A DNA stretch of 64,000 bases from Maricaulis maris MCS10 (GTDB lineage Bacteria > Pseudomonadota > Alphaproteobacteria > Caulobacterales > Maricaulaceae). Positions 1 to 64,000 of this stretch are shown piece after piece. Under the pieces are notes generated by a model. The model worked only from the letters and a program-made list of their open reading frames with translations, searched no databases and was not told the origin of the DNA. The position numbers and the translations under genes are program-made. The stretch spans positions 1,311,501 to 1,375,500 of the forward strand of contig NC_008347.1 in NCBI RefSeq assembly GCF_000014745.1. The letters run 5' to 3'. Numbering within the stretch: position 1 is the stretch's first letter; every line of letters begins with the position of its first letter.

Positions 1-50
1 TGACGCTAGGGTCCGCGGCACATTGATTGGAATTACGGAGCCGCTTCGAC

Positions 51-836
51 GTGGTCGATATTTTTGAAGAAGTCGACGAAGAACTTCGCCGGGACAAGTA
101 TCAGGATTTGTTGCGTCAATGGGGCCCTTGGGCTCTGGGCGCGGCCTTGGCGGTGATCGCCGGATCCGTGGCCTGGCAGAGCTTCGATGCCTGGCAGACC
201 GGCGGCCGCCAAACGGCCTCCGATGCCTTTATCGCGGCGATGACGCATTCCGAGTCAGGCGAGCTGGCGCTGGCCGCGGCCGGACTGGAAACGCTCGCCG
301 AGAATGGCACGCCCGGTTACGTGTCGCTGGCGCTGATCCAGCGCGGCAATGTCGCGATCGAGCAGGGTGACAATGCGGCCGCGACCGGGTTCTTCGAACA
401 GGCCGCAGCGCAAGCAAGCGATCCGCTTCTGCGTGACATGGCTGAAATCCGGGCCGTTTGGTCATCCTGGGACAGCCTGTCGTTTTCCGATATCGATCTG
501 CGTCTGAGCCGCCTGGTCAATGCGGACTCGCCCTATCGCCATATCGCTCGCGAAACGATCGCGGCCGCGGCCCTGCGTGCAGACAATATCGAGCGGGCAC
601 GGACCCAGTACCAATTCCTGTCCTTCTCCAGCGACGCGCCGGCCGGAGTGCAGCGCCGCGCCCAGGAAGCGATGGCGCTGATCGCCCAGCGCATGGCTCT
701 GGCAGAGCCTGCCGCCGACGAGGCGACCACTGACGACGCAGTGACGGGAGCTGATCCGTCAGCGCCGGTCGACGGCGCGGCGGAAACCGCCGCCGAAGAA
801 GAAACCACCGATGCCGGGGATTCAGGCGATGATTGA
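51..836 (+). CDS. YfgM-like membrane-anchored tetratricopeptide protein
   Basis: This is a predicted inner-membrane protein of 261 residues with a TPR-like periplasmic part, of the type encoded just before bamB in many proteobacteria. In that setting it is thought to help outer-membrane or periplasmic protein folding. The N-terminus reads VDIFEEVDEELRRDKY, followed by one hydrophobic segment at about residues 27-44, helical repeats, and an acidic Ala/Glu/Asp-rich tail of about 40 residues. I chose the GTG start at 51 because a GGAG sits 10 bases upstream and the VDIFEEV start is usual for the family. An in-frame TTG at 27 is possible but lacks such a site. The end overlaps the BamB start by 8 bases, so translation is probably coupled. 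Confidence 0.8.
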   Translation: MVDIFEEVDEELRRDKYQDLLRQWGPWALGAALAVIAGSVAWQSFDAWQTGGRQTASDAFIAAMTHSESGELALAAAGLETLAENGTPGYVSLALIQRGNVAIEQGDNAAATGFFEQAAAQASDPLLRDMAEIRAVWSSWDSLSFSDIDLRLSRLVNADSPYRHIARETIAAAALRADNIERARTQYQFLSFSSDAPAGVQRRAQEAMALIAQRMALAEPAADEATTDDAVTGADPSAPVDGAAETAAEEETTDAGDSGDD

Positions 837-2205
837 TGTAAAGCGTATCCGCACCCTTCTTGGTGTGGCCCTGATTGCCCCGCTGGCGGCTTGCTCGTCT
901 GTTCCCAACCCGCTCGACATGATCCCTGGCCGTGGCAATGACAGTGATTCCGAGCGGCTGAATGGTGATGCGCCGACCGATGGCCGCGTCTCCATCCTCA
1001 ATTTCGAACAGGGTCTGAACCTCGACAATGATGGCGAGGCGCGGGTCGTCGACCTGCCGCCGGCCTATGTCAACACGGTCTGGCCCCAGCCGGGTGGCTA
1101 TCCGACCAATGCCGTCCAGCACACCCAGGCCAGCGGATCGCTTGCCATCGCCTGGCGTGAAGGTTTCGGCAATGGCTCCGACAATGACCGCCGCCTGAAT
1201 GCCCGCCCGGTCGTGGCCGGTGATAATGTTTATGCCATCGACGCGCGCGGCGAAGTGGTCGCGATGAACGCCAACACCGGATCGGTTGTCTGGCGACACC
1301 GGATCGAAGCGTCCGAACGCTATGACCGGATGTCATTCGGTGGCGGCATCGCCTTCGATGGCGGACGTCTTTATGTGCACACAGGCCTGAATTTCTTCGT
1401 CGCCCTTGATGCCGGCTCGGGCTCGGAGATCTGGCGCTCCTCGACACTCGTGCCCTTCCATGGTTCGCCGACGGTCGCCGATGGCCGGGTCTTTGTGTCC
1501 AGCGATGACAATGAATTGCTGGCGCTCGATACCGATAGTGGCCAGGTGCTGTGGACCTATCAGGGCATTGTTGAATCGGCCCGTCTTCTGACCGCACCAA
1601 GCCCGGCCGTGCTGGGCGATATCGTCGTGGCGCCTTTCGCCTCGGGCGAGCTGATCGCCCTGCGCGTCCAGAACGGCAACCCGATCTGGCAGGACAGCCT
1701 GACGCGCGCCGGTGGCCTGACCGCCATGTCCGAGATCAATGATGTCGCCGGCAGCCCGGTCGTGGTCGACAATACCGTCTACGCCATGAGCCATTCCGGT
1801 CTGCTCGCCGCGATTTCGCTGCGTACCGGCGAACGCCTGTGGAGCCAGCCGGCCGGTGGGCTGCATGCGCCGTGGGTTGCGGGAGACTTCCTCTTCATCA
1901 CGACCAGTGAAGCCGAGATCGTCTGCATCAACCGGCTTGACGGTGAGGTCTACTGGATCACCCAATTGCCGCTGTTCGAAAATGCGCGCGAACGCAAGAA
2001 TCGCCTGGCCTGGACCGGTCCGGTCATGGCCGGTGGACGCCTCGTTGTGGCCTCCAGCCGGGGTGACATGACGGTGCTGAATGCCTTCGATGGCAGCGTG
2101 GTTTCGGAACGTGATCTGCCGGGTGATGTGTTTGTCCCCCCTGTCATTGCCAATGAAACCGTATATGTCGTCACCGATGACGCGCGGATGATCGCGCTCC
2201 GCTAG
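829..2205 (+). CDS. bamB: Outer-membrane assembly lipoprotein BamB
   Basis: BamB is the beta-propeller lipoprotein of the BAM complex, which inserts beta-barrel proteins into the outer membrane. The N-terminus is a lipoprotein signal with the lipobox LAAC followed by SS. The rest is made of PQQ-like blades with repeated motifs such as VWRHRI, IWRSS, VLWTYQG and LWSQPAG, and the length of 458 residues is slightly above typical. I chose the ATG at 829, which puts a basic n-region straight before the hydrophobic stretch; an in-frame ATG at 811 would add six residues. The gene overlaps the upstream TPR gene and is followed 10 bases later by der. The yfgM-bamB-der order is a well-known proteobacterial arrangement and supports the call. 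Confidence 0.92.
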   Translation: MIDVKRIRTLLGVALIAPLAACSSVPNPLDMIPGRGNDSDSERLNGDAPTDGRVSILNFEQGLNLDNDGEARVVDLPPAYVNTVWPQPGGYPTNAVQHTQASGSLAIAWREGFGNGSDNDRRLNARPVVAGDNVYAIDARGEVVAMNANTGSVVWRHRIEASERYDRMSFGGGIAFDGGRLYVHTGLNFFVALDAGSGSEIWRSSTLVPFHGSPTVADGRVFVSSDDNELLALDTDSGQVLWTYQGIVESARLLTAPSPAVLGDIVVAPFASGELIALRVQNGNPIWQDSLTRAGGLTAMSEINDVAGSPVVVDNTVYAMSHSGLLAAISLRTGERLWSQPAGGLHAPWVAGDFLFITTSEAEIVCINRLDGEVYWITQLPLFENARERKNRLAWTGPVMAGGRLVVASSRGDMTVLNAFDGSVVSERDLPGDVFVPPVIANETVYVVTDDARMIALR

Positions 2206-2215
2206 GCGCAAATGC

Positions 2216-3688
2216 ATGACTGCTCACTTACCCCGCATCGCCGTCGTTGGACGGCCCAATGTGGGAAAATCGACACTTTTCAATCGATTGGCCGGAAAAC
2301 CACTGGCCATTGTCGATGACCGGCCGGGTGTAACCCGCGACCGCCGCGAGGCGCGTGGGCGTTTGGGTGATCTGCCCTTATTGCTGATCGACACCGCCGG
2401 TTATGATGATTCCGAGAAAGACGGCCTGGATGCGGAGATGCGCACCCAGACTGAAATGGCCATCCATGATGCCGATCTCTGTCTGCTGCTGATCGATGCG
2501 CGGGCCGGGGTCACACCCCTTGATGTCGTCTTTGCCGATGTGATCCGCCGCTCGGGAAAACCGGTCCTGCTGCTGGCCAACAAGTGCGAAGGCAAGGCGG
2601 GCGAAAGCGGCCTGATCGACGCGTTCGAACTGGGCATGGGCGAACCGATCGCTTTCTCCGCCGCCCATGGCGCCGGCATTGGCGATCTTTATGACGCGGT
2701 GGTCCACACGCTTGGTCCGATGGCCAAGGCGGCCCGTCGCGGCAGCAAGGATGATGGCGACCCGCCATTGCGCATCGCCGTCATCGGTCGTCCGAATGCC
2801 GGCAAATCGACCCTGATCAACACGCTGATCGGCGAGGAACGCCTGATTACCGGGCCCGAAGCCGGGATCACCCGGGACGCGATTTCGGTCGACTGGGTCT
2901 GGGATGGGCGACGGGTGCGGTTGCATGATACCGCCGGCCTGCGCAAGCGCGGCAAGGTGGCGGACCGGCTCGAGCGCATGAGCGCCGCCGACACGCTGCG
3001 CGCCGTCAAGTTCGCCGAAGTGGTGCTGCTGCTGATGGATGCCGAGCATCCGCTTGAGAAACAGGACCTGCACCTGGCCGACATGGCCTACAAGGAAGGT
3101 CGAGCGGTCGCGATCGCCGTGTCCAAGATGGACCTCGTGCCCAATCGCGAAGCCTATCTCAAGGAAATCCGGCTCGAGTTCGAGCGTCTGCTGCCACAGA
3201 TGACCGGTGCGCCCGTATTGCCGATGTCGGCCCTGAAGAAAAAGGGTCTCGACGCGATCATGCCGACCCTGGCCAAGCTGCACGAAAACTGGGACGCCAA
3301 GGTCAAGACCCGCGATCTCAATGACTGGCTGCACGAGATGACCGAGCGTCATCCACCGCCCGCCGTCAATGGCCGCCGCATCAAGCCGCGCTACATGACC
3401 CAGACCAAGGGCCGTCCGCCGACCTTCGTGCTGATGTGCTCGCGCGCCTCGGATCTGCCGGAAAGCTACAAGCGCTATCTGGTCAATGGACTGCGCGAAG
3501 CCTTTGACCTGCCCGGCGTGCCGATCCGTCTGATCGTCAAGGCTGGCAAGAACCCCTATGTCGATGGCGATCGCGGTGGCAGCGGCACGGGCGAGAAGGC
3601 GGGCAAGCCGTCGCATCCGAACCGGACTCCGGGGCGCCCCAAAGGTCAGCGCCCATCGATTGGTCGGGCCGCGGCGCGCAAACCCTAG
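2216..3688 (+). CDS. der: Ribosome-assembly GTPase Der (EngA)
   Basis: Der is an essential GTPase with two tandem G domains that acts in 50S subunit assembly. The first G1 motif, GRPNVGKST, is near residue 12 and the second, GRPNAGKST, near residue 190. The G2/G3 surroundings DDRPGVTRDR and DTAGYDD are visible in the first domain, and GITRDAISV and DTAGLRK in the second. A KH-like domain follows (RHPPPAVNGRRIKPRYMTQ), then a basic Pro/Gly/Arg-rich tail. The length of 490 residues is normal. It starts 10 bases after bamB and is probably cotranscribed. It ends convergent with an SDR gene, with only 6 bases between the two stop codons. Confidence 0.95.
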   Translation: MTAHLPRIAVVGRPNVGKSTLFNRLAGKPLAIVDDRPGVTRDRREARGRLGDLPLLLIDTAGYDDSEKDGLDAEMRTQTEMAIHDADLCLLLIDARAGVTPLDVVFADVIRRSGKPVLLLANKCEGKAGESGLIDAFELGMGEPIAFSAAHGAGIGDLYDAVVHTLGPMAKAARRGSKDDGDPPLRIAVIGRPNAGKSTLINTLIGEERLITGPEAGITRDAISVDWVWDGRRVRLHDTAGLRKRGKVADRLERMSAADTLRAVKFAEVVLLLMDAEHPLEKQDLHLADMAYKEGRAVAIAVSKMDLVPNREAYLKEIRLEFERLLPQMTGAPVLPMSALKKKGLDAIMPTLAKLHENWDAKVKTRDLNDWLHEMTERHPPPAVNGRRIKPRYMTQTKGRPPTFVLMCSRASDLPESYKRYLVNGLREAFDLPGVPIRLIVKAGKNPYVDGDRGGSGTGEKAGKPSHPNRTPGRPKGQRPSIGRAAARKP

Positions 3689-3714
3689 GGTTTGCTAGCC
3701 GTCAAATTTGACGG
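3678..3714. repeat. Two adjacent perfect palindromes at a convergent gene junction
   Basis: An 18-base perfect palindrome at 3678-3695 contains the der stop codon. A 16-base perfect palindrome at 3699-3714 lies within the last codons of the convergent SDR gene. A six-base palindrome GCTAGC bridges them. Neither has a clear T-tract, so simple intrinsic termination is not evident, but transcripts from either strand could fold here. The symmetry is seen directly; a role in ending both transcripts is inference. Confidence 0.5.
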
Positions 3715-4411
3715 TTTCACCATTGCGCGTGCAATCCGGGCTCACCAGCTCGGCAATCGTCGGCCACAGGGCGGACGGCTCCGGCAGCGTGTCCGGATTT
3801 TCGCCGGGGAAGGCCTTGGACCGCATCTGTGTGCGCAGCGCGCCGGGGTAGACCGTGTTGATGCGGATGTTCGGATTGTTGACGTGTTCATTGGCCCAGC
3901 TCTCGACCAGCGCGTCGAGGGCGGCCTTGGACGCCGCATAGGGCGCCCAGAAGGCGCGGCGCGAACTGGCGGCACCCGAGGATATGAAAACGGCCCGACC
4001 GGCGTCAGAGGCCAGCAGAAGCGGCTCGAAGGCCCGGATCATGCGGGCCGGAGCCATCAGGTTGACGCCAATCACATCATGCCAGGTCTTGGATTTGACC
4101 TGTGAGGCTGGGGTCAGGACGCCGAGAGAGCCGGCATTGGCAAGCAGGATGTCCAGTTTTTCCCAGCGCTCGGTGATCACGCCGCCCAGCTTTTCGATCC
4201 CGTCCGGGCTCATCAGGTCGAGCGGCACGATGGTGCAGCTGCCGCCGGCTTTCACGATATCATCGTCCAGCTCTTCGAGACCGCCCGTTGTGCGAGCCGT
4301 GGCGATGACATGGGCACCGGCCTTGGCCAATTCGAGCGCCATGGCGCGGCCAATACCGCGCGACGCCCCGCTGACGAGAGCGAGGCGGCCGTCAAGATCT
4401 GTCTGGGTCAT
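3695..4411 (-). CDS. SDR-family oxidoreductase
   Basis: This is a classical short-chain dehydrogenase/reductase of 238 residues that should bind NAD(P)H and reduce or oxidise an unknown carbonyl or alcohol substrate. The Rossmann motif SGASRGIG is near residue 14, the LANAG motif in the middle, and the catalytic Ser and YxxxK are seen in ISSGAAS and YAASK. A PG motif follows, as in the family. The start codon overlaps the purF stop by four bases (ATGA), so it is the last gene of the cvpA-purF-SDR run and probably translationally coupled. A link to purine synthesis is not implied by the sequence. The substrate cannot be predicted. Confidence 0.85.
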   Translation of the reverse strand: MTQTDLDGRLALVSGASRGIGRAMALELAKAGAHVIATARTTGGLEELDDDIVKAGGSCTIVPLDLMSPDGIEKLGGVITERWEKLDILLANAGSLGVLTPASQVKSKTWHDVIGVNLMAPARMIRAFEPLLLASDAGRAVFISSGAASSRRAFWAPYAASKAALDALVESWANEHVNNPNIRINTVYPGALRTQMRSKAFPGENPDTLPEPSALWPTIAELVSPDCTRNGETVKFDG

Positions 4412-5889
4412 GCGTCCACCAGGAAGGAAAGCTGGAATTCCTTGGCCGAAAGATCACGGTCGTGATCGGCCAGCAGGGTCGGGTATTCACCCGTGAAATA
4501 ATGGTCTGCGAGCTGGGGCAGCTTGTCATTGCGCGGCGCGCCGATGACAGCCTGGTAAAGGCCATTCACCGTCAGGAAGCCAAGGCTGTCGGCCTCCAGC
4601 TTGGTGGCCATGTCCTCGACGGACATGTTGGCAGCGATCAGCTCGTCACGGCCGGCCATGTCGATACCGTAAAAATCGGGGTGTTTGATGGGTGGGCAGG
4701 CCGAGCGGAAATGGACTTCCACGGCACCGGCTTCGCGCATCATGCGGACAATCTTCAGGGAGGTCGTTCCGCGCACGATCGAATCGTCGATCAAAAGCAC
4801 GCGCTTGCCCTTGACCACAGCCGCATTGGCCGCGTGCTTGCGACGCACAGACAGGTCGCGCCGGTCCTGGGTCGGCTGGATGAAGGTGCGTCCGACAAAG
4901 TGCGAGCGGATGATACCGAGCTCGAACGGGATACCGGAGGCTTCGGAAAAACCGATCGCTGCGGGCACACCGCTATCGGGGACGGGGATGATGACGTCGA
5001 CATCGGCCGGTGTCTCCAGCGCCAGCTGGCGCCCCATCTCCTTGCGGGCTTCGTAGACACTGCGGCCCTCGATCACTGAATCCGGGCGGGCAAAGTAAAT
5101 GTATTCGAAGGCGCAGATCTGGGCCGGGCGCGCCGGCGAGAAACGCTCCGAGCGCAATCCGTCCTCATTGACCACAACCGCTTCGCCGGGCTCGATTTCG
5201 CGTTCGAACTTGGCACCGACCATGTCGAGCGCACAGGTTTCCGACGCGAACACATAGGCGTCACCCAAGCGGCCCATGACCAGCGGTCGAATGCCGAACG
5301 GGTCGCGGGCGACGATCAGCCGGTCATTGACGACAGCGACGAAGGCGAAGGCGCCCTGGACCTGTTTGAGCGCCGACAGCACCCGATTGGTCAGCTTGCT
5401 CTTCTTCGACAGGGCGGCGAGATGCAGCACCACCTCACTGTCGGAGGTCGACTGGAAAATCTGGCCGTGATTGACCAGTTCTTCGCGCAGGACGCGGGCA
5501 TTGGTCAGATTGCCGTTGTGGGCGAGGGCGATGCCGCCGCCTCGGACGTCGGCGAACAGAGGCTGCACATTGCGCAGCACCGAGGCGCCCTGGGTGGAAT
5601 AGCGCGCATGGCCGATGGCGACGCGGCCGGGCAGGCGTTGCGGCATGTCGGGTGAGGTGAAGTTCTCACCGACGAGGCCGAGATAGCGTTCAATATGAAA
5701 ACGCGACCCGTCATGGGTCGCGATACCGCAAGCTTCCTGGCCTCGATGCTGCAGCGCATGGAGGCCGAGCGCGGTCAGGATGGAGGCGTCGTCTGCGCCA
5801 TATACGGCGAACACGCCGCATTCTTCCTGAGGGCGATCACTCTCCGGATCGTAGGTCAGTGTGGCGGGAATGGCGCTGTGGTCGCTCAT
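4408..5889 (-). CDS. purF: Amidophosphoribosyltransferase PurF
   Basis: PurF makes 5-phosphoribosylamine from PRPP and glutamine, the first committed step of purine synthesis. The nucleophilic Cys follows a short propeptide in EECGVFAVYG, so the N-terminal Ntn glutaminase domain probably needs propeptide removal. The glutaminase domain continues through GHARYST and LAHNGNLTN. The PRPP loop LLIDDSIVRGTTS marks the phosphoribosyltransferase domain. The length of 493 residues is normal. It overlaps cvpA upstream and the SDR gene downstream by four bases each. The cvpA-purF pairing is widely conserved and supports both calls. Confidence 0.95.
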   Translation of the reverse strand: MSDHSAIPATLTYDPESDRPQEECGVFAVYGADDASILTALGLHALQHRGQEACGIATHDGSRFHIERYLGLVGENFTSPDMPQRLPGRVAIGHARYSTQGASVLRNVQPLFADVRGGGIALAHNGNLTNARVLREELVNHGQIFQSTSDSEVVLHLAALSKKSKLTNRVLSALKQVQGAFAFVAVVNDRLIVARDPFGIRPLVMGRLGDAYVFASETCALDMVGAKFEREIEPGEAVVVNEDGLRSERFSPARPAQICAFEYIYFARPDSVIEGRSVYEARKEMGRQLALETPADVDVIIPVPDSGVPAAIGFSEASGIPFELGIIRSHFVGRTFIQPTQDRRDLSVRRKHAANAAVVKGKRVLLIDDSIVRGTTSLKIVRMMREAGAVEVHFRSACPPIKHPDFYGIDMAGRDELIAANMSVEDMATKLEADSLGFLTVNGLYQAVIGAPRNDKLPQLADHYFTGEYPTLLADHDRDLSAKEFQLSFLVDA

Positions 5890-6530
5890 CCATCGTCTTC
5901 CTGGTCATCCGTGGTCGAACCGATGAGGTCATCTAGTCGGTTTCGGTCGCGTCTGCCATAGGACGTGTCATTATTTCTTATTGTTTCTGCAATCGGGTCG
6001 TCGCGACCGCCAGGCAGTGGCGCGGTCGATCCAATGCGCGAGCTCTCCGGGGCCAGGGTTTGCAGGGCCCGCGCTGTCGCGTTGACCAGCGGGTATATGC
6101 GCGCCTGGGTAATGCTCGCCGGCGGCCGGCCGTCAACGCCGAAAGTGGCGGCCATGAAGATCACGCCCAGACCCAGCAGGACCAGCCCGCGCAAAAGGCC
6201 GAAAGCAAAGCCCAGCGTCCGATCGACGACATTGACGTCTTCGCCCTTGGCGAGCCCCCGCGAGAGCGAGCTCGTCACGAAGGTCACGGCCAGATAGATG
6301 ACGATGAAGACGATGGCGCCGATGGCCAGCGGGGCCAGCCAGTCCGGATCGATCAGGTCGCGGGCCGGGCCGATGAAGGCGGGCAGGGCCCACAAGGTTG
6401 CCAGCGAGGCCGCAACGAAAGCCGTGACCGACAGGGCCTCGCGGACGAAACCGCGCACCAGGGCCAAAAGACCCGAGGCCAGAAGTATGGTCAGACCAAT
6501 GCCGTCAAAGGCAGTAAGCGTTGAATCCAT
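5886..6530 (-). CDS. cvpA: CvpA-family membrane protein
   Basis: This is a 214-residue inner-membrane protein of the CvpA (colicin V production) family, whose molecular function is still unsettled. Four hydrophobic segments are seen in the first 120 residues (for example LTILLASGLLALVRGFV and FGLLRGLVLLGLGVIF). The family-typical ARGFV-like and FGLLRG motifs surround them. The C-terminal 80 residues are polar and rich in Arg, Asp and Ser. It overlaps purF by four bases and follows radA by 17 bases, so it belongs to the minus-strand dnaB-to-SDR run. Its position next to purF fits the family. Confidence 0.85.
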   Translation of the reverse strand: MDSTLTAFDGIGLTILLASGLLALVRGFVREALSVTAFVAASLATLWALPAFIGPARDLIDPDWLAPLAIGAIVFIVIYLAVTFVTSSLSRGLAKGEDVNVVDRTLGFAFGLLRGLVLLGLGVIFMAATFGVDGRPPASITQARIYPLVNATARALQTLAPESSRIGSTAPLPGGRDDPIAETIRNNDTSYGRRDRNRLDDLIGSTTDDQEDDG

Positions 6531-6547
6531 CGCCGCGACACTCCTAA

Positions 6548-7924
6548 CTACTCGCCCGCCATAGCCCGCAGAGTTTGCACCAATTCGAGCGCCGTGGCCA
6601 CGCCATCAACCCGGATCGGGGCGGTCTCGTCGGCCGCAGCCTGGGGGGCGATGGCCCGCGTGAAGCCGAGCTTGGCAGCTTCCTTGAGGCGCGAATCACT
6701 GCGTCCGACCGGACGAACATCGCCGGAAAGACTGATTTCTCCGTAAACGACCCCGTCGGCGGGCAGGGCCACGTCGAGCGCGGAGGACACGATGGCCGCC
6801 GCAACGGCCAGATCGGCGGCCGGTTCGGTGATTTTCAGACCGCCCGCCACGTTGAGAAAAATGTCGCGTCCGGCAATATCGACACCGCAGCGGGCTTCCA
6901 GGACCGCCAGCACCATGGCCAGGCGGCCACTGTCCCAGCCGACCACGGCCCGGCGCGCGGTGCCGAAGGCGGCCGGTGCGACCAGCGCCTGGATTTCGGA
7001 CAGGACCGGGCGGGTTCCCTCCATGCCGGCAAAGACGGCAGCGCCCGGCGTGTCACCGCCGCGTCCGTCAAGAAAGAGTGAGGAGGGGTTGGTGACCTCG
7101 GCCAGTCCCTTGTCGCCCATTTCGAACACGCCGATCTCGTCGGTTGGGCCGAAGCGGTTCTTGACCGCGCGCAGGATGCGGAACTGGTGCGAGCGTTCAC
7201 CCTCGAAATAGAGCACGGCATCGACCATGTGCTCGACCACGCGCGGGCCGGCGATCTGGCCGTCCTTGGTGACATGGCCGACCAGAATGACCGTGCAGTT
7301 GGATTTCTTGGCGAAGCGGACCAGCTCCTGGGCGCAGGCACGGACCTGGGCGACCGTACCCGGCGCCGCGGCCAGTTGGTCGGACCAGACGGTCTGGATC
7401 GAATCGATCACGACAATGTCGGGCTTTTCCGCCTTCAGCCCGTCGAGAATGTCGTTCAGGGAAGTCTCCGAGGCCAGTGAGACCGGAGCGTCTGCCAGGC
7501 CGAGCCGTCGGGCCCGGCGGCGGACCTGGTCAATGGCCTCCTCGCCGGAGACATAGATGGCGCGGGCTTCGCTGCGGGCGATCTGGGCCATCATCTGGAG
7601 CAGGAGCGTCGATTTGCCGATGCCTGGATCGCCGCCGACCAGAATGGCCGAGCCGGGCACCAGGCCGCCACCGCAGACCCTGTCGAGCTCACTGATGCCG
7701 GATTGCAGGCGCGCGGGTTCCGGGCTTTCCGAGCCCAGATCAACCAGGTTCAGACGCGCGGCGCGGCCCCGTCGTTTCCCCGCAGTGGCCTGGGTGCCCA
7801 GCGGTGCCGAGGGCGCTTCCTCGATCAGGGTGTTCCACTCACCACAGGCATCACAGCGCCCGGCCCATTTGGGCTGGGCCCCGCCACAGGACTGGCAGAC
7901 ATAATTGGTTTCAGCGCGCGCCAT
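6548..7924 (-). CDS. radA: DNA repair protein RadA (Sms)
   Basis: RadA is a RecA-like branch-migration helicase used in recombinational repair. A four-Cys zinc finger lies at the N-terminus (CQSCGG and CDACGEW). A RecA-like ATPase follows with Walker A GGDPGIGKST, then the RadA-specific KNRFG motif, and a C-terminal Lon-protease-like domain. The start MARAETNYVC at 7924 was chosen because a GGGAGA lies about 8 bases upstream; a longer frame to 7951 adds nine residues without family support. It is flanked by alr (87 bases upstream) and cvpA (17 bases downstream) on the same strand. Confidence 0.94.
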   Translation of the reverse strand: MARAETNYVCQSCGGAQPKWAGRCDACGEWNTLIEEAPSAPLGTQATAGKRRGRAARLNLVDLGSESPEPARLQSGISELDRVCGGGLVPGSAILVGGDPGIGKSTLLLQMMAQIARSEARAIYVSGEEAIDQVRRRARRLGLADAPVSLASETSLNDILDGLKAEKPDIVVIDSIQTVWSDQLAAAPGTVAQVRACAQELVRFAKKSNCTVILVGHVTKDGQIAGPRVVEHMVDAVLYFEGERSHQFRILRAVKNRFGPTDEIGVFEMGDKGLAEVTNPSSLFLDGRGGDTPGAAVFAGMEGTRPVLSEIQALVAPAAFGTARRAVVGWDSGRLAMVLAVLEARCGVDIAGRDIFLNVAGGLKITEPAADLAVAAAIVSSALDVALPADGVVYGEISLSGDVRPVGRSDSRLKEAAKLGFTRAIAPQAAADETAPIRVDGVATALELVQTLRAMAGE

Positions 7925-8011
7925 TCGATCAATCTCCCTTGTTGGGGGCATTCCAGCCCATCGGGATGACAGAACATGTCATGTGGGTGTCGCCAGTCCG
8001 ACCGGTCTGCA

Positions 8012-9112
8012 TCAGCGCAAATAGCTTCGATCGAAGCGTATGCCGAGGCGGACGAGGAATTCATAGGAGATTGTCGCAGCGCTGTCGGCCATGTTCTCGA
8101 TGTCGGGGCCGAGAAACCGGACCGGATCGCCGGGCCGGACGGGCTCTTCGACGGCGTCGATATCGACACAGATCAGGTCCATCGAGACCCGGCCGAGGAT
8201 CGGCACCTGCGTTTCGCCGATGCGGCCATAGCCGCCATTGCCGAAGGCGCGCAAAAGCCCGTCTGCATAGCCGGCAGCGACCGTGGCCACCCGGCGGGGC
8301 CGGTCGGCGGTCCAGCAGGCGCCATAGCCGACCGTGTCGCCGGGCTGCAGGGTGCGGATCTGCAGGATGGGAGCGTCAATCGCCACAACCGGTTCGAAGG
8401 GCGACGCCTGGCCCGGCGCCGGCATGCCGCTGAACAGGGCCAGGCCGGGGCGCAACATGTCGAAATGATAGGCTTGGCCCAACAGCGTTCCCGTCGAGTT
8501 GGACAGGCTTGCGGGAATGCCCGGGAGGGCGTGGCGGATCCGCTCGAATCGTTGCCGCTGCTGCTCATTGAGGGGGTGGTCCGGATCATCCGAGCAGGCC
8601 AGGTGGCTCATGATCTGCCGGACGTCCAGCGCGTCGATACGGGCCGGGTCGGCGAGCAAGGCCTCGGTCTCCGCCGCGTCGAGTCCCAGACGGCTCATCC
8701 CGGTATCGAAATGGATGGCGCAGGGCAGGTCCGGTGCCAGCGCGCGCAGGTCTTCCAGCTGTTGCAGGTCGTTGATGACCGGGAAAAGCGAAAGCTGGCG
8801 CAACTCGGCCAGTTCCGACGGCCAGAAGCCGTTGAAGACGAAAATGTCGGCCGGTCGTCCGGCCAGGGCTTCGCGTGCTTCGCGCGCTTCGGAGGTATGG
8901 GCGACATAGAAACAGCGGCACCCCGCATCAGCAAGCGCGGGAACGACTTGCGCCGCGCCGAGGCCATAGCCATTGGCCTTCACCACGGCGCCGACACTGG
9001 CGGTGGGGGCGAGCGTCTGCAGGGCCGCGTAATTACGCTTGATGGCGGCGAGATCAATGATCAGCCGTGGGGCCGGATGGGCTCGGCGGGACGACGTCCC
9101 GGTATCACTCAT
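8012..9112 (-). CDS. alr: Alanine racemase
   Basis: Alanine racemase is a PLP enzyme that supplies D-alanine for peptidoglycan. The PLP-lysine motif VVKANGYGLGA is near residue 40, and the second-half tyrosine region VGYGACW is near residue 260, followed by the barrel-end signature GRVSMDLICVD. The length is about 366 residues from the ATG at 9112, which lies inside the 3' end of dnaB (8-base overlap). An ATG four codons earlier is also in frame. The dnaB-alr-radA order is common in alphaproteobacteria and suggests cotranscription. Confidence 0.93.
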   Translation of the reverse strand: MSDTGTSSRRAHPAPRLIIDLAAIKRNYAALQTLAPTASVGAVVKANGYGLGAAQVVPALADAGCRCFYVAHTSEAREAREALAGRPADIFVFNGFWPSELAELRQLSLFPVINDLQQLEDLRALAPDLPCAIHFDTGMSRLGLDAAETEALLADPARIDALDVRQIMSHLACSDDPDHPLNEQQRQRFERIRHALPGIPASLSNSTGTLLGQAYHFDMLRPGLALFSGMPAPGQASPFEPVVAIDAPILQIRTLQPGDTVGYGACWTADRPRRVATVAAGYADGLLRAFGNGGYGRIGETQVPILGRVSMDLICVDIDAVEEPVRPGDPVRFLGPDIENMADSAATISYEFLVRLGIRFDRSYLR

Positions 9113-10589
9113 GCGGGTCGTCAAAGCGCGTTTCCAGATCGGTGAATTTGGTCAGCATGCCGTCAAAGGCCAGTTTCGCCGTGCCGATCGGACCGTGGCG
9201 CTGCTTGCCGATCACCACTTCAGCGACCCGCTCGATGCGGCGGAATTCATCTTCCCAGGCGTGATATTCCGGTGTGTCCTCGCGCGGCTTTTCGCGTTCC
9301 TTGTAATAGGCTTCGCGATAGACGAAGAGGACCACGTCGGCGTCCTGCTCGATCGAGCCGGATTCGCGCAGGTCGGAGAGCTGGGGCTTCTTGTCTTCGC
9401 GGTTCTCGACCTGGCGGGAGAGCTGGGACAGGGCGATCACCGGGACCGCGAGTTCCTTGGCCAGGGCTTTCAGGTTCTGCGTCACTTCGGAGACTTCCTC
9501 GACCCTTGAACTGCCGGAACCGGCCTTGGTCGAGGTGATCAGCTGCAGGTAGTCAACCACGATCAGATCGAGACCATGGGTCCGTTTCAAGCGACGGGCG
9601 CGTGCGGCCAGCGCCGAGATCGGCAGGCCACCGGTATCGTCGATGAAGAGCGGCAGGCTCTGGATTTCCAGCACCCCGTCGCGGATTTCCTCGTACTGGG
9701 TGGCGTCGATCATGCCCTGGCGGATCATGTAGCCGGGAATGCTGGTATGATCGGCGATGAGACGTGTCGCCAGCTGCTCGGCCGACATTTCCAGCGAGAA
9801 AAAGCCGACCACGCCGCCCTTGGTCGTCTTCTTTGAACCATCCGGCTGCAGCTCGTGTTCATAGGCCTTGGCGACATTGAAGGCGATATTGGTGGCCAGC
9901 GAGGTTTTCCCCATCGACGGACGACCAGCGAGGATGATCAGGTCGGACGGGTGCATGCCGCCCAGCTTGCGGTCCAGCTCCATCAGCCCGGACGAGATGC
10001 CGGCCAGCCCGCCATCACGCTCGAAGGCGGCAGCGGCGGACGCGACCGACTCGGTGAGGGCCTGCTTGAAGCTGACAAAGCCGCGCGAGGTCGAGCCGGC
10101 CTCGGCCAGGTTGAACAGTTTCTGCTCGATGCCCTGGATCAGGTCGCGGGCATGCACTTCGGCGTCGGCGCTGGCGGCATTGGCGAGGTCATGGCCGATG
10201 CGGATCAGCTCGCGGCGCAGGGCCAGCTCATAGATGATGCGAGCGTATTCGACCGCCGCATTGCCGGTCGCGGCGCCTTCCATCAGCACAGCGAGATAGG
10301 TGGTGCCGCCAATATCCTTGAGACCGTCATCGCGATCGAAATGGGTCTTCAGCACAACCGCATCGGCCAGCGAGCCACGGCCGATCAGGTCGGTCGCCGT
10401 CTCAAAGATGCGACCATGGACCGGATCATAGAAATGCTCCGCCTTCAGCCAGTCGGCGACGCGGTGGAACATCTCGTTGTCGTAGAGCAGGGCGCCCAGG
10501 AAGGCCTGTTCGGCATCCAGATTGTGCGGCGCTGAGTCCAGCTCGGCGACGTCGGTCTCGGCTTCATAGGGCAGGAGTGCAGTGGTCAT
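9105..10589 (-). CDS. dnaB: Replicative DNA helicase DnaB
   Basis: DnaB is the hexameric 5'-3' helicase of the replication fork. An N-terminal helical domain with HNLDAEQAFLGALL precedes a RecA-like motor with Walker A GRPSMGKTS and the Walker B region LIVVDYLQL. The motif VIALSQLSR and the late DVVLFVYRE segment are typical. The start at 10589 (MTTALLPYE) gives 494 residues; the open frame extends 23 codons further but without family-like sequence. It follows the rplI terminator, so it probably has its own promoter in the 120 bases upstream. It overlaps alr by 8 bases. Confidence 0.95.
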   Translation of the reverse strand: MTTALLPYEAETDVAELDSAPHNLDAEQAFLGALLYDNEMFHRVADWLKAEHFYDPVHGRIFETATDLIGRGSLADAVVLKTHFDRDDGLKDIGGTTYLAVLMEGAATGNAAVEYARIIYELALRRELIRIGHDLANAASADAEVHARDLIQGIEQKLFNLAEAGSTSRGFVSFKQALTESVASAAAAFERDGGLAGISSGLMELDRKLGGMHPSDLIILAGRPSMGKTSLATNIAFNVAKAYEHELQPDGSKKTTKGGVVGFFSLEMSAEQLATRLIADHTSIPGYMIRQGMIDATQYEEIRDGVLEIQSLPLFIDDTGGLPISALAARARRLKRTHGLDLIVVDYLQLITSTKAGSGSSRVEEVSEVTQNLKALAKELAVPVIALSQLSRQVENREDKKPQLSDLRESGSIEQDADVVLFVYREAYYKEREKPREDTPEYHAWEDEFRRIERVAEVVIGKQRHGPIGTAKLAFDGMLTKFTDLETRFDDPHE

Positions 10590-10710
10590 GCCTATTGGGA
10601 TACAGAAGGCGGCGCGGCGATACACCCCCCTGATACGGTCCCGGCGGTGATTGCCCACAGCTGAGTGGTTGGCCTGTGGACAAGTGTGGATAACCGCCTG
10701 CGACCCTGCA

Positions 10711-10745
10711 AAAGAAAACGGGCCGGTCTGGTGACCGGCCCGTTT
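10711..10745 (-). terminator. Intrinsic terminator after rplI
   Basis: A perfect 12-base stem (10716-10727 with 10734-10745) closes a six-base loop. On the minus strand it is followed by a T-rich run (TTTTCTTTT). It lies 27 bases past the rplI stop and separates the ribosomal protein operon from dnaB. Confidence 0.85.
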
Positions 10746-10772
10746 CCGTCAAACGTGAGAAGTGACAGTCGC

Positions 10773-11402
10773 TTACGCTTCTGTCTCTTCGCTTTCGTCT
10801 GCACCGGCGTCTTCGGTTGCTTCGCGCTGGGCAGCCAGTTCCTGGCCTTCCTCGCTGGCTTCGAAGAGCTCGGCGGCCTGGGCGTCGGCGATGGCGCGAT
10901 CTTCGTCAGCCTGGGCTGCGATCACGTCTTCACCAGCGGCCTGGCGTTCGGCTTCATCCTGCGACCGGGCGATGTTGATCGTCACGGTCACCGACACGTC
11001 GGCGTGCAGCTTGATCTTCAGCTCATGCAGGCCGAGCGTCTTGATCGGCGCGTTGAGCGCGATCTGCGAGCGGACGACCTTGGTGCCGCTTTCCGACACG
11101 ATCTCGGCGATGTCACGCGAGGTGACAGAACCGTAGAGCTGACCGCTTTCGCCGGCCTGACGGATCATGACGAAGCTTTCGCCATCGATCGTCTTGCCGG
11201 ATTCAGCAGCTTCCGCAGCCCGTTCGGCATTGCGCTTTTCGAGGAGCTCACGCTCGACTTCAAAGCGCGCCATGTTGGCTTCGGTTGCGCGCAGTGCCTT
11301 GCCTTGCGGCAGAAGGAAGTTGCGAGCGAAGCCGGGGCGCACGGACACGACGTCACCGATGACGCCGAGATTTTCAACACGTTCCAAGAGAACCAGTTTC
11401 AT
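10773..11402 (-). CDS. rplI: 50S ribosomal protein L9 with acidic C-terminal extension
   Basis: L9 binds 23S rRNA near the L1 stalk base and helps keep the reading frame. The N-terminal domain [17 protein letters not shown] and the [16 protein letters not shown] segment are classic. The protein is 209 residues against about 150 in E. coli. The extra length is an Ala/Glu/Asp-rich tail from about residue 150 (for example [12 protein letters not shown] and [12 protein letters not shown]). Such tails occur in alphaproteobacterial L9 but this one is long. It is the last gene of rpsF-rpsR-rplI and is followed by a strong terminator. Confidence 0.95.
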
Positions 11403-11414
11403 CGTCAGTTCTCC

Positions 11415-11669
11415 TTAATCGACCACATAGGGGAGCAGGGCCAGCTGACGCGCACGCTTGATGGCACGGGCCAGTTCACGCTGCTTCTTGGCCGAGACCG
11501 CGGTGATGCGGGACGGGACGATCTTGCCACGCTCGGACATGTAGCGAAGCAGGAGCTTGGGGTCCTTGAAATCGATCGCCGGTGCATTTTCACCGGAGAA
11601 CGGGCAGACCTTGCGGCGACGCATGAACGGACGGCGCGCGGGCAGGTTTGAAATATTGCCTGATGACAT
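11415..11669 (-). CDS. rpsR: 30S ribosomal protein S18
   Basis: S18 is an 84-residue protein that binds 16S rRNA together with S6 on the platform of the small subunit. Recognisable segments are RRRKVCPF near residue 17, IDFKDPKLL and [20 protein letters not shown]. It lies 11 bases after rpsF and 12 bases before rplI, in the usual rpsF-rpsR-rplI order. S6:S18 is the complex known to bind rpsF leaders in several bacteria, which is relevant to the folded leader at 12054-12154. Confidence 0.96.
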
Positions 11670-11680
11670 CGTTCGTTCTC

Positions 11681-12034
11681 CTAATTCCGCTCGCGACGAC
11701 CGCGGCGATCATCCTTTTTGGTGAGGATGGCCGACGGCTCTTCGGTGTGGGCTTCAACGCGCAGCGTCATGTGACGGATGACATCTTCGGACAGGCGCTG
11801 CAGGCGCTCGAGTTCGTTGATGACGTCAGCTTCCGCGTCAATGTCGATCAGGCCGTAATGACCCTTGCGCGACTTGTTGATGCGGTAGGACAGGTTGCGA
11901 AGACCCCAGTACTCGATCTTGCCGGTCTTGCCGCCCTTTTCTTCGATCAGGGCTTTGGTCTCTTCGAGAAGAGATTCCATCTGCGCCGGCGAAACGTCCG
12001 GGCGCACGATGAAGATGTGCTCGTAAAGTGCCAT
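11681..12034 (-). CDS. rpsF: 30S ribosomal protein S6
   Basis: S6 is a platform protein of the 30S subunit, here 117 residues long. The start [15 protein letters not shown] at 12034 is typical and is preceded by AGGGAG about 8 bases upstream. The open frame runs 54 codons further upstream, but that stretch is the structured leader and not family sequence. The core contains [20 protein letters not shown] and a basic tail [10 protein letters not shown]. It is the first gene of the operon rpsF-rpsR-rplI. Confidence 0.96.
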
Positions 12035-12053
12035 GAAGGCTCCCTTCGATAAC

Positions 12054-12154
12054 GGTTGCGGCGCATGCCTGCCGAAGGGTCGGGCAGGTCTGCGGCGGCT
12101 CCTTGCCCCTGTCGGAACACCACGTTCCGACGGTCTGAAACAAGGACCGCAACC
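12054..12154 (-). promoter_or_regulatory. Structured rpsF 5' leader, candidate S6:S18 autoregulatory site
   Basis: The minus-strand RNA upstream of rpsF can fold into a closed junction. An 8-base outer stem pairs 12147-12154 with 12054-12061. Inside it, 12141-12146 pairs with 12100-12105 and caps a perfect 8-base hairpin at 12111-12131. A second hairpin pairs 12083-12088 with 12068-12073. The outer stem ends about 20 bases before the start codon. Feedback control of rpsF-rpsR by the S6:S18 complex through an mRNA leader is known in other bacteria. That this fold is such a site is inference from position and pairing only. Confidence 0.5.
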
Positions 12155-12274
12155 AAGCGAAGCGCGGGCATTACCGGAAACAGCCTGCATGTGCAAGCCG
12201 CATCCCCTCTTGCGCGCGGACCATGACAGGGGCTAGTCAGCCTCAACTCAAATCTTCATGGGGGAGGGATCACC

Positions 12275-13222
12275 ATGAAATTCGCTTTTGTCTTCCCGGG
12301 ACAGGGCAGCCAGTCGGTCGGCATGGCGCAGGAACTGGCCGGCGAGTTCGCCAGTGCCCGGGCTGTGCTTGACGAGATCGACACGGCGCTGGATCAGAAT
12401 CTCAGCGGCCTGATGGCCGACGGCCCGATCGAAACGCTAACCCTGACAGAGAATGCCCAGCCGGCCCTGATGGCGTCCAGCCTGGCCGTGATGGCGGTCC
12501 TCAAGGCTGAGTTTGACGTAGACGTCAACGCCGCCGAATTCGTCGCCGGTCACAGTCTTGGTGAGTATTCGGCTCTCGCCGCCGCCGGCGCGCTGTCGAT
12601 CACTGACGCCGCCAAACTGCTTAAGCTGCGCGGTCTGGCCATGCAAAAAGCTGTGCCGGTCGGTGAAGGCACCATGGCGGCGCTTCTGGGCGCTGATGAA
12701 GACCTGGCTGCCGCCGCTGTTGCTGCCGGCGCAACGGCTGGCGTGTGCGCGATTGCCAATGACAATGCGCCCGGCCAGATCGTGATCTCCGGGTCCACGG
12801 CTGCCATCGACGCGGCCATTGCCAAGGCGGCTGAGCTGGGCCTGAAAAAGGCGATGAAGCTGCCGGTCTCCGCGCCCTTCCATTGCCCGATGATGCAGGC
12901 CGCCGCCGATGCCATGGCCGAGGCGCTCGCTGCCGCAACCATCAAGGCGCCGTCGGTGCCGGTCGTCGCCAATGTCACCGCCCGTCCGACGAGCGACGTC
13001 GAAACGATCCGCAAACAGCTGGTCGAACAGGTCACCGGCCGTGTCCGCTGGCGCGAAAGCGTGTTGTGGATGGTCGAGGAGGCCGGCATCACCACGCTTG
13101 CCGAAGCCGGTTCCGGCAAGGTGCTCTCGACCATGCTCAAGCGGACGACCAAGGATGCCACAGGTGTCCCGCTCAATGCGGCAGCGGGGCTGGAAGCCTT
13201 TGCAGCCTCTTTGAAGGAGTAG
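12275..13222 (+). CDS. fabD: Malonyl-CoA:ACP transacylase FabD
   Basis: FabD moves malonyl groups from CoA to acyl carrier protein to feed fatty-acid elongation. The N-terminal FPGQGSQSVGMAQ and the nucleophile motif GHSLGEYSALAAAG (active Ser near residue 92) are clear. The His of the dyad lies in APFHCPMM near residue 200. The length is 315 residues, and a GGGGGAGGG sequence lies just before the ATG. It heads the plus-strand run fabD, small membrane protein, fabG, acpP, fabF, and is divergent from rpsF. Confidence 0.95.
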   Translation: MKFAFVFPGQGSQSVGMAQELAGEFASARAVLDEIDTALDQNLSGLMADGPIETLTLTENAQPALMASSLAVMAVLKAEFDVDVNAAEFVAGHSLGEYSALAAAGALSITDAAKLLKLRGLAMQKAVPVGEGTMAALLGADEDLAAAAVAAGATAGVCAIANDNAPGQIVISGSTAAIDAAIAKAAELGLKKAMKLPVSAPFHCPMMQAAADAMAEALAAATIKAPSVPVVANVTARPTSDVETIRKQLVEQVTGRVRWRESVLWMVEEAGITTLAEAGSGKVLSTMLKRTTKDATGVPLNAAAGLEAFAASLKE

Positions 13223-13231
13223 GCGTTCAGC

Positions 13232-13558
13232 ATGTCCGACACGGAAGACTATTCCCGTGACGCCGTCCTCGAACGGTTGTCGGCCAGACGGGTAAAAAAG
13301 GAGCGAAATGCTTTTGTTCCGGCACTCGTCCTGGACGGGATAGTCTTGGCTATCGCGCTGGCCGGAATCGGGTCGGCGTTCAGCGCAATGACGCGGGACG
13401 AGGCCATGTTGGGGATTGCCAGTGCCGTGATTGGCGCTCCGGCGCTTTTTGCCATATCCCGTTTTATCAGATCTCGCCCAACCCAGCTGGGTTGGGCTTG
13501 GCTCGCACTTTCTGCTTTGTCGCTGGCTTGGCTGCTCGTGACTGAATTTCTTTTCTAG
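13232..13558 (+). CDS. Small membrane protein of unknown function in the fab cluster
   Basis: This is a 108-residue protein that I do not recognise. It has a charged N-terminus of about 27 residues (for example DAVLERLSARRVKKERN). Three hydrophobic stretches follow, at about residues 28-50, 56-77 and 85-108, so it is probably an inner-membrane protein with no large soluble domain. It sits 9 bases after fabD and 14 bases before fabG on the same strand, which makes cotranscription likely. Its codon use looks less GC-biased than its neighbours. Function unknown. Confidence 0.7.
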   Translation: MSDTEDYSRDAVLERLSARRVKKERNAFVPALVLDGIVLAIALAGIGSAFSAMTRDEAMLGIASAVIGAPALFAISRFIRSRPTQLGWAWLALSALSLAWLLVTEFLF

Positions 13559-13572
13559 CAACAGGACACACC

Positions 13573-14310
13573 ATGTTCGATCTGACTGGCAAGAATGCCC
13601 TCGTGACCGGTGCGACCGGCGGGCTTGGCAATGCGATTGCACGCAAGCTTCACGCCCAGGGTGCCACGGTCGCCCTGTCCGGCACGCGCGAAAACGTGCT
13701 GCAGGAACTGGCTGATGATCTGGGCGAGCGCGCCCATGTCCTGCCGTGCAACCTGTCTGACGCTGCTGCCGTTGATGCCCTGCCCAAACAGGCTGCCGAG
13801 GCCATGGGCTCGCTGGATATCCTGGTCGCCAATGCTGGCATCACCAAGGACCAGCTGTTGATGCGGATGAAGGATGAGGACTGGGACACGGTCATCAAGG
13901 TCAATCTGGAAAGCTATTTCCGCCTCACCCGTGCCGCCCTGCGCGGCATGATGAAGGCGCGGTGGGGCCGCATTGTCGGAATTACCTCGGTGGTCGGCGT
14001 GACCGGCAATCCGGGCCAGACCAATTACTGCGCCTCCAAGGCCGGCATGATCGGTTTTTCCAAATCGCTGGCGCAGGAAGTTGCCGCCCGCGGTGTCACG
14101 GTCAACTGCGTCGCGCCGGGCTTCATCGCCTCGCCGATGACAGACGTCCTCAATGAGGACCAACGCTCCACGATTCTGGCCAAGATTCCGGCCGGAGACT
14201 TGGGCAGTGGTGATGATATCGCCAATGCTGTTGTCTATCTCGCCAGTGCAGAAGCCGGGTATGTCACCGGGCAGACGCTGCACGTCAATGGCGGCATGGC
14301 GATGATTTAA
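13573..14310 (+). CDS. fabG: 3-oxoacyl-ACP reductase FabG
   Basis: FabG is the NADPH-dependent SDR that reduces 3-oxoacyl-ACP in fatty-acid elongation. The Rossmann motif TGATGGLGNAIA is near residue 12, VANAGITKD in the middle, and the catalytic Ser-Tyr-Lys in ITSVVGVTGNPGQ and NYCASKAGM. The end VTGQTLHVNGGMAMI is characteristic of FabG. The length of 245 residues is normal. It is in the fabD-acpP-fabF cluster, which supports FabG over a general SDR. Confidence 0.95.
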   Translation: MFDLTGKNALVTGATGGLGNAIARKLHAQGATVALSGTRENVLQELADDLGERAHVLPCNLSDAAAVDALPKQAAEAMGSLDILVANAGITKDQLLMRMKDEDWDTVIKVNLESYFRLTRAALRGMMKARWGRIVGITSVVGVTGNPGQTNYCASKAGMIGFSKSLAQEVAARGVTVNCVAPGFIASPMTDVLNEDQRSTILAKIPAGDLGSGDDIANAVVYLASAEAGYVTGQTLHVNGGMAMI

Positions 14311-14352
14311 CTGTAGAAGTTCAACCTGCGGGTAGCGCCTCGACTTCTGGTC

Positions 14353-14374
14353 TTGCCGGAGGAAACATGCTAAC
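14353..14374 (+). promoter_or_regulatory. Candidate housekeeping promoter before acpP
   Basis: TTGCCG at 14353-14358 and GCTAAC at 14369-14374 are separated by 10 bases. This resembles the Caulobacter vegetative pattern (TTGACG, 10-14 bases, GCTANA). It lies in the 157-base gap between fabG and acpP and would leave a leader of about 85 bases. It is a pattern match only. Confidence 0.4.
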
Positions 14375-14467
14375 TGCCCGCGCATCTTGGGATGGCGACT
14401 GTTTCGCCGCTTCCCGTCCTGTCCTGCACCGCTATATTGGCGCGGTGAATCACTATGAGGGTCTGAA

Positions 14468-14704
14468 ATGTCTGACGTTCTCGAGCGCGTTTCCAAAATT
14501 GTCATTGAGCATCTTGATGTCGAGGCCGAAAAGGTCACCGACAAAGCCAGCTTCATTGACGATCTGGGCGCCGACTCCCTGGATAATGTCGAACTCGTTA
14601 TGGCGTTCGAAGAAGAATTCGACATCGAAATTCCGGATGACGCCGCCGAGCACATCCAGACGGTCGGTGACGCCGTGAAGTTCATCTCCGAGAAGGTGGG
14701 CTAA
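14468..14704 (+). CDS. acpP: Acyl carrier protein
   Basis: This is the 78-residue acidic carrier that holds growing acyl chains on a phosphopantetheine arm. The attachment Ser is in [18 protein letters not shown] near residue 38, the classical DSLD motif. The remainder is the usual four-helix pattern, ending [16 protein letters not shown] lies about 6 bases before the ATG. It has a longer upstream gap than its neighbours and a candidate promoter, which fits the high demand for ACP. fabF follows after 9 bases. Confidence 0.96.
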
Positions 14705-14713
14705 CACCCCCTC

Positions 14714-15997
14714 ATGCGCCGCGTTGTCGTCACCGGTATCGGGCTCGTAACGCCGCTGGGCTGCGGGCGGGAAGTCGTTTGGGAACGTCTTCTCGCCGGT
14801 CAGTCCGGTCTGGGCTCCATCGAGCATTTCGAGACCTCGGACCTGTCCTGCCGTGTGGCCGGGCTGGTTCCGCGCAAGGACGGACGCGGCGGTGGACGGG
14901 CAGGCGAGGCCGGGGTGTTCGACCCCGACAGCGTCATGAGCGTCCGCGATCAACGCCGGATCGATGATTTCATCCTGTACGGGATCGCAGCCGCCGACGA
15001 GGCGATTGCGGACTCAGGATGGGAGCCCGCCTCCGAAGAGGAGCGGCATCGTGCCGGCGTGATGATCGGATCCGGCATTGGTGGTCTTGAAACCACCTAT
15101 GAGGCCTCGGTCCTCTTGCACGAGAAGGGGCCGCGCCGCCTCTCTCCCTTTGTCATTCCGGGCATGCTGATCAACCTCGCTTCCGGCCAGGTGTCGATCA
15201 AGCACGGCCTGAAGGGCCCCAACCACGCTGTGGTGACGGCCTGTTCGACCGGGGCCCACGCCATTGGCGACGCGGCCCGCATGGTCGCCCGCGGCGATGC
15301 CGACCTGATGGTCGCCGGCGGCGCCGAAGCGACGGTCTGCCGTCTGGGCATCGCCTCATTCATTGCCTGCAAGGCCTTGTCTACCGGTTTTAACGAGACG
15401 CCTGAAAAGGCCTCGCGCCCCTATGACACCGACCGCGATGGTTTCGTCATGGGCGAGGGTGCCGGTGTGGTCGTCCTGGAAGATTACGAGCGCGCGAAAG
15501 CCCGCGGCGCGACCATCTATGCCGAAGTGAAGGGCTATGGCCTGTCCGGCGATGCCTACCACATCACGGCGCCCGCCGAAGATGGCGATGGCGGTTTCCG
15601 CTCGATGTCGGCGGCGCTCAAGGATGCCGGCCTGACACCGGCGGATATTGATTATGTGAATGCCCACGGCACCTCGACACCCAAGGGTGACGAGATCGAG
15701 CTGCGCGCCGTCGAGCGCCTGTTTGGCGAGACCGCTGGCGATGTCGTGATGTCCTCGACCAAATCAGCGGTCGGCCATCTTCTGGGAGCGGCCGGGGCGG
15801 TAGAGGCGATTTTCTCGATATTGGCGATACGCGACGGTGTCTGCCCGCCAACCCTCAATCTCGACAATCCATCGGTCGAGACCGCGATCAACCTGGCGCC
15901 GCACACGGCCGTCAGGCGTCCGGTCCGCGCCGCCCTGTCGAATTCATTCGGATTCGGCGGCACCAATGCGTCCGTGGTATTTGTCGCGGCCGAGTAA
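14714..15997 (+). CDS. fabF: 3-oxoacyl-ACP synthase II FabF
   Basis: FabF condenses malonyl-ACP with acyl-ACP during chain elongation. The nucleophile is in TACSTGAHAIGDA (Cys near residue 177), and the two catalytic His are in NAHGTSTPKGD and VGHLLGAAGAVEA. At 427 residues it is about 15 longer than E. coli FabF. The extra length is mostly a Gly/Arg-rich insertion near residues 55-72 (KDGRGGGRAGEAG). It follows acpP closely and precedes mltG by 21 bases, as in many alphaproteobacteria. Confidence 0.95.
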   Translation: MRRVVVTGIGLVTPLGCGREVVWERLLAGQSGLGSIEHFETSDLSCRVAGLVPRKDGRGGGRAGEAGVFDPDSVMSVRDQRRIDDFILYGIAAADEAIADSGWEPASEEERHRAGVMIGSGIGGLETTYEASVLLHEKGPRRLSPFVIPGMLINLASGQVSIKHGLKGPNHAVVTACSTGAHAIGDAARMVARGDADLMVAGGAEATVCRLGIASFIACKALSTGFNETPEKASRPYDTDRDGFVMGEGAGVVVLEDYERAKARGATIYAEVKGYGLSGDAYHITAPAEDGDGGFRSMSAALKDAGLTPADIDYVNAHGTSTPKGDEIELRAVERLFGETAGDVVMSSTKSAVGHLLGAAGAVEAIFSILAIRDGVCPPTLNLDNPSVETAINLAPHTAVRRPVRAALSNSFGFGGTNASVVFVAAE

Positions 15998-16018
15998 AGC
16001 GTTTTCGGGGACACCATT

Positions 16019-17065
16019 ATGAGCGACGCGCCCGCGCCCAAGGCCAAGGCCAAATCCGGCCTGGTCCGTATCTTCATCGGATTGATCGTAATCCTGTTTG
16101 TCCTCGCCCTGGTGGCGGCCGGCACCGTCTATGGCGGCTACAAGTGGATGCAGGCCGAATTCGCCGCGCCGGGACCGGCGGAAGAGGAAACCATTATTCT
16201 CCTGCCACGCGGGGCCGGACTGATCGCCATCGCCAGCCAGCTGGAAAACGCCGGCCTGATCAGCGATCGCCGCATCTTCCGCGTCGCGGTGACGCTGGAT
16301 GGCGGTGAGGGCGTGTTGCGGGCGGGCGAGTACCGCATACCCGCTCAGGCCTCGATGGCGCAGATCTACGAACAACTCCGCGTCGGCCAGACGGTGCAAT
16401 ATCCGGTCACCTTTGCCGAAGGCCTGACCAGCGCCATGATCGTCGAAACGCTGAATGCGGCGGACGTGCTGACCGGTGAGATCAGCGATATTCCCGCCGA
16501 GGGAACGCTGCTGCCCGAGACCTATCTGGTCACCCGTGGCACCGCGCGCCAGGAAGTCCTTGACCGCATGGCTGCGGCCCAGACCGAACTGCTGGACCGC
16601 TTGTGGGAGACCCGCGCCGAAAACCTGCCTGTGACCAGCCGCGAGGAGGCCATTATCCTGGCTTCGGTGGTCGAGAAGGAGACCGGTGTCGCGTCGGAAC
16701 GCCCCGAGGTCGCCGCGGTTTTCGTCAACCGCCTGCGACGCGGCATGCGTCTGGAAAGTGATCCGACCATCATTTATGGCATCAGCCAGGGCCGCCCCCT
16801 GGGGCGCGGGCTGCGTCGCTCGGAAATCGACAATACCGAGAACGCCTGGAACACCTACCAGATCCCGCGCCTGCCACCGACGCCGATCGCCAATCCCGGT
16901 GCCGAATCGATTGCCGCCGTCCTCAATCCGGCCGAGAGCACGGCGCTCTTCTTCGTCGCCGACGGGTCCGGCGGTCACGCCTTCGCCGATACCTATGCCC
17001 AGCACCAGCGCAATGTCGCGGTCTGGCGCCGGGTCGAGCGCCAGCGTCGCAATGGGGGCAATTGA
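16019..17065 (+). CDS. mltG: Endolytic murein transglycosylase MltG
   Basis: MltG is an inner-membrane enzyme that cuts nascent glycan strands and is thought to set their length. A short Lys/Ala-rich cytoplasmic tail precedes one membrane helix at about residues 18-41 (FIGLIVILFVLALVAAG). A LysM-like part and the YceG catalytic domain follow. The catalytic Glu is in the family motif ASVVEKETG near residue 221, followed by VFVNRLRRGMRLESDPT. The length of 348 residues is normal. It lies directly downstream of the fab genes and upstream of yicC and gmk. Confidence 0.93.
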   Translation: MSDAPAPKAKAKSGLVRIFIGLIVILFVLALVAAGTVYGGYKWMQAEFAAPGPAEEETIILLPRGAGLIAIASQLENAGLISDRRIFRVAVTLDGGEGVLRAGEYRIPAQASMAQIYEQLRVGQTVQYPVTFAEGLTSAMIVETLNAADVLTGEISDIPAEGTLLPETYLVTRGTARQEVLDRMAAAQTELLDRLWETRAENLPVTSREEAIILASVVEKETGVASERPEVAAVFVNRLRRGMRLESDPTIIYGISQGRPLGRGLRRSEIDNTENAWNTYQIPRLPPTPIANPGAESIAAVLNPAESTALFFVADGSGGHAFADTYAQHQRNVAVWRRVERQRRNGGN

Positions 17066-17066
17066 G

Positions 17067-17948
17067 ATGGGCGTGCTCTCAGGCATGACCGGCTTTGCCC
17101 GTGTCGACGGCCAGGCTCCGGGCTGGAGCTGGACCTGGGAGGCGCGCAGCGTCAATGGCAAGGGGCTGGAGGCACGTTTTCGCCTGCCCAATGGTTTTGA
17201 ACGACTGGAGTTGAAGGCCCGCGAACTGGCCAAGGCGCGATTTGCCCGCGGCAATGTCAATGCCACGCTCAATCTGCGCCGGGAAAGCGAAGCCGGCTCG
17301 GTCCGGATCGACCTGGCGCGCCTGCGCAGCCTGCTCGATCAGGCCGCCCCGCTACTCGAAGGCGATCAAGTCCGCCGACCGACGCTGGACGGCATGTTGG
17401 CCCTGCCCGGCATGATCGATGCCGAGCAGGCCGGGGCCGATAGCGATACGGCGACGCTCGACAAGGCCCTGCTGGCCAGTCTGGCCGAGGCCCTGGACGG
17501 GCTGAGGGCGGCGCGTCGCGAAGAGGGCGCAGCCCTTGCGGTTGTGCTGTCAGGTCATGTCGATGAAATCAGCCGCCTGACCGGCGAGGCCGCCGGCCAC
17601 GCCGCGACAAGGACCGATGCCATCCGCGACCGGCTGGCTGCCAAATTCGCGGAACTCCTGCCCGAGGGCCTGCCGGAAGACCGGCTGGCGACCGAGGCGG
17701 CCATGCTGGCGATGAAGATGGATGTGCGCGAGGAGCTGGATCGTCTCGTCGCCCACATCGCTGCAGCGCGCGATCTGCTCTCCGCCGGCTCTCCGGTGGG
17801 CCGCAAGCTGGACTTCCTGTCACAGGAGTTTAATCGCGAGGCGAACACTCTATGCTCGAAGTCCTCCGATTCTTCGCTGACCGCGATCGGGCTTTCGCTC
17901 AAGAATACGGTCGATCAGTTCAGGGAGCAGATCCAGAATGTCGAGTGA
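17067..17948 (+). CDS. yicC: YicC/YloC-family endoribonuclease-like protein
   Basis: YicC-type proteins are conserved hexameric RNA-active proteins; the E. coli member has been linked to RNase activity on a small RNA. The N-terminus has the family pattern LSGMTGFARVDG, then EARSVNGKGLEARFRLP. The C-terminal domain ends GRKLDFLSQEFNREANTLCS, followed by SDSSLTAIGLSLKNTVDQFREQ without a gap, which is diagnostic. The ATG at 17067 begins one base after the mltG stop. The open frame runs further upstream only because mltG is read in another frame. The gene overlaps gmk by 11 bases; yicC-gmk is a widely conserved pair. Confidence 0.92.
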   Translation: MGVLSGMTGFARVDGQAPGWSWTWEARSVNGKGLEARFRLPNGFERLELKARELAKARFARGNVNATLNLRRESEAGSVRIDLARLRSLLDQAAPLLEGDQVRRPTLDGMLALPGMIDAEQAGADSDTATLDKALLASLAEALDGLRAARREEGAALAVVLSGHVDEISRLTGEAAGHAATRTDAIRDRLAAKFAELLPEGLPEDRLATEAAMLAMKMDVREELDRLVAHIAAARDLLSAGSPVGRKLDFLSQEFNREANTLCSKSSDSSLTAIGLSLKNTVDQFREQIQNVE

Positions 17949-18594
17949 TGGCTACCCCGCCCCGATCTTCCGTGGTCGCCGACGTGGCGTGCTGCTGGCC
18001 CTGTCCAGCCCGTCCGGGGCCGGCAAGACGACCCTGTCCAAGCGCCTGCTGAGCCAGAACCCTGATGTGGTCCTGTCGGTCTCGGCGACCACGCGCAAGC
18101 CGCGCCCGGGCGAGGTCGATGGCCAGGATTATCACTTCATCTCGGTCGACGAGTTCAAGAAGAAGATCGAGGACGACGAGTTCTTCGAGTGGGCCGAGGT
18201 CTTCGGTCGCTATTACGGCACACCGAAGACGCCCGTCATGGAGGCTGTCGAGGACGGTCGCGATGTGGTCTTCGATATCGACTGGCAGGGCGCCCAGGCG
18301 CTGGCTGCTGCCGCGCCGGATGATGCCGTACGTGTCTTCATTCTGCCGCCGTCACTGGCGCTGCTGGAAGACCGCCTACGCAAACGTGGCCAGGACACGA
18401 CCGAAATCATCAAGGACCGCATGGCCCGCGCCAAGGACGAGATTTCGCACTGGCACGAGTATGACTATGTCATCGTCAATGACGATTTCGCCCGGGCGCT
18501 CGAAAAGCTCAACGAGATCCTCCACGCCGAACGTCTCAAGCGTCTGCGTCATCCCTGGCTGGAAGAATTCGTCGACGCCATCATGGAACAATAG
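17938..18594 (+). CDS. gmk: Guanylate kinase
   Basis: Guanylate kinase phosphorylates GMP to GDP. The P-loop SPSGAGKTTLSKRLL is near residue 25, and the GMP-binding segment SVSATTRKPRPGEVDGQDY follows with the typical Ser, Arg and Tyr residues. VVFDIDWQGAQAL and the lid region complete the fold. The length is 218 residues, slightly longer than in E. coli because of an N-terminal extension. It overlaps yicC by 11 bases and ends convergent with rsmA, with three bases between the stops. Confidence 0.95.
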   Translation: MSSDGYPAPIFRGRRRGVLLALSSPSGAGKTTLSKRLLSQNPDVVLSVSATTRKPRPGEVDGQDYHFISVDEFKKKIEDDEFFEWAEVFGRYYGTPKTPVMEAVEDGRDVVFDIDWQGAQALAAAAPDDAVRVFILPPSLALLEDRLRKRGQDTTEIIKDRMARAKDEISHWHEYDYVIVNDDFARALEKLNEILHAERLKRLRHPWLEEFVDAIMEQ

Positions 18595-18597
18595 GCG

Positions 18598-19467
18598 TCA
18601 GGCGCGTCCGGCATCATAGGCGGCGCGCCAGGCCCGGGCCAGTGACTGGAAGCCGGTGATATCAATCACTTCGGCCCGATCTCCGGCATTCAGCCCTGCT
18701 TCCTCCAGCAGCGCGTCGGCGCTGGTACCGCCCTGACCGGCGGCCTGGGCAAGGCTGCGGCGCAGCGTCTTGCGGCGCTGGCCGAAAGCCGAGGCCGTGA
18801 TCCGTTCCAACGCGACAACATCCTTGAACTGCTGCGCCTCGGGCAGCGGATCGAGCACCACCACGGCCGATTCGACCTTGGGCGGCGGGGTAAAGGCCCG
18901 CGCCGGGATTTTCAGGGCCAGATGGGCCTGGCAGCGTGATTGCGAGATCACGGCCAGGCGACCATAGGCCTTGTCGCCCGGCTGGGCGACGACCCGGTCG
19001 GCGACCTCGCGCTGGAACATCAGCACGGCGCGGCGCCACCAGATCGGCTCTGCCTGCAGCCATTTGATCAGCAATTGCGTGCCGACATTATAGGGCAGGT
19101 TGGACAGGATGACCTTGTCGCCGGGACCGGTCAGGAGCGCGGTTTCATCGACCTCGAGGGCGTCGCCCTGTTCGACCGTCAGGCGCCCACCCGAGGCGAC
19201 ATTGATTTCGTCCAGCGCGCCGAGGAAGCGGGAATCCATCTCGACGGCCAGGAGAGAGGCCGCGCCCTCGGCGAGGATGGCGCGGGTCAGCCCGCCCGGG
19301 CCGGGGCCGACCTCGATGGCCTGGTCGCGGCTCATATCCCCGGCGAGGCGGGCGATCTTGGCGGTCAGGTTGAGGTCGAGCAGGAAGTGTTGTCCGAACG
19401 ACTTCTTTGCGCCCAGATCATGGCTGGCGATGACATCCCGGAGCGGCGGCAGCTGGTCGAGGCTCAT
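18598..19467 (-). CDS. rsmA: 16S rRNA dimethyladenosine transferase RsmA (KsgA)
   Basis: RsmA dimethylates two adjacent adenosines near the 3' end of 16S rRNA during 30S maturation. The N-terminal KKSFGQHFLLD, the SAM-binding motif EVGPGPGGLTRAIL and the catalytic NLPYNVG are all present. The C-terminal helical domain contains RRKTLRRSL, as usual. I placed the start at 19467, where the ATG overlaps the pdxA stop by four bases; a start three codons earlier is possible. It ends the lptF-lptG-lptD-surA-pdxA-rsmA run. The surA-pdxA-rsmA order is conserved across proteobacteria. Confidence 0.95.
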   Translation of the reverse strand: MSLDQLPPLRDVIASHDLGAKKSFGQHFLLDLNLTAKIARLAGDMSRDQAIEVGPGPGGLTRAILAEGAASLLAVEMDSRFLGALDEINVASGGRLTVEQGDALEVDETALLTGPGDKVILSNLPYNVGTQLLIKWLQAEPIWWRRAVLMFQREVADRVVAQPGDKAYGRLAVISQSRCQAHLALKIPARAFTPPPKVESAVVVLDPLPEAQQFKDVVALERITASAFGQRRKTLRRSLAQAAGQGGTSADALLEEAGLNAGDRAEVIDITGFQSLARAWRAAYDAGRA

Positions 19468-20486
19468 GCCCGGCACTCCGCGATTTTCACGGCCTGCTCC
19501 AGCGCCGCCAGCAGGCTGTCGGGCCTGGCCACGCCCTGTCCCGCGATGTTGAAGGCGGTGCCGTGATCGGGCGAGGTGCGGACGATGGGCAGGCCCAGCG
19601 TGATGTTGACGCCGCCATGGAAGTCGAGGGTTTTCACCGGGATCAGGCCCTGGTCGTGATAGAGGCAGATGGCCGCATCATAGCCGGCTCGCGCCTCGGC
19701 ATGGAATAGCGTGTCAGGCGGCTGGGCATCGGTGATATCGATGCCGTCAGCCCTCAGACGCGCGGCGAGCGGATCGAGAATATCGATCTCTTCATCACCC
19801 AGAGCGCCGCCCTCGCCAGCATGCGGATTGAGGCCGGCCAGGGCGAGGCGGGGCCGGGCGATGCCGAAATCGCGGCGCAATGCGGCATCGGTGATGCGGG
19901 CAGTAGCTTCGACTCGTTGAGGCGTGATCAGCGAGAGTGCCCGCACCAGCGGCTCGTGGATCGTGACCAGGACCACACGCAGGCCGCCACCGGCCAGCAT
20001 CATCGCCGGTCCCTTGGGGCCATCGACAGGATGGTCCGCACACAGCTCGGCCAGGAATTCGGTATGTCCGGGAAAGGCAAAGCCGGCCTCATACATTACC
20101 GATTTCGCGATCGGTGCCGTAACCAGCGCGCTGACCTGCCCGTCGAGGGCCAGGCGGACGCCGGTTTCGATGGCGGCCTTGGTGCAGGCGGCATTGGCCG
20201 TGTCGGGCTGGCCGGGACGGACCGGAGCGGCGATTTTGACGCCGACGTCGAACACCGGCAGGCCGTCGAGTGTTTCGGCGGCTTCGCGGGTCGGCGTGGG
20301 CAGCGGACAGGGGGCAGGAAGGCCAAGTGCCTGTGCTGTCGCGGTGAAGGCGTCGATATCGCCGAGCGCGATCAGGGGCGGCACACCATTGCGACGGCGC
20401 CAGCTCTGCCAGGCCTTCAGGATGATCTCGGGGCCGATCCCGGCCGGATCACCCATCGACACAGCGACGGGTGACAGCTGGGTCAT
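19464..20486 (-). CDS. pdxA: 4-hydroxythreonine-4-phosphate dehydrogenase PdxA
   Basis: PdxA oxidises 4-phosphohydroxy-L-threonine in the DXP-dependent pathway to pyridoxal 5'-phosphate. Family motifs include VSMGDPAGIGPEI at the N-terminus, FPGHTEFLAEL, and GLNPHAGEGGALGDEE with the metal-binding His. YHDQGLIPVKTLDF and GLPIVRTSPDHGTAFNIAG follow near the end. The start at 20486 shares one base with the surA stop (TGATG), and the length is 340 residues. It lies between surA and rsmA as in many proteobacteria, probably coupled to both. Confidence 0.95.
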   Translation of the reverse strand: MTQLSPVAVSMGDPAGIGPEIILKAWQSWRRRNGVPPLIALGDIDAFTATAQALGLPAPCPLPTPTREAAETLDGLPVFDVGVKIAAPVRPGQPDTANAACTKAAIETGVRLALDGQVSALVTAPIAKSVMYEAGFAFPGHTEFLAELCADHPVDGPKGPAMMLAGGGLRVVLVTIHEPLVRALSLITPQRVEATARITDAALRRDFGIARPRLALAGLNPHAGEGGALGDEEIDILDPLAARLRADGIDITDAQPPDTLFHAEARAGYDAAICLYHDQGLIPVKTLDFHGGVNITLGLPIVRTSPDHGTAFNIAGQGVARPDSLLAALEQAVKIAECRA

Positions 20487-21766
20487 CAGTTTCGGATCTC
20501 GACCGTTGAGTCGCGACGCAGATCCCGCAGCCAACGGCGCGACAGCAGTGACAATTGCTGGCCGCGCAGCTGGCTTTCCAGATCATCGCGGGTGGGAACA
20601 CCCGGGCCGGCAATCGCACGGTCGCAGACGATCAGGGCCTGCAGGCCCACACCCGATTGCAGGACGCCGGTATTCTCACCCTCGTCCAGTGGCTGCAGGG
20701 CGTCGCGGATGGCCGGCAGGACGGCTTCCGCAGAGATGCTGCCGAGCGGTGTGTAAATGGCGCCCGGAATGCGGCTGGCCACGGCTTCGGCCTGGGCGCA
20801 GGTCGGGCTGGCATCGAGCTCGCGGGCGAAGGTGCCGGCAGTTGTGTCGGTCAGCGCGCTGGTCGGCACGGTGATCTGGACAAGGTCATATTGCAGTGTG
20901 GTGGTGCCATCACGGGCGCCAACCAGGGCAATGACCATGAAGCCACCGGGCACTTCGATCGGATTGGAGAGCGCGCCGCGGCCGCCGCTCTGGTCATATT
21001 GTCCGCGCATTTGCGGCATGATCGCGGCGACTTCCGGCTGCAGTTGCGAAGCCGTGATCCAGCCGATATCGCCGCCATTGGCCGCAGACGGCGCGTCCGA
21101 GAACTGGCGTGCCAGTTCGGGGAAGGTCGCGCCTTGCTGGAGCTGGTTCATCACCGTGATGACCCGCTGGATGGTCTGTTCTTCCTGTCCCGGCCCCGGC
21201 ACTTCGAACAACATCTCGAAAATGCGGAATTGCGGCTGGGATGCGCTGGCGGCAAGGCGTTCCAGGGCCAGTTCGATCTGCTGCTCGGAAATACGGATGC
21301 GCGAGCCATAGCGGCCATTGACGATGATCTGCCAGGCGATTTCAGCCTCGAGCTGGTGGCGCAGCGTCGAGACATCCACACCGGAAGATTGCAGGTCCTG
21401 GATGATGACGTCGATGGTGGTGTTGTTGCGGTCGGCCAGGTCGAGAAGCGAGTTGGTGATCTCCGCGTCCGACACTTCGATATCGTATTCCGAGGCAGCC
21501 TGAAGCTGGAGGTGCTCGTCGACCAGGCCGCGCATGGCCTGGTCCTGGATCCGCGACAGCGTGCCCTCGTCAATCTGAGACATGCCGGTCGACGCGATGA
21601 TCAGGCGCATGCGATTGCGCACATCCACCGTGGTGATCGGCTCGTCATTGACCAGGGCGGCGACGCCCTCGGTCGTTTGAGCATGCGCGTTGGTCGCGCA
21701 CATCGGGGCGACGAAAGCAAGCAAGGAAAGGACAATTCGTTTGGCGCAGGTCATCAGCAATCGCAT
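20486..21766 (-). CDS. surA: SurA-like periplasmic chaperone and peptidyl-prolyl isomerase
   Basis: SurA escorts outer-membrane proteins such as LptD through the periplasm. From the ATG at 21766 there is a signal peptide ending in NAHA followed by Q. An N-terminal chaperone domain starts with VAALVNDEPITTVDVRNRM. A parvulin-type PPIase domain follows at about residues 190-290, with FPELARQFSDAPSAANGGD and GWITASQL. The length of 426 residues fits one PPIase domain plus a degenerate second. An in-frame ATG 16 codons upstream lacks a better site. The gene lies between lptD, its likely client, and pdxA. Confidence 0.88.
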   Translation of the reverse strand: MRLLMTCAKRIVLSLLAFVAPMCATNAHAQTTEGVAALVNDEPITTVDVRNRMRLIIASTGMSQIDEGTLSRIQDQAMRGLVDEHLQLQAASEYDIEVSDAEITNSLLDLADRNNTTIDVIIQDLQSSGVDVSTLRHQLEAEIAWQIIVNGRYGSRIRISEQQIELALERLAASASQPQFRIFEMLFEVPGPGQEEQTIQRVITVMNQLQQGATFPELARQFSDAPSAANGGDIGWITASQLQPEVAAIMPQMRGQYDQSGGRGALSNPIEVPGGFMVIALVGARDGTTTLQYDLVQITVPTSALTDTTAGTFARELDASPTCAQAEAVASRIPGAIYTPLGSISAEAVLPAIRDALQPLDEGENTGVLQSGVGLQALIVCDRAIAGPGVPTRDDLESQLRGQQLSLLSRRWLRDLRRDSTVEIRN

Positions 21767-21841
21767 GTTGGTTCGGGGCGGAACATTACTCAAACTCGGC
21801 CCCGGCGCAATCACGGGACACTGTTATGAGTGAGGGGCGGC

Positions 21842-24016
21842 TCAATCGGGTTCCACACTTCCCAGTGTGAAGAGGGTAACACGGAATTGGATGGACTCGG
21901 AGGGACCCAGGTCAAGGATACCAAGGTCTTCGCGTTGATAGACAATATCGAATTGCGAGCAATCGTCCTCGAAGCGGATGCCTATTTCCTGACGGCGCGT
22001 TATCTCGAGGTCCAGATCGCGCTGGACAAGGCCGATCGCGCTCCAATTTCCTGTGATAGCCAGCTCGAAATCGGCTGAGATTTCACGCTGGGCACCTTGG
22101 GTGACATTCGCATCACTGATGTCGAGATAGCGAACATCGGTGGAAAAGCCCGGGCGCGAATACCCCAGGGAGACGTCTAGACGGTTGGTATCTCGACTTT
22201 CGGGATCGATACGGGCCGAAACTTCAGCATCAAAGCCCGCGATGTCGATGGAGCCGGCGACGACATAGTCGGATTGCTCCGCCAGCAGTCCGCTTGACGC
22301 ATTGTAGACGGCCGAGCCGTCTAGACGTTCGCTCTGCCCGAGGAACAGACGGGCTTGCGAGGTCCGTCCCCAGAAAGCCGTGGCTCGCACACCGTAACTC
22401 AGGCGTTGCCCGTCTTCCCAGATATCAAATCCGGGCGCGCGGACGGGCTGGAAAAGCATGCTTTCATCGAGATCAATCGACAGGCTGTCTTCATTGATGA
22501 TCCGCGCGGCGTCTTCATCGTCGGAGGCTGACACGTATGAGATAACGGGCTCAACGATCATGTCGACATTCTCGCCGGGGCGGAAGAACGGCCAGCTTAT
22601 GTCAGCGCCCGCAAGGCCGAGCGTCCGATAGACCGAATCGGATGTGCCGGCCTGCTCGTCTTCGAAACGGTAAGCGTCGCTCCGCGCCTGAGCAAAGGGC
22701 GAGACCAGAATGCCGGCTGGCATCGTCCAACGGGTGCGCCAGTCGATACTGACTGACGCCCGGTCGTAGTCAAAGCCGACATCCCGCCTCAGACTTGCTG
22801 CATCGAAACTGGTTTCAATCCGGCCCCAATTTTCCGGTGCCGTGAAGACATGCGAGTAGTGAGCGATCGGAGCGAGGGACGGTACGATGTCGTCGTCCGA
22901 ATTGGTCGCAAGGGTTTGGAAATCAGCAACCGCAAACAGGCCGGATGAATTTCGGGTTCGTCCATCGACATAAAATTGGCTGACTAGTTGCCGACGCTGC
23001 GGCGCAATGGGTGCCCCCCGGTCCTTGTCTTCCTCACTGAAGTCATAACGCCGAAGATGGAGGTTGTCGGAGGCTCTCTGGATGCCGAAACCCCAGCGCC
23101 AATCCGGATTGATCGCCCATTCGCCGCCACCGAATATGTGCCACCGATCCGTCTCTTCGCCGAAATGCTCGCCATCGCTGTCAATGTCGAACTCATGCGT
23201 ATAACTGCCTTCCAGCTCCATGAAGCCTGACCAGAAGCGCTTGCGATATTCGCCATAAATCAACGGGTTAACATTGCCCATGATGCGTGGCGCTATAACC
23301 GCATCTTGAGATGGAGAAATCGTCCAGTAATAGGGTTGTTGATAGATGGCTCCCAAACGGGATGACACTCCGACCTTGGGGAAGAGAAAGCCGGAATGAC
23401 GCTCGGCGGACGGGTCCGCATGGGCGAATACGGGTGCGTAGAGAACCGGAACACCGCCGATTTCCAGGCGGGCATCACGGTAGTAGATCATCTCGTCATC
23501 GGCATCCTGCACCACTTCGCGGGCACGCAGGCGCCAGGTCGGTTCGCCCTCGCCATCCTCGCAGAGGGGGCAGGCGGTGTAGTAGGCATCATTGAGCTGC
23601 AGCGAGCCGTTATCGCTGCGGATGGCCGCGGCGGCGGCCATGCGTCCATCGTTTTCCAGCATGGTTGCGAAGCCGATCGCCACCCCGGCCGCCAGCTGGC
23701 TGTCCAGTTCCACCTCGTCGGCGTATTGCGGGAAGGCGCCCTGACCCAGAATGATGACATTGCCCCGCGCGACGACACGGTTCTGGTCGGGATGGTATTC
23801 GATCTCGTCAGCGAGCAGGGTGCGGGGGTCCTGGCGGACACGCACATTTCCGCGCGCGATATAGCCCGAGCCACCGGCGATATCCTCGACATGATCGGCT
23901 TCCAGATAGATCGGTGCCTCATCGACAGGGGTTTCCTGGGCGAGTGCCGGTGCCGTCAAGGCGAGTGCTGAAGTGCTCAGCAACAAAGCCGCAAAGCGGC
24001 AAAACTGCGACGCCAT
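21842..24016 (-). CDS. lptD: LPS-assembly outer-membrane protein LptD
   Basis: LptD is the outer-membrane barrel that, with LptE, places lipopolysaccharide on the cell surface. The chosen start at 24016 has AGGGAG just upstream and gives a signal peptide ending in APALA followed by Q. The N-terminal OstA/LptA-like jellyroll reads YLEADHVEDIAGGSGYIARG and ADEIEYHPDQNRVVARGNV. The C-terminal two thirds is beta-rich with many aromatic alternations, as in a barrel. A close Cys pair lies in TACPLCEDG, and no further Cys is near it. It is 724 residues and follows lptG by 83 bases, linking inner and outer ends of the LPS bridge in one operon. Confidence 0.92.
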   Translation of the reverse strand: MASQFCRFAALLLSTSALALTAPALAQETPVDEAPIYLEADHVEDIAGGSGYIARGNVRVRQDPRTLLADEIEYHPDQNRVVARGNVIILGQGAFPQYADEVELDSQLAAGVAIGFATMLENDGRMAAAAAIRSDNGSLQLNDAYYTACPLCEDGEGEPTWRLRAREVVQDADDEMIYYRDARLEIGGVPVLYAPVFAHADPSAERHSGFLFPKVGVSSRLGAIYQQPYYWTISPSQDAVIAPRIMGNVNPLIYGEYRKRFWSGFMELEGSYTHEFDIDSDGEHFGEETDRWHIFGGGEWAINPDWRWGFGIQRASDNLHLRRYDFSEEDKDRGAPIAPQRRQLVSQFYVDGRTRNSSGLFAVADFQTLATNSDDDIVPSLAPIAHYSHVFTAPENWGRIETSFDAASLRRDVGFDYDRASVSIDWRTRWTMPAGILVSPFAQARSDAYRFEDEQAGTSDSVYRTLGLAGADISWPFFRPGENVDMIVEPVISYVSASDDEDAARIINEDSLSIDLDESMLFQPVRAPGFDIWEDGQRLSYGVRATAFWGRTSQARLFLGQSERLDGSAVYNASSGLLAEQSDYVVAGSIDIAGFDAEVSARIDPESRDTNRLDVSLGYSRPGFSTDVRYLDISDANVTQGAQREISADFELAITGNWSAIGLVQRDLDLEITRRQEIGIRFEDDCSQFDIVYQREDLGILDLGPSESIQFRVTLFTLGSVEPD

Positions 24017-24099
24017 GCGCGTCACTCCCTCTGGTCTCCCGGCCCCCGCAGGCGGGTCACTATCATGACTAGCCGATGCCGGGGGCATCGTCCACGCCA

Positions 24100-25197
24100 T
24101 CAACCGTCTTCGGTCGAGGCAATATAGATCAGCGCCAGCAAGGCGGTCAGTGCCGGCGCCGACCAGGCAGCCGTCGCTGGCGGCAGTGCACCGGAAACGC
24201 CAAACGAGCTCAACATTTCCTGGAAAAAGAACATCACGAAACCGGCTATGCCTCCGGCCATTGCAAACGCAGCCGCGCCGCCGAGGCGGTGCAGGCGCAA
24301 GGTCGCGGCGGCTGCAATCAGCGTTGACGCCAGCAGGGTCAGCGGCAAGGCCAACAGCGCATGCAGTCGCAATTCATAGCGTTGGGTCGCCAGCCCGGCC
24401 TCCCGCGCTGAGGTTATCAGACGCGGCAGATCCCAGAACGCCACGCCTTCCGCCGAGCGGGCCCGTTCGAACAAGGCCTGCCGATTGATCGAGGTCGGCA
24501 TGGCGATGGCGCCAAGATCGAGACGCGACGGCGTCGGCGTCCTCTCGATGGCACCGGTAACCTCCCAGAACCCGGCCCGCAATTCCGCCGATTCGGCATC
24601 GATGCGCCGCTCCAGCCGCGGCGTGCCCGAGGCATCTTCGGCAAATTGCAGGAAGACCGGGTTGCGCAAGACCTGGCGGGCTTCCTCCAGCTGGGTGGCG
24701 GCGATGACCGTGAAGCCATCAATATTGGTCTCGCGCAGCCAGACCGGTTGCTCCGCGCCTTCAACCCGGCGGACATTCATCAGGCTGTCGCGGCGCGCTT
24801 CGAATTCGGCATTCAGGGTTGCCGCGAGCGGGTTGAGTCCGGTCGCGCCGATGATACCGATGCCGACGGCCAACACCATCGGGGCTGTGAGGATACGCCA
24901 GGCCGAGATACCCGATGCCCGCATGACGATGAGTTCGCTGGACCGGTTCAGGCGGAACAGCGAGGTCAGGGTCCCGAACAGGAAGACGAAGGGCAGGGTG
25001 CTTTCCAGAAGGGCGGGCGCTCGCAGCAATGTCAGGCCCAGCAAGTCGAGGGTCGACACATCAACCCGTGTGCCAACCGCTCGTGATTGCTCGACGAAAT
25101 CGACCAGAATGATGACCGTGGCAATGGTCAGGAAGGCGAGTAGCAGGCCACCGGCGGTCTGGCTGGCCATGTAGCGGTTCAGGCGACCGGCGATCAT
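24100..25197 (-). CDS. lptG: LPS export ABC transporter permease LptG
   Basis: LptG is one of the two permeases of the LptB2FG transporter that extracts LPS from the inner membrane. It has the expected layout of three N-terminal helices, a periplasmic beta-jellyroll and three C-terminal helices. The N-terminus is IAGRLNRYMASQTAGG and the first loop has the family pattern ALLESTLPFVFLFGTL. The start at 25197 overlaps the lptF stop by four bases, and the length is 365 residues. The lptF-lptG pair and the downstream lptD define the operon's role. LptG rather than LptF is assigned by order and N-terminus. Confidence 0.9.
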   Translation of the reverse strand: MIAGRLNRYMASQTAGGLLLAFLTIATVIILVDFVEQSRAVGTRVDVSTLDLLGLTLLRAPALLESTLPFVFLFGTLTSLFRLNRSSELIVMRASGISAWRILTAPMVLAVGIGIIGATGLNPLAATLNAEFEARRDSLMNVRRVEGAEQPVWLRETNIDGFTVIAATQLEEARQVLRNPVFLQFAEDASGTPRLERRIDAESAELRAGFWEVTGAIERTPTPSRLDLGAIAMPTSINRQALFERARSAEGVAFWDLPRLITSAREAGLATQRYELRLHALLALPLTLLASTLIAAAATLRLHRLGGAAAFAMAGGIAGFVMFFFQEMLSSFGVSGALPPATAAWSAPALTALLALIYIASTEDG

Positions 25198-26315
25198 GCG
25201 CTCGCCTCCGCGACGGCATTGTGCCTTGGCCGGTTGCGGGCCGGCCAATAGATGACGGCCACGGCGCCGACCATGCCAAACACCGGTACCAGATACTGCG
25301 CCACATTCATGGCGGCATCATCGGCGCTGGCTGATTGCATCGCAAAGCCGACAAGGCGCAGCGTCAGCCCGGCCCCGACGGCGATCATGACCCGTCGGCC
25401 ATAGCCCATGCGGGAGTGGTCACCGGCCAGGAAACAGGCCGCGGCGATCAGCGCGAAGGCCAGGTTGTAGAGGGGGGCGGACAGGCGGTAATGGGCTTCC
25501 GCCCAGGCCCGTTCCGGCCCGCCGGTACGGGCGACTTCGGCGGCGGAGGGCCAGAGGAGTTCGTGCAGGTAGCGGTCTGATTCCTTGAAGAACATGGCAT
25601 CGGCCGGGCCGACGAATTCGCCGAGATCGAATTCATAGCGGTCAAAATTGGCGTAGTAGAGCTCACCGGCCGAATCGATCTGCTGCAGATTGCCGTCGAT
25701 CAACACCATGGCCGAGCGATCACCCGAGCGCACCACCACACCCTCGCGGGCCGAATAGGTCGAGGCCCCGTCAGTGCCGCGGCTGTCATGGATCAATATG
25801 TCCTGCATGCGCCCGTCACGGCCCCGCTCTCGGGCGTAAATGGTCACACCCTGTCCCAATTGGGAAAAGGCACCCGGCGTCACCAGGCTGGCGGCCACAT
25901 CCGAGCGCAGCGTGTGCAGCGAGCGCCGCATTTCGCGATAGGCAACCGGCTGCAAAAGCAGGTTCACGGCCAGATTGGCGATCAGGACATAGACGCCCAG
26001 GCGCATGATGGGAGACAGCAGGCCGAAACGGCTGACGCCGGCCGCCGAGGCGATCACCAGTTCGCTATCGCCGGTCAGCCGGTTCAGGCTCGACAGGACG
26101 GCAACAAAAAGGGCGATGGGGACAAGCAGGGCAGTCAGATGCGGCAGGGCCAGCGCCGTGACCTTGATGAAGGTCAGCGCGGTCTCCGAATAGCCGGATA
26201 CGAGGTCGACATTCGACAGGCTCTGCGTCAGCAGGGCCAGGCCGGCAAAGGCTGCGATCGCCGTCATGAACGGCCAGAGCAACTGGTTGAAGAAATACCG
26301 CTGAACGAGAATCAT
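25194..26315 (-). CDS. lptF: LPS export ABC transporter permease LptF
   Basis: LptF is the partner permease of LptG. The N-terminus ILVQRYFFNQLLWPFM and the TM2-3 region LPHLTALLVPIALFVAVLSS match the family, followed by a periplasmic jellyroll (TPGAFSQLGQGVTIYARERG). The C-terminal helices are at about residues 275-360. The length of 373 residues is normal. It is the first gene of the lptF-to-rsmA run, and a promoter is expected in the 142 bases between it and the divergent pepA. The ATPase partner LptB is not in this window. Confidence 0.9.
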   Translation of the reverse strand: MILVQRYFFNQLLWPFMTAIAAFAGLALLTQSLSNVDLVSGYSETALTFIKVTALALPHLTALLVPIALFVAVLSSLNRLTGDSELVIASAAGVSRFGLLSPIMRLGVYVLIANLAVNLLLQPVAYREMRRSLHTLRSDVAASLVTPGAFSQLGQGVTIYARERGRDGRMQDILIHDSRGTDGASTYSAREGVVVRSGDRSAMVLIDGNLQQIDSAGELYYANFDRYEFDLGEFVGPADAMFFKESDRYLHELLWPSAAEVARTGGPERAWAEAHYRLSAPLYNLAFALIAAACFLAGDHSRMGYGRRVMIAVGAGLTLRLVGFAMQSASADDAAMNVAQYLVPVFGMVGAVAVIYWPARNRPRHNAVAEASA

Positions 26316-26457
26316 GAAGCCGGCTTGTGCTGCGCGTTCAGCCTTCTATCTCACGTCGTGATCGGATACCACTTCCGCGACACAAGTTTTCGGCGCCGGG
26401 TGCAGACCCGTGGCGCATCGAACAATCACCAAACGCGACTGGATGAGAGGGAATACC

Positions 26458-27942
26458 ATGAAAATCGAATTCGCTGCCGCTCCGAGCGCTGCCGGCGCGA
26501 TCGCCGTGCCGGTCTATACCGACGCGGTCCTGTCACCGGCTGCCCAGGCCATCGACGCGTCCTCCGGCGGCGCCATCAAGCGCGCCATCGCCGCGTCACG
26601 CTTTGCCGGCAAACCGGCCCAGACGCTGGAAATCATGGCGCCGTCGGGCAGCTCGGCCAGCCGCGTCGTGCTGTTCGGTCTGGGAGACAAGGACAAGCGG
26701 ACCGGGTCAACCCTCGAGAAAGCCGCCGCGGCCGTGGTCGCCAAGCTGCTGATCAGCGGCGAGACCCGCCTGTCGATCCAGTTTGATGGCGAAACCGATG
26801 GCGATGGCGCCGCCCGTGCCGGTCTCGGCGCCCGTCTGGCCGCCTATCGCTATGACCAGTTCCGCACCAAGCTGAAGGACGACCAGAAACCGTCCCTGAC
26901 CGAACTCGTCATCGCCGTGAAGGATGTTGACGGTGCCAAGGCAGCCTGGACTGGCTGGGGCGCTGTGGCCGATGGTGTCGACCTGGCCCGTGAAGTCACC
27001 AACCTGCCGCCGAACATCCTCAACCCGGAAACCTATGCCAAGAAGATCGAAGGCATGGCCGAGTGCGGGCTTGAGATCGAGATCCTCGATGAAGTTCAGA
27101 TGACCGAGCTGGGCATGGGCGCGCTTCTGGGTGTCGGCCAGGCATCGGAATTCGAGAGCAAGATCGCGATCATGAAATGGTCCGGCGGCAAGGAGGGCGA
27201 AAAGCCGCTCCTCTTCGTCGGCAAGGGCCTGACCTTTGACAGTGGCGGCATCTCGCTGAAGCCGGGTGCCGGCATGGACGAGATGCGCGGCGACATGGGC
27301 GGCTCGGCCGCTGTTGTCGGCCTGATGCGCGCGCTCGCCGGTCGCAAGGCCAATGTCAACGCCATCGGCATTGTCGGCCTGGTCGAGAACATGCCCGACG
27401 GCAATGCCCAGCGTCCGGGCGATATCGTCACGGCGATGTCCGGCACCACGATCGAGATCCTCAACACCGACGCGGAAGGCCGCCTCGTGCTGGCCGATGT
27501 GCTGTGGTACGCGCAGGATCGCTTCGATCCCAAGCTGATCATCGATCTGGCGACGTTGACCGGTGCCATCCTGATCGGTCTGGGCAATACCCGCGCCGGC
27601 ATTTTCTCCAATTCCGACGAAATCGCCGCCCAGCTGTCCTCGGCCGGCGATGCCTCCGACGAGCCGGTCTGGCGCATGCCGCTCGGCCCGGACTATGAGA
27701 AACACATCGAGACCAAGAATGCCGACATCAAGAATGTCGGTGAGGGCCGTCTCGCCGGTTCGATCTCGGCGGCGGAGTTCCTGAAGTGCTTCGTCAATGA
27801 CAAGCCCTGGTGCCATATCGACATTGCCGGCACGGCGATGGGTGGCATGGGCGGCAAGGACGACCCGCGCCAGCCGAGCTGGGGCACGGGCTGGGGTGTG
27901 CGCATCCTCGACCGTTTCGTGCGCGACAATTACGAGGGCTAG
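26458..27942 (+). CDS. pepA: Leucyl aminopeptidase PepA (M17)
   Basis: PepA is a dinuclear-metal aminopeptidase of family M17; in E. coli it also serves as a DNA-binding accessory factor in plasmid recombination. The metal and catalytic motifs are GKGLTFDSGGISLKPG and NTDAEGRLVLAD, with GDMGGSAAV between. The length is 494 residues from the ATG at 26458, which has GAGAGGGA about 8 bases upstream; the open frame extends 16 codons upstream without support. It is divergent from lptF and is followed by an intrinsic terminator and holC, matching the conserved pepA-holC order. Confidence 0.94.
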   Translation: MKIEFAAAPSAAGAIAVPVYTDAVLSPAAQAIDASSGGAIKRAIAASRFAGKPAQTLEIMAPSGSSASRVVLFGLGDKDKRTGSTLEKAAAAVVAKLLISGETRLSIQFDGETDGDGAARAGLGARLAAYRYDQFRTKLKDDQKPSLTELVIAVKDVDGAKAAWTGWGAVADGVDLAREVTNLPPNILNPETYAKKIEGMAECGLEIEILDEVQMTELGMGALLGVGQASEFESKIAIMKWSGGKEGEKPLLFVGKGLTFDSGGISLKPGAGMDEMRGDMGGSAAVVGLMRALAGRKANVNAIGIVGLVENMPDGNAQRPGDIVTAMSGTTIEILNTDAEGRLVLADVLWYAQDRFDPKLIIDLATLTGAILIGLGNTRAGIFSNSDEIAAQLSSAGDASDEPVWRMPLGPDYEKHIETKNADIKNVGEGRLAGSISAAEFLKCFVNDKPWCHIDIAGTAMGGMGGKDDPRQPSWGTGWGVRILDRFVRDNYEG

Positions 27943-27956
27943 CCCTTCGCTGATCA

Positions 27957-27981
27957 GGGCGGCCCGCGCGGCCGCCCTTTT
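27957..27981 (+). terminator. Intrinsic terminator between pepA and holC
   Basis: A perfect 8-base GC-rich stem (27957-27964 with 27970-27977) closes a five-base loop and is followed by TTTT. It lies 15 bases past the pepA stop and 24 bases before holC. It may attenuate rather than fully stop read-through into holC. Confidence 0.65.
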
Positions 27982-28004
27982 CATATCGGCTGTCGGAGAG
28001 GACG

Positions 28005-28457
28005 ATGAGCGGCGATCTCTGGTTCTATCATCTCGAGCGCTCCTCGCTGGACGAGGTCCTGCCCGAGCTGCTGGAAAAGACACTGGCGCGCGGCTGGCGG
28101 GCGCTGGTGCGTTCGCCCGATGCCAAGCGCCGCGAGGCGATCGACCAGCTCTTGTGGACCTGGCGCGAGGACTCATTCCTGCCGCATGGCCAGGTCGAGG
28201 CCGGTTCGCCTGAGCGCCAGCCGGTCCTCATTGCCGAGGACGAAGCCAATCCGAACGGGGCTCATTGTCTTTTCCTGCTCGATGGCGCCGAGCCCGAAAA
28301 ACCGTCATCCTTTGACCGCATGATTGTCATGTTTGACGGGCAGGACGAAATGGCGGTGACCGACGCGCGCGCGCTGTGGAAGAAAGCCTCGGCTGAGGGC
28401 TGTACGGTATCCTACTGGCGCCAGTCGCCGGAAGGCCGATGGGAGAAGAAGGCATGA
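28005..28457 (+). CDS. holC: DNA polymerase III chi subunit HolC
   Basis: HolC (chi) links the clamp loader to single-strand-binding protein at the fork. The protein is 150 residues and shows the family pattern: DLWFYHLERSSLDEVLPELL at the N-terminus, RGWRALVRSPDAKRREAID and LWTWREDSFLPHGQVE. The later LFLLDGAEPEK and the Phe-rich FDRMIVMFDGQDE follow. It is placed directly after pepA, as commonly seen. Its stop overlaps the start of the I78 lipoprotein by four bases. Confidence 0.92.
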   Translation: MSGDLWFYHLERSSLDEVLPELLEKTLARGWRALVRSPDAKRREAIDQLLWTWREDSFLPHGQVEAGSPERQPVLIAEDEANPNGAHCLFLLDGAEPEKPSSFDRMIVMFDGQDEMAVTDARALWKKASAEGCTVSYWRQSPEGRWEKKA

Positions 28458-28789
28458 CACGTTATTTGCTGATTGCGCTGGCCGGGCTGTCCGTTGCCGC
28501 CTGCACCACCGGTGGCAGCGCCATAGATGGCGGCGATACGGTCATGCCGGTGCCGGACTTCGCGGACGACTCGATGGGCGATAACAGCGTCGATCCCAAT
28601 GCTTGGTGCGGCGCCAGTGCGATGGGCTATCTGGTCGGCCAGCGCATCGACGAGGTCGATCTGGAAACCCTGCACGGCAATATCCGGGTCATCCATCCGG
28701 GCATGCCGGTCACCCGCGATTATCGCCGCGAACGGCTCAATCTTGACCTCGACGAGGCGGGTGTCATCCTGCGGCCCTGGTGTGGTTGA
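28454..28789 (+). CDS. I78-family peptidase inhibitor lipoprotein
   Basis: This is a small lipoprotein of 111 residues with a lipobox VAAC followed by TT, so it should be acylated at the Cys and sit in the envelope. After an acidic linker it shows the inhibitor I78 pattern: WCGASAMGYLVGQRID near the middle, VIHPGMPVTRDYRRERLN, and a C-terminal GVILRPWCG. The two Cys could form a disulfide. The family inhibits serine peptidases; the target here is unknown. Its start overlaps the holC stop by four bases, and a second I78 gene follows after 13 bases. Confidence 0.82.
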   Translation: MTRYLLIALAGLSVAACTTGGSAIDGGDTVMPVPDFADDSMGDNSVDPNAWCGASAMGYLVGQRIDEVDLETLHGNIRVIHPGMPVTRDYRRERLNLDLDEAGVILRPWCG

Positions 28790-28802
28790 GCGAGTGGTGC
28801 CG

Positions 28803-29159
28803 ATGAGAGCTGTTTTGATTGCGCTGAGCTGTTCGCTGGTTGGCGCAGGCCTGACCGGCTGCGGTCTGACCGGGCGCGGTCAGGTCGCGCCGCCGCAGAC
28901 CGTCGCCGAACTGCCGCCGCTGGGCGCCGCCGAAGACGTTCAGGACAGTGAGGTCCGCGCACCGATCACCGGCACATGCGGCATGGAAGACCTGCAACAC
29001 TATGTCGGCCAGCCGCGGCTCAATGTTCCCCATGGCGCCATGCCCGACACCTATCGCGTCGTCGGTCCCAATTCGGTCGTGACCATGGATTTCCGGCCCG
29101 ACCGGCTGACCATCCGCGTCAATGAAAGCGATGTCGTGGAAAGCATGGCCTGCGGCTGA
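28803..29159 (+). CDS. Second I78-family inhibitor-like lipoprotein
   Basis: This 118-residue protein is a divergent paralogue of the upstream I78 protein. It has a lipoprotein signal with LTGC followed by GL. The conserved part is TCGMEDLQHYVGQPRLN, then VVGPNSVVTMDFRPDRLT and a closing ESMACG. I chose the ATG at 28803; the open frame continues upstream only as overlap with the previous gene. It replaces the usual TRDYR by TMDFR. It probably shares a transcript with holC and the first I78 gene and ends convergent with an orphan. Confidence 0.8.
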   Translation: MRAVLIALSCSLVGAGLTGCGLTGRGQVAPPQTVAELPPLGAAEDVQDSEVRAPITGTCGMEDLQHYVGQPRLNVPHGAMPDTYRVVGPNSVVTMDFRPDRLTIRVNESDVVESMACG

Positions 29160-29186
29160 GCGCCTCGCGCCGACGATGGTCAGCCA

Positions 29187-29501
29187 TCAACCGGCGAACA
29201 GGTGCTGCAGCCGGGCGACATGATGGTTGGTCAGGGACAGCGCATCACGGGCCAGCCAGCTACCCACCACCTGGGCCGTCGACAGCGCATCTTCGCGGCT
29301 CAACAGGTTGGCGTCGTCTTCTGCGTCCAGAGACGCATCATCATGCGAATCCGCGTCGGTGGGCATGACGACATCCACCCGGATTTCGTCGGGGCTGTGA
29401 AAGCTGTGGTCCGGCCGCGAGGCGGCAGGGCCCGGCTTCATCGGGCTGGCCTGTTTGCGAAAACCGGCGGGGCGGGGCGGCAGCGATCCTTCGACCTTCA
29501 T
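29187..29501 (-). CDS. Hypothetical protein of 104 residues
   Basis: I do not recognise this gene. Its third codon positions are GC-rich like real genes here, and no better frame covers the region. It has a Pro/Arg-rich N-terminal half and an acidic middle (DADSHDDASLDAEDDA). The C-terminal half is probably helical (AQVVGSWLARDALSL, then ARLQHLFAG). There is no signal peptide or membrane segment. It is convergent with the second I78 gene and stands alone; about 260 bases upstream of it show no gene. It may be a cytoplasmic regulator or adaptor, but that is a guess. Confidence 0.5.
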   Translation of the reverse strand: MKVEGSLPPRPAGFRKQASPMKPGPAASRPDHSFHSPDEIRVDVVMPTDADSHDDASLDAEDDANLLSREDALSTAQVVGSWLARDALSLTNHHVARLQHLFAG

Positions 29502-29760
29502 GACCCGTTCCCGCCATTCAGCCCGCGCGAAACAACACGACTACCGGACCCGACGGGCCCGGCAGGGGTCATATCGACCAGGTCATGTACCACCGGGCCA
29601 TCAAACCTTTGGTGAGCGACGCCCGGCAGCGCGCCATCGGATCCCATTGATCCATCCACCTCATTCCAGTGTGCTCATATTGTATGAGCGCAAATACGAA
29701 TGGTTTCTTAATGGGACAAGTGGCGGCGGAAGACTTTTAAATCCAAGGTATTAAGCCCTG

Positions 29761-31641
29761 CTACCCCGCCTCCGCCGCTTCCAGCTTTTCTTCTGCTTCC
29801 AGCCAGCTCATCTCGGCCGTGTCCAATAGCTCCACGGCTTTGGCGCGCTTGATCTGGAGGTCGGTCGCGGTCTTGGGGTCTTTTTGATAGAGGCCGGGGG
29901 CGGCGAGGGCTTTGTCGATGACGTCGATAATGCCGCGCAGGCGGTCGGCTTCCTTGTCCCAGCGGGCGATCTCGTCGCGCAGGGGTTTGAGCGCCTTGCG
30001 CTGATCGGCGGCGGAGCGGCGGGCGACGGACTTTTCGTCGGTGGCGGCGGCCTTCTTCTTCGGGCCGTCCTTGGGCGCGCGGCCGAGCAGGGACTGGCGA
30101 TAGGTCTCGATATCCTCGTCATAGGGTTTGACCGTGCCATCGCCGACCACCCAGAGCCGGTCGACGCAGCTCTCGATCAGATGCCGGTCGTGCGAGATCA
30201 GGACGACGGCGCCCTCATACTCATTGATCGCCTGGATCAGGGCGGCGCGGCTGTCCATGTCGAGATGGTTGGTCGGTTCGTCGAGGATGAGGAGGTGTGG
30301 GCCCTCAAAGGTGATCAGGTTGAACAGGAGGCGGGCCTTCTCGCCGCCCGACAGCGTATCGGCCGGGGTTTCCTGGCGGTCACCGGGCAGGCCGAAAGTC
30401 GCCAGACGGGCCCGGCGCTGGGCCTCGGTGGCGTCGGGCATCAGCTCGATAATGTGCTGATAGGCCGACATGTCCGGTGACAGGCTGTCGATCTGGTGCT
30501 GGGCGAAATAGGCGATCTGCATCTTCTTGTGCTTGCGCAGATGCCCGTCGAGCGGCGCCAGCCGGTCGCACAGGAGTTTCGCCATGGTCGATTTGCCGGC
30601 ACCATTGCGGCCGAGAATGCCGATCCGGTCCTCGGTATCGATATTGAGATTGACGTCGCGCAGCACTGGCTTGCCCGGCGCATAGCCGGCCTGGAGATTG
30701 ACCATGCGGACGATCGGCGGCGCCATTCGGCGCTGCGGGCTGGGGAAGTTGAAGGGCGCCACCGGGTCCTCGACCTGGGTCGCCACGATCTGCATCTTCT
30801 CCAGCCGCTTGACCCGCGACTGGGCCTGTTTGGCCTTCGACGCCTTGGCCTTGAAGCGGTCGACGAAGGATTGCAGGTGGCGGCGTTCGACCTCCTGCTT
30901 CTCGACCATCTTCATCTGCAGGCGTTGCCGCTCTGCCAGCGCCTTTTCGAAATCATCATAACCACCATCCCAGACGGTCAGCTTGCCCTGTTTGAGATGG
31001 GCGATCTTCTGCATCGCTCCGTTCAGCAGGTCACGGTCGTGCGAGATCACCAGGGCGGCGCCGGGGAAGGATTTGAGATAGGTCTGCAGCCACATCACCC
31101 CTTCCAGATCGAGATAGTTGGTCGGCTCGTCCAGCAGGAGAAGGTCGGGGCGCGCGAACAGCGTCGCCGCCAGGGCCACGCGCATCCGCCAGCCGCCCGA
31201 GAACTCGCGGCAGGGCCGACGCTGTTCCTCGCCGGTAAAGCCGAGACCGGCCAGGATCGACCCGGCGCGTGCCTCGGCGGTGTGGCTGTCGATATCGGCC
31301 AGCCGGGTCTGGATCTCGGCGATGCGATTGGGCTCGGTTGCCGTTTCCGCCTCGGCCAGCAGGGCGGCGCGCTCGGTGTCGGCGGCCATCACCACATCGA
31401 TCAGGCTGTCATCCCCGCCCGGCGCTTCCTGGGCGACCGAGCCGACGCGAGCGCCTTTTTGAACACTGGTATCGCCGCCTTCGGAGGCGATCTCGCCGCG
31501 GATCAGGCGGAACAGGGTCGATTTGCCCGTCCCGTTGCGACCGACCAGACCCATCTTGGTCTTGGCCGGCAGGAAGAGCGTCGCCTGATCAAAGAGCATC
31601 CGCCCTTCAATGCGATAGGTGAGATCGTTGATGTGCAACAT
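29761..31641 (-). CDS. ABC-F family ATPase (Uup/YheS-like)
   Basis: This is a soluble protein with two ABC domains and no membrane part. ABC-F proteins usually act on the ribosome as translation factors. The Walker A motifs are GRNGTGKST near residue 34 and GRNGAGKST near residue 345. The signatures are FSGGWRMR and LSGGEKARLL, with Walker B LLLDEPTNYLD and LILDEPTNHLD. The linker between the domains is basic and helical (KAKASKAKQAQSRVKRLEK), and a C-terminal coiled coil ends the 626-residue protein. The layout is closest to YheS (EttA/Uup group); exact subfamily assignment would need a tree. Confidence 0.92.
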   Translation of the reverse strand: MLHINDLTYRIEGRMLFDQATLFLPAKTKMGLVGRNGTGKSTLFRLIRGEIASEGGDTSVQKGARVGSVAQEAPGGDDSLIDVVMAADTERAALLAEAETATEPNRIAEIQTRLADIDSHTAEARAGSILAGLGFTGEEQRRPCREFSGGWRMRVALAATLFARPDLLLLDEPTNYLDLEGVMWLQTYLKSFPGAALVISHDRDLLNGAMQKIAHLKQGKLTVWDGGYDDFEKALAERQRLQMKMVEKQEVERRHLQSFVDRFKAKASKAKQAQSRVKRLEKMQIVATQVEDPVAPFNFPSPQRRMAPPIVRMVNLQAGYAPGKPVLRDVNLNIDTEDRIGILGRNGAGKSTMAKLLCDRLAPLDGHLRKHKKMQIAYFAQHQIDSLSPDMSAYQHIIELMPDATEAQRRARLATFGLPGDRQETPADTLSGGEKARLLFNLITFEGPHLLILDEPTNHLDMDSRAALIQAINEYEGAVVLISHDRHLIESCVDRLWVVGDGTVKPYDEDIETYRQSLLGRAPKDGPKKKAAATDEKSVARRSAADQRKALKPLRDEIARWDKEADRLRGIIDVIDKALAAPGLYQKDPKTATDLQIKRAKAVELLDTAEMSWLEAEEKLEAAEAG

Positions 31642-31702
31642 GGTGCATGGCGGTTAGCGCGGGATTTCGGCTGGCGCAACAGATTCGCGCTGAGCCCGAT
31701 GG

Positions 31703-31768
31703 AGGGCGGCCGCTTTGCGGTTTCACCCTTGAGCTGAAGAAGCGGACACGGCCTGCTGGCTGACAAGC
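31703..31768. repeat. Partial copy of a dispersed palindromic element
   Basis: A 25-base stretch at 31717-31741 is identical to 52170-52194. The flanking GGCTGACAAG-containing segment is also shared with the full palindrome at 52125-52205. Here only the right half is recognisable, with no matching left arm. It lies in the gap between the ABC-F gene and the desaturase-methyltransferase gene, which otherwise contains nothing I recognise. Confidence 0.7.
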
Positions 31769-31871
31769 GATTTATGGATCACTCCGCGACGGGTCGCGAT
31801 GTCAGCCCTTATGTTCTTCCAATCGAGACCGCTCCGGCGTCAAGCCAGACAAGTTCTGTGCCCGCCCCCTG

Positions 31872-33452
31872 TCAGCCGGCCTCGATGACCAGGATTTCCA
31901 TCGGGATATCGCCGTCCGGGCCGAATTCCTCTTCGAAGCGTCGGGTCAGCGCCGCGATCGCCGCCTCGACATCTCCGTCATTGCGGCGGATCTGCCCGGC
32001 GACGGGATTGCCCAGAATGAGGCCGTGCGCGAACGCCTCGAGATCGGCCTTGCTGTGGACCCGGGACAGGATGTCGATCCGGATATCTGTAAATCCGGCG
32101 GCCCGCAGATCGGCCTCAATCGTCCCGGCATCGTGATAGCTGTAGGGGACGGCATAGAAGCTGGGCTCGTCCTTGCCGATCAATGGCGCAACGACGCCAT
32201 CCGCGATTTCGGCAAACGGGTTGGTCGCCCAACTGCCCCAGACATTGAACACATAACGACCGCCCGGTTTGAGAACCCGACGGGCCTCGCGATAGGCGGC
32301 GACCTTGTCCGGGAAGAACATCACGCCGAACTGGCAGGTGATCGCGTCAAATTCCGCGTCGGGGTAATCAAGCGCGCTGGCATCGGCGGTGTTGAAGGTC
32401 ACAGCATCCGGATCGCCGGTACGCTGGCGGGCGATGGTCAGCATGTCGCCATTCAGGTCCGTCGCTTCCAGCCTTGCACCGTCGGGCAGGCGGGCGAGGA
32501 GCTTCTCGGTGAGGATGCCGGTTCCAGCTGCCAGTTCCAGCAAATGACTGCCGGCCGAGACCGGGACCCGACCTGCGAGGTCGCCCGCGTGGTGATCGAA
32601 CAGGACCGGGCCGAGATAGCGGTCATAGGCGGCCGGGATATCGCCCTCGAAGCGCGCGGTCACCGCTGTCTCACCGGATCTGGCCTGACCCGCGCCGCTG
32701 GCGGGTGGTTCGCTGACATCGCGGAACAGGAGCATCGAACCGATCCGTGACGACGCACCGTCCCAATACCCGTTCTCGGCCGCGAATTCCTTCGGGTTCT
32801 TGAAGGTCCCGAAGATGATGTCGAACAGGGGCAGGTCCGAGAAGTTCTTGTCGTGGACGCCGCGCTCATGATGGTGGCTGTGGCTTTCGGGGCGTTGCAG
32901 GAAAAAGCCGAGCCAGCGTGGCGTGCGGATATTGGTGTGCTGGAACAGGGCGAGGAAGGTCGTCGCCAGCAGGGTGACCGTGATGGCCTGTTGCTCGATC
33001 CCGACCAGAAGGGTGAGGCCCAGACTGCCGACAAAGGCAAAGCCGATGGAATCGAGCGGACTGAAATAGAAGGCGCCGAATGTGTCGACCCGCTCGGCAC
33101 TGTGGTGAAGCTGGTGAAAGCCCAGCCACAGGAAACGATTGCCGTGCATGGCGCGGTGCCAGACATAGACCCCGAATTCAAAGACAAGAATGCCGACCGC
33201 GCTGCCGCCCAGAAGGCCCAGCCCGCTGAGGTCGAACAGCTGATAGGGGGCCAGCAGCGGGTCCCAGATCATGGGCAGGTAGGCGGAGAGGAAGAAATAG
33301 GCGGTGAACATGACCAGCGCCCGAAATCGCCACCCCTTGACGGCCGGCAGCTTGCGCGCCGGGAAGATCGCTTCGATCACGATCATGGTGGCGAACAGGC
33401 CCAATATCGCGAGCGATACCGGATCCAGCAGTACTTGAATTGGTGTTGGCAT
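31872..33452 (-). CDS. Fusion of a fatty acid hydroxylase (sterol desaturase family) and a SAM methyltransferase
   Basis: This 526-residue protein joins two complete domains. Residues 1-about 240 form a membrane di-iron hydroxylase with several membrane helices and the three histidine clusters HRAMH, HQLHH and HSHHHERGVHDKNF. Residues about 270-526 form a class I SAM-dependent methyltransferase with LLELAAGTGILTEKLL, LEATDLNGDML, FDAITCQFGVMFFPD and VLKPGGRYVFNVWG. A Ser/Gly/Ala-rich linker joins them near 250-265. The hydroxylase family modifies lipids, and the methyltransferase half is UbiE-like, so a lipid hydroxylated then methylated is a reasonable guess. The natural substrate is unknown. 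The frame is continuous with no sign of a sequencing join. Confidence 0.88.
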   Translation of the reverse strand: MPTPIQVLLDPVSLAILGLFATMIVIEAIFPARKLPAVKGWRFRALVMFTAYFFLSAYLPMIWDPLLAPYQLFDLSGLGLLGGSAVGILVFEFGVYVWHRAMHGNRFLWLGFHQLHHSAERVDTFGAFYFSPLDSIGFAFVGSLGLTLLVGIEQQAITVTLLATTFLALFQHTNIRTPRWLGFFLQRPESHSHHHERGVHDKNFSDLPLFDIIFGTFKNPKEFAAENGYWDGASSRIGSMLLFRDVSEPPASGAGQARSGETAVTARFEGDIPAAYDRYLGPVLFDHHAGDLAGRVPVSAGSHLLELAAGTGILTEKLLARLPDGARLEATDLNGDMLTIARQRTGDPDAVTFNTADASALDYPDAEFDAITCQFGVMFFPDKVAAYREARRVLKPGGRYVFNVWGSWATNPFAEIADGVVAPLIGKDEPSFYAVPYSYHDAGTIEADLRAAGFTDIRIDILSRVHSKADLEAFAHGLILGNPVAGQIRRNDGDVEAAIAALTRRFEEEFGPDGDIPMEILVIEAG

Positions 33453-33666
33453 TGAATCCCCCGGTTCCGCCGACGGTACACGTATTCCGTGTGGTGGTAA
33501 GGGGCATTTCTTCCGAATTGGCCAAAAACAAGCGGCTTACGGCCCGGAGGCAGGCCCGAAAGACGCAATGACTTCCCCTGATGGCCTGCGCCCGCTATAA
33601 GCCGCGCGAATCCACAGGCCGGGGTGATCCCGGACAATCACAGTTTCAGTCTCGAGGACTTCTCCC

Positions 33667-34089
33667 ATGGCGATCCAACGCACCTTCTCCATCATCAAGC
33701 CCGACGCCACTGCCCGTAATCTGACCGGCGCCATCAACGCCAAGATCGAGGCTGCCGGCCTGCGCATCATCGCGCAAAAGCGCATCCGTCTGTCGCGCGA
33801 GCAGGCTGAAGGTTTTTACGGCGTCCACAAGGAGCGTCCCTTCTTCAACGACCTCGTCACCTTCATGATCTCCGGCCCGGTCGTGGTCCAGGTCCTGGAG
33901 GGCGAAGACGCCATCGCCAAGTATCGCACCGTGATGGGCGCGACGAACCCTGAGCAGGCTGATGCCGGCACGATCCGCAAGGACTTCGCCGAGTCGATCG
34001 AAGCCAACTCGGTGCATGGTTCCGACGCCCCGGAAACTGCAGCGGAAGAAATTCCCTTCTTCTTCTCGGATGACGAAATCGTCGGCTGA
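33667..34089 (+). CDS. ndk: Nucleoside diphosphate kinase
   Basis: Ndk balances nucleoside triphosphate pools by moving the gamma phosphate through a phospho-His. The N-terminal [18 protein letters not shown], the [14 protein letters not shown] segment and the active-site [10 protein letters not shown] (His near residue 117) are all present. The length of 140 residues is normal. It has its own upstream gap of 214 bases and a strong terminator downstream, so it is probably a single-gene unit. Confidence 0.96.
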
Positions 34090-34112
34090 TCCCAGCTGCA
34101 AATTCAGACAAA

Positions 34113-34146
34113 AAAGGCCCGGTATCCTGCCGGGCCTTTCTTTTTT
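34113..34146 (+). terminator. Intrinsic terminator after ndk
   Basis: A perfect 10-base stem (34113-34122 with 34130-34139) closes a seven-base loop and is followed by C then TTTTTT. It lies 23 bases past the ndk stop. Confidence 0.9.
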
Positions 34147-34217
34147 GTGCATAACGCGTTGCGCGGGCGTGCGGCGCTGCCTAACTGCGCTCGCAGAGTG
34201 GTGTGAGGAGTTGCGCG

Positions 34218-34844
34218 ATGGACATGCCCCTGATTGCCAGCCTGGTGACCTTCGTCGTGATCATGTCCGTCACGCCCGGCCCCAATAATATCATGATGAT
34301 GTCGTCGAGCGCCCTGTTCGGGGTGCGGGCAACGCTGCCGCATTGGCTGGGCGTGAATTTCGGCTTCAACCTGCTCTTGATCGCTTCGGTGTTCGGACTG
34401 GGTGAGTTGATCGGGCGTTTCCCGGTCATGCTGGATGTGGTCCGGATTGGCGGTTCGCTTTGGCTGGTCTGGATGGCGTGGAAATTCGCCCATGCCGGTT
34501 GGGCTATCGGCAAGGCCGGCAGCCGCGCGGCGACCGCCAGGGAAGACCGCTCGCGCCCCTTCCGGTCCTGGGAGGCTGCGCTGTTCCAGGCGATCAATCC
34601 CAAGGCCATCCTGATGGCGGTCTCGACGGCAGGCGCCTATGTCGCGCTGGCCGACACGCCGATCGAACGGGTCGGTATTTTCGTGACCGCCTTCATCCTG
34701 TTCGGCGCGCCCTGCGGTTTGCTCTGGATCTTCGTCGGTGGCGGTCTCAAGCGCCTGCTGGCCGAAGGCGCCTCGGCGCGCTGGCTGAACTATGCCATTG
34801 CCGGCATCCTGATGTTCACGATCTGGTTGATCCTGTCGGCCTGA
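34218..34844 (+). CDS. LysE/RhtB-family amino acid exporter
   Basis: This is an inner-membrane exporter of 208 residues with about six hydrophobic segments. The family motif MSVTPGPNNIMMMSSSALFG is near the N-terminus, and a second conserved stretch is FQAINPKAILMAV near residue 130. Members export amino acids or related metabolites; the substrate here is unknown. The start at 34218 has AGGAG at 34206-34210, seven bases upstream; an in-frame GTG at 34203 lacks such a site. It follows the ndk terminator and is 73 bases upstream of the adenine deaminase gene. Confidence 0.86.
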   Translation: MDMPLIASLVTFVVIMSVTPGPNNIMMMSSSALFGVRATLPHWLGVNFGFNLLLIASVFGLGELIGRFPVMLDVVRIGGSLWLVWMAWKFAHAGWAIGKAGSRAATAREDRSRPFRSWEAALFQAINPKAILMAVSTAGAYVALADTPIERVGIFVTAFILFGAPCGLLWIFVGGGLKRLLAEGASARWLNYAIAGILMFTIWLILSA

Positions 34845-34917
34845 GCCGCAGGCCGCCCCTTGCGTGGAGCGGTAACGCAGCAGACCATGGCGCTCCCCCA
34901 AGCGCCGGAGAGCTGCC

Positions 34918-35934
34918 ATGTCCGATATCGCCCGTCTCGTGCAAGCCCTGCCCAAGGCTGAACTTCACCTTCACATCGAAGGCTCGCTCGAGCCGGAATT
35001 GATGTTCGAGCTGGCCCGGCGCAACGGGATCGAAATCCCCTTCAACTCGGTCGAGGAAATCCGCGCCGCCTACGATTTTTCCAACCTGCAGGATTTTCTC
35101 GACGTCTATTATGTCGGCATGAATGTGCTGATCACCGAGGCGGATTTCTTCGATCTGACCTGGGCCTATCTCCAGCGTGTCGACGCCGAGAATGTCCGCC
35201 ATGTCGAGATCTTCTTCGACCCGCAGGGCCATACCGATCGCGGCATCGCCTTCGCGACGGTGGTGGACGGGATCACCCGGGCGCTGGACAGGGCCAAGTC
35301 GGAGCTCGGCATCACCTCGAAGCTTATCCTGTGTTTCCTGCGTCACCTGTCCGAGGAGGCGGCTTTTGAGACGCTGGAAATGGCCAAGCCGCACCTGGAG
35401 CGCATCGACGGTGTCGGTCTGGACAGTTCCGAGCTCGGTCACCCGCCGTCGAAATTCCAGCGCGTCTTCGCCGCTGCCGGCGAGCTGGGCCTGCTGCGGG
35501 TCGCCCATGCCGGTGAGGAGGGGCCGCCGGAATACATTCATGAAGCGCTGGACCTGCTGAAGGTCGACCGTCTCGATCACGGCAATCGCGCCCTGGAAGA
35601 CGGCACTCTGGTCGCCCGCCTTGGCCGCGAACAGATGACGCTGACGGTCTGTCCGCTCTCCAATCTGCGCCTGTGCGGCATCAAGCGGCTGGAAGACCAC
35701 CCCCTGAAACGCATGCTGGCGCTGGGCCTGCGGGCCACGGTCAATTCCGACGACCCGGCTTATTTCGGCGGCTATGTGAATGACAACTACATCCGCACCG
35801 CCGCCGCCATCGACCTGAGCGCCGACGAGATCATCGAACTGGCGAAGAATTCTTTCCGCGGCGCTTTCCTGCCGGAGGCGGAGATCGAGCGCCATCTGGC
35901 GGAGATTGATGCGGTGGTGGAGGGCGTGGCCTGA
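34918..35934 (+). CDS. Adenine deaminase of the adenosine deaminase family
   Basis: This 338-residue zinc amidohydrolase should convert adenine to hypoxanthine. The metal site HLHIEGSLEPELMFEL is at the N-terminus. Further motifs are FFDPQGHTDRGI, VAHAGEEGPPEYI, LDHGNRALEDG and NSDDPAYFGGY. The segment GLDSSELGHPP, in place of the GIDLAGDE type seen in adenosine deaminases, points to the adenine-specific branch. A GAGAG lies just before the ATG. A damaged copy of its 3' end lies 1.1 kb downstream at 37078-37304. Confidence 0.85.
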   Translation: MSDIARLVQALPKAELHLHIEGSLEPELMFELARRNGIEIPFNSVEEIRAAYDFSNLQDFLDVYYVGMNVLITEADFFDLTWAYLQRVDAENVRHVEIFFDPQGHTDRGIAFATVVDGITRALDRAKSELGITSKLILCFLRHLSEEAAFETLEMAKPHLERIDGVGLDSSELGHPPSKFQRVFAAAGELGLLRVAHAGEEGPPEYIHEALDLLKVDRLDHGNRALEDGTLVARLGREQMTLTVCPLSNLRLCGIKRLEDHPLKRMLALGLRATVNSDDPAYFGGYVNDNYIRTAAAIDLSADEIIELAKNSFRGAFLPEAEIERHLAEIDAVVEGVA

Positions 35935-36052
35935 TTGTTTTGATCTGCCCCTGAAGGTTTCGATCTGAGCTTGTCCAAATGTGGCGGGATCAGTCCGTCA
36001 TAGTCTGGCCCAATTCTTTCGCGCATTTTTACCCATATCAATCTGGGGGTGT

Positions 36053-36916
36053 ATGATTATGCTGGCGACTATGATTGCGATGCTGGTGGCTCTGCAGGAG
36101 CCGTCAGTCGCCGAGTGCGGGCTGATATCGGGGGCTGATACCTTGCTGGACGAGGCTGACGGCCGGCTCGTCCTGTTGGGCGAGCTTCATGGCACGCAGC
36201 AGGCCCCGGCGTTTACGGCAAGCCTGATATGCCAGGGTGTCGCGCGTGGCGATCATACCATCCTCGGCCTGGAGATGAGCGCGACCGAACAAGACCGGCT
36301 GGAGGCCTATCTGTCGTCCGACGGCAGCGAAACCGCCATTGCCGCACTGACCGCCGGGTCGTGGTTCTGGGAGAGCAGTCGGGATGGCCGTTCCAGCATT
36401 GCAATGCTGTCTCTGATAGACGCGGTGCGCCGCCATCGCGCGGCGGGCGCCTCAATTGACCTCGTCGCAGTAGATTTCGACCCGGTCGCCGATGCGGACC
36501 TGGACGATACTCCGCACATTCGGGATCAGGCCATGCTGCGCCGGGCGCGGCGTTTTATCGGCGATGCGGACAACATCTTGATCCTCGTCGGCAATGTCCA
36601 TGCTCGCAGGACGCCATTTGTGTATGGGGACTTGCATTTGGAAACGATTGGCTCACTTGCCAACCCGGATGAAGTTTACAGTCTTCGGCTGGGTGTTCTC
36701 GGTGGTGAAGCCTGGTCCTGTCGTCGCGCCGATGGCGTGACCGAATGCGGCCCTCATGCCTCAGCCGGCTATGTCGATTTGGGCGAACACCGTGTCATGT
36801 CGTTGGATGAAGCGATCGAGGCCGGGGTGCTCGGGATCGAGGCTGATGCCTACCACCGCTATGTTTTCCTCGGTGAGAGCGACGTCTCCCGACCGCTCTT
36901 GGCGCCAACTGATTGA
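36053..36916 (+). CDS. ChaN-like protein with GELHGT motif
   Basis: This 287-residue protein resembles the ChaN/haem-binding uptake family (also related to erythromycin esterase-like and TIKI folds). It has LVLLGELHGTQQAPAF near residue 45, ILGLEMSATEQDRLEAYL next, and ILILVGNVHARRTPFVYGD near residue 195, the usual second conserved site. A weak hydrophobic N-terminus (MIMLATMIAMLVAL) may act as a signal. I chose the ATG at 36053 after GGGGGT. Substrate or ligand is unknown. The stop codon is one base from the convergent arfB remnant. Confidence 0.72.
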   Translation: MIMLATMIAMLVALQEPSVAECGLISGADTLLDEADGRLVLLGELHGTQQAPAFTASLICQGVARGDHTILGLEMSATEQDRLEAYLSSDGSETAIAALTAGSWFWESSRDGRSSIAMLSLIDAVRRHRAAGASIDLVAVDFDPVADADLDDTPHIRDQAMLRRARRFIGDADNILILVGNVHARRTPFVYGDLHLETIGSLANPDEVYSLRLGVLGGEAWSCRRADGVTECGPHASAGYVDLGEHRVMSLDEAIEAGVLGIEADAYHRYVFLGESDVSRPLLAPTD

Positions 36917-36917
36917 C

Positions 36918-37077
36918 TCAATCGTCCTCCGAGCCCGGCTTGCGCCGTCTCGATTTTGCCTGCGCTTTCGGGACCTTGTCTGCTTTCGCCCGCTTGATCG
37001 ACGCGAGGGAAGGCCGCGCTTTTTTGCGGGGCTTGGGCGCGATCAGCGCCTGTTCGATCAACTGGCGCAGGCGGTCA
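36918..37077 (-). pseudogene. Truncated arfB 3' remnant (first copy)
   Basis: Read on the minus strand this segment encodes the tail of ArfB (RLRQLIEQALIAPKPRKKAR and then SRRRKPGSEDD). Its first 34 bases from 36924 are identical to the intact arfB at 41944, and the rest is diverged but alignable up to the GCGGTCAC near 37078. There the match stops and the deaminase remnant begins. It lacks the GGQ domain, so it cannot make a working factor. Its stop codon is one base from the ChaN-like gene's stop. Confidence 0.85.
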
Positions 37078-37304
37078 CCGCTGCCGGCGAGCTGGGCCTG
37101 CGGGCCACGGTCAATTCCGACGACCCGGCTTATTTCGGCGGTTGTGTGAATGACAACTACATCCGCACCGCCGCCGCCATCGACCTGACCGCCGACGAGA
37201 TTATCGAATTGGCGAAGAACTCCTTCCGCGGCGCTTTCCTGCCGGAAGAAGAGATCGAGCGTCATCTGGCGGAGATTGAGGCGGTGGTGGAGGGCGTCAG
37301 CTAG
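37078..37304 (+). pseudogene. Remnant of the adenine deaminase gene with internal deletion
   Basis: Bases 37078-37101 match 35471-35494 of the intact deaminase gene, and 37091 onward matches 35721 onward. The two source segments share GCTGGGCCTGC, so 237 bases (79 codons, in frame) appear to have been lost between these short repeats. The rest encodes NSDDPAYFGGCVNDNYIRT through to the C-terminus VVEGVS. Differences from the intact copy are mainly synonymous. There is no start, zinc-site N-terminus or catalytic core, so it is not a functional enzyme. Confidence 0.88.
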
Positions 37305-37416
37305 CGGACAAGATGGGCAGCTGCCTGCCGGTGTTCGCAATACCCATTTGGAATTAAAGGCATACGAGCTGCCCGTATCCTGTATAGTGGCCGCAAACCA
37401 GTTTTAGGGGCGGAAC

Positions 37417-38898
37417 ATGCGGGCATTGATTTCGATTTCGATCATGGGACTTTCGTTGCTGACCTCGACCGCTGCGGTCGAGGCGCAGGCCAATCAGGAG
37501 CGGGTGATCCCCGAACATATTCTTGTCCGGGTCATGCCGCGAGATCTGGTGGGGGTCGATTTGAGCGGCGCCGCGCTGGCAGATGTAAGCTTCGAGCGGG
37601 TTACCATGTCCGGCGCGAACATGTCCGGCGCAAATCTCAGCCGATCCCGGTTTCCGGATGCCAATCTGGACCGCGCGGATCTCTCGAATACCGATCTGAC
37701 CGAGGCTGACCTCTCCACGGGAAGATTTGTCGGCGCAAACTTTCGAGGTGCTTTGCTGCGCAACACCTCCCTGACCGGTGCCAATCTCACCGGCGCGGAT
37801 CTGACAGGGGCCCGGGAACTGGGCTATGAGATCAATCAGGCCCGCCTTTGCAATACTCGCCTGAGCGCAACAGTGGTCCTCAATCGCGATTGTGTGGAGC
37901 TTGGAGTGCGTGCCGAGACGCGCCATCTCGTTGATCGCAACGCCCAGCAGCGTCTCCTGCAAAACCGGGCCTGTGTCGGCTGTGATCTTCGCTTTGCCCA
38001 GGCCGCCAACGCGTCGCTGATTGGCGCCGATATCTCCCGCGCCCTGCTGACCGATGCCAATCTGTCGGGCGCGAACCTGTCTGGGGCCAACCTCGTCGAC
38101 GCCGAGCTTACCCGCACCAATTTTGCGCGTGCCAATCTGTCGAATGTGAGTTTCTCCGGCCGTCCATTGCCGCGCAATGTGATATTCACCGGCACCATTC
38201 TTCGTGGCGCCAATCTTTCTGGCCAAGACCTCACGGGGCTCGACTTTCAGGGCGCCGACCTGTCCCGAGCCAATGTCGAGGCGGCCGAAATCGATCGCAC
38301 GACATTGCTCCGGGATGCCCGCCTGACCGGACTGGACCTGAGCCATGCCTCCTTGAGCCAGGCGATTTTTCCGGGAAATGACTTTCGCACCATCAACCTG
38401 ACCGGTGTGCAGATTTACGGGATGGTCCTGACCGGCGCCAATTTCACCTCTGTCGAGTTGTCGAATGCCCGGATTGTTGAGAGCAACATGCAACGGGCCA
38501 TCCTTGCCGGTGCCAATCTGTCCTACGCCGACCTTTCCGGGATTGACCTTGCTGGCGCCGATCTGACCGGTGCCGACTTGAGTGGAGCCAACTTGATCGG
38601 CGCTGATCTGACAGGCGCCAACCTGACTCGCGCCAACCTGACAGGGGCCATCCTGTTCGGGACCGATCTGACGCGTGCGATCCTGGCCAATGCCCGGTTG
38701 AACTCGGCTCAACTGGTCGGCGCCCAGCTAAGCGGCGCCCGGCTCGACTCGGCGGACCTGACGGATGCCAATCTTTTTGGCGCGCAGAACGCGGCCAGCA
38801 TCCCGGTCTCCGGCACCATGACCTTCTGCCGCACCAGGATGGCAGACGGGAGTGACCGCAGCTCCAGCTGTGGGGCTGCGGTTTCGTCGCCGAAATAG
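37417..38898 (+). CDS. Exported pentapeptide-repeat protein (493 residues)
   Basis: This protein has a signal peptide (ISIMGLSLLTSTAAVEAQA) followed by long runs of A(D/N)LXX pentapeptide repeats, which fold as a right-handed beta-helix. Two repeat blocks, about residues 45-140 and 185-460, are separated by a non-repeat stretch with Cys residues and the motif ACVGCDLRF. The C-terminus carries CRTRMADGSDRSSSCG. Roughly 60 repeats are visible. The function is unknown; exported members are not expected to be DNA-gyrase mimics of the Qnr type. It lies between two arfB remnants. Long antisense open frames across it are a by-product of the repeat codons. Confidence 0.85.
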   Translation: MRALISISIMGLSLLTSTAAVEAQANQERVIPEHILVRVMPRDLVGVDLSGAALADVSFERVTMSGANMSGANLSRSRFPDANLDRADLSNTDLTEADLSTGRFVGANFRGALLRNTSLTGANLTGADLTGARELGYEINQARLCNTRLSATVVLNRDCVELGVRAETRHLVDRNAQQRLLQNRACVGCDLRFAQAANASLIGADISRALLTDANLSGANLSGANLVDAELTRTNFARANLSNVSFSGRPLPRNVIFTGTILRGANLSGQDLTGLDFQGADLSRANVEAAEIDRTTLLRDARLTGLDLSHASLSQAIFPGNDFRTINLTGVQIYGMVLTGANFTSVELSNARIVESNMQRAILAGANLSYADLSGIDLAGADLTGADLSGANLIGADLTGANLTRANLTGAILFGTDLTRAILANARLNSAQLVGAQLSGARLDSADLTDANLFGAQNAASIPVSGTMTFCRTRMADGSDRSSSCGAAVSSPK

Positions 38899-38905
38899 CC
38901 GTCTG

Positions 38906-39080
38906 GTCCTCAGATCCCGACTTCCGGCGTATCGACCTGGTTTGTGACTTCTGCGCTTTCGCGGCTTTCACGCGTTTGATCGACGCCAGGGATGGCCGCG
39001 CTTTCTTGCGAGGCTTCGCGGCGAGGTCGAATCGCAGCTGGACGGTACTCTCGGTCTTGTTGATGTGCTGGCCATCCCGA
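38906..39080 (-). pseudogene. Degenerate arfB remnant (second copy)
   Basis: Read on the minus strand the segment begins with codons matching the middle of ArfB (near 42225-42290 of the intact gene). It then jumps to the tail region KAAKAQKSQTRSIRRKSGSED. The segment between, about 170 bases with respect to the intact copy, is missing, so the frame lacks part of the body and the GGQ end. It begins 7 bases after the stop of the pentapeptide gene and ends at the S41 peptidase stop. Similarity is lower than in the first remnant. Confidence 0.78.
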
Positions 39081-39086
39081 GCCCGG

Positions 39087-40562
39087 TCACTCTGTGCCTG
39101 ACCGCTCCTGGATGAGGGCGATCAGCTGGTCGAGGACGACATCATCGCGCCCGCGCACGACCGGAAAGTCGAGGCGAATGTCGGGTGTGACCGGGTGTGA
39201 AACAAGGTTTCCGTTCGGCCGCACGATATGGGCTTTGGGATAGCCAACCGCGATGCCGGTCTCGGCGAGCGTGAAGGTTTCCATCGCGCCATAGGTGGTC
39301 GCCATGTCGGCCGTCACTTCGCCAACGATCTCGCCGAAACCATAATCCTGCACGAGGGCCGCGACGGAAACCGCATTGGAGAAGCTGTAGCGATTGACCA
39401 GCACATAGACATCGCCCTCGAACCGGTCGTCAGCCGGTCGCGGTTGGGCGTATGGCAGGTCGATCTCGATCAGGTCGCCAGCCGGCGTTGCATCGTAAAG
39501 CTCGGCATAGGTCGCTGTCATGCCGCTGGGCACGTCCATGGCGTCGAACCGCGCCTGATTGGCAGCCGTGCTTTGCGGGCTGACCCGGACCGTGAAGCGT
39601 GAGGAAAACCGGAATGGTTGATCGGCCACCCAGGCCAGCATCGGGTCGGAGAATGAATTGTCGCCACCGGGATTGTCGCGCAAGTCGATGATCAGGTGTC
39701 GTGCTCCGGCTGCACGGAAAGCCAGGAAGCTGTCATCGACAAACCGGATGAAATCGGTCGGATCCCACACATCGCCACCGGGCTCGATGTTGAAGAATGC
39801 GAAGGGGCGCAGATAAGCGGTTTGCCCGCCCAGCATCCTCGCGTCCCGGGAATCGAGACGGAAGGGTTCCTGCCGCCCCTCCAGGGCTGCTGCCATATCC
39901 TCGCTGTTGCGAAACTCCACCTCGATTCGCGACCGCTGACCGTCGACATGCCGGACATCGAGCACCACCTCGGTGAGATCCGGCCACTCCTGCCAGATGA
40001 GGGGGCGTAGCTGGAACTCCAGGATGGTCTGACCGAAGCGAGGGGTTTCAGCGGAAACATGTCGCAGCAGGCGGGGCATCCATACGGTATTGGGCAGGTC
40101 ATTCAGGCTCAGGATTTCGTCGCCCGGCTGCAAGGCGTCGGCGGTGGATGCATTCGTTTCCACAAAGACCCGCCCGGAGCGAATTGAAAGGGTTAGAGGC
40201 AGGACCCGCCCGCCCGCCGCGCGAAAGGCCTGGTAGGCCTCACCGCCGGTTTGTATGCGGGCATGAGCGTGGCGAGCGAGCGCTGTGAATACCTGGAATT
40301 CCCGCGCGATCTCCGGAACTGACATCGGTGTATCGAATCCCGCTCGCATCTCGGCATGGCGCTGATCCATGACCGACTGCGGGGTCGCCGCGTACAGATC
40401 GGCGTGGGCTTCGCGCAATCCGGCATAAAGCTGGTCAAAATCCGTGCGAATGGCTTGTGGCGAGAACAGCCGAGGCGCCTCCGCCTCGGCGTCGGTCGGC
40501 GATTGTGCGTCGCCTTGCCCGGCGATCAAAACGGCGAGGCAGAGGGTGAATTGCTTGAACAT
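39087..40562 (-). CDS. Exported S41-family peptidase
   Basis: This 491-residue protein has a signal peptide (MFKQFTLCLAVLIAGQGDAQ) and a tail-specific-protease-like (S41) domain. A PDZ-like segment DALQPGDEILSLNDLPN is near residue 145. The catalytic region has LIIDLRDNPGGDNSFSD and VNRYSFSNAVSVAAL, where the Ser of SFSNA is the likely nucleophile. GEVTADMATTYGAMETF follows. It may degrade or process envelope proteins; the substrate is unknown. It is divergent from the CadC-like regulator across 138 bases, which suggests it is a target of that regulator. Confidence 0.85.
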   Translation of the reverse strand: MFKQFTLCLAVLIAGQGDAQSPTDAEAEAPRLFSPQAIRTDFDQLYAGLREAHADLYAATPQSVMDQRHAEMRAGFDTPMSVPEIAREFQVFTALARHAHARIQTGGEAYQAFRAAGGRVLPLTLSIRSGRVFVETNASTADALQPGDEILSLNDLPNTVWMPRLLRHVSAETPRFGQTILEFQLRPLIWQEWPDLTEVVLDVRHVDGQRSRIEVEFRNSEDMAAALEGRQEPFRLDSRDARMLGGQTAYLRPFAFFNIEPGGDVWDPTDFIRFVDDSFLAFRAAGARHLIIDLRDNPGGDNSFSDPMLAWVADQPFRFSSRFTVRVSPQSTAANQARFDAMDVPSGMTATYAELYDATPAGDLIEIDLPYAQPRPADDRFEGDVYVLVNRYSFSNAVSVAALVQDYGFGEIVGEVTADMATTYGAMETFTLAETGIAVGYPKAHIVRPNGNLVSHPVTPDIRLDFPVVRGRDDVVLDQLIALIQERSGTE

Positions 40563-40700
40563 CTGGGTCTCTCATGGCTTCCTTGGGGCGGGGCAAGGCC
40601 CGTCGTTGAAAACGGTGAAGTCTTCGCCGGTCGATCACCATGACGAGAGTTTCCCGTCTATCTGACTTTTTTCTGACCGGAAAAAGGAATCCGTAATTCA

Positions 40701-41939
40701 ATGGATTACAGCAAGCCATTTCTCCTTGGCGCATGGCGCGTCGAGCCGTCTTCCTGTGAGGTGACCGGTCCGGAAGGGGTCCGGGAGCTGGAACCCAAGG
40801 TGATGGATTTGTTGTGCCTGCTGGCTGAAGCCAAAGGAGAGGTCGTTTCGCGCGCAACCATCTCCGCCCGGATATGGCCCGGTGTCACGGTGAATGAAGA
40901 TGCCATGGGGCGTTGTGTCTGGAAGTTGCGCCGTGCCCTTGGAGACCCGTCGCGCTCGCCGCGTTATGTCGGAACTGTTCCGAAGCGGGGCTACCGACTG
41001 CTCGAGCCGGTGAGCGCGATACCGGTCAGCCCGGCGATGATTGCGCGCCTGGTACCGAACTGGATCTGGGGTGTCTGCGGTGCCTTGCTGTTGCTGGCCG
41101 CGTTTCCGGCCTATTGGCTGGCCCGTGACCAGGTCGCTGCCAATTCCGCCCCTGAGGATCGCGCCCTGCAACTCGTCGATCGCGCCGAGGGTTTTTACTA
41201 CCAGTTCGAATATGACGCGAACGAGGCGGCGATGCGGCTCTACGAGGCCGCCCTCGAGTTGGAGTCCGACAATGCCCGGGCCTTGGCCGGGTTGGCCAAT
41301 ACAATAACCCAGCGCGTCATACGCGGTACGGTGGATGAATGGCCGGCCGAGCTCGGTACGTCGCGCATAGGCAATGCCGTCGCAAACCGGATCGGCGATC
41401 AGGAAGACGCGGCGCGTCGGCTCGATCGGGCGGAATCTCTGGCTCGACGGGCCATTGCCGCGGATGCGGACTATCCGCTTGGCTACCGGGCCCTTGGCCT
41501 GTCGCTGTCGGCACAAGGGGCACTGGACGCCGCGGTCGAGGCTTATAATCAGGCCCTGACGATAGATCCGGACGCCTGGGAGGCGTGGATCAACCTGTCC
41601 GACATCCACTCCATTCGCGGTGAGGATGATCTTGCACTGACCTATCTGGAACGCGCCTATGACGCGATGGGTCGGGTTTATGACGACCAGACTGTGCTGG
41701 TGCGCCCGTGGTACAGTCCCATGGGTTTGATGATTGCCCGCGACCATGCCGCGCGATCAGATCCGGTGACGGCCGAATTCTGGTACCGGCGAGTGCTGTA
41801 CTGGGATCCCTACAATCGCGAGGCGCTTTCTGAGCTGGCCGAGCTGCTGCGGGCGAATGGCGATGCGCCTTCTGCTGAGGCATTGTGCGCTGAAGGAATT
41901 GCCCGGATCGGGGATGCAACCCTGTGTGACGGACCTTGA
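40701..41939 (+). CDS. CadC/ToxR-like membrane transcription regulator with TPR sensor
   Basis: The 412-residue protein starts with a winged-helix domain of the OmpR type (WRVEPSSCEVTGPEGVRELE, then LLAEAKGEVVSRATISARIW and RYVGTVPKRGYRLLEP). One membrane helix at about residues 119-138 follows (WIWGVCGALLLLAAFPAYW). The C-terminal part is TPR-like helical repeats (ALAGLANTITQRV, AIAADADYPLGYRALGLSL). This is the ToxR/CadC layout with a periplasmic TPR sensor. It sits next to a divergent S41 peptidase. Its stop is one base from the convergent arfB stop. Confidence 0.85.
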   Translation: MDYSKPFLLGAWRVEPSSCEVTGPEGVRELEPKVMDLLCLLAEAKGEVVSRATISARIWPGVTVNEDAMGRCVWKLRRALGDPSRSPRYVGTVPKRGYRLLEPVSAIPVSPAMIARLVPNWIWGVCGALLLLAAFPAYWLARDQVAANSAPEDRALQLVDRAEGFYYQFEYDANEAAMRLYEAALELESDNARALAGLANTITQRVIRGTVDEWPAELGTSRIGNAVANRIGDQEDAARRLDRAESLARRAIAADADYPLGYRALGLSLSAQGALDAAVEAYNQALTIDPDAWEAWINLSDIHSIRGEDDLALTYLERAYDAMGRVYDDQTVLVRPWYSPMGLMIARDHAARSDPVTAEFWYRRVLYWDPYNREALSELAELLRANGDAPSAEALCAEGIARIGDATLCDGP

Positions 41940-41940
41940 G

Positions 41941-42360
41941 CTAGTCCTCCGAGCCCGGCTTGCGCCGTCTCGATTTTACCTGTGACTTCTGGGCCTTGGC
42001 CGCTTTCACCCGTTTGATCGACGCCAGGGATGGTCGGGCTTTCTTGCGTGGTTTCGGGGCGATCAGCGCCTGTTCGATCAGCTTGCGCAGGCGGTCACGG
42101 GCATCGCTACGATTGCGCTCGCGTTCGCGGTGGCTATCGGCTTTCAGGACCAGGCTGCCATCCTTGGTCATGCGTGAGCCGGCCAGCCGCACCAGACGGC
42201 GCTTGGCGGCGTCGGGCAGGGTGGTGTTCGCGGCGAGGTCGAAGCGCAGCTGGACGGCGCTCTCGGTCTTGTTGACATGCTGGCCACCGGGACCGGAGGC
42301 GCGGATGAAACGCTCCTCGATCTCGGCCTCGTCGATCAGGATGGTCTGGGCAATCAGCAT
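41941..42360 (-). CDS. arfB: Alternative ribosome-rescue factor ArfB
   Basis: ArfB releases peptides from ribosomes stalled without a stop codon, acting through a release-factor-like GGQ domain and a basic tail. The motif SGPGGQHVNKTESAVQLRFDL is visible with the GGQ near residue 25. The tail KPRKKARPSLASIKRVKAAK followed by SRRRKPGSED is the ribosome-channel-binding part. The start at 42360 (MLIAQTILID) gives 139 residues. Two broken copies of its 3' end lie at 36918-37077 and 38906-39080. Here the gene is intact and ends one base from the CadC-like gene. Confidence 0.93.
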   Translation of the reverse strand: MLIAQTILIDEAEIEERFIRASGPGGQHVNKTESAVQLRFDLAANTTLPDAAKRRLVRLAGSRMTKDGSLVLKADSHRERERNRSDARDRLRKLIEQALIAPKPRKKARPSLASIKRVKAAKAQKSQVKSRRRKPGSED

Positions 42361-42428
42361 GACAGACTCCGCAAGCACGCCTCCTTATTGCCGTGCTTGC
42401 GGGTCTGATCGCAAGTGAGCTTGCCCGG

Positions 42429-42905
42429 TCATGCGAGGGCGGCGAGCAGGAAGCAGGCACAGGTGAGGACGGCCCCGGCTGTGCGAACATGGTTCCAGCC
42501 GCTCCACCGCTCGACATATTGCGGCCAGTAGGCGGATGTGCCGTCCGGGTCACTGGCCAGTGACTGCAGGCGGTTGTTCATCGGTATATTGCGCAGCCCG
42601 GTGACCAGCAGGACCGGCCCGACATGGCTGGCCATGCCCAGTCCCAGCCAGATCGCCATGCCCGGCCGCCCGAACAGGAAGGCGGCCACGGCCAGGGCCA
42701 GGGCGAGCGGCACCAGGGCTTTCAACAGCACCAGGAAAATTGACTTGTAGACCGTCCGGTTGAGGCCGCGCATGGCATCGGCGCCGCCGCCCGGCCCGGC
42801 CTTATCGAGACCGGGCATGACGAAGTCGGAGAAGGCGAGGAAGATGCCGGCGATGAGGCCGGCACCGAGACCCAGTAATTGGGCGAGTAGGGTCAGGGCG
42901 ATCAT
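42429..42905 (-). CDS. DUF1772 (anthrone oxygenase-like) membrane protein
   Basis: This 158-residue protein has about four hydrophobic segments and the DUF1772 pattern: an N-terminal GLGAGLIAGIFLAFSDFVMP, a middle SHVGPVLLVTGLRNIPMNN, and a late SGWNHVRTAGAVL. The family includes anthrone-oxygenase-like proteins, but most members lack a proven function. It overlaps the NmrA-like gene start by four bases and follows it in the same operon, under the TetR gene's divergent control region. The role is uncertain. Confidence 0.78.
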   Translation of the reverse strand: MIALTLLAQLLGLGAGLIAGIFLAFSDFVMPGLDKAGPGGGADAMRGLNRTVYKSIFLVLLKALVPLALALAVAAFLFGRPGMAIWLGLGMASHVGPVLLVTGLRNIPMNNRLQSLASDPDGTSAYWPQYVERWSGWNHVRTAGAVLTCACFLLAALA

Positions 42906-43759
42906 GACGCCAGCCCGGCAGCGGGTGTGGCGGCCCAGGCATCGGCCGGAACCGAGGCGGCGTAGTCGGCAAAGCTGCGCGGAGGCCGGCCCAGGGCCCG
43001 TTCGACACCGTCCATGACCCGGGCATTGCGACCGTCCAGCACGGTCGAGAACAGATAGTCGAGCAACCAGATATGATCCTGTGGCAGGCCGGCGGCGCGG
43101 GCGCCGTCGATAAAGGCCTGGTGCGGAATGTCGACATGGCGGACCGGACGGCCGGTCCGCTCGGTGATCAGGGCCGCTATATCGGCAAAGCTCAGCAATT
43201 TCCGACCGGTCACTTCATAGAGCTGGCCGTCATGCTCGGTGCCGGTCAGCGCCGCGACCGCGATATCGGCAATGTCGCGGATATCGATGAAGGGTTCGGC
43301 GGTCTGTCCGACCGGCAGGGCGAGTTCTCCGGCCGCGACCATGGGCTGGAAGGCACCCTGGTCGAAATTCTGGAAGAACCAGCTCGAGCGGATCACCGTC
43401 CAGCGCAGCCCGCTCTGGCGGATGATGGTCTCGCTGGCTTGCGCCTCGGGTTCACCGCGCCCGGACAGCAGGACGAGTTGCTCCACGCCGGCTTTGCGGG
43501 CGCGGTCGGTGAAGGCGGCGATGTCGTCCGGGGCGCCGGGCACGGCGAGATCCGGCGCATAGGCGATATAGACCGAGCGCACACCCTGCAGGGCATGGTC
43601 CCAGCCATCACGGTCCTGCCAGCTGAACGGGCGTTCGGCATCGCGGGAACCGGGACGGACAGGGATATTGCGCGATTGCAGCGCATTGACGATGAGGCGG
43701 CCGGTCTTGCCGGTGGCGCCGAGGACGAGGATGTCGGCAGGTTGGTCGATGGCGGTCAT
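42902..43759 (-). CDS. NmrA-like NAD(P)-binding oxidoreductase
   Basis: This is an atypical SDR of 285 residues with the NAD(P) motif VLGATGKTGRLIVNAL near the N-terminus. It belongs to the NmrA/quinone oxidoreductase-like group and lacks the classical YxxxK seen in FabG. Further segments are LLSGRGEPEAQASETIIRQS and SSWFFQNFDQGAF. It may be a redox sensor or quinone reductase. It is transcribed with a DUF1772 gene and divergent from a TetR regulator across a region with nested dyads, so it is probably TetR-controlled. Confidence 0.85.
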   Translation of the reverse strand: MTAIDQPADILVLGATGKTGRLIVNALQSRNIPVRPGSRDAERPFSWQDRDGWDHALQGVRSVYIAYAPDLAVPGAPDDIAAFTDRARKAGVEQLVLLSGRGEPEAQASETIIRQSGLRWTVIRSSWFFQNFDQGAFQPMVAAGELALPVGQTAEPFIDIRDIADIAVAALTGTEHDGQLYEVTGRKLLSFADIAALITERTGRPVRHVDIPHQAFIDGARAAGLPQDHIWLLDYLFSTVLDGRNARVMDGVERALGRPPRSFADYAASVPADAWAATPAAGLAS

Positions 43760-43774
43760 GGCGGTTTCCTTTGA

Positions 43775-43834
43775 CTTGACGCGGTGTAAACTTTACATGG
43801 CGTCAAGCGCCACTGACTTGACGTCGTGTCAAGT
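43775..43834. promoter_or_regulatory. Nested and adjacent dyads, likely TetR operators
   Basis: A dyad of TTGACGC and GCGTCAA (43776-43806) encloses a second dyad TGTAAA/TTTACA (43785-43797) with the same centre at 43791. A second site at 43816-43834 has ACTTGAC/GTCAAGT arms around five bases. Both lie between the NmrA-like gene (start 43759) and the TetR gene (start 43892). They are typical of operators for the neighbouring TetR regulator; binding is inferred. Confidence 0.6.
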
Positions 43835-43891
43835 GCAATCAATCCTGCGCCGGACCGCGTCGTTGCGGCGGCAAGTGGAAAGGCCGGGGCC

Positions 43892-44482
43892 ATGCCGGAT
43901 GATGGAATGTCGACGCGCGAGCGGATCTTGCGGGCTTGCTGGACCCTGCTCGAGAAGGGACAGGGCGCGAAGACCCGCATGAGCGATATCGCCAGGGCTT
44001 CCGGCGTCAGCCGCCAGGCCGTGTATCTGCATTTCAGTACCCGCGCCGAGCTGTTGATCGCGGTGACCCGATTCGTTGATGCCGAGAGTGATATCGATGC
44101 CCGCCTGGCTGCCAGTCGGGCCGCGATGTCAGGCCCGGAAAGGCTGGACGCCTTCATTGACGCCTGGGGCAATTACATCCCGGTCGTGCATCCGGTCTGT
44201 CGTGCCTTGCTGGACATGGCGCCCGCCGATGAGGCTGCGAAACTGGCCTGGGATGACCGGATGTCAGCCCTTCGCGAAGGCTGCATGGCCGCGGTCACTG
44301 CCTTGAAAACAGACGGAATTCTGCGCGACGGCCTGGATGAGGCCGCGGCGACTGATCTCTTGTGGACCCTGTTATCGGTCCGCAATTGGGAAAGCCTGGT
44401 GGAGGACTGCCACTGGACGCAGGCGCGCTATGTCGAAGCGATGAAGCGGCTCGCCCGACAGGCCTTGATGCGGACCGGTTGA
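43892..44482 (+). CDS. TetR-family transcriptional regulator
   Basis: This 196-residue protein has an N-terminal HTH of the TetR type (RERILRACWTLLEKGQGAKT, then ISRQAVYLHFSTRAELLIAV-like MSDIARASGVSRQAVYLHF). The C-terminal ligand-binding domain is helical and unrecognised. I chose the ATG at 43892; an in-frame GTG start at 43826 would put part of the operator in coding sequence. It is divergent from the NmrA-like/DUF1772 pair and convergent with purN, 18 bases away. The likely role is repression of the divergent pair and itself. Confidence 0.85.
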   Translation: MPDDGMSTRERILRACWTLLEKGQGAKTRMSDIARASGVSRQAVYLHFSTRAELLIAVTRFVDAESDIDARLAASRAAMSGPERLDAFIDAWGNYIPVVHPVCRALLDMAPADEAAKLAWDDRMSALREGCMAAVTALKTDGILRDGLDEAAATDLLWTLLSVRNWESLVEDCHWTQARYVEAMKRLARQALMRTG

Positions 44483-44500
44483 GCCGTTTGCGACCGCCCG

Positions 44501-45151
44501 TCAGTCGTGCGGGTTCATCAGCAGTTCGGCGCCGAACTCACGCACCTGCAGCCGCACCCGTTCGCCGGCCACACGCGCCTTGCCGGAGCAGGCGAGGGCG
44601 ACGCACTGGGCGTAGAGCGCATGCTCGGCATGCAACACGCGCTCACCCAGGGTCTCGGCGGTATCACCATGCAGGACAGGCACAGCGGCCTGGCCGATGA
44701 TCGGCCCGTCATCCATCTCCGGGCGGACATAGTGGACCGTGCAGCCATGAATGCGAACGCCCGCTTCCAGCGCCCGCTCATGCGTGTGCAGACCCTTGAA
44801 GGCCGGCAGCAGGGAGGGGTGGATATTGATCAGCAGGTCGCGCCATCGCTCCGTGAACCAGGGTGTCAGGATACGCATGAAGCCGGCCAGGCAGACAATG
44901 CGGGCGCCATAGAGCTTGATGGTTGAGTCGAGGGCCTCTTCGAAGGCCTCGCGATCATCATATTCGCGATGATCGACGACTTCGGTCTCGATGCCGGCAG
45001 CGCGGGCGATTTCGAGCCCGGCGGCGTCCGGATTGTTGGACGCGACCAGCACGATCTCGGCCGGAAAATCCTCGTCCTTCGCCGCCTCGACAAGGGCCTG
45101 CATGTTGGATCCGCGCCCGGAGATGAGCACGGCGATCTTGGTTTTCGCCAT
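44501..45151 (-). CDS. purN: Phosphoribosylglycinamide formyltransferase PurN
   Basis: PurN adds a formyl group to GAR using 10-formyl-THF, step three of purine synthesis. The N-terminal VLISGRGSNMQALVEA, the AGFMRILTPWF segment (catalytic region) and NIHPSLLPAFKGLHTHERAL, with the invariant Asn-His, are clear. GCTVHYVRPEMDDGPIIGQA follows. The start MAKTKIAVL at 45151 gives 216 residues. It follows purM by 16 bases as in the classic purMN pair. Confidence 0.94.
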   Translation of the reverse strand: MAKTKIAVLISGRGSNMQALVEAAKDEDFPAEIVLVASNNPDAAGLEIARAAGIETEVVDHREYDDREAFEEALDSTIKLYGARIVCLAGFMRILTPWFTERWRDLLINIHPSLLPAFKGLHTHERALEAGVRIHGCTVHYVRPEMDDGPIIGQAAVPVLHGDTAETLGERVLHAEHALYAQCVALACSGKARVAGERVRLQVREFGAELLMNPHD

Positions 45152-45167
45152 CGGTATGCCCCTCACG

Positions 45168-46208
45168 TCAGGCCGGTTTGAGTTCGCCAATGATCATGGC
45201 GGTCTCGCCAGTCAGCGCAAGCGCTTCCATTGTCGCATCAACCTTGTCCGGCGAAACAGCCAGCAACATCCCGATGCCGCAATTGAAGGTGCGGTGCATT
45301 TCATGGGCGGATATTCCGCCGGCCTCGGCCAGCCACTGGAAGACCGGCGGCAGGGTCCAGGCATTGTAATCGATATGGGCGATGAGATGGTCCGGCAGCA
45401 TGCGCGGCGGGTTCTCGACCAGGCCACCGCCGGTAATATGGGCCAGGCCGGTGATCAGGCCGGACTTGATCAGCGGCAGGCAGGATTTCACATAGAGCCG
45501 CGTCGGCGCCAGGAAGGCTTCGCCCAGCGTCTGACCGGGTGAGAAAGGCGCCTCGTCCGACCAGGCCAGACCGGACAGCTCGACCACCTTGCGGACCAGC
45601 GAGAAACCGTTCGAATGGACGCCCGAGGATGCCAGACCGACCAGCACGTCGCCGGCGGCCATCCGGTCATGGTCCGGCAGCAGGCGACCGCGCTCGGCGG
45701 CGCCGACGACAAAACCGGCCAGATCGAAATCATCGCCCTCATACATGCCCGGCATCTCCGCCGTCTCGCCGCCGATCAGGGCACAACCGCTGTCCTTGCA
45801 GCCGGTCGCGATGCCCGAGACGATGGCCTCGCCGCGCGCCGGGTCGAGTTTGGAACAGGCCAGATAGTCGAGAAAGAAGAGCGGTTCGGCACCCTGGGCC
45901 AGCACGTCATTGACGCACATGGCGACGAGGTCGATGCCGACCGTGTCGACCTTGCCGGTGGCAATCGCAAGCTTCAGCTTGGTGCCGACGCCGTCAGTGC
46001 CGGAAATGAGGATGGGATCGGTATAGCCGGCCGCCTTGAGGTCGAAGGCGCCACCGAAGCCGCCCAGGTCCGCCGCCGCACCCGCCCGGCGCGTCATTGC
46101 GGCCAGTGGCTTGATGCGGTCGACCAGGGCGTCACCGGCATCGATCGAGACGCCGCTATCGGCATAGGTCAGCCCGTTCGGGCGATCTGGGTTTCCGGTT
46201 CCGGACAT
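45168..46208 (-). CDS. purM: Phosphoribosylformylglycinamidine cyclo-ligase PurM
   Basis: PurM closes the imidazole ring to form AIR. Recognisable parts are [19 protein letters not shown] at the N-terminus, [13 protein letters not shown] (ATP-binding), [20 protein letters not shown] and [11 protein letters not shown], then [15 protein letters not shown]. The length of 346 residues is normal. It is the first gene of purM-purN and divergent from the DUF2066 gene across 145 bases. purF and cvpA lie 40 kb away, so purine genes are dispersed. Confidence 0.95.
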
Positions 46209-46353
46209 GCCGTTTCCTTACCTCTGCAAAAACAGGTCTGTAAAAACAGGCGCGGTGTATGTCGAAACACGCCCCGGACGCAAGCCGCGGGCTTCACGCC
46301 CGGCAGGGTGTGGTTATAGTGCGGGCACAGTCCAAGTAACAGGAGTCGCCACC

Positions 46354-47457
46354 GTGCGTTTCATCATAGCTGCGCTCAGCCTGAGCCTCGCCTGCCTGCC
46401 GGCAGCCCTGGCCGACGACCCCTACACGATTTCCGGTGTCGCCATTGATGCGACCGCCGACAACGCGCTTCAGGCCCAGACATCGGCCATGCGCCAGGGC
46501 CAGACCGCTGCGGCGCGTCGCCTGATCGAGCGCCTGACCCTGGCTGAAGACCGGGCCGGCACCGAGCTGGAACTGGAAGCCCACCTGTCGCCCACCGGCG
46601 AGATGGTCTCCGGCCTGGCACTGGATCCGGCCATCATCGCCGAGATGATTGCCGGCCTGCAGATTTCCGACGAGCAGCGCAGCGCCACCCGCTATCTGGC
46701 CGAGCTGGAAGTGACTTTCGATCCGCGTACCGTTCGGCGCGTCATGGATGCCTATGGCGTGCCTTTTGTCGAATCGCAGGCCCGGCCCTTGCTGGTGCTT
46801 CCGGTGCATGAAGGCGCGAATGGTTTCAGCCTGTGGGATGACAATCCCTGGCGCTCGGCCTGGACCAGCCAGGATTTCGACAGCTCGCTGACGCCGGTCC
46901 TGGTTCCCGACCGTCCATCGCGCTCGGTCCCGGTGCCGATCACGCCACGCCAGGCCTTGCAGCTGGACGAGGGCGCGCTCGTGAACACGGCCGCCATGTA
47001 TGGCACCAACCGGATCGCGATCTTGCGGGCCGGAGAGCGCGATGGGGTGCGTCGTTTCGGTGGCTATCTGGTTACCGTCGAGCCGACCGGTGAGATCGTC
47101 ACCGACACCTGGGGCCCGCAAATCGTCTATGGTGGCTGGAGTGATGCAGCCCGCGCTTTCGTGACCGACCGCGAGGACGACTGGAAGCGCCGCTCGGTGG
47201 TGCGTGATTTCGAGACGACCTCGCTGCGGGTGACGGTCATGTATGGCAGTCTGGACGAATGGCTCCGCCTGCAGGAAGCGCTCAGCCGCGCCTCGCTGGT
47301 CGAAGGCGCCCAGCTGGATGCACTGTCGCGTGATGGCGCGCGCATGACCGTGGATTATCGGGGCGCGTTCGAGCAGCTGGCCTCCGAGCTTGCCGCGCGC
47401 GGTGCCACAATTGAAGAACATCCCGGACTGGGTTGGGTCGTTCTGTCAGCCCGCTGA
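46354..47457 (+). CDS. Exported DUF2066 protein
   Basis: This 367-residue protein starts with a signal peptide (FIIAALSLSLACLPAALA) and has the DUF2066 layout: an N-terminal repeat region with ARRLIERLTLAEDRAG, and the motif RVMDAYGVPFVESQARP followed by a LLVLPVHEGANGFSLWD segment. The function is unknown. I chose GTG at 46354 because AGGAG lies 9 bases upstream; the open frame extends further upstream without support. It is commonly found between purM and hda-like genes in alphaproteobacteria, as here, and 14 bases separate it from hdaA. Confidence 0.8.
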   Translation: MRFIIAALSLSLACLPAALADDPYTISGVAIDATADNALQAQTSAMRQGQTAAARRLIERLTLAEDRAGTELELEAHLSPTGEMVSGLALDPAIIAEMIAGLQISDEQRSATRYLAELEVTFDPRTVRRVMDAYGVPFVESQARPLLVLPVHEGANGFSLWDDNPWRSAWTSQDFDSSLTPVLVPDRPSRSVPVPITPRQALQLDEGALVNTAAMYGTNRIAILRAGERDGVRRFGGYLVTVEPTGEIVTDTWGPQIVYGGWSDAARAFVTDREDDWKRRSVVRDFETTSLRVTVMYGSLDEWLRLQEALSRASLVEGAQLDALSRDGARMTVDYRGAFEQLASELAARGATIEEHPGLGWVVLSAR

Positions 47458-47471
47458 GACGCGCGACGGCG

Positions 47472-48164
47472 ATGATGATGTCGATGACACCGCAAATGGC
47501 GCTGGACCTTCCGGCGCGACAGGATTTCAGCGCCGCCGCCTTCATTGCCGGGCCGTCGAACGCGGCCGCGCGCGATGTGCTGGGCCGGCCGGACGACTGG
47601 CCGCGCAATGTCATGGCCCTGATCGGACCGGAAGGCGCCGGCAAGTCACACCTCGCCGCGATCTGGGCCGGGCGCCAGCAGGCGCTGGTCCTGCCCGCTT
47701 CGACGCTCGGCGACCGTCTGGCCGCGCTGGAACCCGATTGCGCCATGGTCGTCGAGGATGTCGATCAGGGTGTTGATGATGACGCGCTCTTCCATCTCTT
47801 CAACCGCGCTGCCGAAGGCGCGATTCCCGCCTTGTTGCTGACGGCGCGGACGCGTCCGGCGCACTGGACAGTCAGCGTGCCGGATCTGGTGTCGCGGCTG
47901 CGGGCGCTGGTCCATGTCGACCTGCACGAGGCCGATGATGTACTGCTGACGCGGGTGCTGGAGAAACAATTGGCCGACAGGGGCGCGCCGGTGCGTCCCG
48001 GCGTGATAGACTATCTCCTGCCGCGCATGGAGCGCTCTGTCGCGGCGGTGCGTATCCTCGCGGAACGCATGGACAAGCTGGCGCTCGTCAAGAAAACACC
48101 GATCACCCGCGCCATCGCGCGCGAAATCCTGGACAGCTGGACCGAGACTGGAGACGCGGCATGA
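47472..48164 (+). CDS. hdaA: DnaA inactivator HdaA (Hda)
   Basis: Hda proteins stimulate ATP hydrolysis by DnaA on the clamp, turning off initiation after each round. The N-terminal clamp-binding sequence QMALDLP is visible. The AAA+ core has Walker [12 protein letters not shown] near residue 50 and Walker [10 protein letters not shown]. The sensor-like [18 protein letters not shown] and [14 protein letters not shown] follow. The start is uncertain among four nearby in-frame ATG codons (47472, 47475, 47478, 47484), and no strong ribosome site is seen. The stop overlaps ppk by four bases. Confidence 0.85.
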
Positions 48165-50335
48165 ACGCTCCCGTGGGAGACTTCGCCGATACCGACGCCC
48201 TGATGGGCTCACCCAAACGCTTCCTCAATCGGGAATTGTCCTGGGTGCGCTTCAACCTGCGTGTGCTCGACGAGGCGGCCAATCCGGACCATCCGGTGTT
48301 CGAACGATTGCGCTTCCTGTCGATTTCGGCGAGCAATCTGGACGAGTTCTACATGGTCCGCGTCGCCGGCCTGCGCGCTCAGGTCCACAATGGCGTGACC
48401 GCGACCAGCATTGACGGGCTGACCCCGGCCGAGCAGCTGGAGAAAATTCACGCCCTGGCCGGTGAGTTGATGCTCAAGCAGCAGACACTCTGGCGCACGC
48501 TGAAGACGGAAATCGGCAAGGCCGGCATCAAGGTGCTCGAGGCCAGCCAGGTCTCGAAGAGTGATGAAGCATGGCTGCGCGAGGAATTTCTCAAACACAC
48601 CCTGCCGGTGATCACGCCGCTGGCGATTGATCCGGCTCACCCTTTCCCATTCATCCCCAATCTCGGCTTCGCGCTGGCCCTTCAGCTGCGCAAGAAGGGG
48701 ACCGGCAAGCTGATGAATGCCCTGATACCGCTGCCCAGCGGCGTCAAGCGATTCGTCGAACTGCCCAGCCGCCCGCGCAAGGATGGCGGCCGTCCGGATC
48801 GCCGCTTCATGACGCTGGAAAGCGTTCTGACGATGTTCGTCGATACGCTCTTTCCCGGCCATGAAGTGGTCGGCAAGGGCAGTTTCCGGGTCATCCGCGA
48901 CAGCGATATCGAGGTCGAGGAAGAGTCCGAAGACCTGATGCTGGAGTTTGAAAACCTGCTCAAACAGCGCCGCCGCGGCGTGGTGGTGCGTCTGACCATT
49001 GATGAGGGGATGTCCCCGGCCTTGCGGGATCTGATCGTCATGCACATGCATGCCGGCCCGCAGGATATCGTCCCGGTCGACGGTCTGCTCGGCCTGGCCC
49101 AGGTCAGCCAGCTCATCCCCGATGATCGCAGCGATCTCAGCTTCACCCCCTACGAGCCGCGCTATCCCGAACGGATCCGCGATCATGGTGGCAATTGCTT
49201 CTCGGCCATCCGCGAGAAGGACATCATCGTCCACCACCCTTATGAGAGTTTCGATGTGGTGGTGGAGTTTCTGCGCCAGGCGGCTGCCGATCCCGATGTG
49301 GTGGCGATCAAGCAGACGCTGTATCGCACCTCCAAGGACAGCCCAATTGTCGCGGCCCTGATCGAAGCGGCCGAAAGCGGCAAGAATGTCACCGCCCTGG
49401 TCGAGCTGAAAGCGCGCTTCGACGAGGAAGCCAATCTGAAATGGGCCCGCGACCTGGAACGGGCCGGGGTTCAGGTCGTCTACGGCTTTATCGAGTACAA
49501 GACCCACGCCAAGATCTCGCTGGTTGTGCGCCGAGAGGGCTCGGACCTGCGCACCTATGCCCATTTCGGCACCGGCAATTACCACCCGATCACGGCGCGT
49601 ATCTATACCGACCTGTCGCTGTTCACCGCGGATCCGGCCTTCGGGCGCGATGCGGGCCGCGTATTCAACTATGTCACCGGCTATGCCCGGCCTGACAATC
49701 TGGAGCGGCTGGAAGTCTCGCCGATCGGGATGAAGGAATCGATCCTCGCCCATATCGACCAGGAGATTGCCAATGCCCGTGAGGGCAAGCCTGCTGCCGT
49801 CTGGGCCAAGCTCAACTCGCTGGTCCACGCAGAGATCATCGATGCGCTCTACCGGGCCAGCCAGGCGGGTGTGAAGGTTGAGCTGGTGGTGCGCGGCATT
49901 TGCTGTCTTCGTCCGGGCATTCCCGGCCTGTCCGACAATATCCGGGTCAAATCCATCGTCGGCCGTTTCCTTGAGCATTCACGCATCGTCTGTTTTGCCA
50001 ATGGCCGGGCGATGCCGTCGCCGGCGGCGAAGGTCTACATCTCCTCGGCCGACTGGATGCCGCGCAATCTGGACCGCCGGGTCGAGCATCTCTGCCCGAT
50101 CCAGAACCCGACCGTGCACCGCCAGGTGCTCGACCAGATCATGGTCGCCAATCTCAATGATACCGACCAGTCCTGGTACATGGACGGGGAGGGTGATTAT
50201 CGCCGCGTCGACACAGCCAATGTCGACAAGCGCTTCAGCGCCCACGCCTATTTCATGACCAACCCGTCCCTGTCCGGGCGCGGCCATGCGCTGAAGAATG
50301 ACCAACCGCCCGTGCTTGTCGACAGCAATGGCTGA
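48161..50335 (+). CDS. ppk: Polyphosphate kinase Ppk1
   Basis: Ppk1 makes polyphosphate from ATP. The N-terminal domain has [17 protein letters not shown] and the FYMVRVAGL segment. The catalytic C-terminal PLD-like domains have [13 protein letters not shown], and [17 protein letters not shown] with the phosphorylated His near residue 449. [20 protein letters not shown] follows, then a second PLD-like segment [19 protein letters not shown]. The length of 724 residues is normal. Its start overlaps hdaA by four bases and ppx follows closely. Confidence 0.95.
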
Positions 50336-50341
50336 GCCCGT

Positions 50342-51880
50342 TTGACCCAGCCCATTCCGCCCTCCGACTTCATGGCCGAGCAGGCCATCCACCGCGACAT
50401 CGCGGTTATTGATGTCGGCTCGAACTCGGTTCGCCTGGTCCATTTCCGGGTCGAGGGGCGCTCGCTCTGGCCGATTTTCAACGAGAAGGTCATGGCGGGC
50501 CTCGGGCGCGGCGTTCATGATACAGGAAAGCTGCATCCCGAAGGCCGCGAGATTGCCTTGCGCGCGCTCAAGCGCTTTCAGCGCCTGCTCGATGCCAAGG
50601 GCGTCGGTGACCGCCATGTTGTCGCCACGGCTGCTGTCCGCAACGCCAAGGATGGCCCCGATTTCATTGCCGAGGTTGCCGAGCTGACAGGATTCGTGGT
50701 GCGGGTGCTGTCCGGCGAGGACGAGGCCCGTCTGTCGGCCATGGGTGTCGGCGCCGGCATTCCGGACGCCCAGGGCCTGATGGGCGATCTGGGCGGGTCG
50801 AGCCTCGAGCTGACGACGATGCATGACGGCCTGCCCGGACGCGGGGTGACGACAGCGCTTGGTCCGCAGGAAATGCTTGATGACGGCCCGATGGACGAGG
50901 CCGTCACCATCGCCGCGATCGACGCGCAGCTTTTGGCGACCGGTCAGCTGACCGGGCAGGGCGGCGCCTTCTATGCCGTTGGCGGTGCCTGGCGCGCACT
51001 GGGCCAGCTGGCCTTTGCCCGTTTTGGCTATCCGCTCAATGTGGTCCATGAATTTGCCCTGACCGCCAAGCGGGCCGACGAGCTGACCCGTCTGGCGACG
51101 CGGCTCAGCCCGGCCTCCTTGCGCGGCACGCCCGGTGTCTCCTCGCGCCGTGTGTCGACCCTGCCCTATGCGGCCTTGCTGTTGGGCCGGATCATGAAGC
51201 ATGGCGGCTTCGAGCGCCTGGTTTTCTCGGCCTTTGGTGTGCGCGAAGGCGTCTTGGCGTCCGGCTTGCCGCCGGCGCTGCTGGCCCAGGACCCGTTGAT
51301 CGCCGGCGCCGAGGCGATGGCCCGGCCCAATGCCCCCACACCCGATTTCGGCCGCGCCCTGGCGCGCTGGCTGGTGCCGGCCTTTGGAGCGCTCGAAACC
51401 GCCTTCGGTGATGTCCGCGACCAGATCCTGCACGAGGCCGCCACGCGGCTCACCGATCTGGGCGCCCGCCAGCACCCGGACCATCGCGCCGACCTGGCCC
51501 GTGACATCGTGCTCTACGCGCCCTTTGCCGGCGTCAGCCATGCCGAACGGGTCTTCCTCGCTGCCGCCATCCATTATCGCTATGCCGGCAAGCGCGCCGT
51601 GCTGGAGGATGATCCGATCTTCCACCTGATCACCGAGGAGCAGCACAATCTGGCCCAGATGCTCGGCCTGTCGCTGCGCCTCGGCGCCAAGCTGTCCGGG
51701 CGATCCCCCGCCTTGCTGGACCGCTACTCACTCACCGTCGGCCCGGACGTGATCCGCTTGGAAGTCGATGAAAGCGTCCGCGACCTCTATGTCGAACGCT
51801 CCGTCGCCCTGCTCGACCAGCTCGCGGCCGCTGTGGGGCGGACGGGCGAGGTGGTTTATGTGAGTGGGTTGGGGAGGTAG
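50342..51880 (+). CDS. ppx: Exopolyphosphatase Ppx/GppA
   Basis: Ppx removes terminal phosphates from polyphosphate; GppA members act on pppGpp. The ASKHA-type ATPase core has IAVIDVGSNSVRLVHFR near residue 18 and GDLGGSSLELTTMHDGLP in the middle. The protein is 512 residues from a TTG at 50342, or 502 from the ATG at 50372; neither has a clear ribosome site. A C-terminal HD-like helical part is present. It lies six bases after ppk, so the ppk-ppx pair makes and breaks the same polymer. Confidence 0.88.
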   Translation: MTQPIPPSDFMAEQAIHRDIAVIDVGSNSVRLVHFRVEGRSLWPIFNEKVMAGLGRGVHDTGKLHPEGREIALRALKRFQRLLDAKGVGDRHVVATAAVRNAKDGPDFIAEVAELTGFVVRVLSGEDEARLSAMGVGAGIPDAQGLMGDLGGSSLELTTMHDGLPGRGVTTALGPQEMLDDGPMDEAVTIAAIDAQLLATGQLTGQGGAFYAVGGAWRALGQLAFARFGYPLNVVHEFALTAKRADELTRLATRLSPASLRGTPGVSSRRVSTLPYAALLLGRIMKHGGFERLVFSAFGVREGVLASGLPPALLAQDPLIAGAEAMARPNAPTPDFGRALARWLVPAFGALETAFGDVRDQILHEAATRLTDLGARQHPDHRADLARDIVLYAPFAGVSHAERVFLAAAIHYRYAGKRAVLEDDPIFHLITEEQHNLAQMLGLSLRLGAKLSGRSPALLDRYSLTVGPDVIRLEVDESVRDLYVERSVALLDQLAAAVGRTGEVVYVSGLGR

Positions 51881-51908
51881 CGCCGCGGTGAGGTGAGGGG
51901 CGGCGCGT

Positions 51909-51953
51909 CCTTCTCCCGTGGGAGAAGGTGGCCCGAAGGGCTGAGTGAGGGGG
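51909..51953. repeat. Dispersed palindromic repeat (9+2+9) copy 1
   Basis: A perfect 9-base palindrome with a two-base centre (51909-51928) is followed by a GGCCCGAAGGGCTGAGTGAGGG-like tail. Close copies are at 58725-58744 in the same orientation and 58807-58826 in the opposite orientation. Such repeats are common in alphaproteobacterial intergenic regions. The 51881-52357 gap contains this repeat and the larger palindrome but no gene. Confidence 0.8.
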
Positions 51954-52124
51954 GGCAGGCTGTCACGGGGATCTCTTCGGACACCTGTTACCATTTTCGG
52001 GCAGAATTGGCGGTTCTGTATTAAGTGAAGTTGGTGTCTGTCCCGGTTTGTTTCAGACACAATTATTCCCGCTAACCCCGCGCCGCAGGCGCACACCCCG
52101 CCATAAACCTCTTGCCGGGAGTCC

Positions 52125-52205
52125 GCCGAATCCGGTTCTTCAGGTCAAGGGCGGCCTCGCCGCCGCTGCGCGGTTTCACCCTTGAGCTGAAGAACCGGAT
52201 TCGGC
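52125..52205. repeat. Large inverted-repeat element with 27-base arms
   Basis: Left arm 52125-52151 and right arm 52179-52205 are complementary over 27 bases with one mismatch, around a GC-rich centre. The right part is shared with 31703-31768. RNA from either strand would fold into a long hairpin. It could be a REP-like element, a terminator for ppx, or a processed small RNA. Confidence 0.7.
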
Positions 52206-52357
52206 CCGCTGGCTGACAAGGGGTTGATGGTTACGTCTGCGCCGGAGCGCTGAGTTCTGGGACCAGGTCGCACACCGGACATGCCGCCTCACTCGCAGGT
52301 TCTCGTCCAGGTGATCCGCGCAATTATAGAGGTGAGGCGAGGCGCTCAGCCCGACCC

Positions 52358-53518
52358 TCAGCCCTTCGTGTCCACCACGACGACCTTGCCGTCCTTCAAA
52401 GCCAGCGCCATCTCGCCGCGCTTGAGCTTGAGGGCGGGCTCGCCGAAGACCTCGCGGCGCCAGCCGGTCAGGGCCTGGACGTCGGCCTTGTCGTCGGCGG
52501 CGATCTTTTCCAGGTCGGCGGCATTGGCGATCAGGCGCGGGGCGACGTCTTTTTCGTCGGCGACCAGCTTGAGGAAAACTTTCAGGAGTTCGACCGTCGG
52601 ACCGACACCCTGCGGCGGCGGGGCCGGCTTTTCGACCTTGGGGGCATAGGCCTCGGCGTCGGCGAGGGCTTCGCTCATCTTGTCGAACAGGCGTTTGGCG
52701 GCGCTGGAGCGTTCAAAGCCCTTGGGCACGGCGCGCAGGCCGGTCAGCTGTTCCGGCGCGGTCGGGGCGACATTGGCGATCTCGTAGATCGCGTCATCCT
52801 TCATCACGCGCTGGCGCGGCATGTCGCGGGTCTGGGCCTCGGTCTCGCGCCAGGCCGCGGCGGCGCGCAGGGAAGCGACCCATTTGGTCGTCGTCTTGCG
52901 CAGCTTCATCCGGCGCCAGCTTTCCTCCGGGTCGAGGCGATAGGTCGACGGGCTGGTGAGTGTTTTCATCTCGCCGGCCAGCCATTCGGTGCGGCCGGTC
53001 TTTTCCAGCCGCTCGACCATCATCGGGTAGAGGTCGCGCAGATGGGTGACATCGGCGATGGCGTATTTGGTCTGGGCATCGGACAGCGGGCGGCGCGACC
53101 AGTCGGTGAAGCGCGGGCCTTTATCAATCGGCCTGTTCAGCAGTGTCCGGACCAGCGCGTCATAGGCGATCGAGTCGCCCAGGCCGAGCGCCATGGCGGC
53201 AACCTGGCTGTCGAACATCGGATGCGGGATCAGCGCGTCGCCACCCTGATGGAAGAAGATTTCCAGATCCTGGCGGGCGGCGTGGAAGACCTTGATGATG
53301 CGCTCATCCGCCATCAGCTCCCAAAAGGGTTCCAGATCGATACCCTCGGCGAGCGGGTCGATGATGACCTCGGTTTCACCGGCGGCGGCCTGGATCAGGC
53401 ACAGCTGGGGCCAGTAAACCGTCTCGCGCATGAACTCGGTGTCCACAGCGACATAGGGATGCTGCAGGAGGGCGTCGCAGGCCGCTTCGAGGGCCTCGGT
53501 CGTGGTAATCATTGTCAT
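52358..53518 (-). CDS. rnd: Ribonuclease D
   Basis: RNase D trims RNA 3' ends, including tRNA precursors. The DEDD exonuclease core begins AVDTEFMRETVYWPQLCLIQ and ends with the Tyr-type DEDDy region. The HRDC-type C-terminal domain follows. I placed the start at 53518 (MTMITTTEAL), giving 386 residues; the open frame runs 127 codons further upstream but that part is not conserved. It lies on the minus strand, opposite to ppx upstream and aspS downstream, although ppk-ppx-rnd-aspS is commonly co-directional in alphaproteobacteria. Confidence 0.9.
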   Translation of the reverse strand: MTMITTTEALEAACDALLQHPYVAVDTEFMRETVYWPQLCLIQAAAGETEVIIDPLAEGIDLEPFWELMADERIIKVFHAARQDLEIFFHQGGDALIPHPMFDSQVAAMALGLGDSIAYDALVRTLLNRPIDKGPRFTDWSRRPLSDAQTKYAIADVTHLRDLYPMMVERLEKTGRTEWLAGEMKTLTSPSTYRLDPEESWRRMKLRKTTTKWVASLRAAAAWRETEAQTRDMPRQRVMKDDAIYEIANVAPTAPEQLTGLRAVPKGFERSSAAKRLFDKMSEALADAEAYAPKVEKPAPPPQGVGPTVELLKVFLKLVADEKDVAPRLIANAADLEKIAADDKADVQALTGWRREVFGEPALKLKRGEMALALKDGKVVVVDTKG

Positions 53519-53607
53519 GGTGCGGGCATTTAGCGCGGACCGGGTGATTTGGCTATCGATTCGGCCAGCCCGGAGACGCTTTCCGGGCCGGCCGAAGCAA
53601 ATAGGGC

Positions 53608-54915
53608 TCAGGCTGTGGCGCCGCGGCGCAGGTTGAGACGCCACAGAATGAACAGGACGGCGAGGCCGGAGATGAAGGCGATCATCAGGAAGGCCATCTG
53701 GATCGGCAGCTGCATCAGGGCAATGCCAGCAAGGGTGAACTGGCCCAGCGTCGCCGTCGCCGCATTCATGATCCCGCCCGCCGCCAGCAGGCGACCGCGC
53801 AGCTCTGCCGGCGCCCGGCGCTGGGCCATGGCTTGCAGCGGCACCACGAACAGGCCGGCCGAGATGGCGGCGAGTCCCAGATCGATCAGGATGCGCCAAT
53901 TGGCCTTGTCGGCCAGGAAGGCATCGGCTGCGATCAGCGCAGCGCCCTCGGGCACCAGCGGATTGGACCAGGTGATCAGGGCGACATCGGTGGTGAACAC
54001 CACCAGGCCGATGGCGCCGGTGATCGAGAAGGGCAGGGCATCACCCTCACCGGACAGGGCGCCACACAGGAGTGCCCCGATGGCTGCGCCGATGGTGAAC
54101 AGGGCGCTGAACAAAAGGATCACGCTCTCATCCGCGCCGAGGACCGAGGCGGTGAAGACCGGCATCAGCGTGATGATCGACGCCGCCAGCATCCAGAACC
54201 AGGCCGCGCCGAGCAGGGGGCGAAGCACCTGCGGTGCCTTGAAGGCATAATTGAGGACACGCACGGTCTCGCCGATGAAGTTGAAGGTGAGTGGCATTTC
54301 AGGATGGGATGCCTTGGCTTCCGGCAATTGCCGGCTGGCCAGCCAGCCGAGGGTGGCCATGACAACCAGGCCCACACCGACAAGTTCAGGACCGAAGGGC
54401 CGCATCACCAACCAGGTCCCCAGCCCGATGCCGACCAGGACCGAGACGTTGAGCAGGCCAGACATCATGGCGTTGGCCGGGACCAGTTCTTCAGGCTTCA
54501 ACAGGGTCGGCAGCGCCGAATTCTTGGCCGGCGTGAACAGGGCCGATTGCGTGCCCATGAGGAAGAGGGCGACCATCAACAAAAGCGGTTGTTCCAGAAG
54601 AAAGCCGAGCGCAACGATCAGCATCAGCCAGATCTCTGCGAACTTGGCGAAGCGCATGATCCGCGTGCGGTCAAACTTGTCCGCCATGCGACCGGCGATG
54701 GCCGAGAACAGGAAGATCGGGATCGTGAACAGGGATGCCGCGATGGGCACCATCATGTCGCGTTCGATGTCGAACAGGGTCAACCCGCCCAAGGTCACCA
54801 ATGTGACCAGGGAATAGCGGAAGAAGTTATCGTTGAAAGCGCCGAGCGACTGGGTGATCAGAAGCGGCAGGAAGCGGCGCTGGGTGACCAGCTGGGCGGC
54901 GATCTTGGCACTCAT
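53608..54915 (-). CDS. MFS transporter, LplT-like (lysophospholipid flippase family)
   Basis: This 435-residue protein has about twelve hydrophobic segments and starts like LplT/Aas-type carriers (LPLLITQSLGAFNDNFFRYS). LplT moves lysophospholipids into the cell for re-acylation. The segment RMADKFDRTRIMRF matches the MFS loop between helices 2 and 3, and FTPAKNSALPTLLKPEELVPANA is a diagnostic LplT-like loop. The stop of this gene is downstream of, and its start overlaps, the plsC1 gene by four bases, so it is cotranscribed with two acyltransferases. That pairing supports a phospholipid role. Confidence 0.83.
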   Translation of the reverse strand: MSAKIAAQLVTQRRFLPLLITQSLGAFNDNFFRYSLVTLVTLGGLTLFDIERDMMVPIAASLFTIPIFLFSAIAGRMADKFDRTRIMRFAKFAEIWLMLIVALGFLLEQPLLLMVALFLMGTQSALFTPAKNSALPTLLKPEELVPANAMMSGLLNVSVLVGIGLGTWLVMRPFGPELVGVGLVVMATLGWLASRQLPEAKASHPEMPLTFNFIGETVRVLNYAFKAPQVLRPLLGAAWFWMLAASIITLMPVFTASVLGADESVILLFSALFTIGAAIGALLCGALSGEGDALPFSITGAIGLVVFTTDVALITWSNPLVPEGAALIAADAFLADKANWRILIDLGLAAISAGLFVVPLQAMAQRRAPAELRGRLLAAGGIMNAATATLGQFTLAGIALMQLPIQMAFLMIAFISGLAVLFILWRLNLRRGATA

Positions 54916-55637
54916 GAGCGGGCCTCCTTGGTGGCCTGGCCCTCGGCTTCGAGGGCACGGGTGCGGGTTTCGATGGTCAGTTTCAGGCGCGGCAGGAAAT
55001 CGTCGCGTGGCAGGCCGGGCGGTATTGCATCGAGGAATTCGATGACGGCAGGGCCGGGATGCTTGGTCCAGCGGTTCTGCGGCCAGCGCAGCCCGCTATT
55101 GGTGGCGACCGGGATCACCGTCCGCTCGAGGGTTTCATACATCAGGTGCACGCCCTTTCGGTAGCGGAAGCTCTCGCCGACCGGTGGCAGGCGGCCTTCC
55201 GGATAGATCAGCAGCGGGCGCGGATCGTCGGCGGCGGCATTGATGGCTTCGGCCAGGGCCCCCTGGGCGCCGGTCAGGCCCGGCGAGTTGACCATGGTCG
55301 CACCGGACACCCGGATGATGCGGCCGACCAGCGGGAATTTGCCGATCTCATTGCCGATCACGAAATTGATGTCGCCCATGATTGCCATCATCAAGAAGCC
55401 ATCGGCCCAGGACTGGTGCTTGGCGGCGATAATGACGGCCTGTCCCGTCGGCGGTGTGCCGCGTACATCGACCGGGGCACCGAGAATGTAGCGCATCAGG
55501 CCGCGAACAGTCCGGCAGGCGGCGCGCATCAGTGTCCGTACGCCGGCACGCCAGCCGCTGAAACTGATCACCCAGGTGATGAGCGCGAAGACGATGAGGG
55601 TTGGCCAGAAGATGAAGTTGAAGATGAATGAGCGCAT
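54912..55637 (-). CDS. PlsC-type lysophospholipid acyltransferase 1
   Basis: This 241-residue membrane enzyme has an N-terminal hydrophobic segment (FIFNFIFWPTLIVFALITW) and the HX4D acyltransferase motif in AAKHQSWADGFLM. Later PEGRLPP and GVHLMYETLERTVIPVATNSG fit the 1-acylglycerol-3-phosphate acyltransferase family. It should transfer an acyl chain to a lysophospholipid or lysophosphatidate. Its stop overlaps the start of the LplT-like gene by four bases. The upstream paralogue at 55673-56434 is 35 bases away. Confidence 0.86.
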   Translation of the reverse strand: MRSFIFNFIFWPTLIVFALITWVISFSGWRAGVRTLMRAACRTVRGLMRYILGAPVDVRGTPPTGQAVIIAAKHQSWADGFLMMAIMGDINFVIGNEIGKFPLVGRIIRVSGATMVNSPGLTGAQGALAEAINAAADDPRPLLIYPEGRLPPVGESFRYRKGVHLMYETLERTVIPVATNSGLRWPQNRWTKHPGPAVIEFLDAIPPGLPRDDFLPRLKLTIETRTRALEAEGQATKEARS

Positions 55638-55672
55638 CGGATCCTCCCCGGATCGACAGGCGGGTCTGCGTC

Positions 55673-56434
55673 TTACGCGCAGATCACCGATTGTCCGGAT
55701 GGAGCGTGCGACGGATTGGCGGTCGGCGCAAACTCGGCCTCCAGAGCGCGTGAGCGGGTCTCGACGCGGGTCTGCAGTTCGGCCAGGTCAGCATCGCGGT
55801 TGCCGCTCGGCTGGATCGGATCGAGGAAGTCGATCACCGCCGTGCCCTTGAATTTCGACCATTTTTGTTGCGGCCAGCATTGGCCCAGATTGGTTGCGAC
55901 CGGCACGATCGGACGCTCCAGGGCGCGGGCCATGTGCCAGACGCCGGAACGAAAGCGCATGCCGGTACCAACCTCGGTCAGATGCCCTTCCGGATAGATC
56001 AGGACCGGGCGCGGACGCCCTTCACCCTGCGAGCGGACAATGCCGGCCATCAGGCTTTCACGCGCCGCCGGGCCGCCCTGGTTGGACAGGATGATGGCGC
56101 CGCAGCGCTTCAGCACCCAGCCGATCAGCGGGAATTTGAGCATGTGGTCACCGCAGACGAAATTTACATCGCCACACTTGGCCATCATCACAATGCCGTC
56201 GCCCCAGGACTGGTGCTTGGCACCGATCACCACCGGCTGGTCCTTGGGCGGGGTGCCGCGCACCTCGATTTTGATGCCGCAGACCAGGCGCATCAGGATC
56301 AGCGTGGCGCGGGCATAGGAGCGCAGCCCGTGCATCAGCACGGTGCGGCCCGGGATCAGCGCCAGAACGGCGCAAATGATGGCGTAGAAGCCGGAGAGGG
56401 ACCAATAGGCGATATTGAAGATGAAAGAGCGCAT
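55673..56434 (-). CDS. PlsC-type lysophospholipid acyltransferase 2
   Basis: This 253-residue paralogue begins MRSFIFNIAYWSLSGFYAII and has the motif GAKHQSWGDGIVMM with His and Asp of HX4D. The later EGHLTEV and FRSGVWHMARALERPIVPVA regions match its neighbour. The two proteins are clearly related, sharing the start MRSFIFN, but differ elsewhere, so this is an old tandem duplication rather than a recent copy. It is the first acyltransferase of the run and lies 57 bases after the TetR gene. Confidence 0.86.
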   Translation of the reverse strand: MRSFIFNIAYWSLSGFYAIICAVLALIPGRTVLMHGLRSYARATLILMRLVCGIKIEVRGTPPKDQPVVIGAKHQSWGDGIVMMAKCGDVNFVCGDHMLKFPLIGWVLKRCGAIILSNQGGPAARESLMAGIVRSQGEGRPRPVLIYPEGHLTEVGTGMRFRSGVWHMARALERPIVPVATNLGQCWPQQKWSKFKGTAVIDFLDPIQPSGNRDADLAELQTRVETRSRALEAEFAPTANPSHAPSGQSVICA

Positions 56435-56491
56435 GACGTGTGTCCTGTCTTTCGCTGGAAAAAGGGTGTGGCGTTGAAAGGGCGAGTGGGA

Positions 56492-57115
56492 TTACGAGCG
56501 CAGCACGGCCATGATGCCGCGGGTGAACTGGTCGATATGCTGGGAGAGCGGACGGTCGATCCGGCCATAGAGGCTGTACTCGGCCGCCTGCATCACCACG
56601 CCCAGCGCCATGGCTGAGCGCAACTCCGGATCACCTTCGGGAATCTCGCCGCGCTCCATCGCCTGGGCGATGCAATCGGTCATCAGATCCGACGGGTCCG
56701 CCCCGCCATCGCCTGACGCGGCAATGAAATAGTTGCGGTGGGTGAGGTGGTAGGTGAATTGCGCCGGGTCTTCATCGGCCAGATTGCAATAGGCCGTGAC
56801 CAGGGCGCGGGAGATGTCTTCCAGCGAGGCCTCCGGGGTCAGATGGCCGGCGACCATGTCGAGCAGCTTCTTGTGGATGGCCTCAAACATCAGGCGGGCC
56901 AGCGCGTCCTTGGACTTGAAATGGCGATACATGGCGCCGTCCGAAATCGTGCAGGCCTCGGCGATCTGCTTGATCGAAACCCCGTCCATGCCGTGGCTGG
57001 CAAACAGCTGCAGCGCGGCGCGCTCGATCCGCGCCTTGGTGGTGCCGGTCCTGGCCGTCACACCGACATTCGGGTTGGAGCCATCAAACAGGCCGTCTCG
57101 AAGCATCCCGGTCAT
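56492..57115 (-). CDS. TetR/AcrR-family regulator
   Basis: This 207-residue protein has a TetR HTH in its N-terminal third (KARIERAALQLFASHGMDGV, then IKQIAEACTISDGAMYRHFK). The C-terminal domain is helical and hydrophobic, suitable for a lipid-like ligand. It lies upstream of two acyltransferases and an LplT-like carrier on the same strand, and two dyad sites at 57140-57202 precede it. A likely role is sensing acyl lipids or a membrane-stress signal and repressing the operon. The ligand is unknown. Confidence 0.85.
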   Translation of the reverse strand: MTGMLRDGLFDGSNPNVGVTARTGTTKARIERAALQLFASHGMDGVSIKQIAEACTISDGAMYRHFKSKDALARLMFEAIHKKLLDMVAGHLTPEASLEDISRALVTAYCNLADEDPAQFTYHLTHRNYFIAASGDGGADPSDLMTDCIAQAMERGEIPEGDPELRSAMALGVVMQAAEYSLYGRIDRPLSQHIDQFTRGIMAVLRS

Positions 57116-57136
57116 TTCAAGTCCCCCTCAGGGCTG

Positions 57137-57204
57137 TAAGTGAATGATCATTTACACATCCTATAGCGAGGCGTTTCGGGCGATGCAAGTGAATAGTCAC
57201 TTAC
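57137..57204. promoter_or_regulatory. Two dyad operators upstream of the TetR gene
   Basis: Site 1 (57140-57155) has a perfect inner palindrome AATGATCATT flanked by GTG/TAC-type arms. Site 2 (57187-57202) is AAGTGA/TCACTT around four bases. The centres are 47 bases apart and share the GTGAAT half-site. No divergent gene starts here, so both sites should serve the TetR-plsC-plsC-LplT operon. Binding is inferred. Confidence 0.55.
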
Positions 57205-57581
57205 ATGAGGCTTTTTTTGGAAATGGGGGCTGCTGGCCAGCGCCGCGCCCCCGCGAAACGGTGCCAGGGCGTAATGGGGTGTCCGCGGCAAGGGAGGGGC
57301 CACGGCCTTGGCAAAATGGCCTGTCTTTCGCCGTGCATGGGTTTGTCCGGCGCGTCCGGAAGGGCAATTGAGGGCTCGGAATTTGAATATGCAAAGTGTT
57401 GGAATCGTATTCGAAATTGCGAACTCACCTTGCCTGCAAGGGAATTTCGGCCGTCCCGTTAGCGAATATTTTATGAGTCCCGGGTAGCTTTATCGTACCG
57501 AACGGCAATCGAGACCGACCGAAAACAGGTTGGCCAGGCCGGATCCGGTGGTGGAATTCAAAAGTGTGGGGGAGCCAAGAA
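57205..57581. other. Intergenic region before the flagellin gene, no gene seen
   Basis: This 377-base stretch has no convincing gene. It becomes more AT-rich from about 57370. A flagellin promoter is expected here, but I could not find a clear sigma-54 pattern (GG at -24 and GC at -12). A GGGGGAG at about 57568-57574 serves as the flagellin ribosome site. Confidence 0.5.
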
Positions 57582-58406
57582 ATGGCGACTATCAACACCA
57601 ATGCCGGGGCCATGGTTGCCCTGCAAAGTCTGAACAGGACGAATCGCGATCTGGAGACCGTACAGGCCCGGATCAATACCGGCCTGGCGGTCGGATCCGC
57701 CAAGGACAATGGCGGCGTCTATGCCATTGCCCAGTCGATGCGCGCCGATGTCCGAAGCTATGTCGCCGTCGCCCAATCCTTGGACCTGTCAGCCTCGACA
57801 GTGGATGTTGCGCTGGCGGGTGGTGAAGCGATTTCCGATACGCTGGTCGAGATGAAGGAAAAGGCGCTCGCCGCGTCCGACACCTCCCTCGACCAGGCCT
57901 CGCGGGATGCCCTGAACGAAGATTTCAAGGCCTTGCGCGACCAGGTCGGCAAGATCGTCGAGACGGCTGAATTCAACGGTACCAATCTGATTGATGGCTC
58001 GAAGTCGCAGATCGCGGCGCTCGCCAGTGCCAGCGGCTCGTCCTCGATAACGATCGCTGCAGAAGACCTGTCGCAGGGCGGCGCGGTGGTGACCCTGTCT
58101 GCGACGGCCTCTTTTGCATCGGCCGGCGAGGCCAGCACGCTGGTCGCAACCATTGAGACGTCCCTGAACAATCTCAACGGCTCGCTGGCCCGGCTGGGTA
58201 CCGGCTCCAAGTCGCTGGGTGTCCACAAGGCCTTTATTGGCAAGCTGAGTGATGCGCTGGAGACGGGGATTGGCAATCTCGTTGACGCCGACCTGGCCAA
58301 GGAAAGCGCCCATTTGCAATCGCTTCAGGTCAAACAACAATTGGGTGTGCAGGCGCTGTCGATTGCCAATGCAACCCCGTCGACGGTCCTGGGATATTTC
58401 CGCTGA
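57582..58406 (+). CDS. Short flagellin
   Basis: This 274-residue protein is a filament subunit with the conserved D0/D1 ends and almost no central variable domain. It starts ATINTNAGAMVALQSLNRTN and ends VKQQLGVQALSIANATPSTV, with LGYFR at the C-terminus. The length matches the Caulobacter-type flagellins. The start at 57582 (MATINTNAG) has GGGGGAG 8-14 bases upstream; an ATG six codons earlier is not family-like. No other flagellar gene is in the window. A terminator follows at 58466-58492. Confidence 0.93.
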   Translation: MATINTNAGAMVALQSLNRTNRDLETVQARINTGLAVGSAKDNGGVYAIAQSMRADVRSYVAVAQSLDLSASTVDVALAGGEAISDTLVEMKEKALAASDTSLDQASRDALNEDFKALRDQVGKIVETAEFNGTNLIDGSKSQIAALASASGSSSITIAAEDLSQGGAVVTLSATASFASAGEASTLVATIETSLNNLNGSLARLGTGSKSLGVHKAFIGKLSDALETGIGNLVDADLAKESAHLQSLQVKQQLGVQALSIANATPSTVLGYFR

Positions 58407-58465
58407 TCGGCGATCCCAACCAAAAATAACCAATCTGGTGGCGCGGCCCGCGAGGGCGTGCAACT

Positions 58466-58492
58466 GGGGGCGCTCTGGCGCCCCCTCTTTTT
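58466..58492 (+). terminator. Intrinsic terminator after the flagellin gene
   Basis: A perfect 8-base stem (58466-58473 with 58478-58485) closes a four-base loop and is followed by TCTTTTT. It lies 59 bases past the flagellin stop. Confidence 0.8.
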
Positions 58493-58500
58493 GGGGCCAG

Positions 58501-58648
58501 TGAACGCCCTCCTGCTACCATCCCCTCTCATTTTTCCCGGACGCGCGCAGCGCCATCCGGGACCAATGGGAGACTCATCATTTGCCGGATGGTTGCGTCG
58601 GTCCCGGCTCTCCACCCCGCTTTTGCGGGGCTGCGGCCGGGAAAAATG
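58501..58648. repeat. Mosaic of inverted repeats
   Basis: An outer pair of 12-base inverted repeats (58529-58540 and 58637-58648) encloses a CCCGGA/TCCGGG hairpin with a GCGCAGCGC-rich loop. It also encloses an ACCCCGC/GCGGGGC hairpin with a TTTT loop at about 58613-58631. The pattern resembles compound REP-type elements. No coding sense is evident. Confidence 0.6.
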
Positions 58649-58724
58649 GGGTTGGTTTGAAGGGACTGTATTTTGGCGAGGCTTGCTCGCAAAGCGTGAG
58701 CTTATCCCCGCTGTGCGCCACTTT

Positions 58725-58826
58725 CCTTCTCCCTTGGGAGAAGGTGCGCGTAGCGCGGATGAGGGGGAATTCTCCTGCGCTCACCGGGATTTACCCCTTA
58801 CCCTTCCCCTCTCCCAAGGGAGAGGG
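58725..58826. repeat. Dispersed palindromic repeat, copies 2 and 3
   Basis: Copy 2 at 58725-58744 is a 9+2+9 palindrome like the one at 51909-51928, followed by the same kind of GATGAGGGGG tail. Copy 3 at 58807-58826 is a related 9+2+9 palindrome in the inverse orientation. The two are 62 bases apart and could pair with each other. Confidence 0.75.
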
Positions 58827-58829
58827 AAA

Positions 58830-59310
58830 ACGTGCTCTGCGAAAAAATCCAGAAAACTAATCCTCCCCCCTTTTGCGCCATCGCATAATCCTCCCGTTCC
58901 CAGGCCATCTTGAGGCCCGGACCGGTTATCCGGGGGTTTGGGGATAGCGGAGCGCATCCGGTTTGGTGGGGTTGACCACCGCCAGACCCGGTGCGGCCGC
59001 CGGCAGGACTCGCGGCACAACGATTGACCGCCCTGATCCTGTCGGCTTCGATTCGGGGGCTGGAAGGCAACCCGGGAAATCTTCGCGTGCGGGATGCTTG
59101 TCGTGGCTACCGTTATTAAAATCAGCGCTTTATCGGCTCCGGCCGGCATCCCGCACACCCTCTCTGCCCAAAACGCCAGGCGAGCTCGTCGTGGCGCAAT
59201 CACTGCTGCCCCGCAACTGCGCCCGGACCCTCGCTCTCCTTGACATTTCACCCCGCAAACCGGCATGTCGCGACAACCTGTCTAACCCCGTTTTACCGGA
59301 CACTTTTCCC
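58830..59310. other. Non-coding region upstream of aspS
   Basis: About 480 bases with no supported gene. A TTGACA at 59240-59245 with a weak -10-like GCATGT 17 bases later could be the aspS promoter. The aspS frame is open upstream to 58963, but the conserved start is at 59311. Confidence 0.35.
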
Positions 59311-61128
59311 ATGCACGCATACCGCTCCCATACCTGCGCCGAGCTGCGCAAGGCTCATGTTGGCCAGACGGCCCGGATTTCCGGCTGGATCCACCGCAAG
59401 CGCGATCATGGCGGTCTGCTCTTCATCGACCTGCGCGACCATTACGGTCTGACCCAGGTCGTTCTGGAGCCGGAAAGCCCGCATTTCGCGACGCTGGAAC
59501 GCTTGCGTGTTGAAAGCGTGATCACTGTGACCGGTGAGGTCATCGCCCGCTCCGACGAGACCGTGAACGCCAACCTGCCGACCGGCGAGATCGAGGTCCG
59601 CCTGGCCGAGCTGGCAATCCAGTCGGAAGCCGAAGAGCTGCCGCTGCCGGTCTTTGGTGAGCCGGACTGGTCGGAAGAAGTTCGCCTCAAGCACCGCTAT
59701 ATCGATCTGCGCCGGGAAAGCCTGCACAAGCGCATCGTGCTGCGCTCGAAGATCATCGACAGCCTGCGCCGCCGCATGGTCGACGAGAATTTCGTCGAAT
59801 ATCAGACGCCGATCCTGACCGCGTCATCGCCGGAAGGGGCGCGTGACTTCCTGGTGCCGAGCCGGGTCCATCCGGGCAAGTTCTACGCCCTGCCGCAGGC
59901 GCCGCAGCAGTTCAAACAGCTGATCATGGTCTCCGGCTTTGACCGCTATTTCCAGATCGCACCGTGTTTCCGCGATGAAGACGCCCGGGCCGACCGCGCA
60001 CCGGGCGAATTCTACCAGCTCGACATGGAAATGAGCTTTGCTACCCAGCAGGACGTGTTCGACGTGATCGAGCCGGTCATGAAGGGCCTGTTCGACGAGT
60101 TCGCCGACGGTCGCACCGTGCCGGACGAGCCTTTCGTCCAGATCGCCTACAAGGACGCGATGAGCTGGTATGGGTCCGACAAGCCGGATCTGCGCAACCC
60201 GATCAAGATGTCCGATGCCTCCGAGACCTTCCGCGGGTCCGGCTTCAAGGTGTTTGCCGGCATGCTCGAGCGCAATCCCAAGGTCCAGGTCTGGGCTATC
60301 CCGGCCAAGACCGGCGGCAGCCGGGCTTTTTGTGACCGCATGAATTCCTGGGCCCAGAAAGAGGGCCAGCCGGGCATGGGTTATATCTTCTGGCGTGAGG
60401 CCGAAGGCGGCCTGGAAGCGGCCGGTCCGATCGCCAAGAATATCGGCGAGGAGCGGACCGAGGCGCTGCGCGTCGAACTGGGTCTGGAAGCCGGCGATGC
60501 CTGCTTCTTTGCGGCGGGTGATCCGCGCGAGTTCGCCGGTTTTGCCGGTCGGGCCCGCGATGTGGTCGGCGCTGAGCTCGACCTGTGCGAGAAAGACACT
60601 TTCCGCTTCTGCTGGATTGTCGATTTCCCGATGTATGAGTGGGATGAGGACAACAAGAAGATCGACTTCTCGCACAACCCGTTCTCGATGCCGCAGATCG
60701 ATCCGGACGATTTCCTCAAGCTCGACGCCGATACCGATGCCGACACGCTGCTGGCGCTGAAAGCCTATCAGTACGACATCGTCTGCAATGGTGTGGAATT
60801 GTCCTCCGGCGCCGTGCGGAACCATCGTCCGGACGTGATGCTGAAAGCCTTTGCCTTTGCCGGCTATGACGCGGCGACGGTGGAAGAGGAATTCGGCGGC
60901 ATGCTCAACGCCTTCCGCTATGGTGCCCCGCCGCACGCCGGTGTCGCGCCGGGTGTTGACCGCATGATCATGCTGCTGGCCGGTGTCGAGAACCTGCGCG
61001 AAGTCGTGATGTTCCCGAAAGACCAGCAGGCTCGTGACCTGATGATGAATGCGCCGGCCGAAGTCGAGCTCAAGCAATTGCGTGAGCTGCACATTCGCAC
61101 GGTCGTGCCGGATGCCAAGAAGGGCTGA
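59311..61128 (+). CDS. aspS: Aspartyl-tRNA synthetase
   Basis: AspRS charges tRNA-Asp. The N-terminal OB-fold anticodon-binding domain starts [13 protein letters not shown] with [20 protein letters not shown]. The class II core shows motif 2 in [20 protein letters not shown] and motif 3 in [18 protein letters not shown], with the bacterial GAD insertion between. The length of 605 residues is normal for the bacterial type. It is followed by a strong terminator. It is co-directional with ppk-ppx, but rnd between them is inverted. Confidence 0.95.
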
Positions 61129-61153
61129 GGCTGACCGCGCCACATCAGACCGA

Positions 61154-61182
61154 AAAAGCCGACCCGCCGGGTCGGCTTTTTT
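61154..61182 (+). terminator. Intrinsic terminator after aspS
   Basis: A perfect 12-base stem (61154-61165 with 61169-61180) closes a three-base loop with T residues after it. A run of A on the other side means it could also serve the minus-strand pentapeptide gene that ends at 61204. Confidence 0.85.
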
Positions 61183-61203
61183 GTCAGGCGATCATTGCCG
61201 CAA

Positions 61204-62562
61204 TCAGGGCTCGGGGTGGTCCGGCGTGTCGTGGTTCTCATGCGCCGGATCGGGCCGCGGCGGAGCCGGTGCTGCGGGCGGCGTCGGGAAGACGTGATGG
61301 CGGGTTTCGTCATGGTCGACCACCCAGATCGGGTCGGTGTCGGTATCGGGAAGTTCGATGATATAGGTGCCGTGTTCGGTTTCGATGCGCGCCGTTGCCC
61401 GCCGTGTCGATTCGGTCCGTGCCCGGCTATCCTCGCGGAGCGCTTCGCGGGCAGCCTCATTGGCTTGCATCGCCTCGCGGCGGGCATCCTCGATGATGCG
61501 CCGACGTTCATCGCTGACAGCTTCGCGGCGGTGCTCGCGCTGTCGCTCGATGCGCCGCAATTCCCGCTCGGACCGGGCGATCTCCCGCATCGCCTCATTG
61601 GCTGCGGACCGGATCGCATCCCGGTCGAGTTCGGTCGCGTGCAATTGCAGGGCGGCGCCAATCTCTGACAGGATTTCGATGCGGGCATTTTCCAGCGCCT
61701 GTAGCTCGACCATGCGTTCGACCCGCTCGGAACCCGTCAGGCGAAGGGCATATTCCAGGGACACCTCACCAGGAGCCGAAACAGGCTGGCCGCTGCAGGC
61801 AGGCAAGGCGATGTCCTCGCCCAATGAGGTTTCGTCATTGCCGCAAGCGCCGGCAAGCGTGGACTTGTTCAGACCGGTGGTTTCCCGGATTTCGGCACCA
61901 GAGAAATTGGCGCCCAGCAATATCGCTCCGGTGAAGTCGACATCGTGCAGATCGGCGTTCCGGAAATTGGCGCCGCTCAGATCCGCGTCCTGGAAATTGA
62001 CATCTCGTCCATGAACCTCGGCGAAATTGGCGCGGCGCAGCTCGGCACTCCGGAAATTGGTGTCATTCAGGTCGGCTCGAAGAAAATTGACCTGGCGCAG
62101 CCGGGCGTCGGCAAACAGCGTGTCGTTCAGCGACGAGCCGATAAAGGTCACGAAGACCATCTGGGAGCCGGTGAAGTCGGTCTCGGAGAGGTCAGCCGAG
62201 GAAAAGTTCACGCGCTCAATGATCGAGTTGGACAGCGTCGCGCCGGACAGGTTGGCCCGTGAAAAGGTGACCCCGGTCAAGCGTGAATTGACCATGATGG
62301 TGTCGGTGAAATCGGTATCGTTGAACCGGCTCTCGATCATCGAGACTGAATGGAGTTCCGACCGGGAGAAGCTCGTCCCTTCGAAATTGGCGCCGATGAA
62401 GACGGCATTGGCCATGTTCTTGTCGGAAAAGTCGCAACCTTCGCATTCGCCGCCGATGGCCAGGCCACGGCGCGGATGGTCGTCGCCCCCGGCGAAGGCA
62501 GACGCGGCCACCACGGTCAGCAGCGCGGCAGCAGAGGCGAATGTCATCAAACTGTTTCGCAT
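61204..62562 (-). CDS. Exported pentapeptide-repeat protein with coiled-coil C-terminal half
   Basis: This 452-residue protein has a signal peptide (FASAAALLTVVAASAFA). A pentapeptide block follows at about residues 40-235 (for example GANFEGTSF, RLTGVTFSRANLSGATL), introduced by the motif GECEGCDFSDKN. The repeats end in a cap ACGNDETSLGEDIALPAC. The remainder is a highly charged helical region (RSERELRRIERQREHRREAV) that looks like a coiled coil, then a Pro/His-rich tail. Exported pentapeptide proteins fused to a coiled coil are unusual. The function is unknown; a scaffold role is a guess. Confidence 0.82.
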   Translation of the reverse strand: MRNSLMTFASAAALLTVVAASAFAGGDDHPRRGLAIGGECEGCDFSDKNMANAVFIGANFEGTSFSRSELHSVSMIESRFNDTDFTDTIMVNSRLTGVTFSRANLSGATLSNSIIERVNFSSADLSETDFTGSQMVFVTFIGSSLNDTLFADARLRQVNFLRADLNDTNFRSAELRRANFAEVHGRDVNFQDADLSGANFRNADLHDVDFTGAILLGANFSGAEIRETTGLNKSTLAGACGNDETSLGEDIALPACSGQPVSAPGEVSLEYALRLTGSERVERMVELQALENARIEILSEIGAALQLHATELDRDAIRSAANEAMREIARSERELRRIERQREHRREAVSDERRRIIEDARREAMQANEAAREALREDSRARTESTRRATARIETEHGTYIIELPDTDTDPIWVVDHDETRHHVFPTPPAAPAPPRPDPAHENHDTPDHPEP

Positions 62563-62670
62563 GTCCCCACGGATAGGCCACAGTCCCCGGCAAAGCGACT
62601 TAAATCACGGTAACCCGTAGGTATATCCTATGAGGTGACAGTCGGGCTGACCAGAGCGTCGTGCCGCGTG

Positions 62671-63159
62671 CTAGCGGCAGTCAGGGACACTCAGGCCGGC
62701 GGGCAGGCGGGTCGAGCGATCGCCACAGGCGCTGGAAAGCTGGGTCTGGGTCAGCCCGCGCGCTTCGGCCAGTTCCGCTCCGGAAAGGGTGGCGCCGGTC
62801 AGATTGGCCCCGGTCAGGTCCGCTCCACCGAAATGGGCGCCGACCAGGTTGGCGCGTTGCAGGTCTGCATTGCGAAAACTTGCGCCCGTAAAGCGGCCCC
62901 CGAACAGATTGGCTATCGACAGGTCCGCCCCGTTGAAGTCGGCCCGGTTCATGGTGACCAGGGCGAGGTTGGCCTGGCGCAATCGCGCACCTGACACATC
63001 GATGCCGGGCAAGTCACGATAGGCAAGTTCAACTTGGAACAGGTTGCAACCGGCGCAGGACTGGCCAGCCTGGACGCGCGCAATCTGTCCGGCATCCTGG
63101 GCCAGAACATGGCCGGATGTTGATAACAGGGCGGTCAGGGCAAGAATGAGCCGTACCAT
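62671..63159 (-). CDS. Exported small pentapeptide-repeat protein
   Basis: This 162-residue protein has a signal peptide (RLILALTALLSTSGHVLAQ), the motif QSCAGCNLFQ, and about 17 pentapeptide repeats (ADLTGANLTGATLSGAELA). The C-terminal cap ACGDRSTRLPAGLSVPDC is very like the one in the upstream-transcribed pentapeptide protein at 61204. I chose the ATG at 63159; the open frame runs further upstream only as overlap with nrdJ. The gene is 108 bases from its larger relative and on the same strand. Confidence 0.85.
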   Translation of the reverse strand: MVRLILALTALLSTSGHVLAQDAGQIARVQAGQSCAGCNLFQVELAYRDLPGIDVSGARLRQANLALVTMNRADFNGADLSIANLFGGRFTGASFRNADLQRANLVGAHFGGADLTGANLTGATLSGAELAEARGLTQTQLSSACGDRSTRLPAGLSVPDCR

Positions 63160-63232
63160 TGTGGAGCACTCCAAGCGTTGTTGCGCCTTGTCGTGCAAGG
63201 CCTGCGCCGTCGCGCCAGCCAGCCGCAGAAGG

Positions 63233-64000
63233 TCAGCCACCGCTCCAGTTGCACGCGTCGCAGGTCTGCCCGCCATTGTCGTTCTCGACCACGGTAAAAT
63301 GTCCGCACTCGGGGCAGGGCGCGCCGGTATAGCCGGAGATGTCGCGCGAGCTTGATCCGCTGGCCGCCTGGTCCTCGATCTCATAGTGGCCGGTTGTGGC
63401 ATCGCCGCCGGTCGCCGCCTTCTTGGGCGCATTCGCGAACATCAGGATATTGTCAGGGACCTGGCCGCGCGAGAAGCCTCGGGAAATGAATTTGGCGGCA
63501 TCTTCCCGCGCCAGCTTTTCTTCCTCGACTCCGCGCCCCAGACCGCCGGGATCAGCCTTGTCCGGCGAAATTTCGGCCAGGTCGTCACGTCCCAGATAGG
63601 ACACGCCCAGTTCGCGGAACAGGTAATCGAGGATCGAGGTGGCGTGCTGGATCGAGTCATTGCCCTGGACCGCACCGGCCGGCTCGAACCGGGTATAGAC
63701 GAAGGCGTCGACAAATTCTTCGAGCGGCACGCCGTATTGCAGGCCGATCGAGATCGCGATGGCAAAATTGTTCATCAGCGAGCGAAAGGCCGCGCCTTCC
63801 TTGTGCATGTCGATGAAGATCTCGCCGAGCTCGCCATCGTCAAATTCGCCGGTATGCAGATAGACCTTGTGGCCACCGACGGTCGCTTTCTGGATATAGC
63901 CCTTGCGACGGTCCGGGAGCTTGCGGCGCGCGGCGGGCTTTTCGACCACCCGCTCGACCGTCCGCTCAACGATCCGCTCGACGGGCTCTGCTTCAGCCGC
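63233..64000 (-). CDS. nrdJ: B12-dependent ribonucleotide reductase NrdJ, 3' part
   Basis: This is the C-terminal 255 residues of a class II ribonucleotide reductase that makes deoxynucleotides using adenosylcobalamin. The gene runs off the window at 64000, so the active-site barrel is not visible. The TSCPD-like domain is seen in [20 protein letters not shown] and [17 protein letters not shown]. The end has a zinc-ribbon with [12 protein letters not shown] and CDACNWSGG. The frame is open to the edge with no stop. The call rests on these C-terminal hallmarks only. Confidence 0.85.

Follow-up and report, generated by a model that had tools for sequence, protein, structure and literature searches.

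How a series of accessory modules, separated by broken gene ends, came to lie between the housekeeping genes add and arfB of Maricaulis maris MCS10 was the question raised by this locus, which we studied in a 64,000-nt stretch of the chromosome (the whole of the DNA analysed, referred to here as the window). An initial annotation had described a ChaN-like gene, a pentapeptide-repeat gene and a CadC-like regulator gene, each ending 1–7 bases from a convergent arfB 3' end, and had proposed that the modules were added one after another beside arfB. Alignment and a whole-genome search bore out all three arfB 3' ends, two broken and one intact, as well as the positions of the three gene ends (36916, 38898 and 41939) and the exact match of the first 34 bases of remnant 1 to the intact tail (36924–36957). 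Both remnants were real, but their extents were corrected to 36924–37077 and 38903–39074. The third module did contain the CadC-like gene, but it also included an S41 peptidase gene divergent to it. The broken add 3' end directly after remnant 1 had been overlooked. The array is bounded by intact add on the left and intact arfB on the right, and all its cargo genes are still open reading frames (Table 1).

Table 1. Features from add to arfB, in window coordinates.
Feature	Position	Strand	Basis or remark
add, adenosine deaminase, intact	34918–35934	+	PF00962; NCBIfam NF006850 above cut-off
ChaN-like gene, cassette 1	36053–36916	+	PF04187, 27.1 bits, slightly below the 27.7 cut-off
arfB remnant 1, codons about 88–139, no stop codon	36924–37077	-	86% to intact arfB
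Junction of arfB remnant 1 with add nt 554	37077/37078		about 1 bp common to both sides
add remnant: add nt 554–577, then nt 804 to stop codon	37078–37304	+	
Pentapeptide-repeat gene (pentaA), cassette 2	37417–38898	+	PF00805
arfB remnant 2, codons 100–139 fused to codons 26–44, no stop codon	38903–39074	-	
12 nt of uncertain origin, between remnant 2 and the S41 stop codon	39075–39086		
S41-family peptidase gene, module 3	39087–40562	-	PF03572
CadC-like winged-helix/TPR regulator gene, module 3	40701–41939	+	PF00486 and TPR
arfB, intact	41941–42360	-	NCBIfam NF006718 above cut-off; PF00472

Comparison across the genus, which the initial annotation had suggested, showed arfB next to add, probably its neighbour in the ancestor, and other modules at the same spot. 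The add gene was present in 16 of 19 Maricaulis genomes and arfB was its convergent neighbour in all 16; the gap between them was empty (under about 20 nt) in eight and held cargo in eight. Three relatives carried the window's cargo types singly or paired, in the orders add-ChaN-arfB (G002), add-pentaA-arfB (G016) and add-S41-CadC-pentaB-arfB (G007, in which pentaB is another pentapeptide gene), and the window is thus a chain of such alleles. The wider region from ndk to purN had 15 gene orders in 20 loci (counted by hand), and across the genus the ChaN-like, S41-CadC and DUF4197 genes each occurred on either flank of add. Pfam/NCBIfam identification revealed no recombinase or integrase among the window genes between add and arfB. 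Together with the relatives, this supported the earlier proposal of successive additions at one place without an integrase. The locus has the features of a hotspot, with many cargo sets between fixed flanks, no integrase and recombination in a flanking core gene. An open reading frame judged by eye to be transposase-like was seen between ndk and add in G003.

The pentapeptide cassette provided a case of exchange between species. The window protein was 94% identical in amino acids to that of G016, in which it is the sole add-arfB cargo, the segment from the add tail to pentaA was 91.7% identical over 1994 columns, and the short spacers on either side of pentaA corresponded. Between G000 and G016, dS was 0.85 for add codons 1–240 and 0.63 for arfB, versus 0.14 for add codons 269–335 and 0.16 for pentaA; rpoB, for which the strand was picked by fewer stop codons and which had no match in 4 of the 19 genomes, gave 0.34. 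A maximum-chi-square scan of add in this pair placed a switch at nt 655, with 0/500 permutations as strong; the switch lies about 360 nt within the gene. Among the 11 genome pairs scanned, G002-G016 and G007-G017 likewise had 0/500 permutations as strong. In addition, the add body placed G016 together with G017 (99%), but the add tail did not. These comparisons indicate that pentaA and an add tail crossed between species.

The ChaN-like gene is the sole cargo at the equivalent position in G002 (64–66% amino acid identity), and dS between G000 and G002 was 1.10 for ChaN versus 0.11 for the add tail and 0.27 for arfB. The nearest relatives of module 3 in the genus search were in G007, at 68% amino acid identity for S41, likewise between add and arfB, and 79% for the CadC-like protein; dS between G000 and G007 was 1.10 for S41 and 1.19 for CadC versus 0.63 for add and 0.64 for arfB. 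Judged from these dS values, the ChaN and S41-CadC cargo is older than the genes that flank it. The S41-CadC module is probably an older resident of the locus because in 14 of the 19 genomes, the window's genome counted, the ndk-purN interval contained relatives of it. No cargo gene had an anti-phage match among the PADLOC models at E up to 0.01 (5/5 proteins), and an anti-phage role of the cargo was rejected on this basis.

The whole-genome search matched remnant 1 to intact arfB at 86% identity (155 nt, E 1.8e-47) and remnant 2 to the same gene at 81% over 122 nt (E 1.1e-26), with a second match of remnant 2 to the arfB 5' half (88% over 72 columns, E 6.5e-18). Remnant 2 has decayed further than remnant 1 and has an internal deletion of 174 nt flanked by imperfect 10-nt repeats (TTCG[G/C]GGCGA). 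The two remnants differed at 31 of 117 sites, 21 of the 31 at third positions, and working arfB genes of different species differed at 14–32 of 117 sites (15 pairs). Changes unique to the remnants also favored third codon positions (pooled, 7/19 sites versus 7/144, p = 0.0002), and therefore the remnants would have diverged largely as working genes; as the remnants compared span only 117–206 nt, these rates rest on few sites. Among arfB genes, remnant 1 was nearest to the window's own (85% by alignment). The tail of remnant 2 was 80% identical to that of G016, 84% to G002 and 81% to the window's own, and showed no special closeness to G016 despite the matching spacer. Derivation of remnant 2 from the window's own arfB by copying was not favored, based on the correspondence of the pentapeptide/arfB spacer with that of G016.

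The add remnant begins with 24 nt identical to add nt 554–577 and continues from add nt 804 at 94% identity, 237 nt being missing between two 11-nt direct repeats, GCTGGGCCTGC. This deletion is larger than that of remnant 2. The first 24 nt matched the window's own add at 24/24, and five other species differed there at 5–8 of 24. The main add tail of the window was closer to that of G016 than the duplicate was (95.1% and 92.2%, respectively), and therefore the duplicate could not be called G016-derived. Support in the add-tail tree was weak (52–62%), and a unique-change test of the duplicate gave p = 0.027 when three close copies were used for comparison and p = 0.48 when six were used. Import of the whole duplicate tail from a G016-type donor was thus unsupported, given the nearer main copy and the 24-nt match to the window's own add. 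In all, the duplicated stretches were 72–207 nt long, 74–94% identical and drawn from two genes, add and arfB. Where remnant 1 abuts the add piece, the two sides have little sequence in common, as an illegitimate join would show, and the 12 nt after remnant 2 are possibly a weak continuation of arfB.

Based on these observations, imported DNA most likely joined the existing form of the locus rather than replacing it. Our preferred reading, to which we give a probability of roughly 0.62, is that of an integrase-free hotspot where recombination within add and arfB exchanges cassettes; in the window lineage, two or more imports would have been added by an illegitimate join, with the gene tails as scars. 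What lies at the site differs among Maricaulis lineages: nothing, a ChaN-like gene, a pentapeptide gene of one kind or another, DUF4197, or S41-CadC with a pentapeptide gene. Foreign copies of the locus would undergo homologous recombination within the two flanking genes, normally replacing one cassette with another. In each addition, pairing with the resident add would have fixed one end of the incoming DNA, and its arfB, at the other end, would have been attached to resident DNA by an illegitimate join. Of the two joins, that on the right would have come first, placing the pentapeptide cassette and arfB remnant 2 before S41-CadC. The left-hand join would have followed, leading from the ChaN-like cassette and arfB remnant 1 back into add at nt 554 and shifting the resident add tail and everything behind it rightward. 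Redundant tails may then have been shortened by deletions between the 10–11-nt repeats, with the cargo genes remaining open. A crossover within add was seen for the G016 exchange; for the two additions in the window we infer the homologous end, and likewise the one-sided route (homology-facilitated illegitimate recombination), which join came first and the transfer vehicle. The greater decay of remnant 2 suits this order, and the larger deletion in the add remnant counts against it. No donor with a ChaN-like cassette and a remnant-1-like arfB was found.

The 24-nt match to the window's own add and the closeness of remnant 1 to its own arfB also fit local duplication, the other option raised by the initial annotation. 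Under that explanation, a tandem duplication copied a stretch beginning inside add and ending inside arfB, the cargo of one unit was later swapped by recombination and deletions trimmed the ends. The remnant 1/add junction is the trace expected of a duplicated add-to-arfB unit, and the occurrence of the ChaN-like, S41-CadC and DUF4197 genes on both sides of add is expected from duplication with differential loss. We nevertheless consider tandem duplication rather doubtful. It needs a later cargo swap, and therefore cassette exchange is required anyway. Furthermore, the difference between the two remnants lies within the between-species range and falls mostly at third positions, their unique changes look constrained, and there was no array of repeated cargo in any of the 20 loci.

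Placement of the modules at the arfB 3' end by an integrative element, or by an integrase acting in trans, with the target tail duplicated as attachment sites, would account for every module stopping so close to an arfB 3' end, and cargo genes end near arfB in several other genomes too. Against it, the genes between add and arfB include no recombinase, the scars are about 150–230 nt of diverged coding sequence from both add and arfB rather than short identical repeats, the G016 switch is well inside add, and empty loci had no repeat (at least 50 nt, E up to 1e-8). The length and divergence of the repeats and the add sequence within the scar led us to reject attachment-site duplication, and the integrative explanation is very improbable. 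The earlier view of the remnants as simple arfB-tail copies made by such an element was likewise not supported, given the add tail in the scars, the 31/117 differences between the remnants and the G016-like spacer before remnant 2. Vertical inheritance of ancestral modules with differential loss and no exchange is just as improbable. The distribution of S41-CadC relatives does mean that this module may be old, but the unequal dS of add, pentaA and arfB (G000-G016) and of ChaN and its flanks (G000-G002), the number of gene orders, and the broken pieces of add and arfB all speak against a purely vertical order, which for the pentapeptide cassette in particular is disfavored.

Both ingredients of the preferred reading, cassette exchange at a hotspot and one-sided illegitimate addition, have been published. 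Adjacent redundant copies that can later be lost are also known from duplications made by transformation, but those reported are about 100–900 kb, whereas the window units are apparently different few-kb alleles and not identical copies. The original papers on homology-facilitated illegitimate recombination reportedly date from 2002. In one account of this process (PMC3240628), one end is homologous and one illegitimate, as proposed for the window, but that account comes from experiments with incoming DNA, whereas ours is drawn from old scars. Hotspots without mobile elements, exchanged via recombination at flanking core genes, were reported in 2017 (PMC5635113); as in the window, they have variable cargo, fixed core-gene flanks, no integrase and flank recombination. 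The mechanism proposed there is double homologous recombination, and so replacement, and the window adds scars of non-replacing joins. Another close parallel is with orphan immunity-gene arrays in the type VI clusters of Vibrio cholerae (PMC5361080, 2017). These share with the window successive additions at one locus with older parts pushed back, a displaced gene 3' end (there, of the effector), simpler forms in other strains, a proposed homologous anchor on one side and an illegitimate join on the other, and no integrase found. They differ in that anchor and cargo are effector-immunity modules with the effector displaced, whereas the window anchors are two housekeeping genes and its cargo has no PADLOC match and is entirely open. 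Additive transfers via homologous recombination in flanking regions are considered possible in PMC11375855, in which no word beginning with "illegitimate" appears. Among papers matching Maricaulis together with gene-transfer agents, none dealt with this locus by title or abstract opening, the match for Maricaulis maris with adenosine deaminase concerned gene ontology, and no title among the matches listed for illegitimate recombination, hotspot, cassette and housekeeping gene described a locus of this kind.

Gene gain at fixed places without mobile elements has mostly been inferred from many genomes at once. This locus displays the steps themselves: an empty site, one- and two-cassette alleles, an exchange between species whose crossover falls within a housekeeping gene, and a scarred chain. 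We tentatively speculate that genes are regularly gained here, and their order changed, through end-to-end addition of alleles followed by loss of redundancy, the window being an intermediate caught in the process; if so, it would account for the ChaN-like, S41-CadC and DUF4197 genes on either side of add. Same-strand self-comparison (at least 50 nt, E up to 1e-8) found no add or arfB duplication in the 19 other loci, its matches there being confined to pentapeptide genes or to the region upstream of ndk, and no convincing scars were seen in spacers >40 bp of 17 of these loci (G004 and G006 omitted). The add-arfB gap of IN14 contained a 41-nt match (76%) to add nt 960–1000 (E 7e-5), with similarly weak CadC and S41 matches, and a G018 spacer had 55 nt at 67% to add (E 0.001); both were taken as chance. 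The locus offers a concrete place to measure how often imports are added rather than swapped. A gene-transfer agent is a possible vehicle of transfer: the gene-transfer-agent marker GTA_TIM was present in 19/19 genomes of the genus and in one of 14 control genomes, that of Caulobacter vibrioides.

The three arfB 3' ends described in the initial annotation were present where it had placed them, and its 1–7 base spacing between gene ends and arfB ends and its exact 34-base match of remnant 1 to the intact arfB tail were both correct. A further part of the array, an add remnant, had been overlooked. The window represents positions 1311501–1375500 of a genome assembled as one contig (3368780 bases). 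The name of the ChaN-like gene is weak, as it scored 27.1 bits versus a Pfam cut-off of 27.7.

Order of the features in the array at window positions 34918–42360, read along the plus strand
Order	Feature	Coordinates	Direction
1	add (adenosine deaminase)		rightward
2	ChaN-like gene		rightward
3	arfB remnant 1	36924–37077	leftward
4	add remnant	37078–37304	rightward
5	pentapeptide-repeat gene		rightward
6	arfB remnant 2	38903–39074	leftward
7	S41 peptidase gene		leftward
8	CadC-like gene		rightward
9	intact arfB (closes the array)		leftward

Searches of 19 Maricaulis genomes, including that of the window (G000), identified arfB in all 19 and add in 16, with no match to add genome-wide or at the locus in G008, G015 and G018. 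The two genes were convergent neighbors in 16 of the 16 add-bearing genomes; the assembly of G016 (contigs C75 and C16) breaks within arfB at this locus, possibly reflecting strain variation. Eight of the 16 had no cargo between add and arfB (G001, G003, G004, G005, G006, G011, G013, and G014), and the add and arfB stop codons overlapped in the three empty loci inspected by eye (G001, G003, and G013). Cargo was present in the other eight (G000, G002, G007, G009, G010, G012, G016, and G017), and an additional record, IN14 (L058), had an add-arfB gap of ~490 nt. Among the best 80 of 567 loci, counting only tblastn matches of >80 aa and >40% and with some loci ending at contig ends, arfB was near add in all 13 of the closest (12 titled Maricaulis and one Alphaproteobacteria bacterium, L065) and in none of the remaining 67, the arrangement not being seen outside the genus. 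Among the convergent gene ends read by eye (e.g., in G001, G013, G010, G007, and G017), several pairs of stop codons overlap in a shared CTAG. Some S41 ends also begin in the same way as some arfB ends (CTAGTCC...), which might provide a short stretch of homology for swapping.

Between ndk and purN, 15 different gene orders were counted by hand in 20 loci, or 14 when both kinds of pentapeptide gene were pooled; these counts cover lysE, ChaN-like, S41-CadC, DUF4197, add, pentapeptide A/B, arfB, anthrone-oxygenase-like, NmrA-like, and tetR-like genes, leave out unassigned ORFs, and include loci cut at the right end (G016) or left end (G006). ChaN-like genes were downstream of add in G000 and G002 and upstream in G001, G004, and G006, the latter being distant relatives (39–40% aa). 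S41-CadC was upstream of add in ten genomes (44–52% aa to that of the window). In G000 and G007 it was flanked by add and arfB, and in G008 and G018, which have no add, it adjoined arfB. DUF4197 was upstream of add in G013 and G014 and downstream in G009 and G010. In locus L135, the ndk-add interval has a 279-aa ORF (4414–5253), transposase-like by eye, next to a PfpI-like ORF.

The block from the add tail to the pentapeptide gene had 91.7% identity between the window and G016. Synonymous divergence of this pair fell from 0.85 in add codons 1–240 to 0.14 in codons 269–335; it was 0.16 for the pentapeptide gene and 0.63 for arfB, with rpoB at 0.34 and ndk at 0.44 for comparison. A chi-square scan of add in 11 genome pairs placed the switch between these two genomes at nt 655, and none of 500 shuffles gave as strong a signal. 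G002-G016 and G007-G017 likewise had 0/500, G007-G016 had 1/500, G016-G017 had 4/500, and the other pairs had 16 to 145. In addition, the tree of the add body joined G016 with G017 (99%), whereas that of the add tail did not. These data fit homologous exchange between the G000 and G016 lineages in which one crossover fell within add and the second close to the stop codon of arfB. The add of G007 and G017 (L136, L139) is a second mosaic, with a difference of 0.079 to nt 329 and 0.213 beyond (0/500 permutations).

Relative to G016, the contrast with G002 was reversed, with young flanks around old cargo: synonymous divergence was 0.11 in the add tail, 0.30 in the whole of add, 0.27 in arfB and 0.16–0.18 in three genes beyond it, versus 1.10 in the ChaN-like cargo. 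From lysE to tetR (window ~34203–44482), minus the ChaN-like gene, divergence from G002 was 0.16–0.37, against 0.51 and 0.61 in the adjoining purN and purM (rpoB, 0.33), which suggests that a longer stretch was exchanged between the G000 and G002 lineages. The dN/dS of the cargo was ~0.12–0.25 in the nearest pairs (pentaA, the pentapeptide gene of the window, with G016; ChaN with G002; S41 and CadC with G007), and the cargo genes therefore look maintained.

The first 24 nt of the add remnant, immediately after remnant 1, match add nt 554–577 exactly, and the remnant resumes at add nt 804; the intervening 237 nt are absent, and an 11-nt repeat lies at each end of the gap. Remnant 2 has a 174-nt deletion between imperfect 10-nt repeats. 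Based on these repeats, both scars seem to have shrunk through short-repeat deletions after forming.

With the stop codon included, third positions accounted for most pairwise differences: 8/12 between add and its duplicate, 14/23 between intact arfB and remnant 1, 16/23 between intact arfB and remnant 2, and 22/33 between the remnants. As the intact side of a pairwise comparison is constrained anyway, we also took the sites that do not vary among six working arfB genes and counted there the changes private to each remnant. For remnant 1 these were 4/81 at positions 1 and 2 versus 3/10 at position 3 (p = 0.027), and remnant 2 had 3/63 versus 4/9 (p = 0.004; pooled, p = 0.0002). Working arfB genes gave p = 0.013 (G007), 0.068 (G017), and 0.16 (G016). 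The remnants thus look like working genes in this test, and their sequences suggest that they diverged largely as such, prior to being cut. The add duplicate gave p = 0.027 against three close copies and no signal (p = 0.48) against six.

Two observations, the 24-nt add piece and the sequence to which remnant 1 is closest, speak against captured alleles, as both point to the resident genome as the source of the scars. The array might instead have originated by tandem duplication plus a swap, which we consider less likely; we favor one-sided import over it, with a probability of roughly 0.62. The most economical reading, and the one we prefer, is a resident allele with two stepwise additions. 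The starting allele would be an old resident add-S41-CadC-arfB, as in G007 minus its own, different pentapeptide gene (pentaB), onto which the pentapeptide allele would have been added first and the ChaN-like allele next, each by homology in add on one side and by illegitimate joining of the arfB end on the other. The junction of remnant 1 with add (37077/37078) has ~1 base in common, and 12 nt of uncertain origin lie between remnant 2 and the S41 end.

The array is genuine, a scar that stacked alleles have left in a well-preserved state at a hotspot free of integrases. Every ingredient of it is already known; it is a good case in that relatives with simpler forms, a crossover that could be placed and junctions that can still be read come together at housekeeping genes. 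It resembles the immunity-gene arrays of Vibrio, for which stepwise addition with displaced parts by the route preferred here has been proposed (PMC5361080). For hotspots in general, a proposal exists of exchange through the core genes on either side, with no mobile element involved (PMC5635113). A gene-transfer agent is, in principle, a candidate vehicle for the imports: GTA_TIM, a marker of gene-transfer-agent clusters, was identified in 19/19 Maricaulis genomes, and the ~8.3 kb carried by the Caulobacter agents (PMC9632790) exceeds the size of one cassette with its flanks.

Elsewhere in the window, self-comparison revealed two neighboring ~700-nt stretches (54942–56434) of 62% identity, perhaps tandem paralogues. 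A long ORF at 31872–33452, judged by eye, has a fatty-acid-hydroxylase-like part fused to a methyltransferase-like part.
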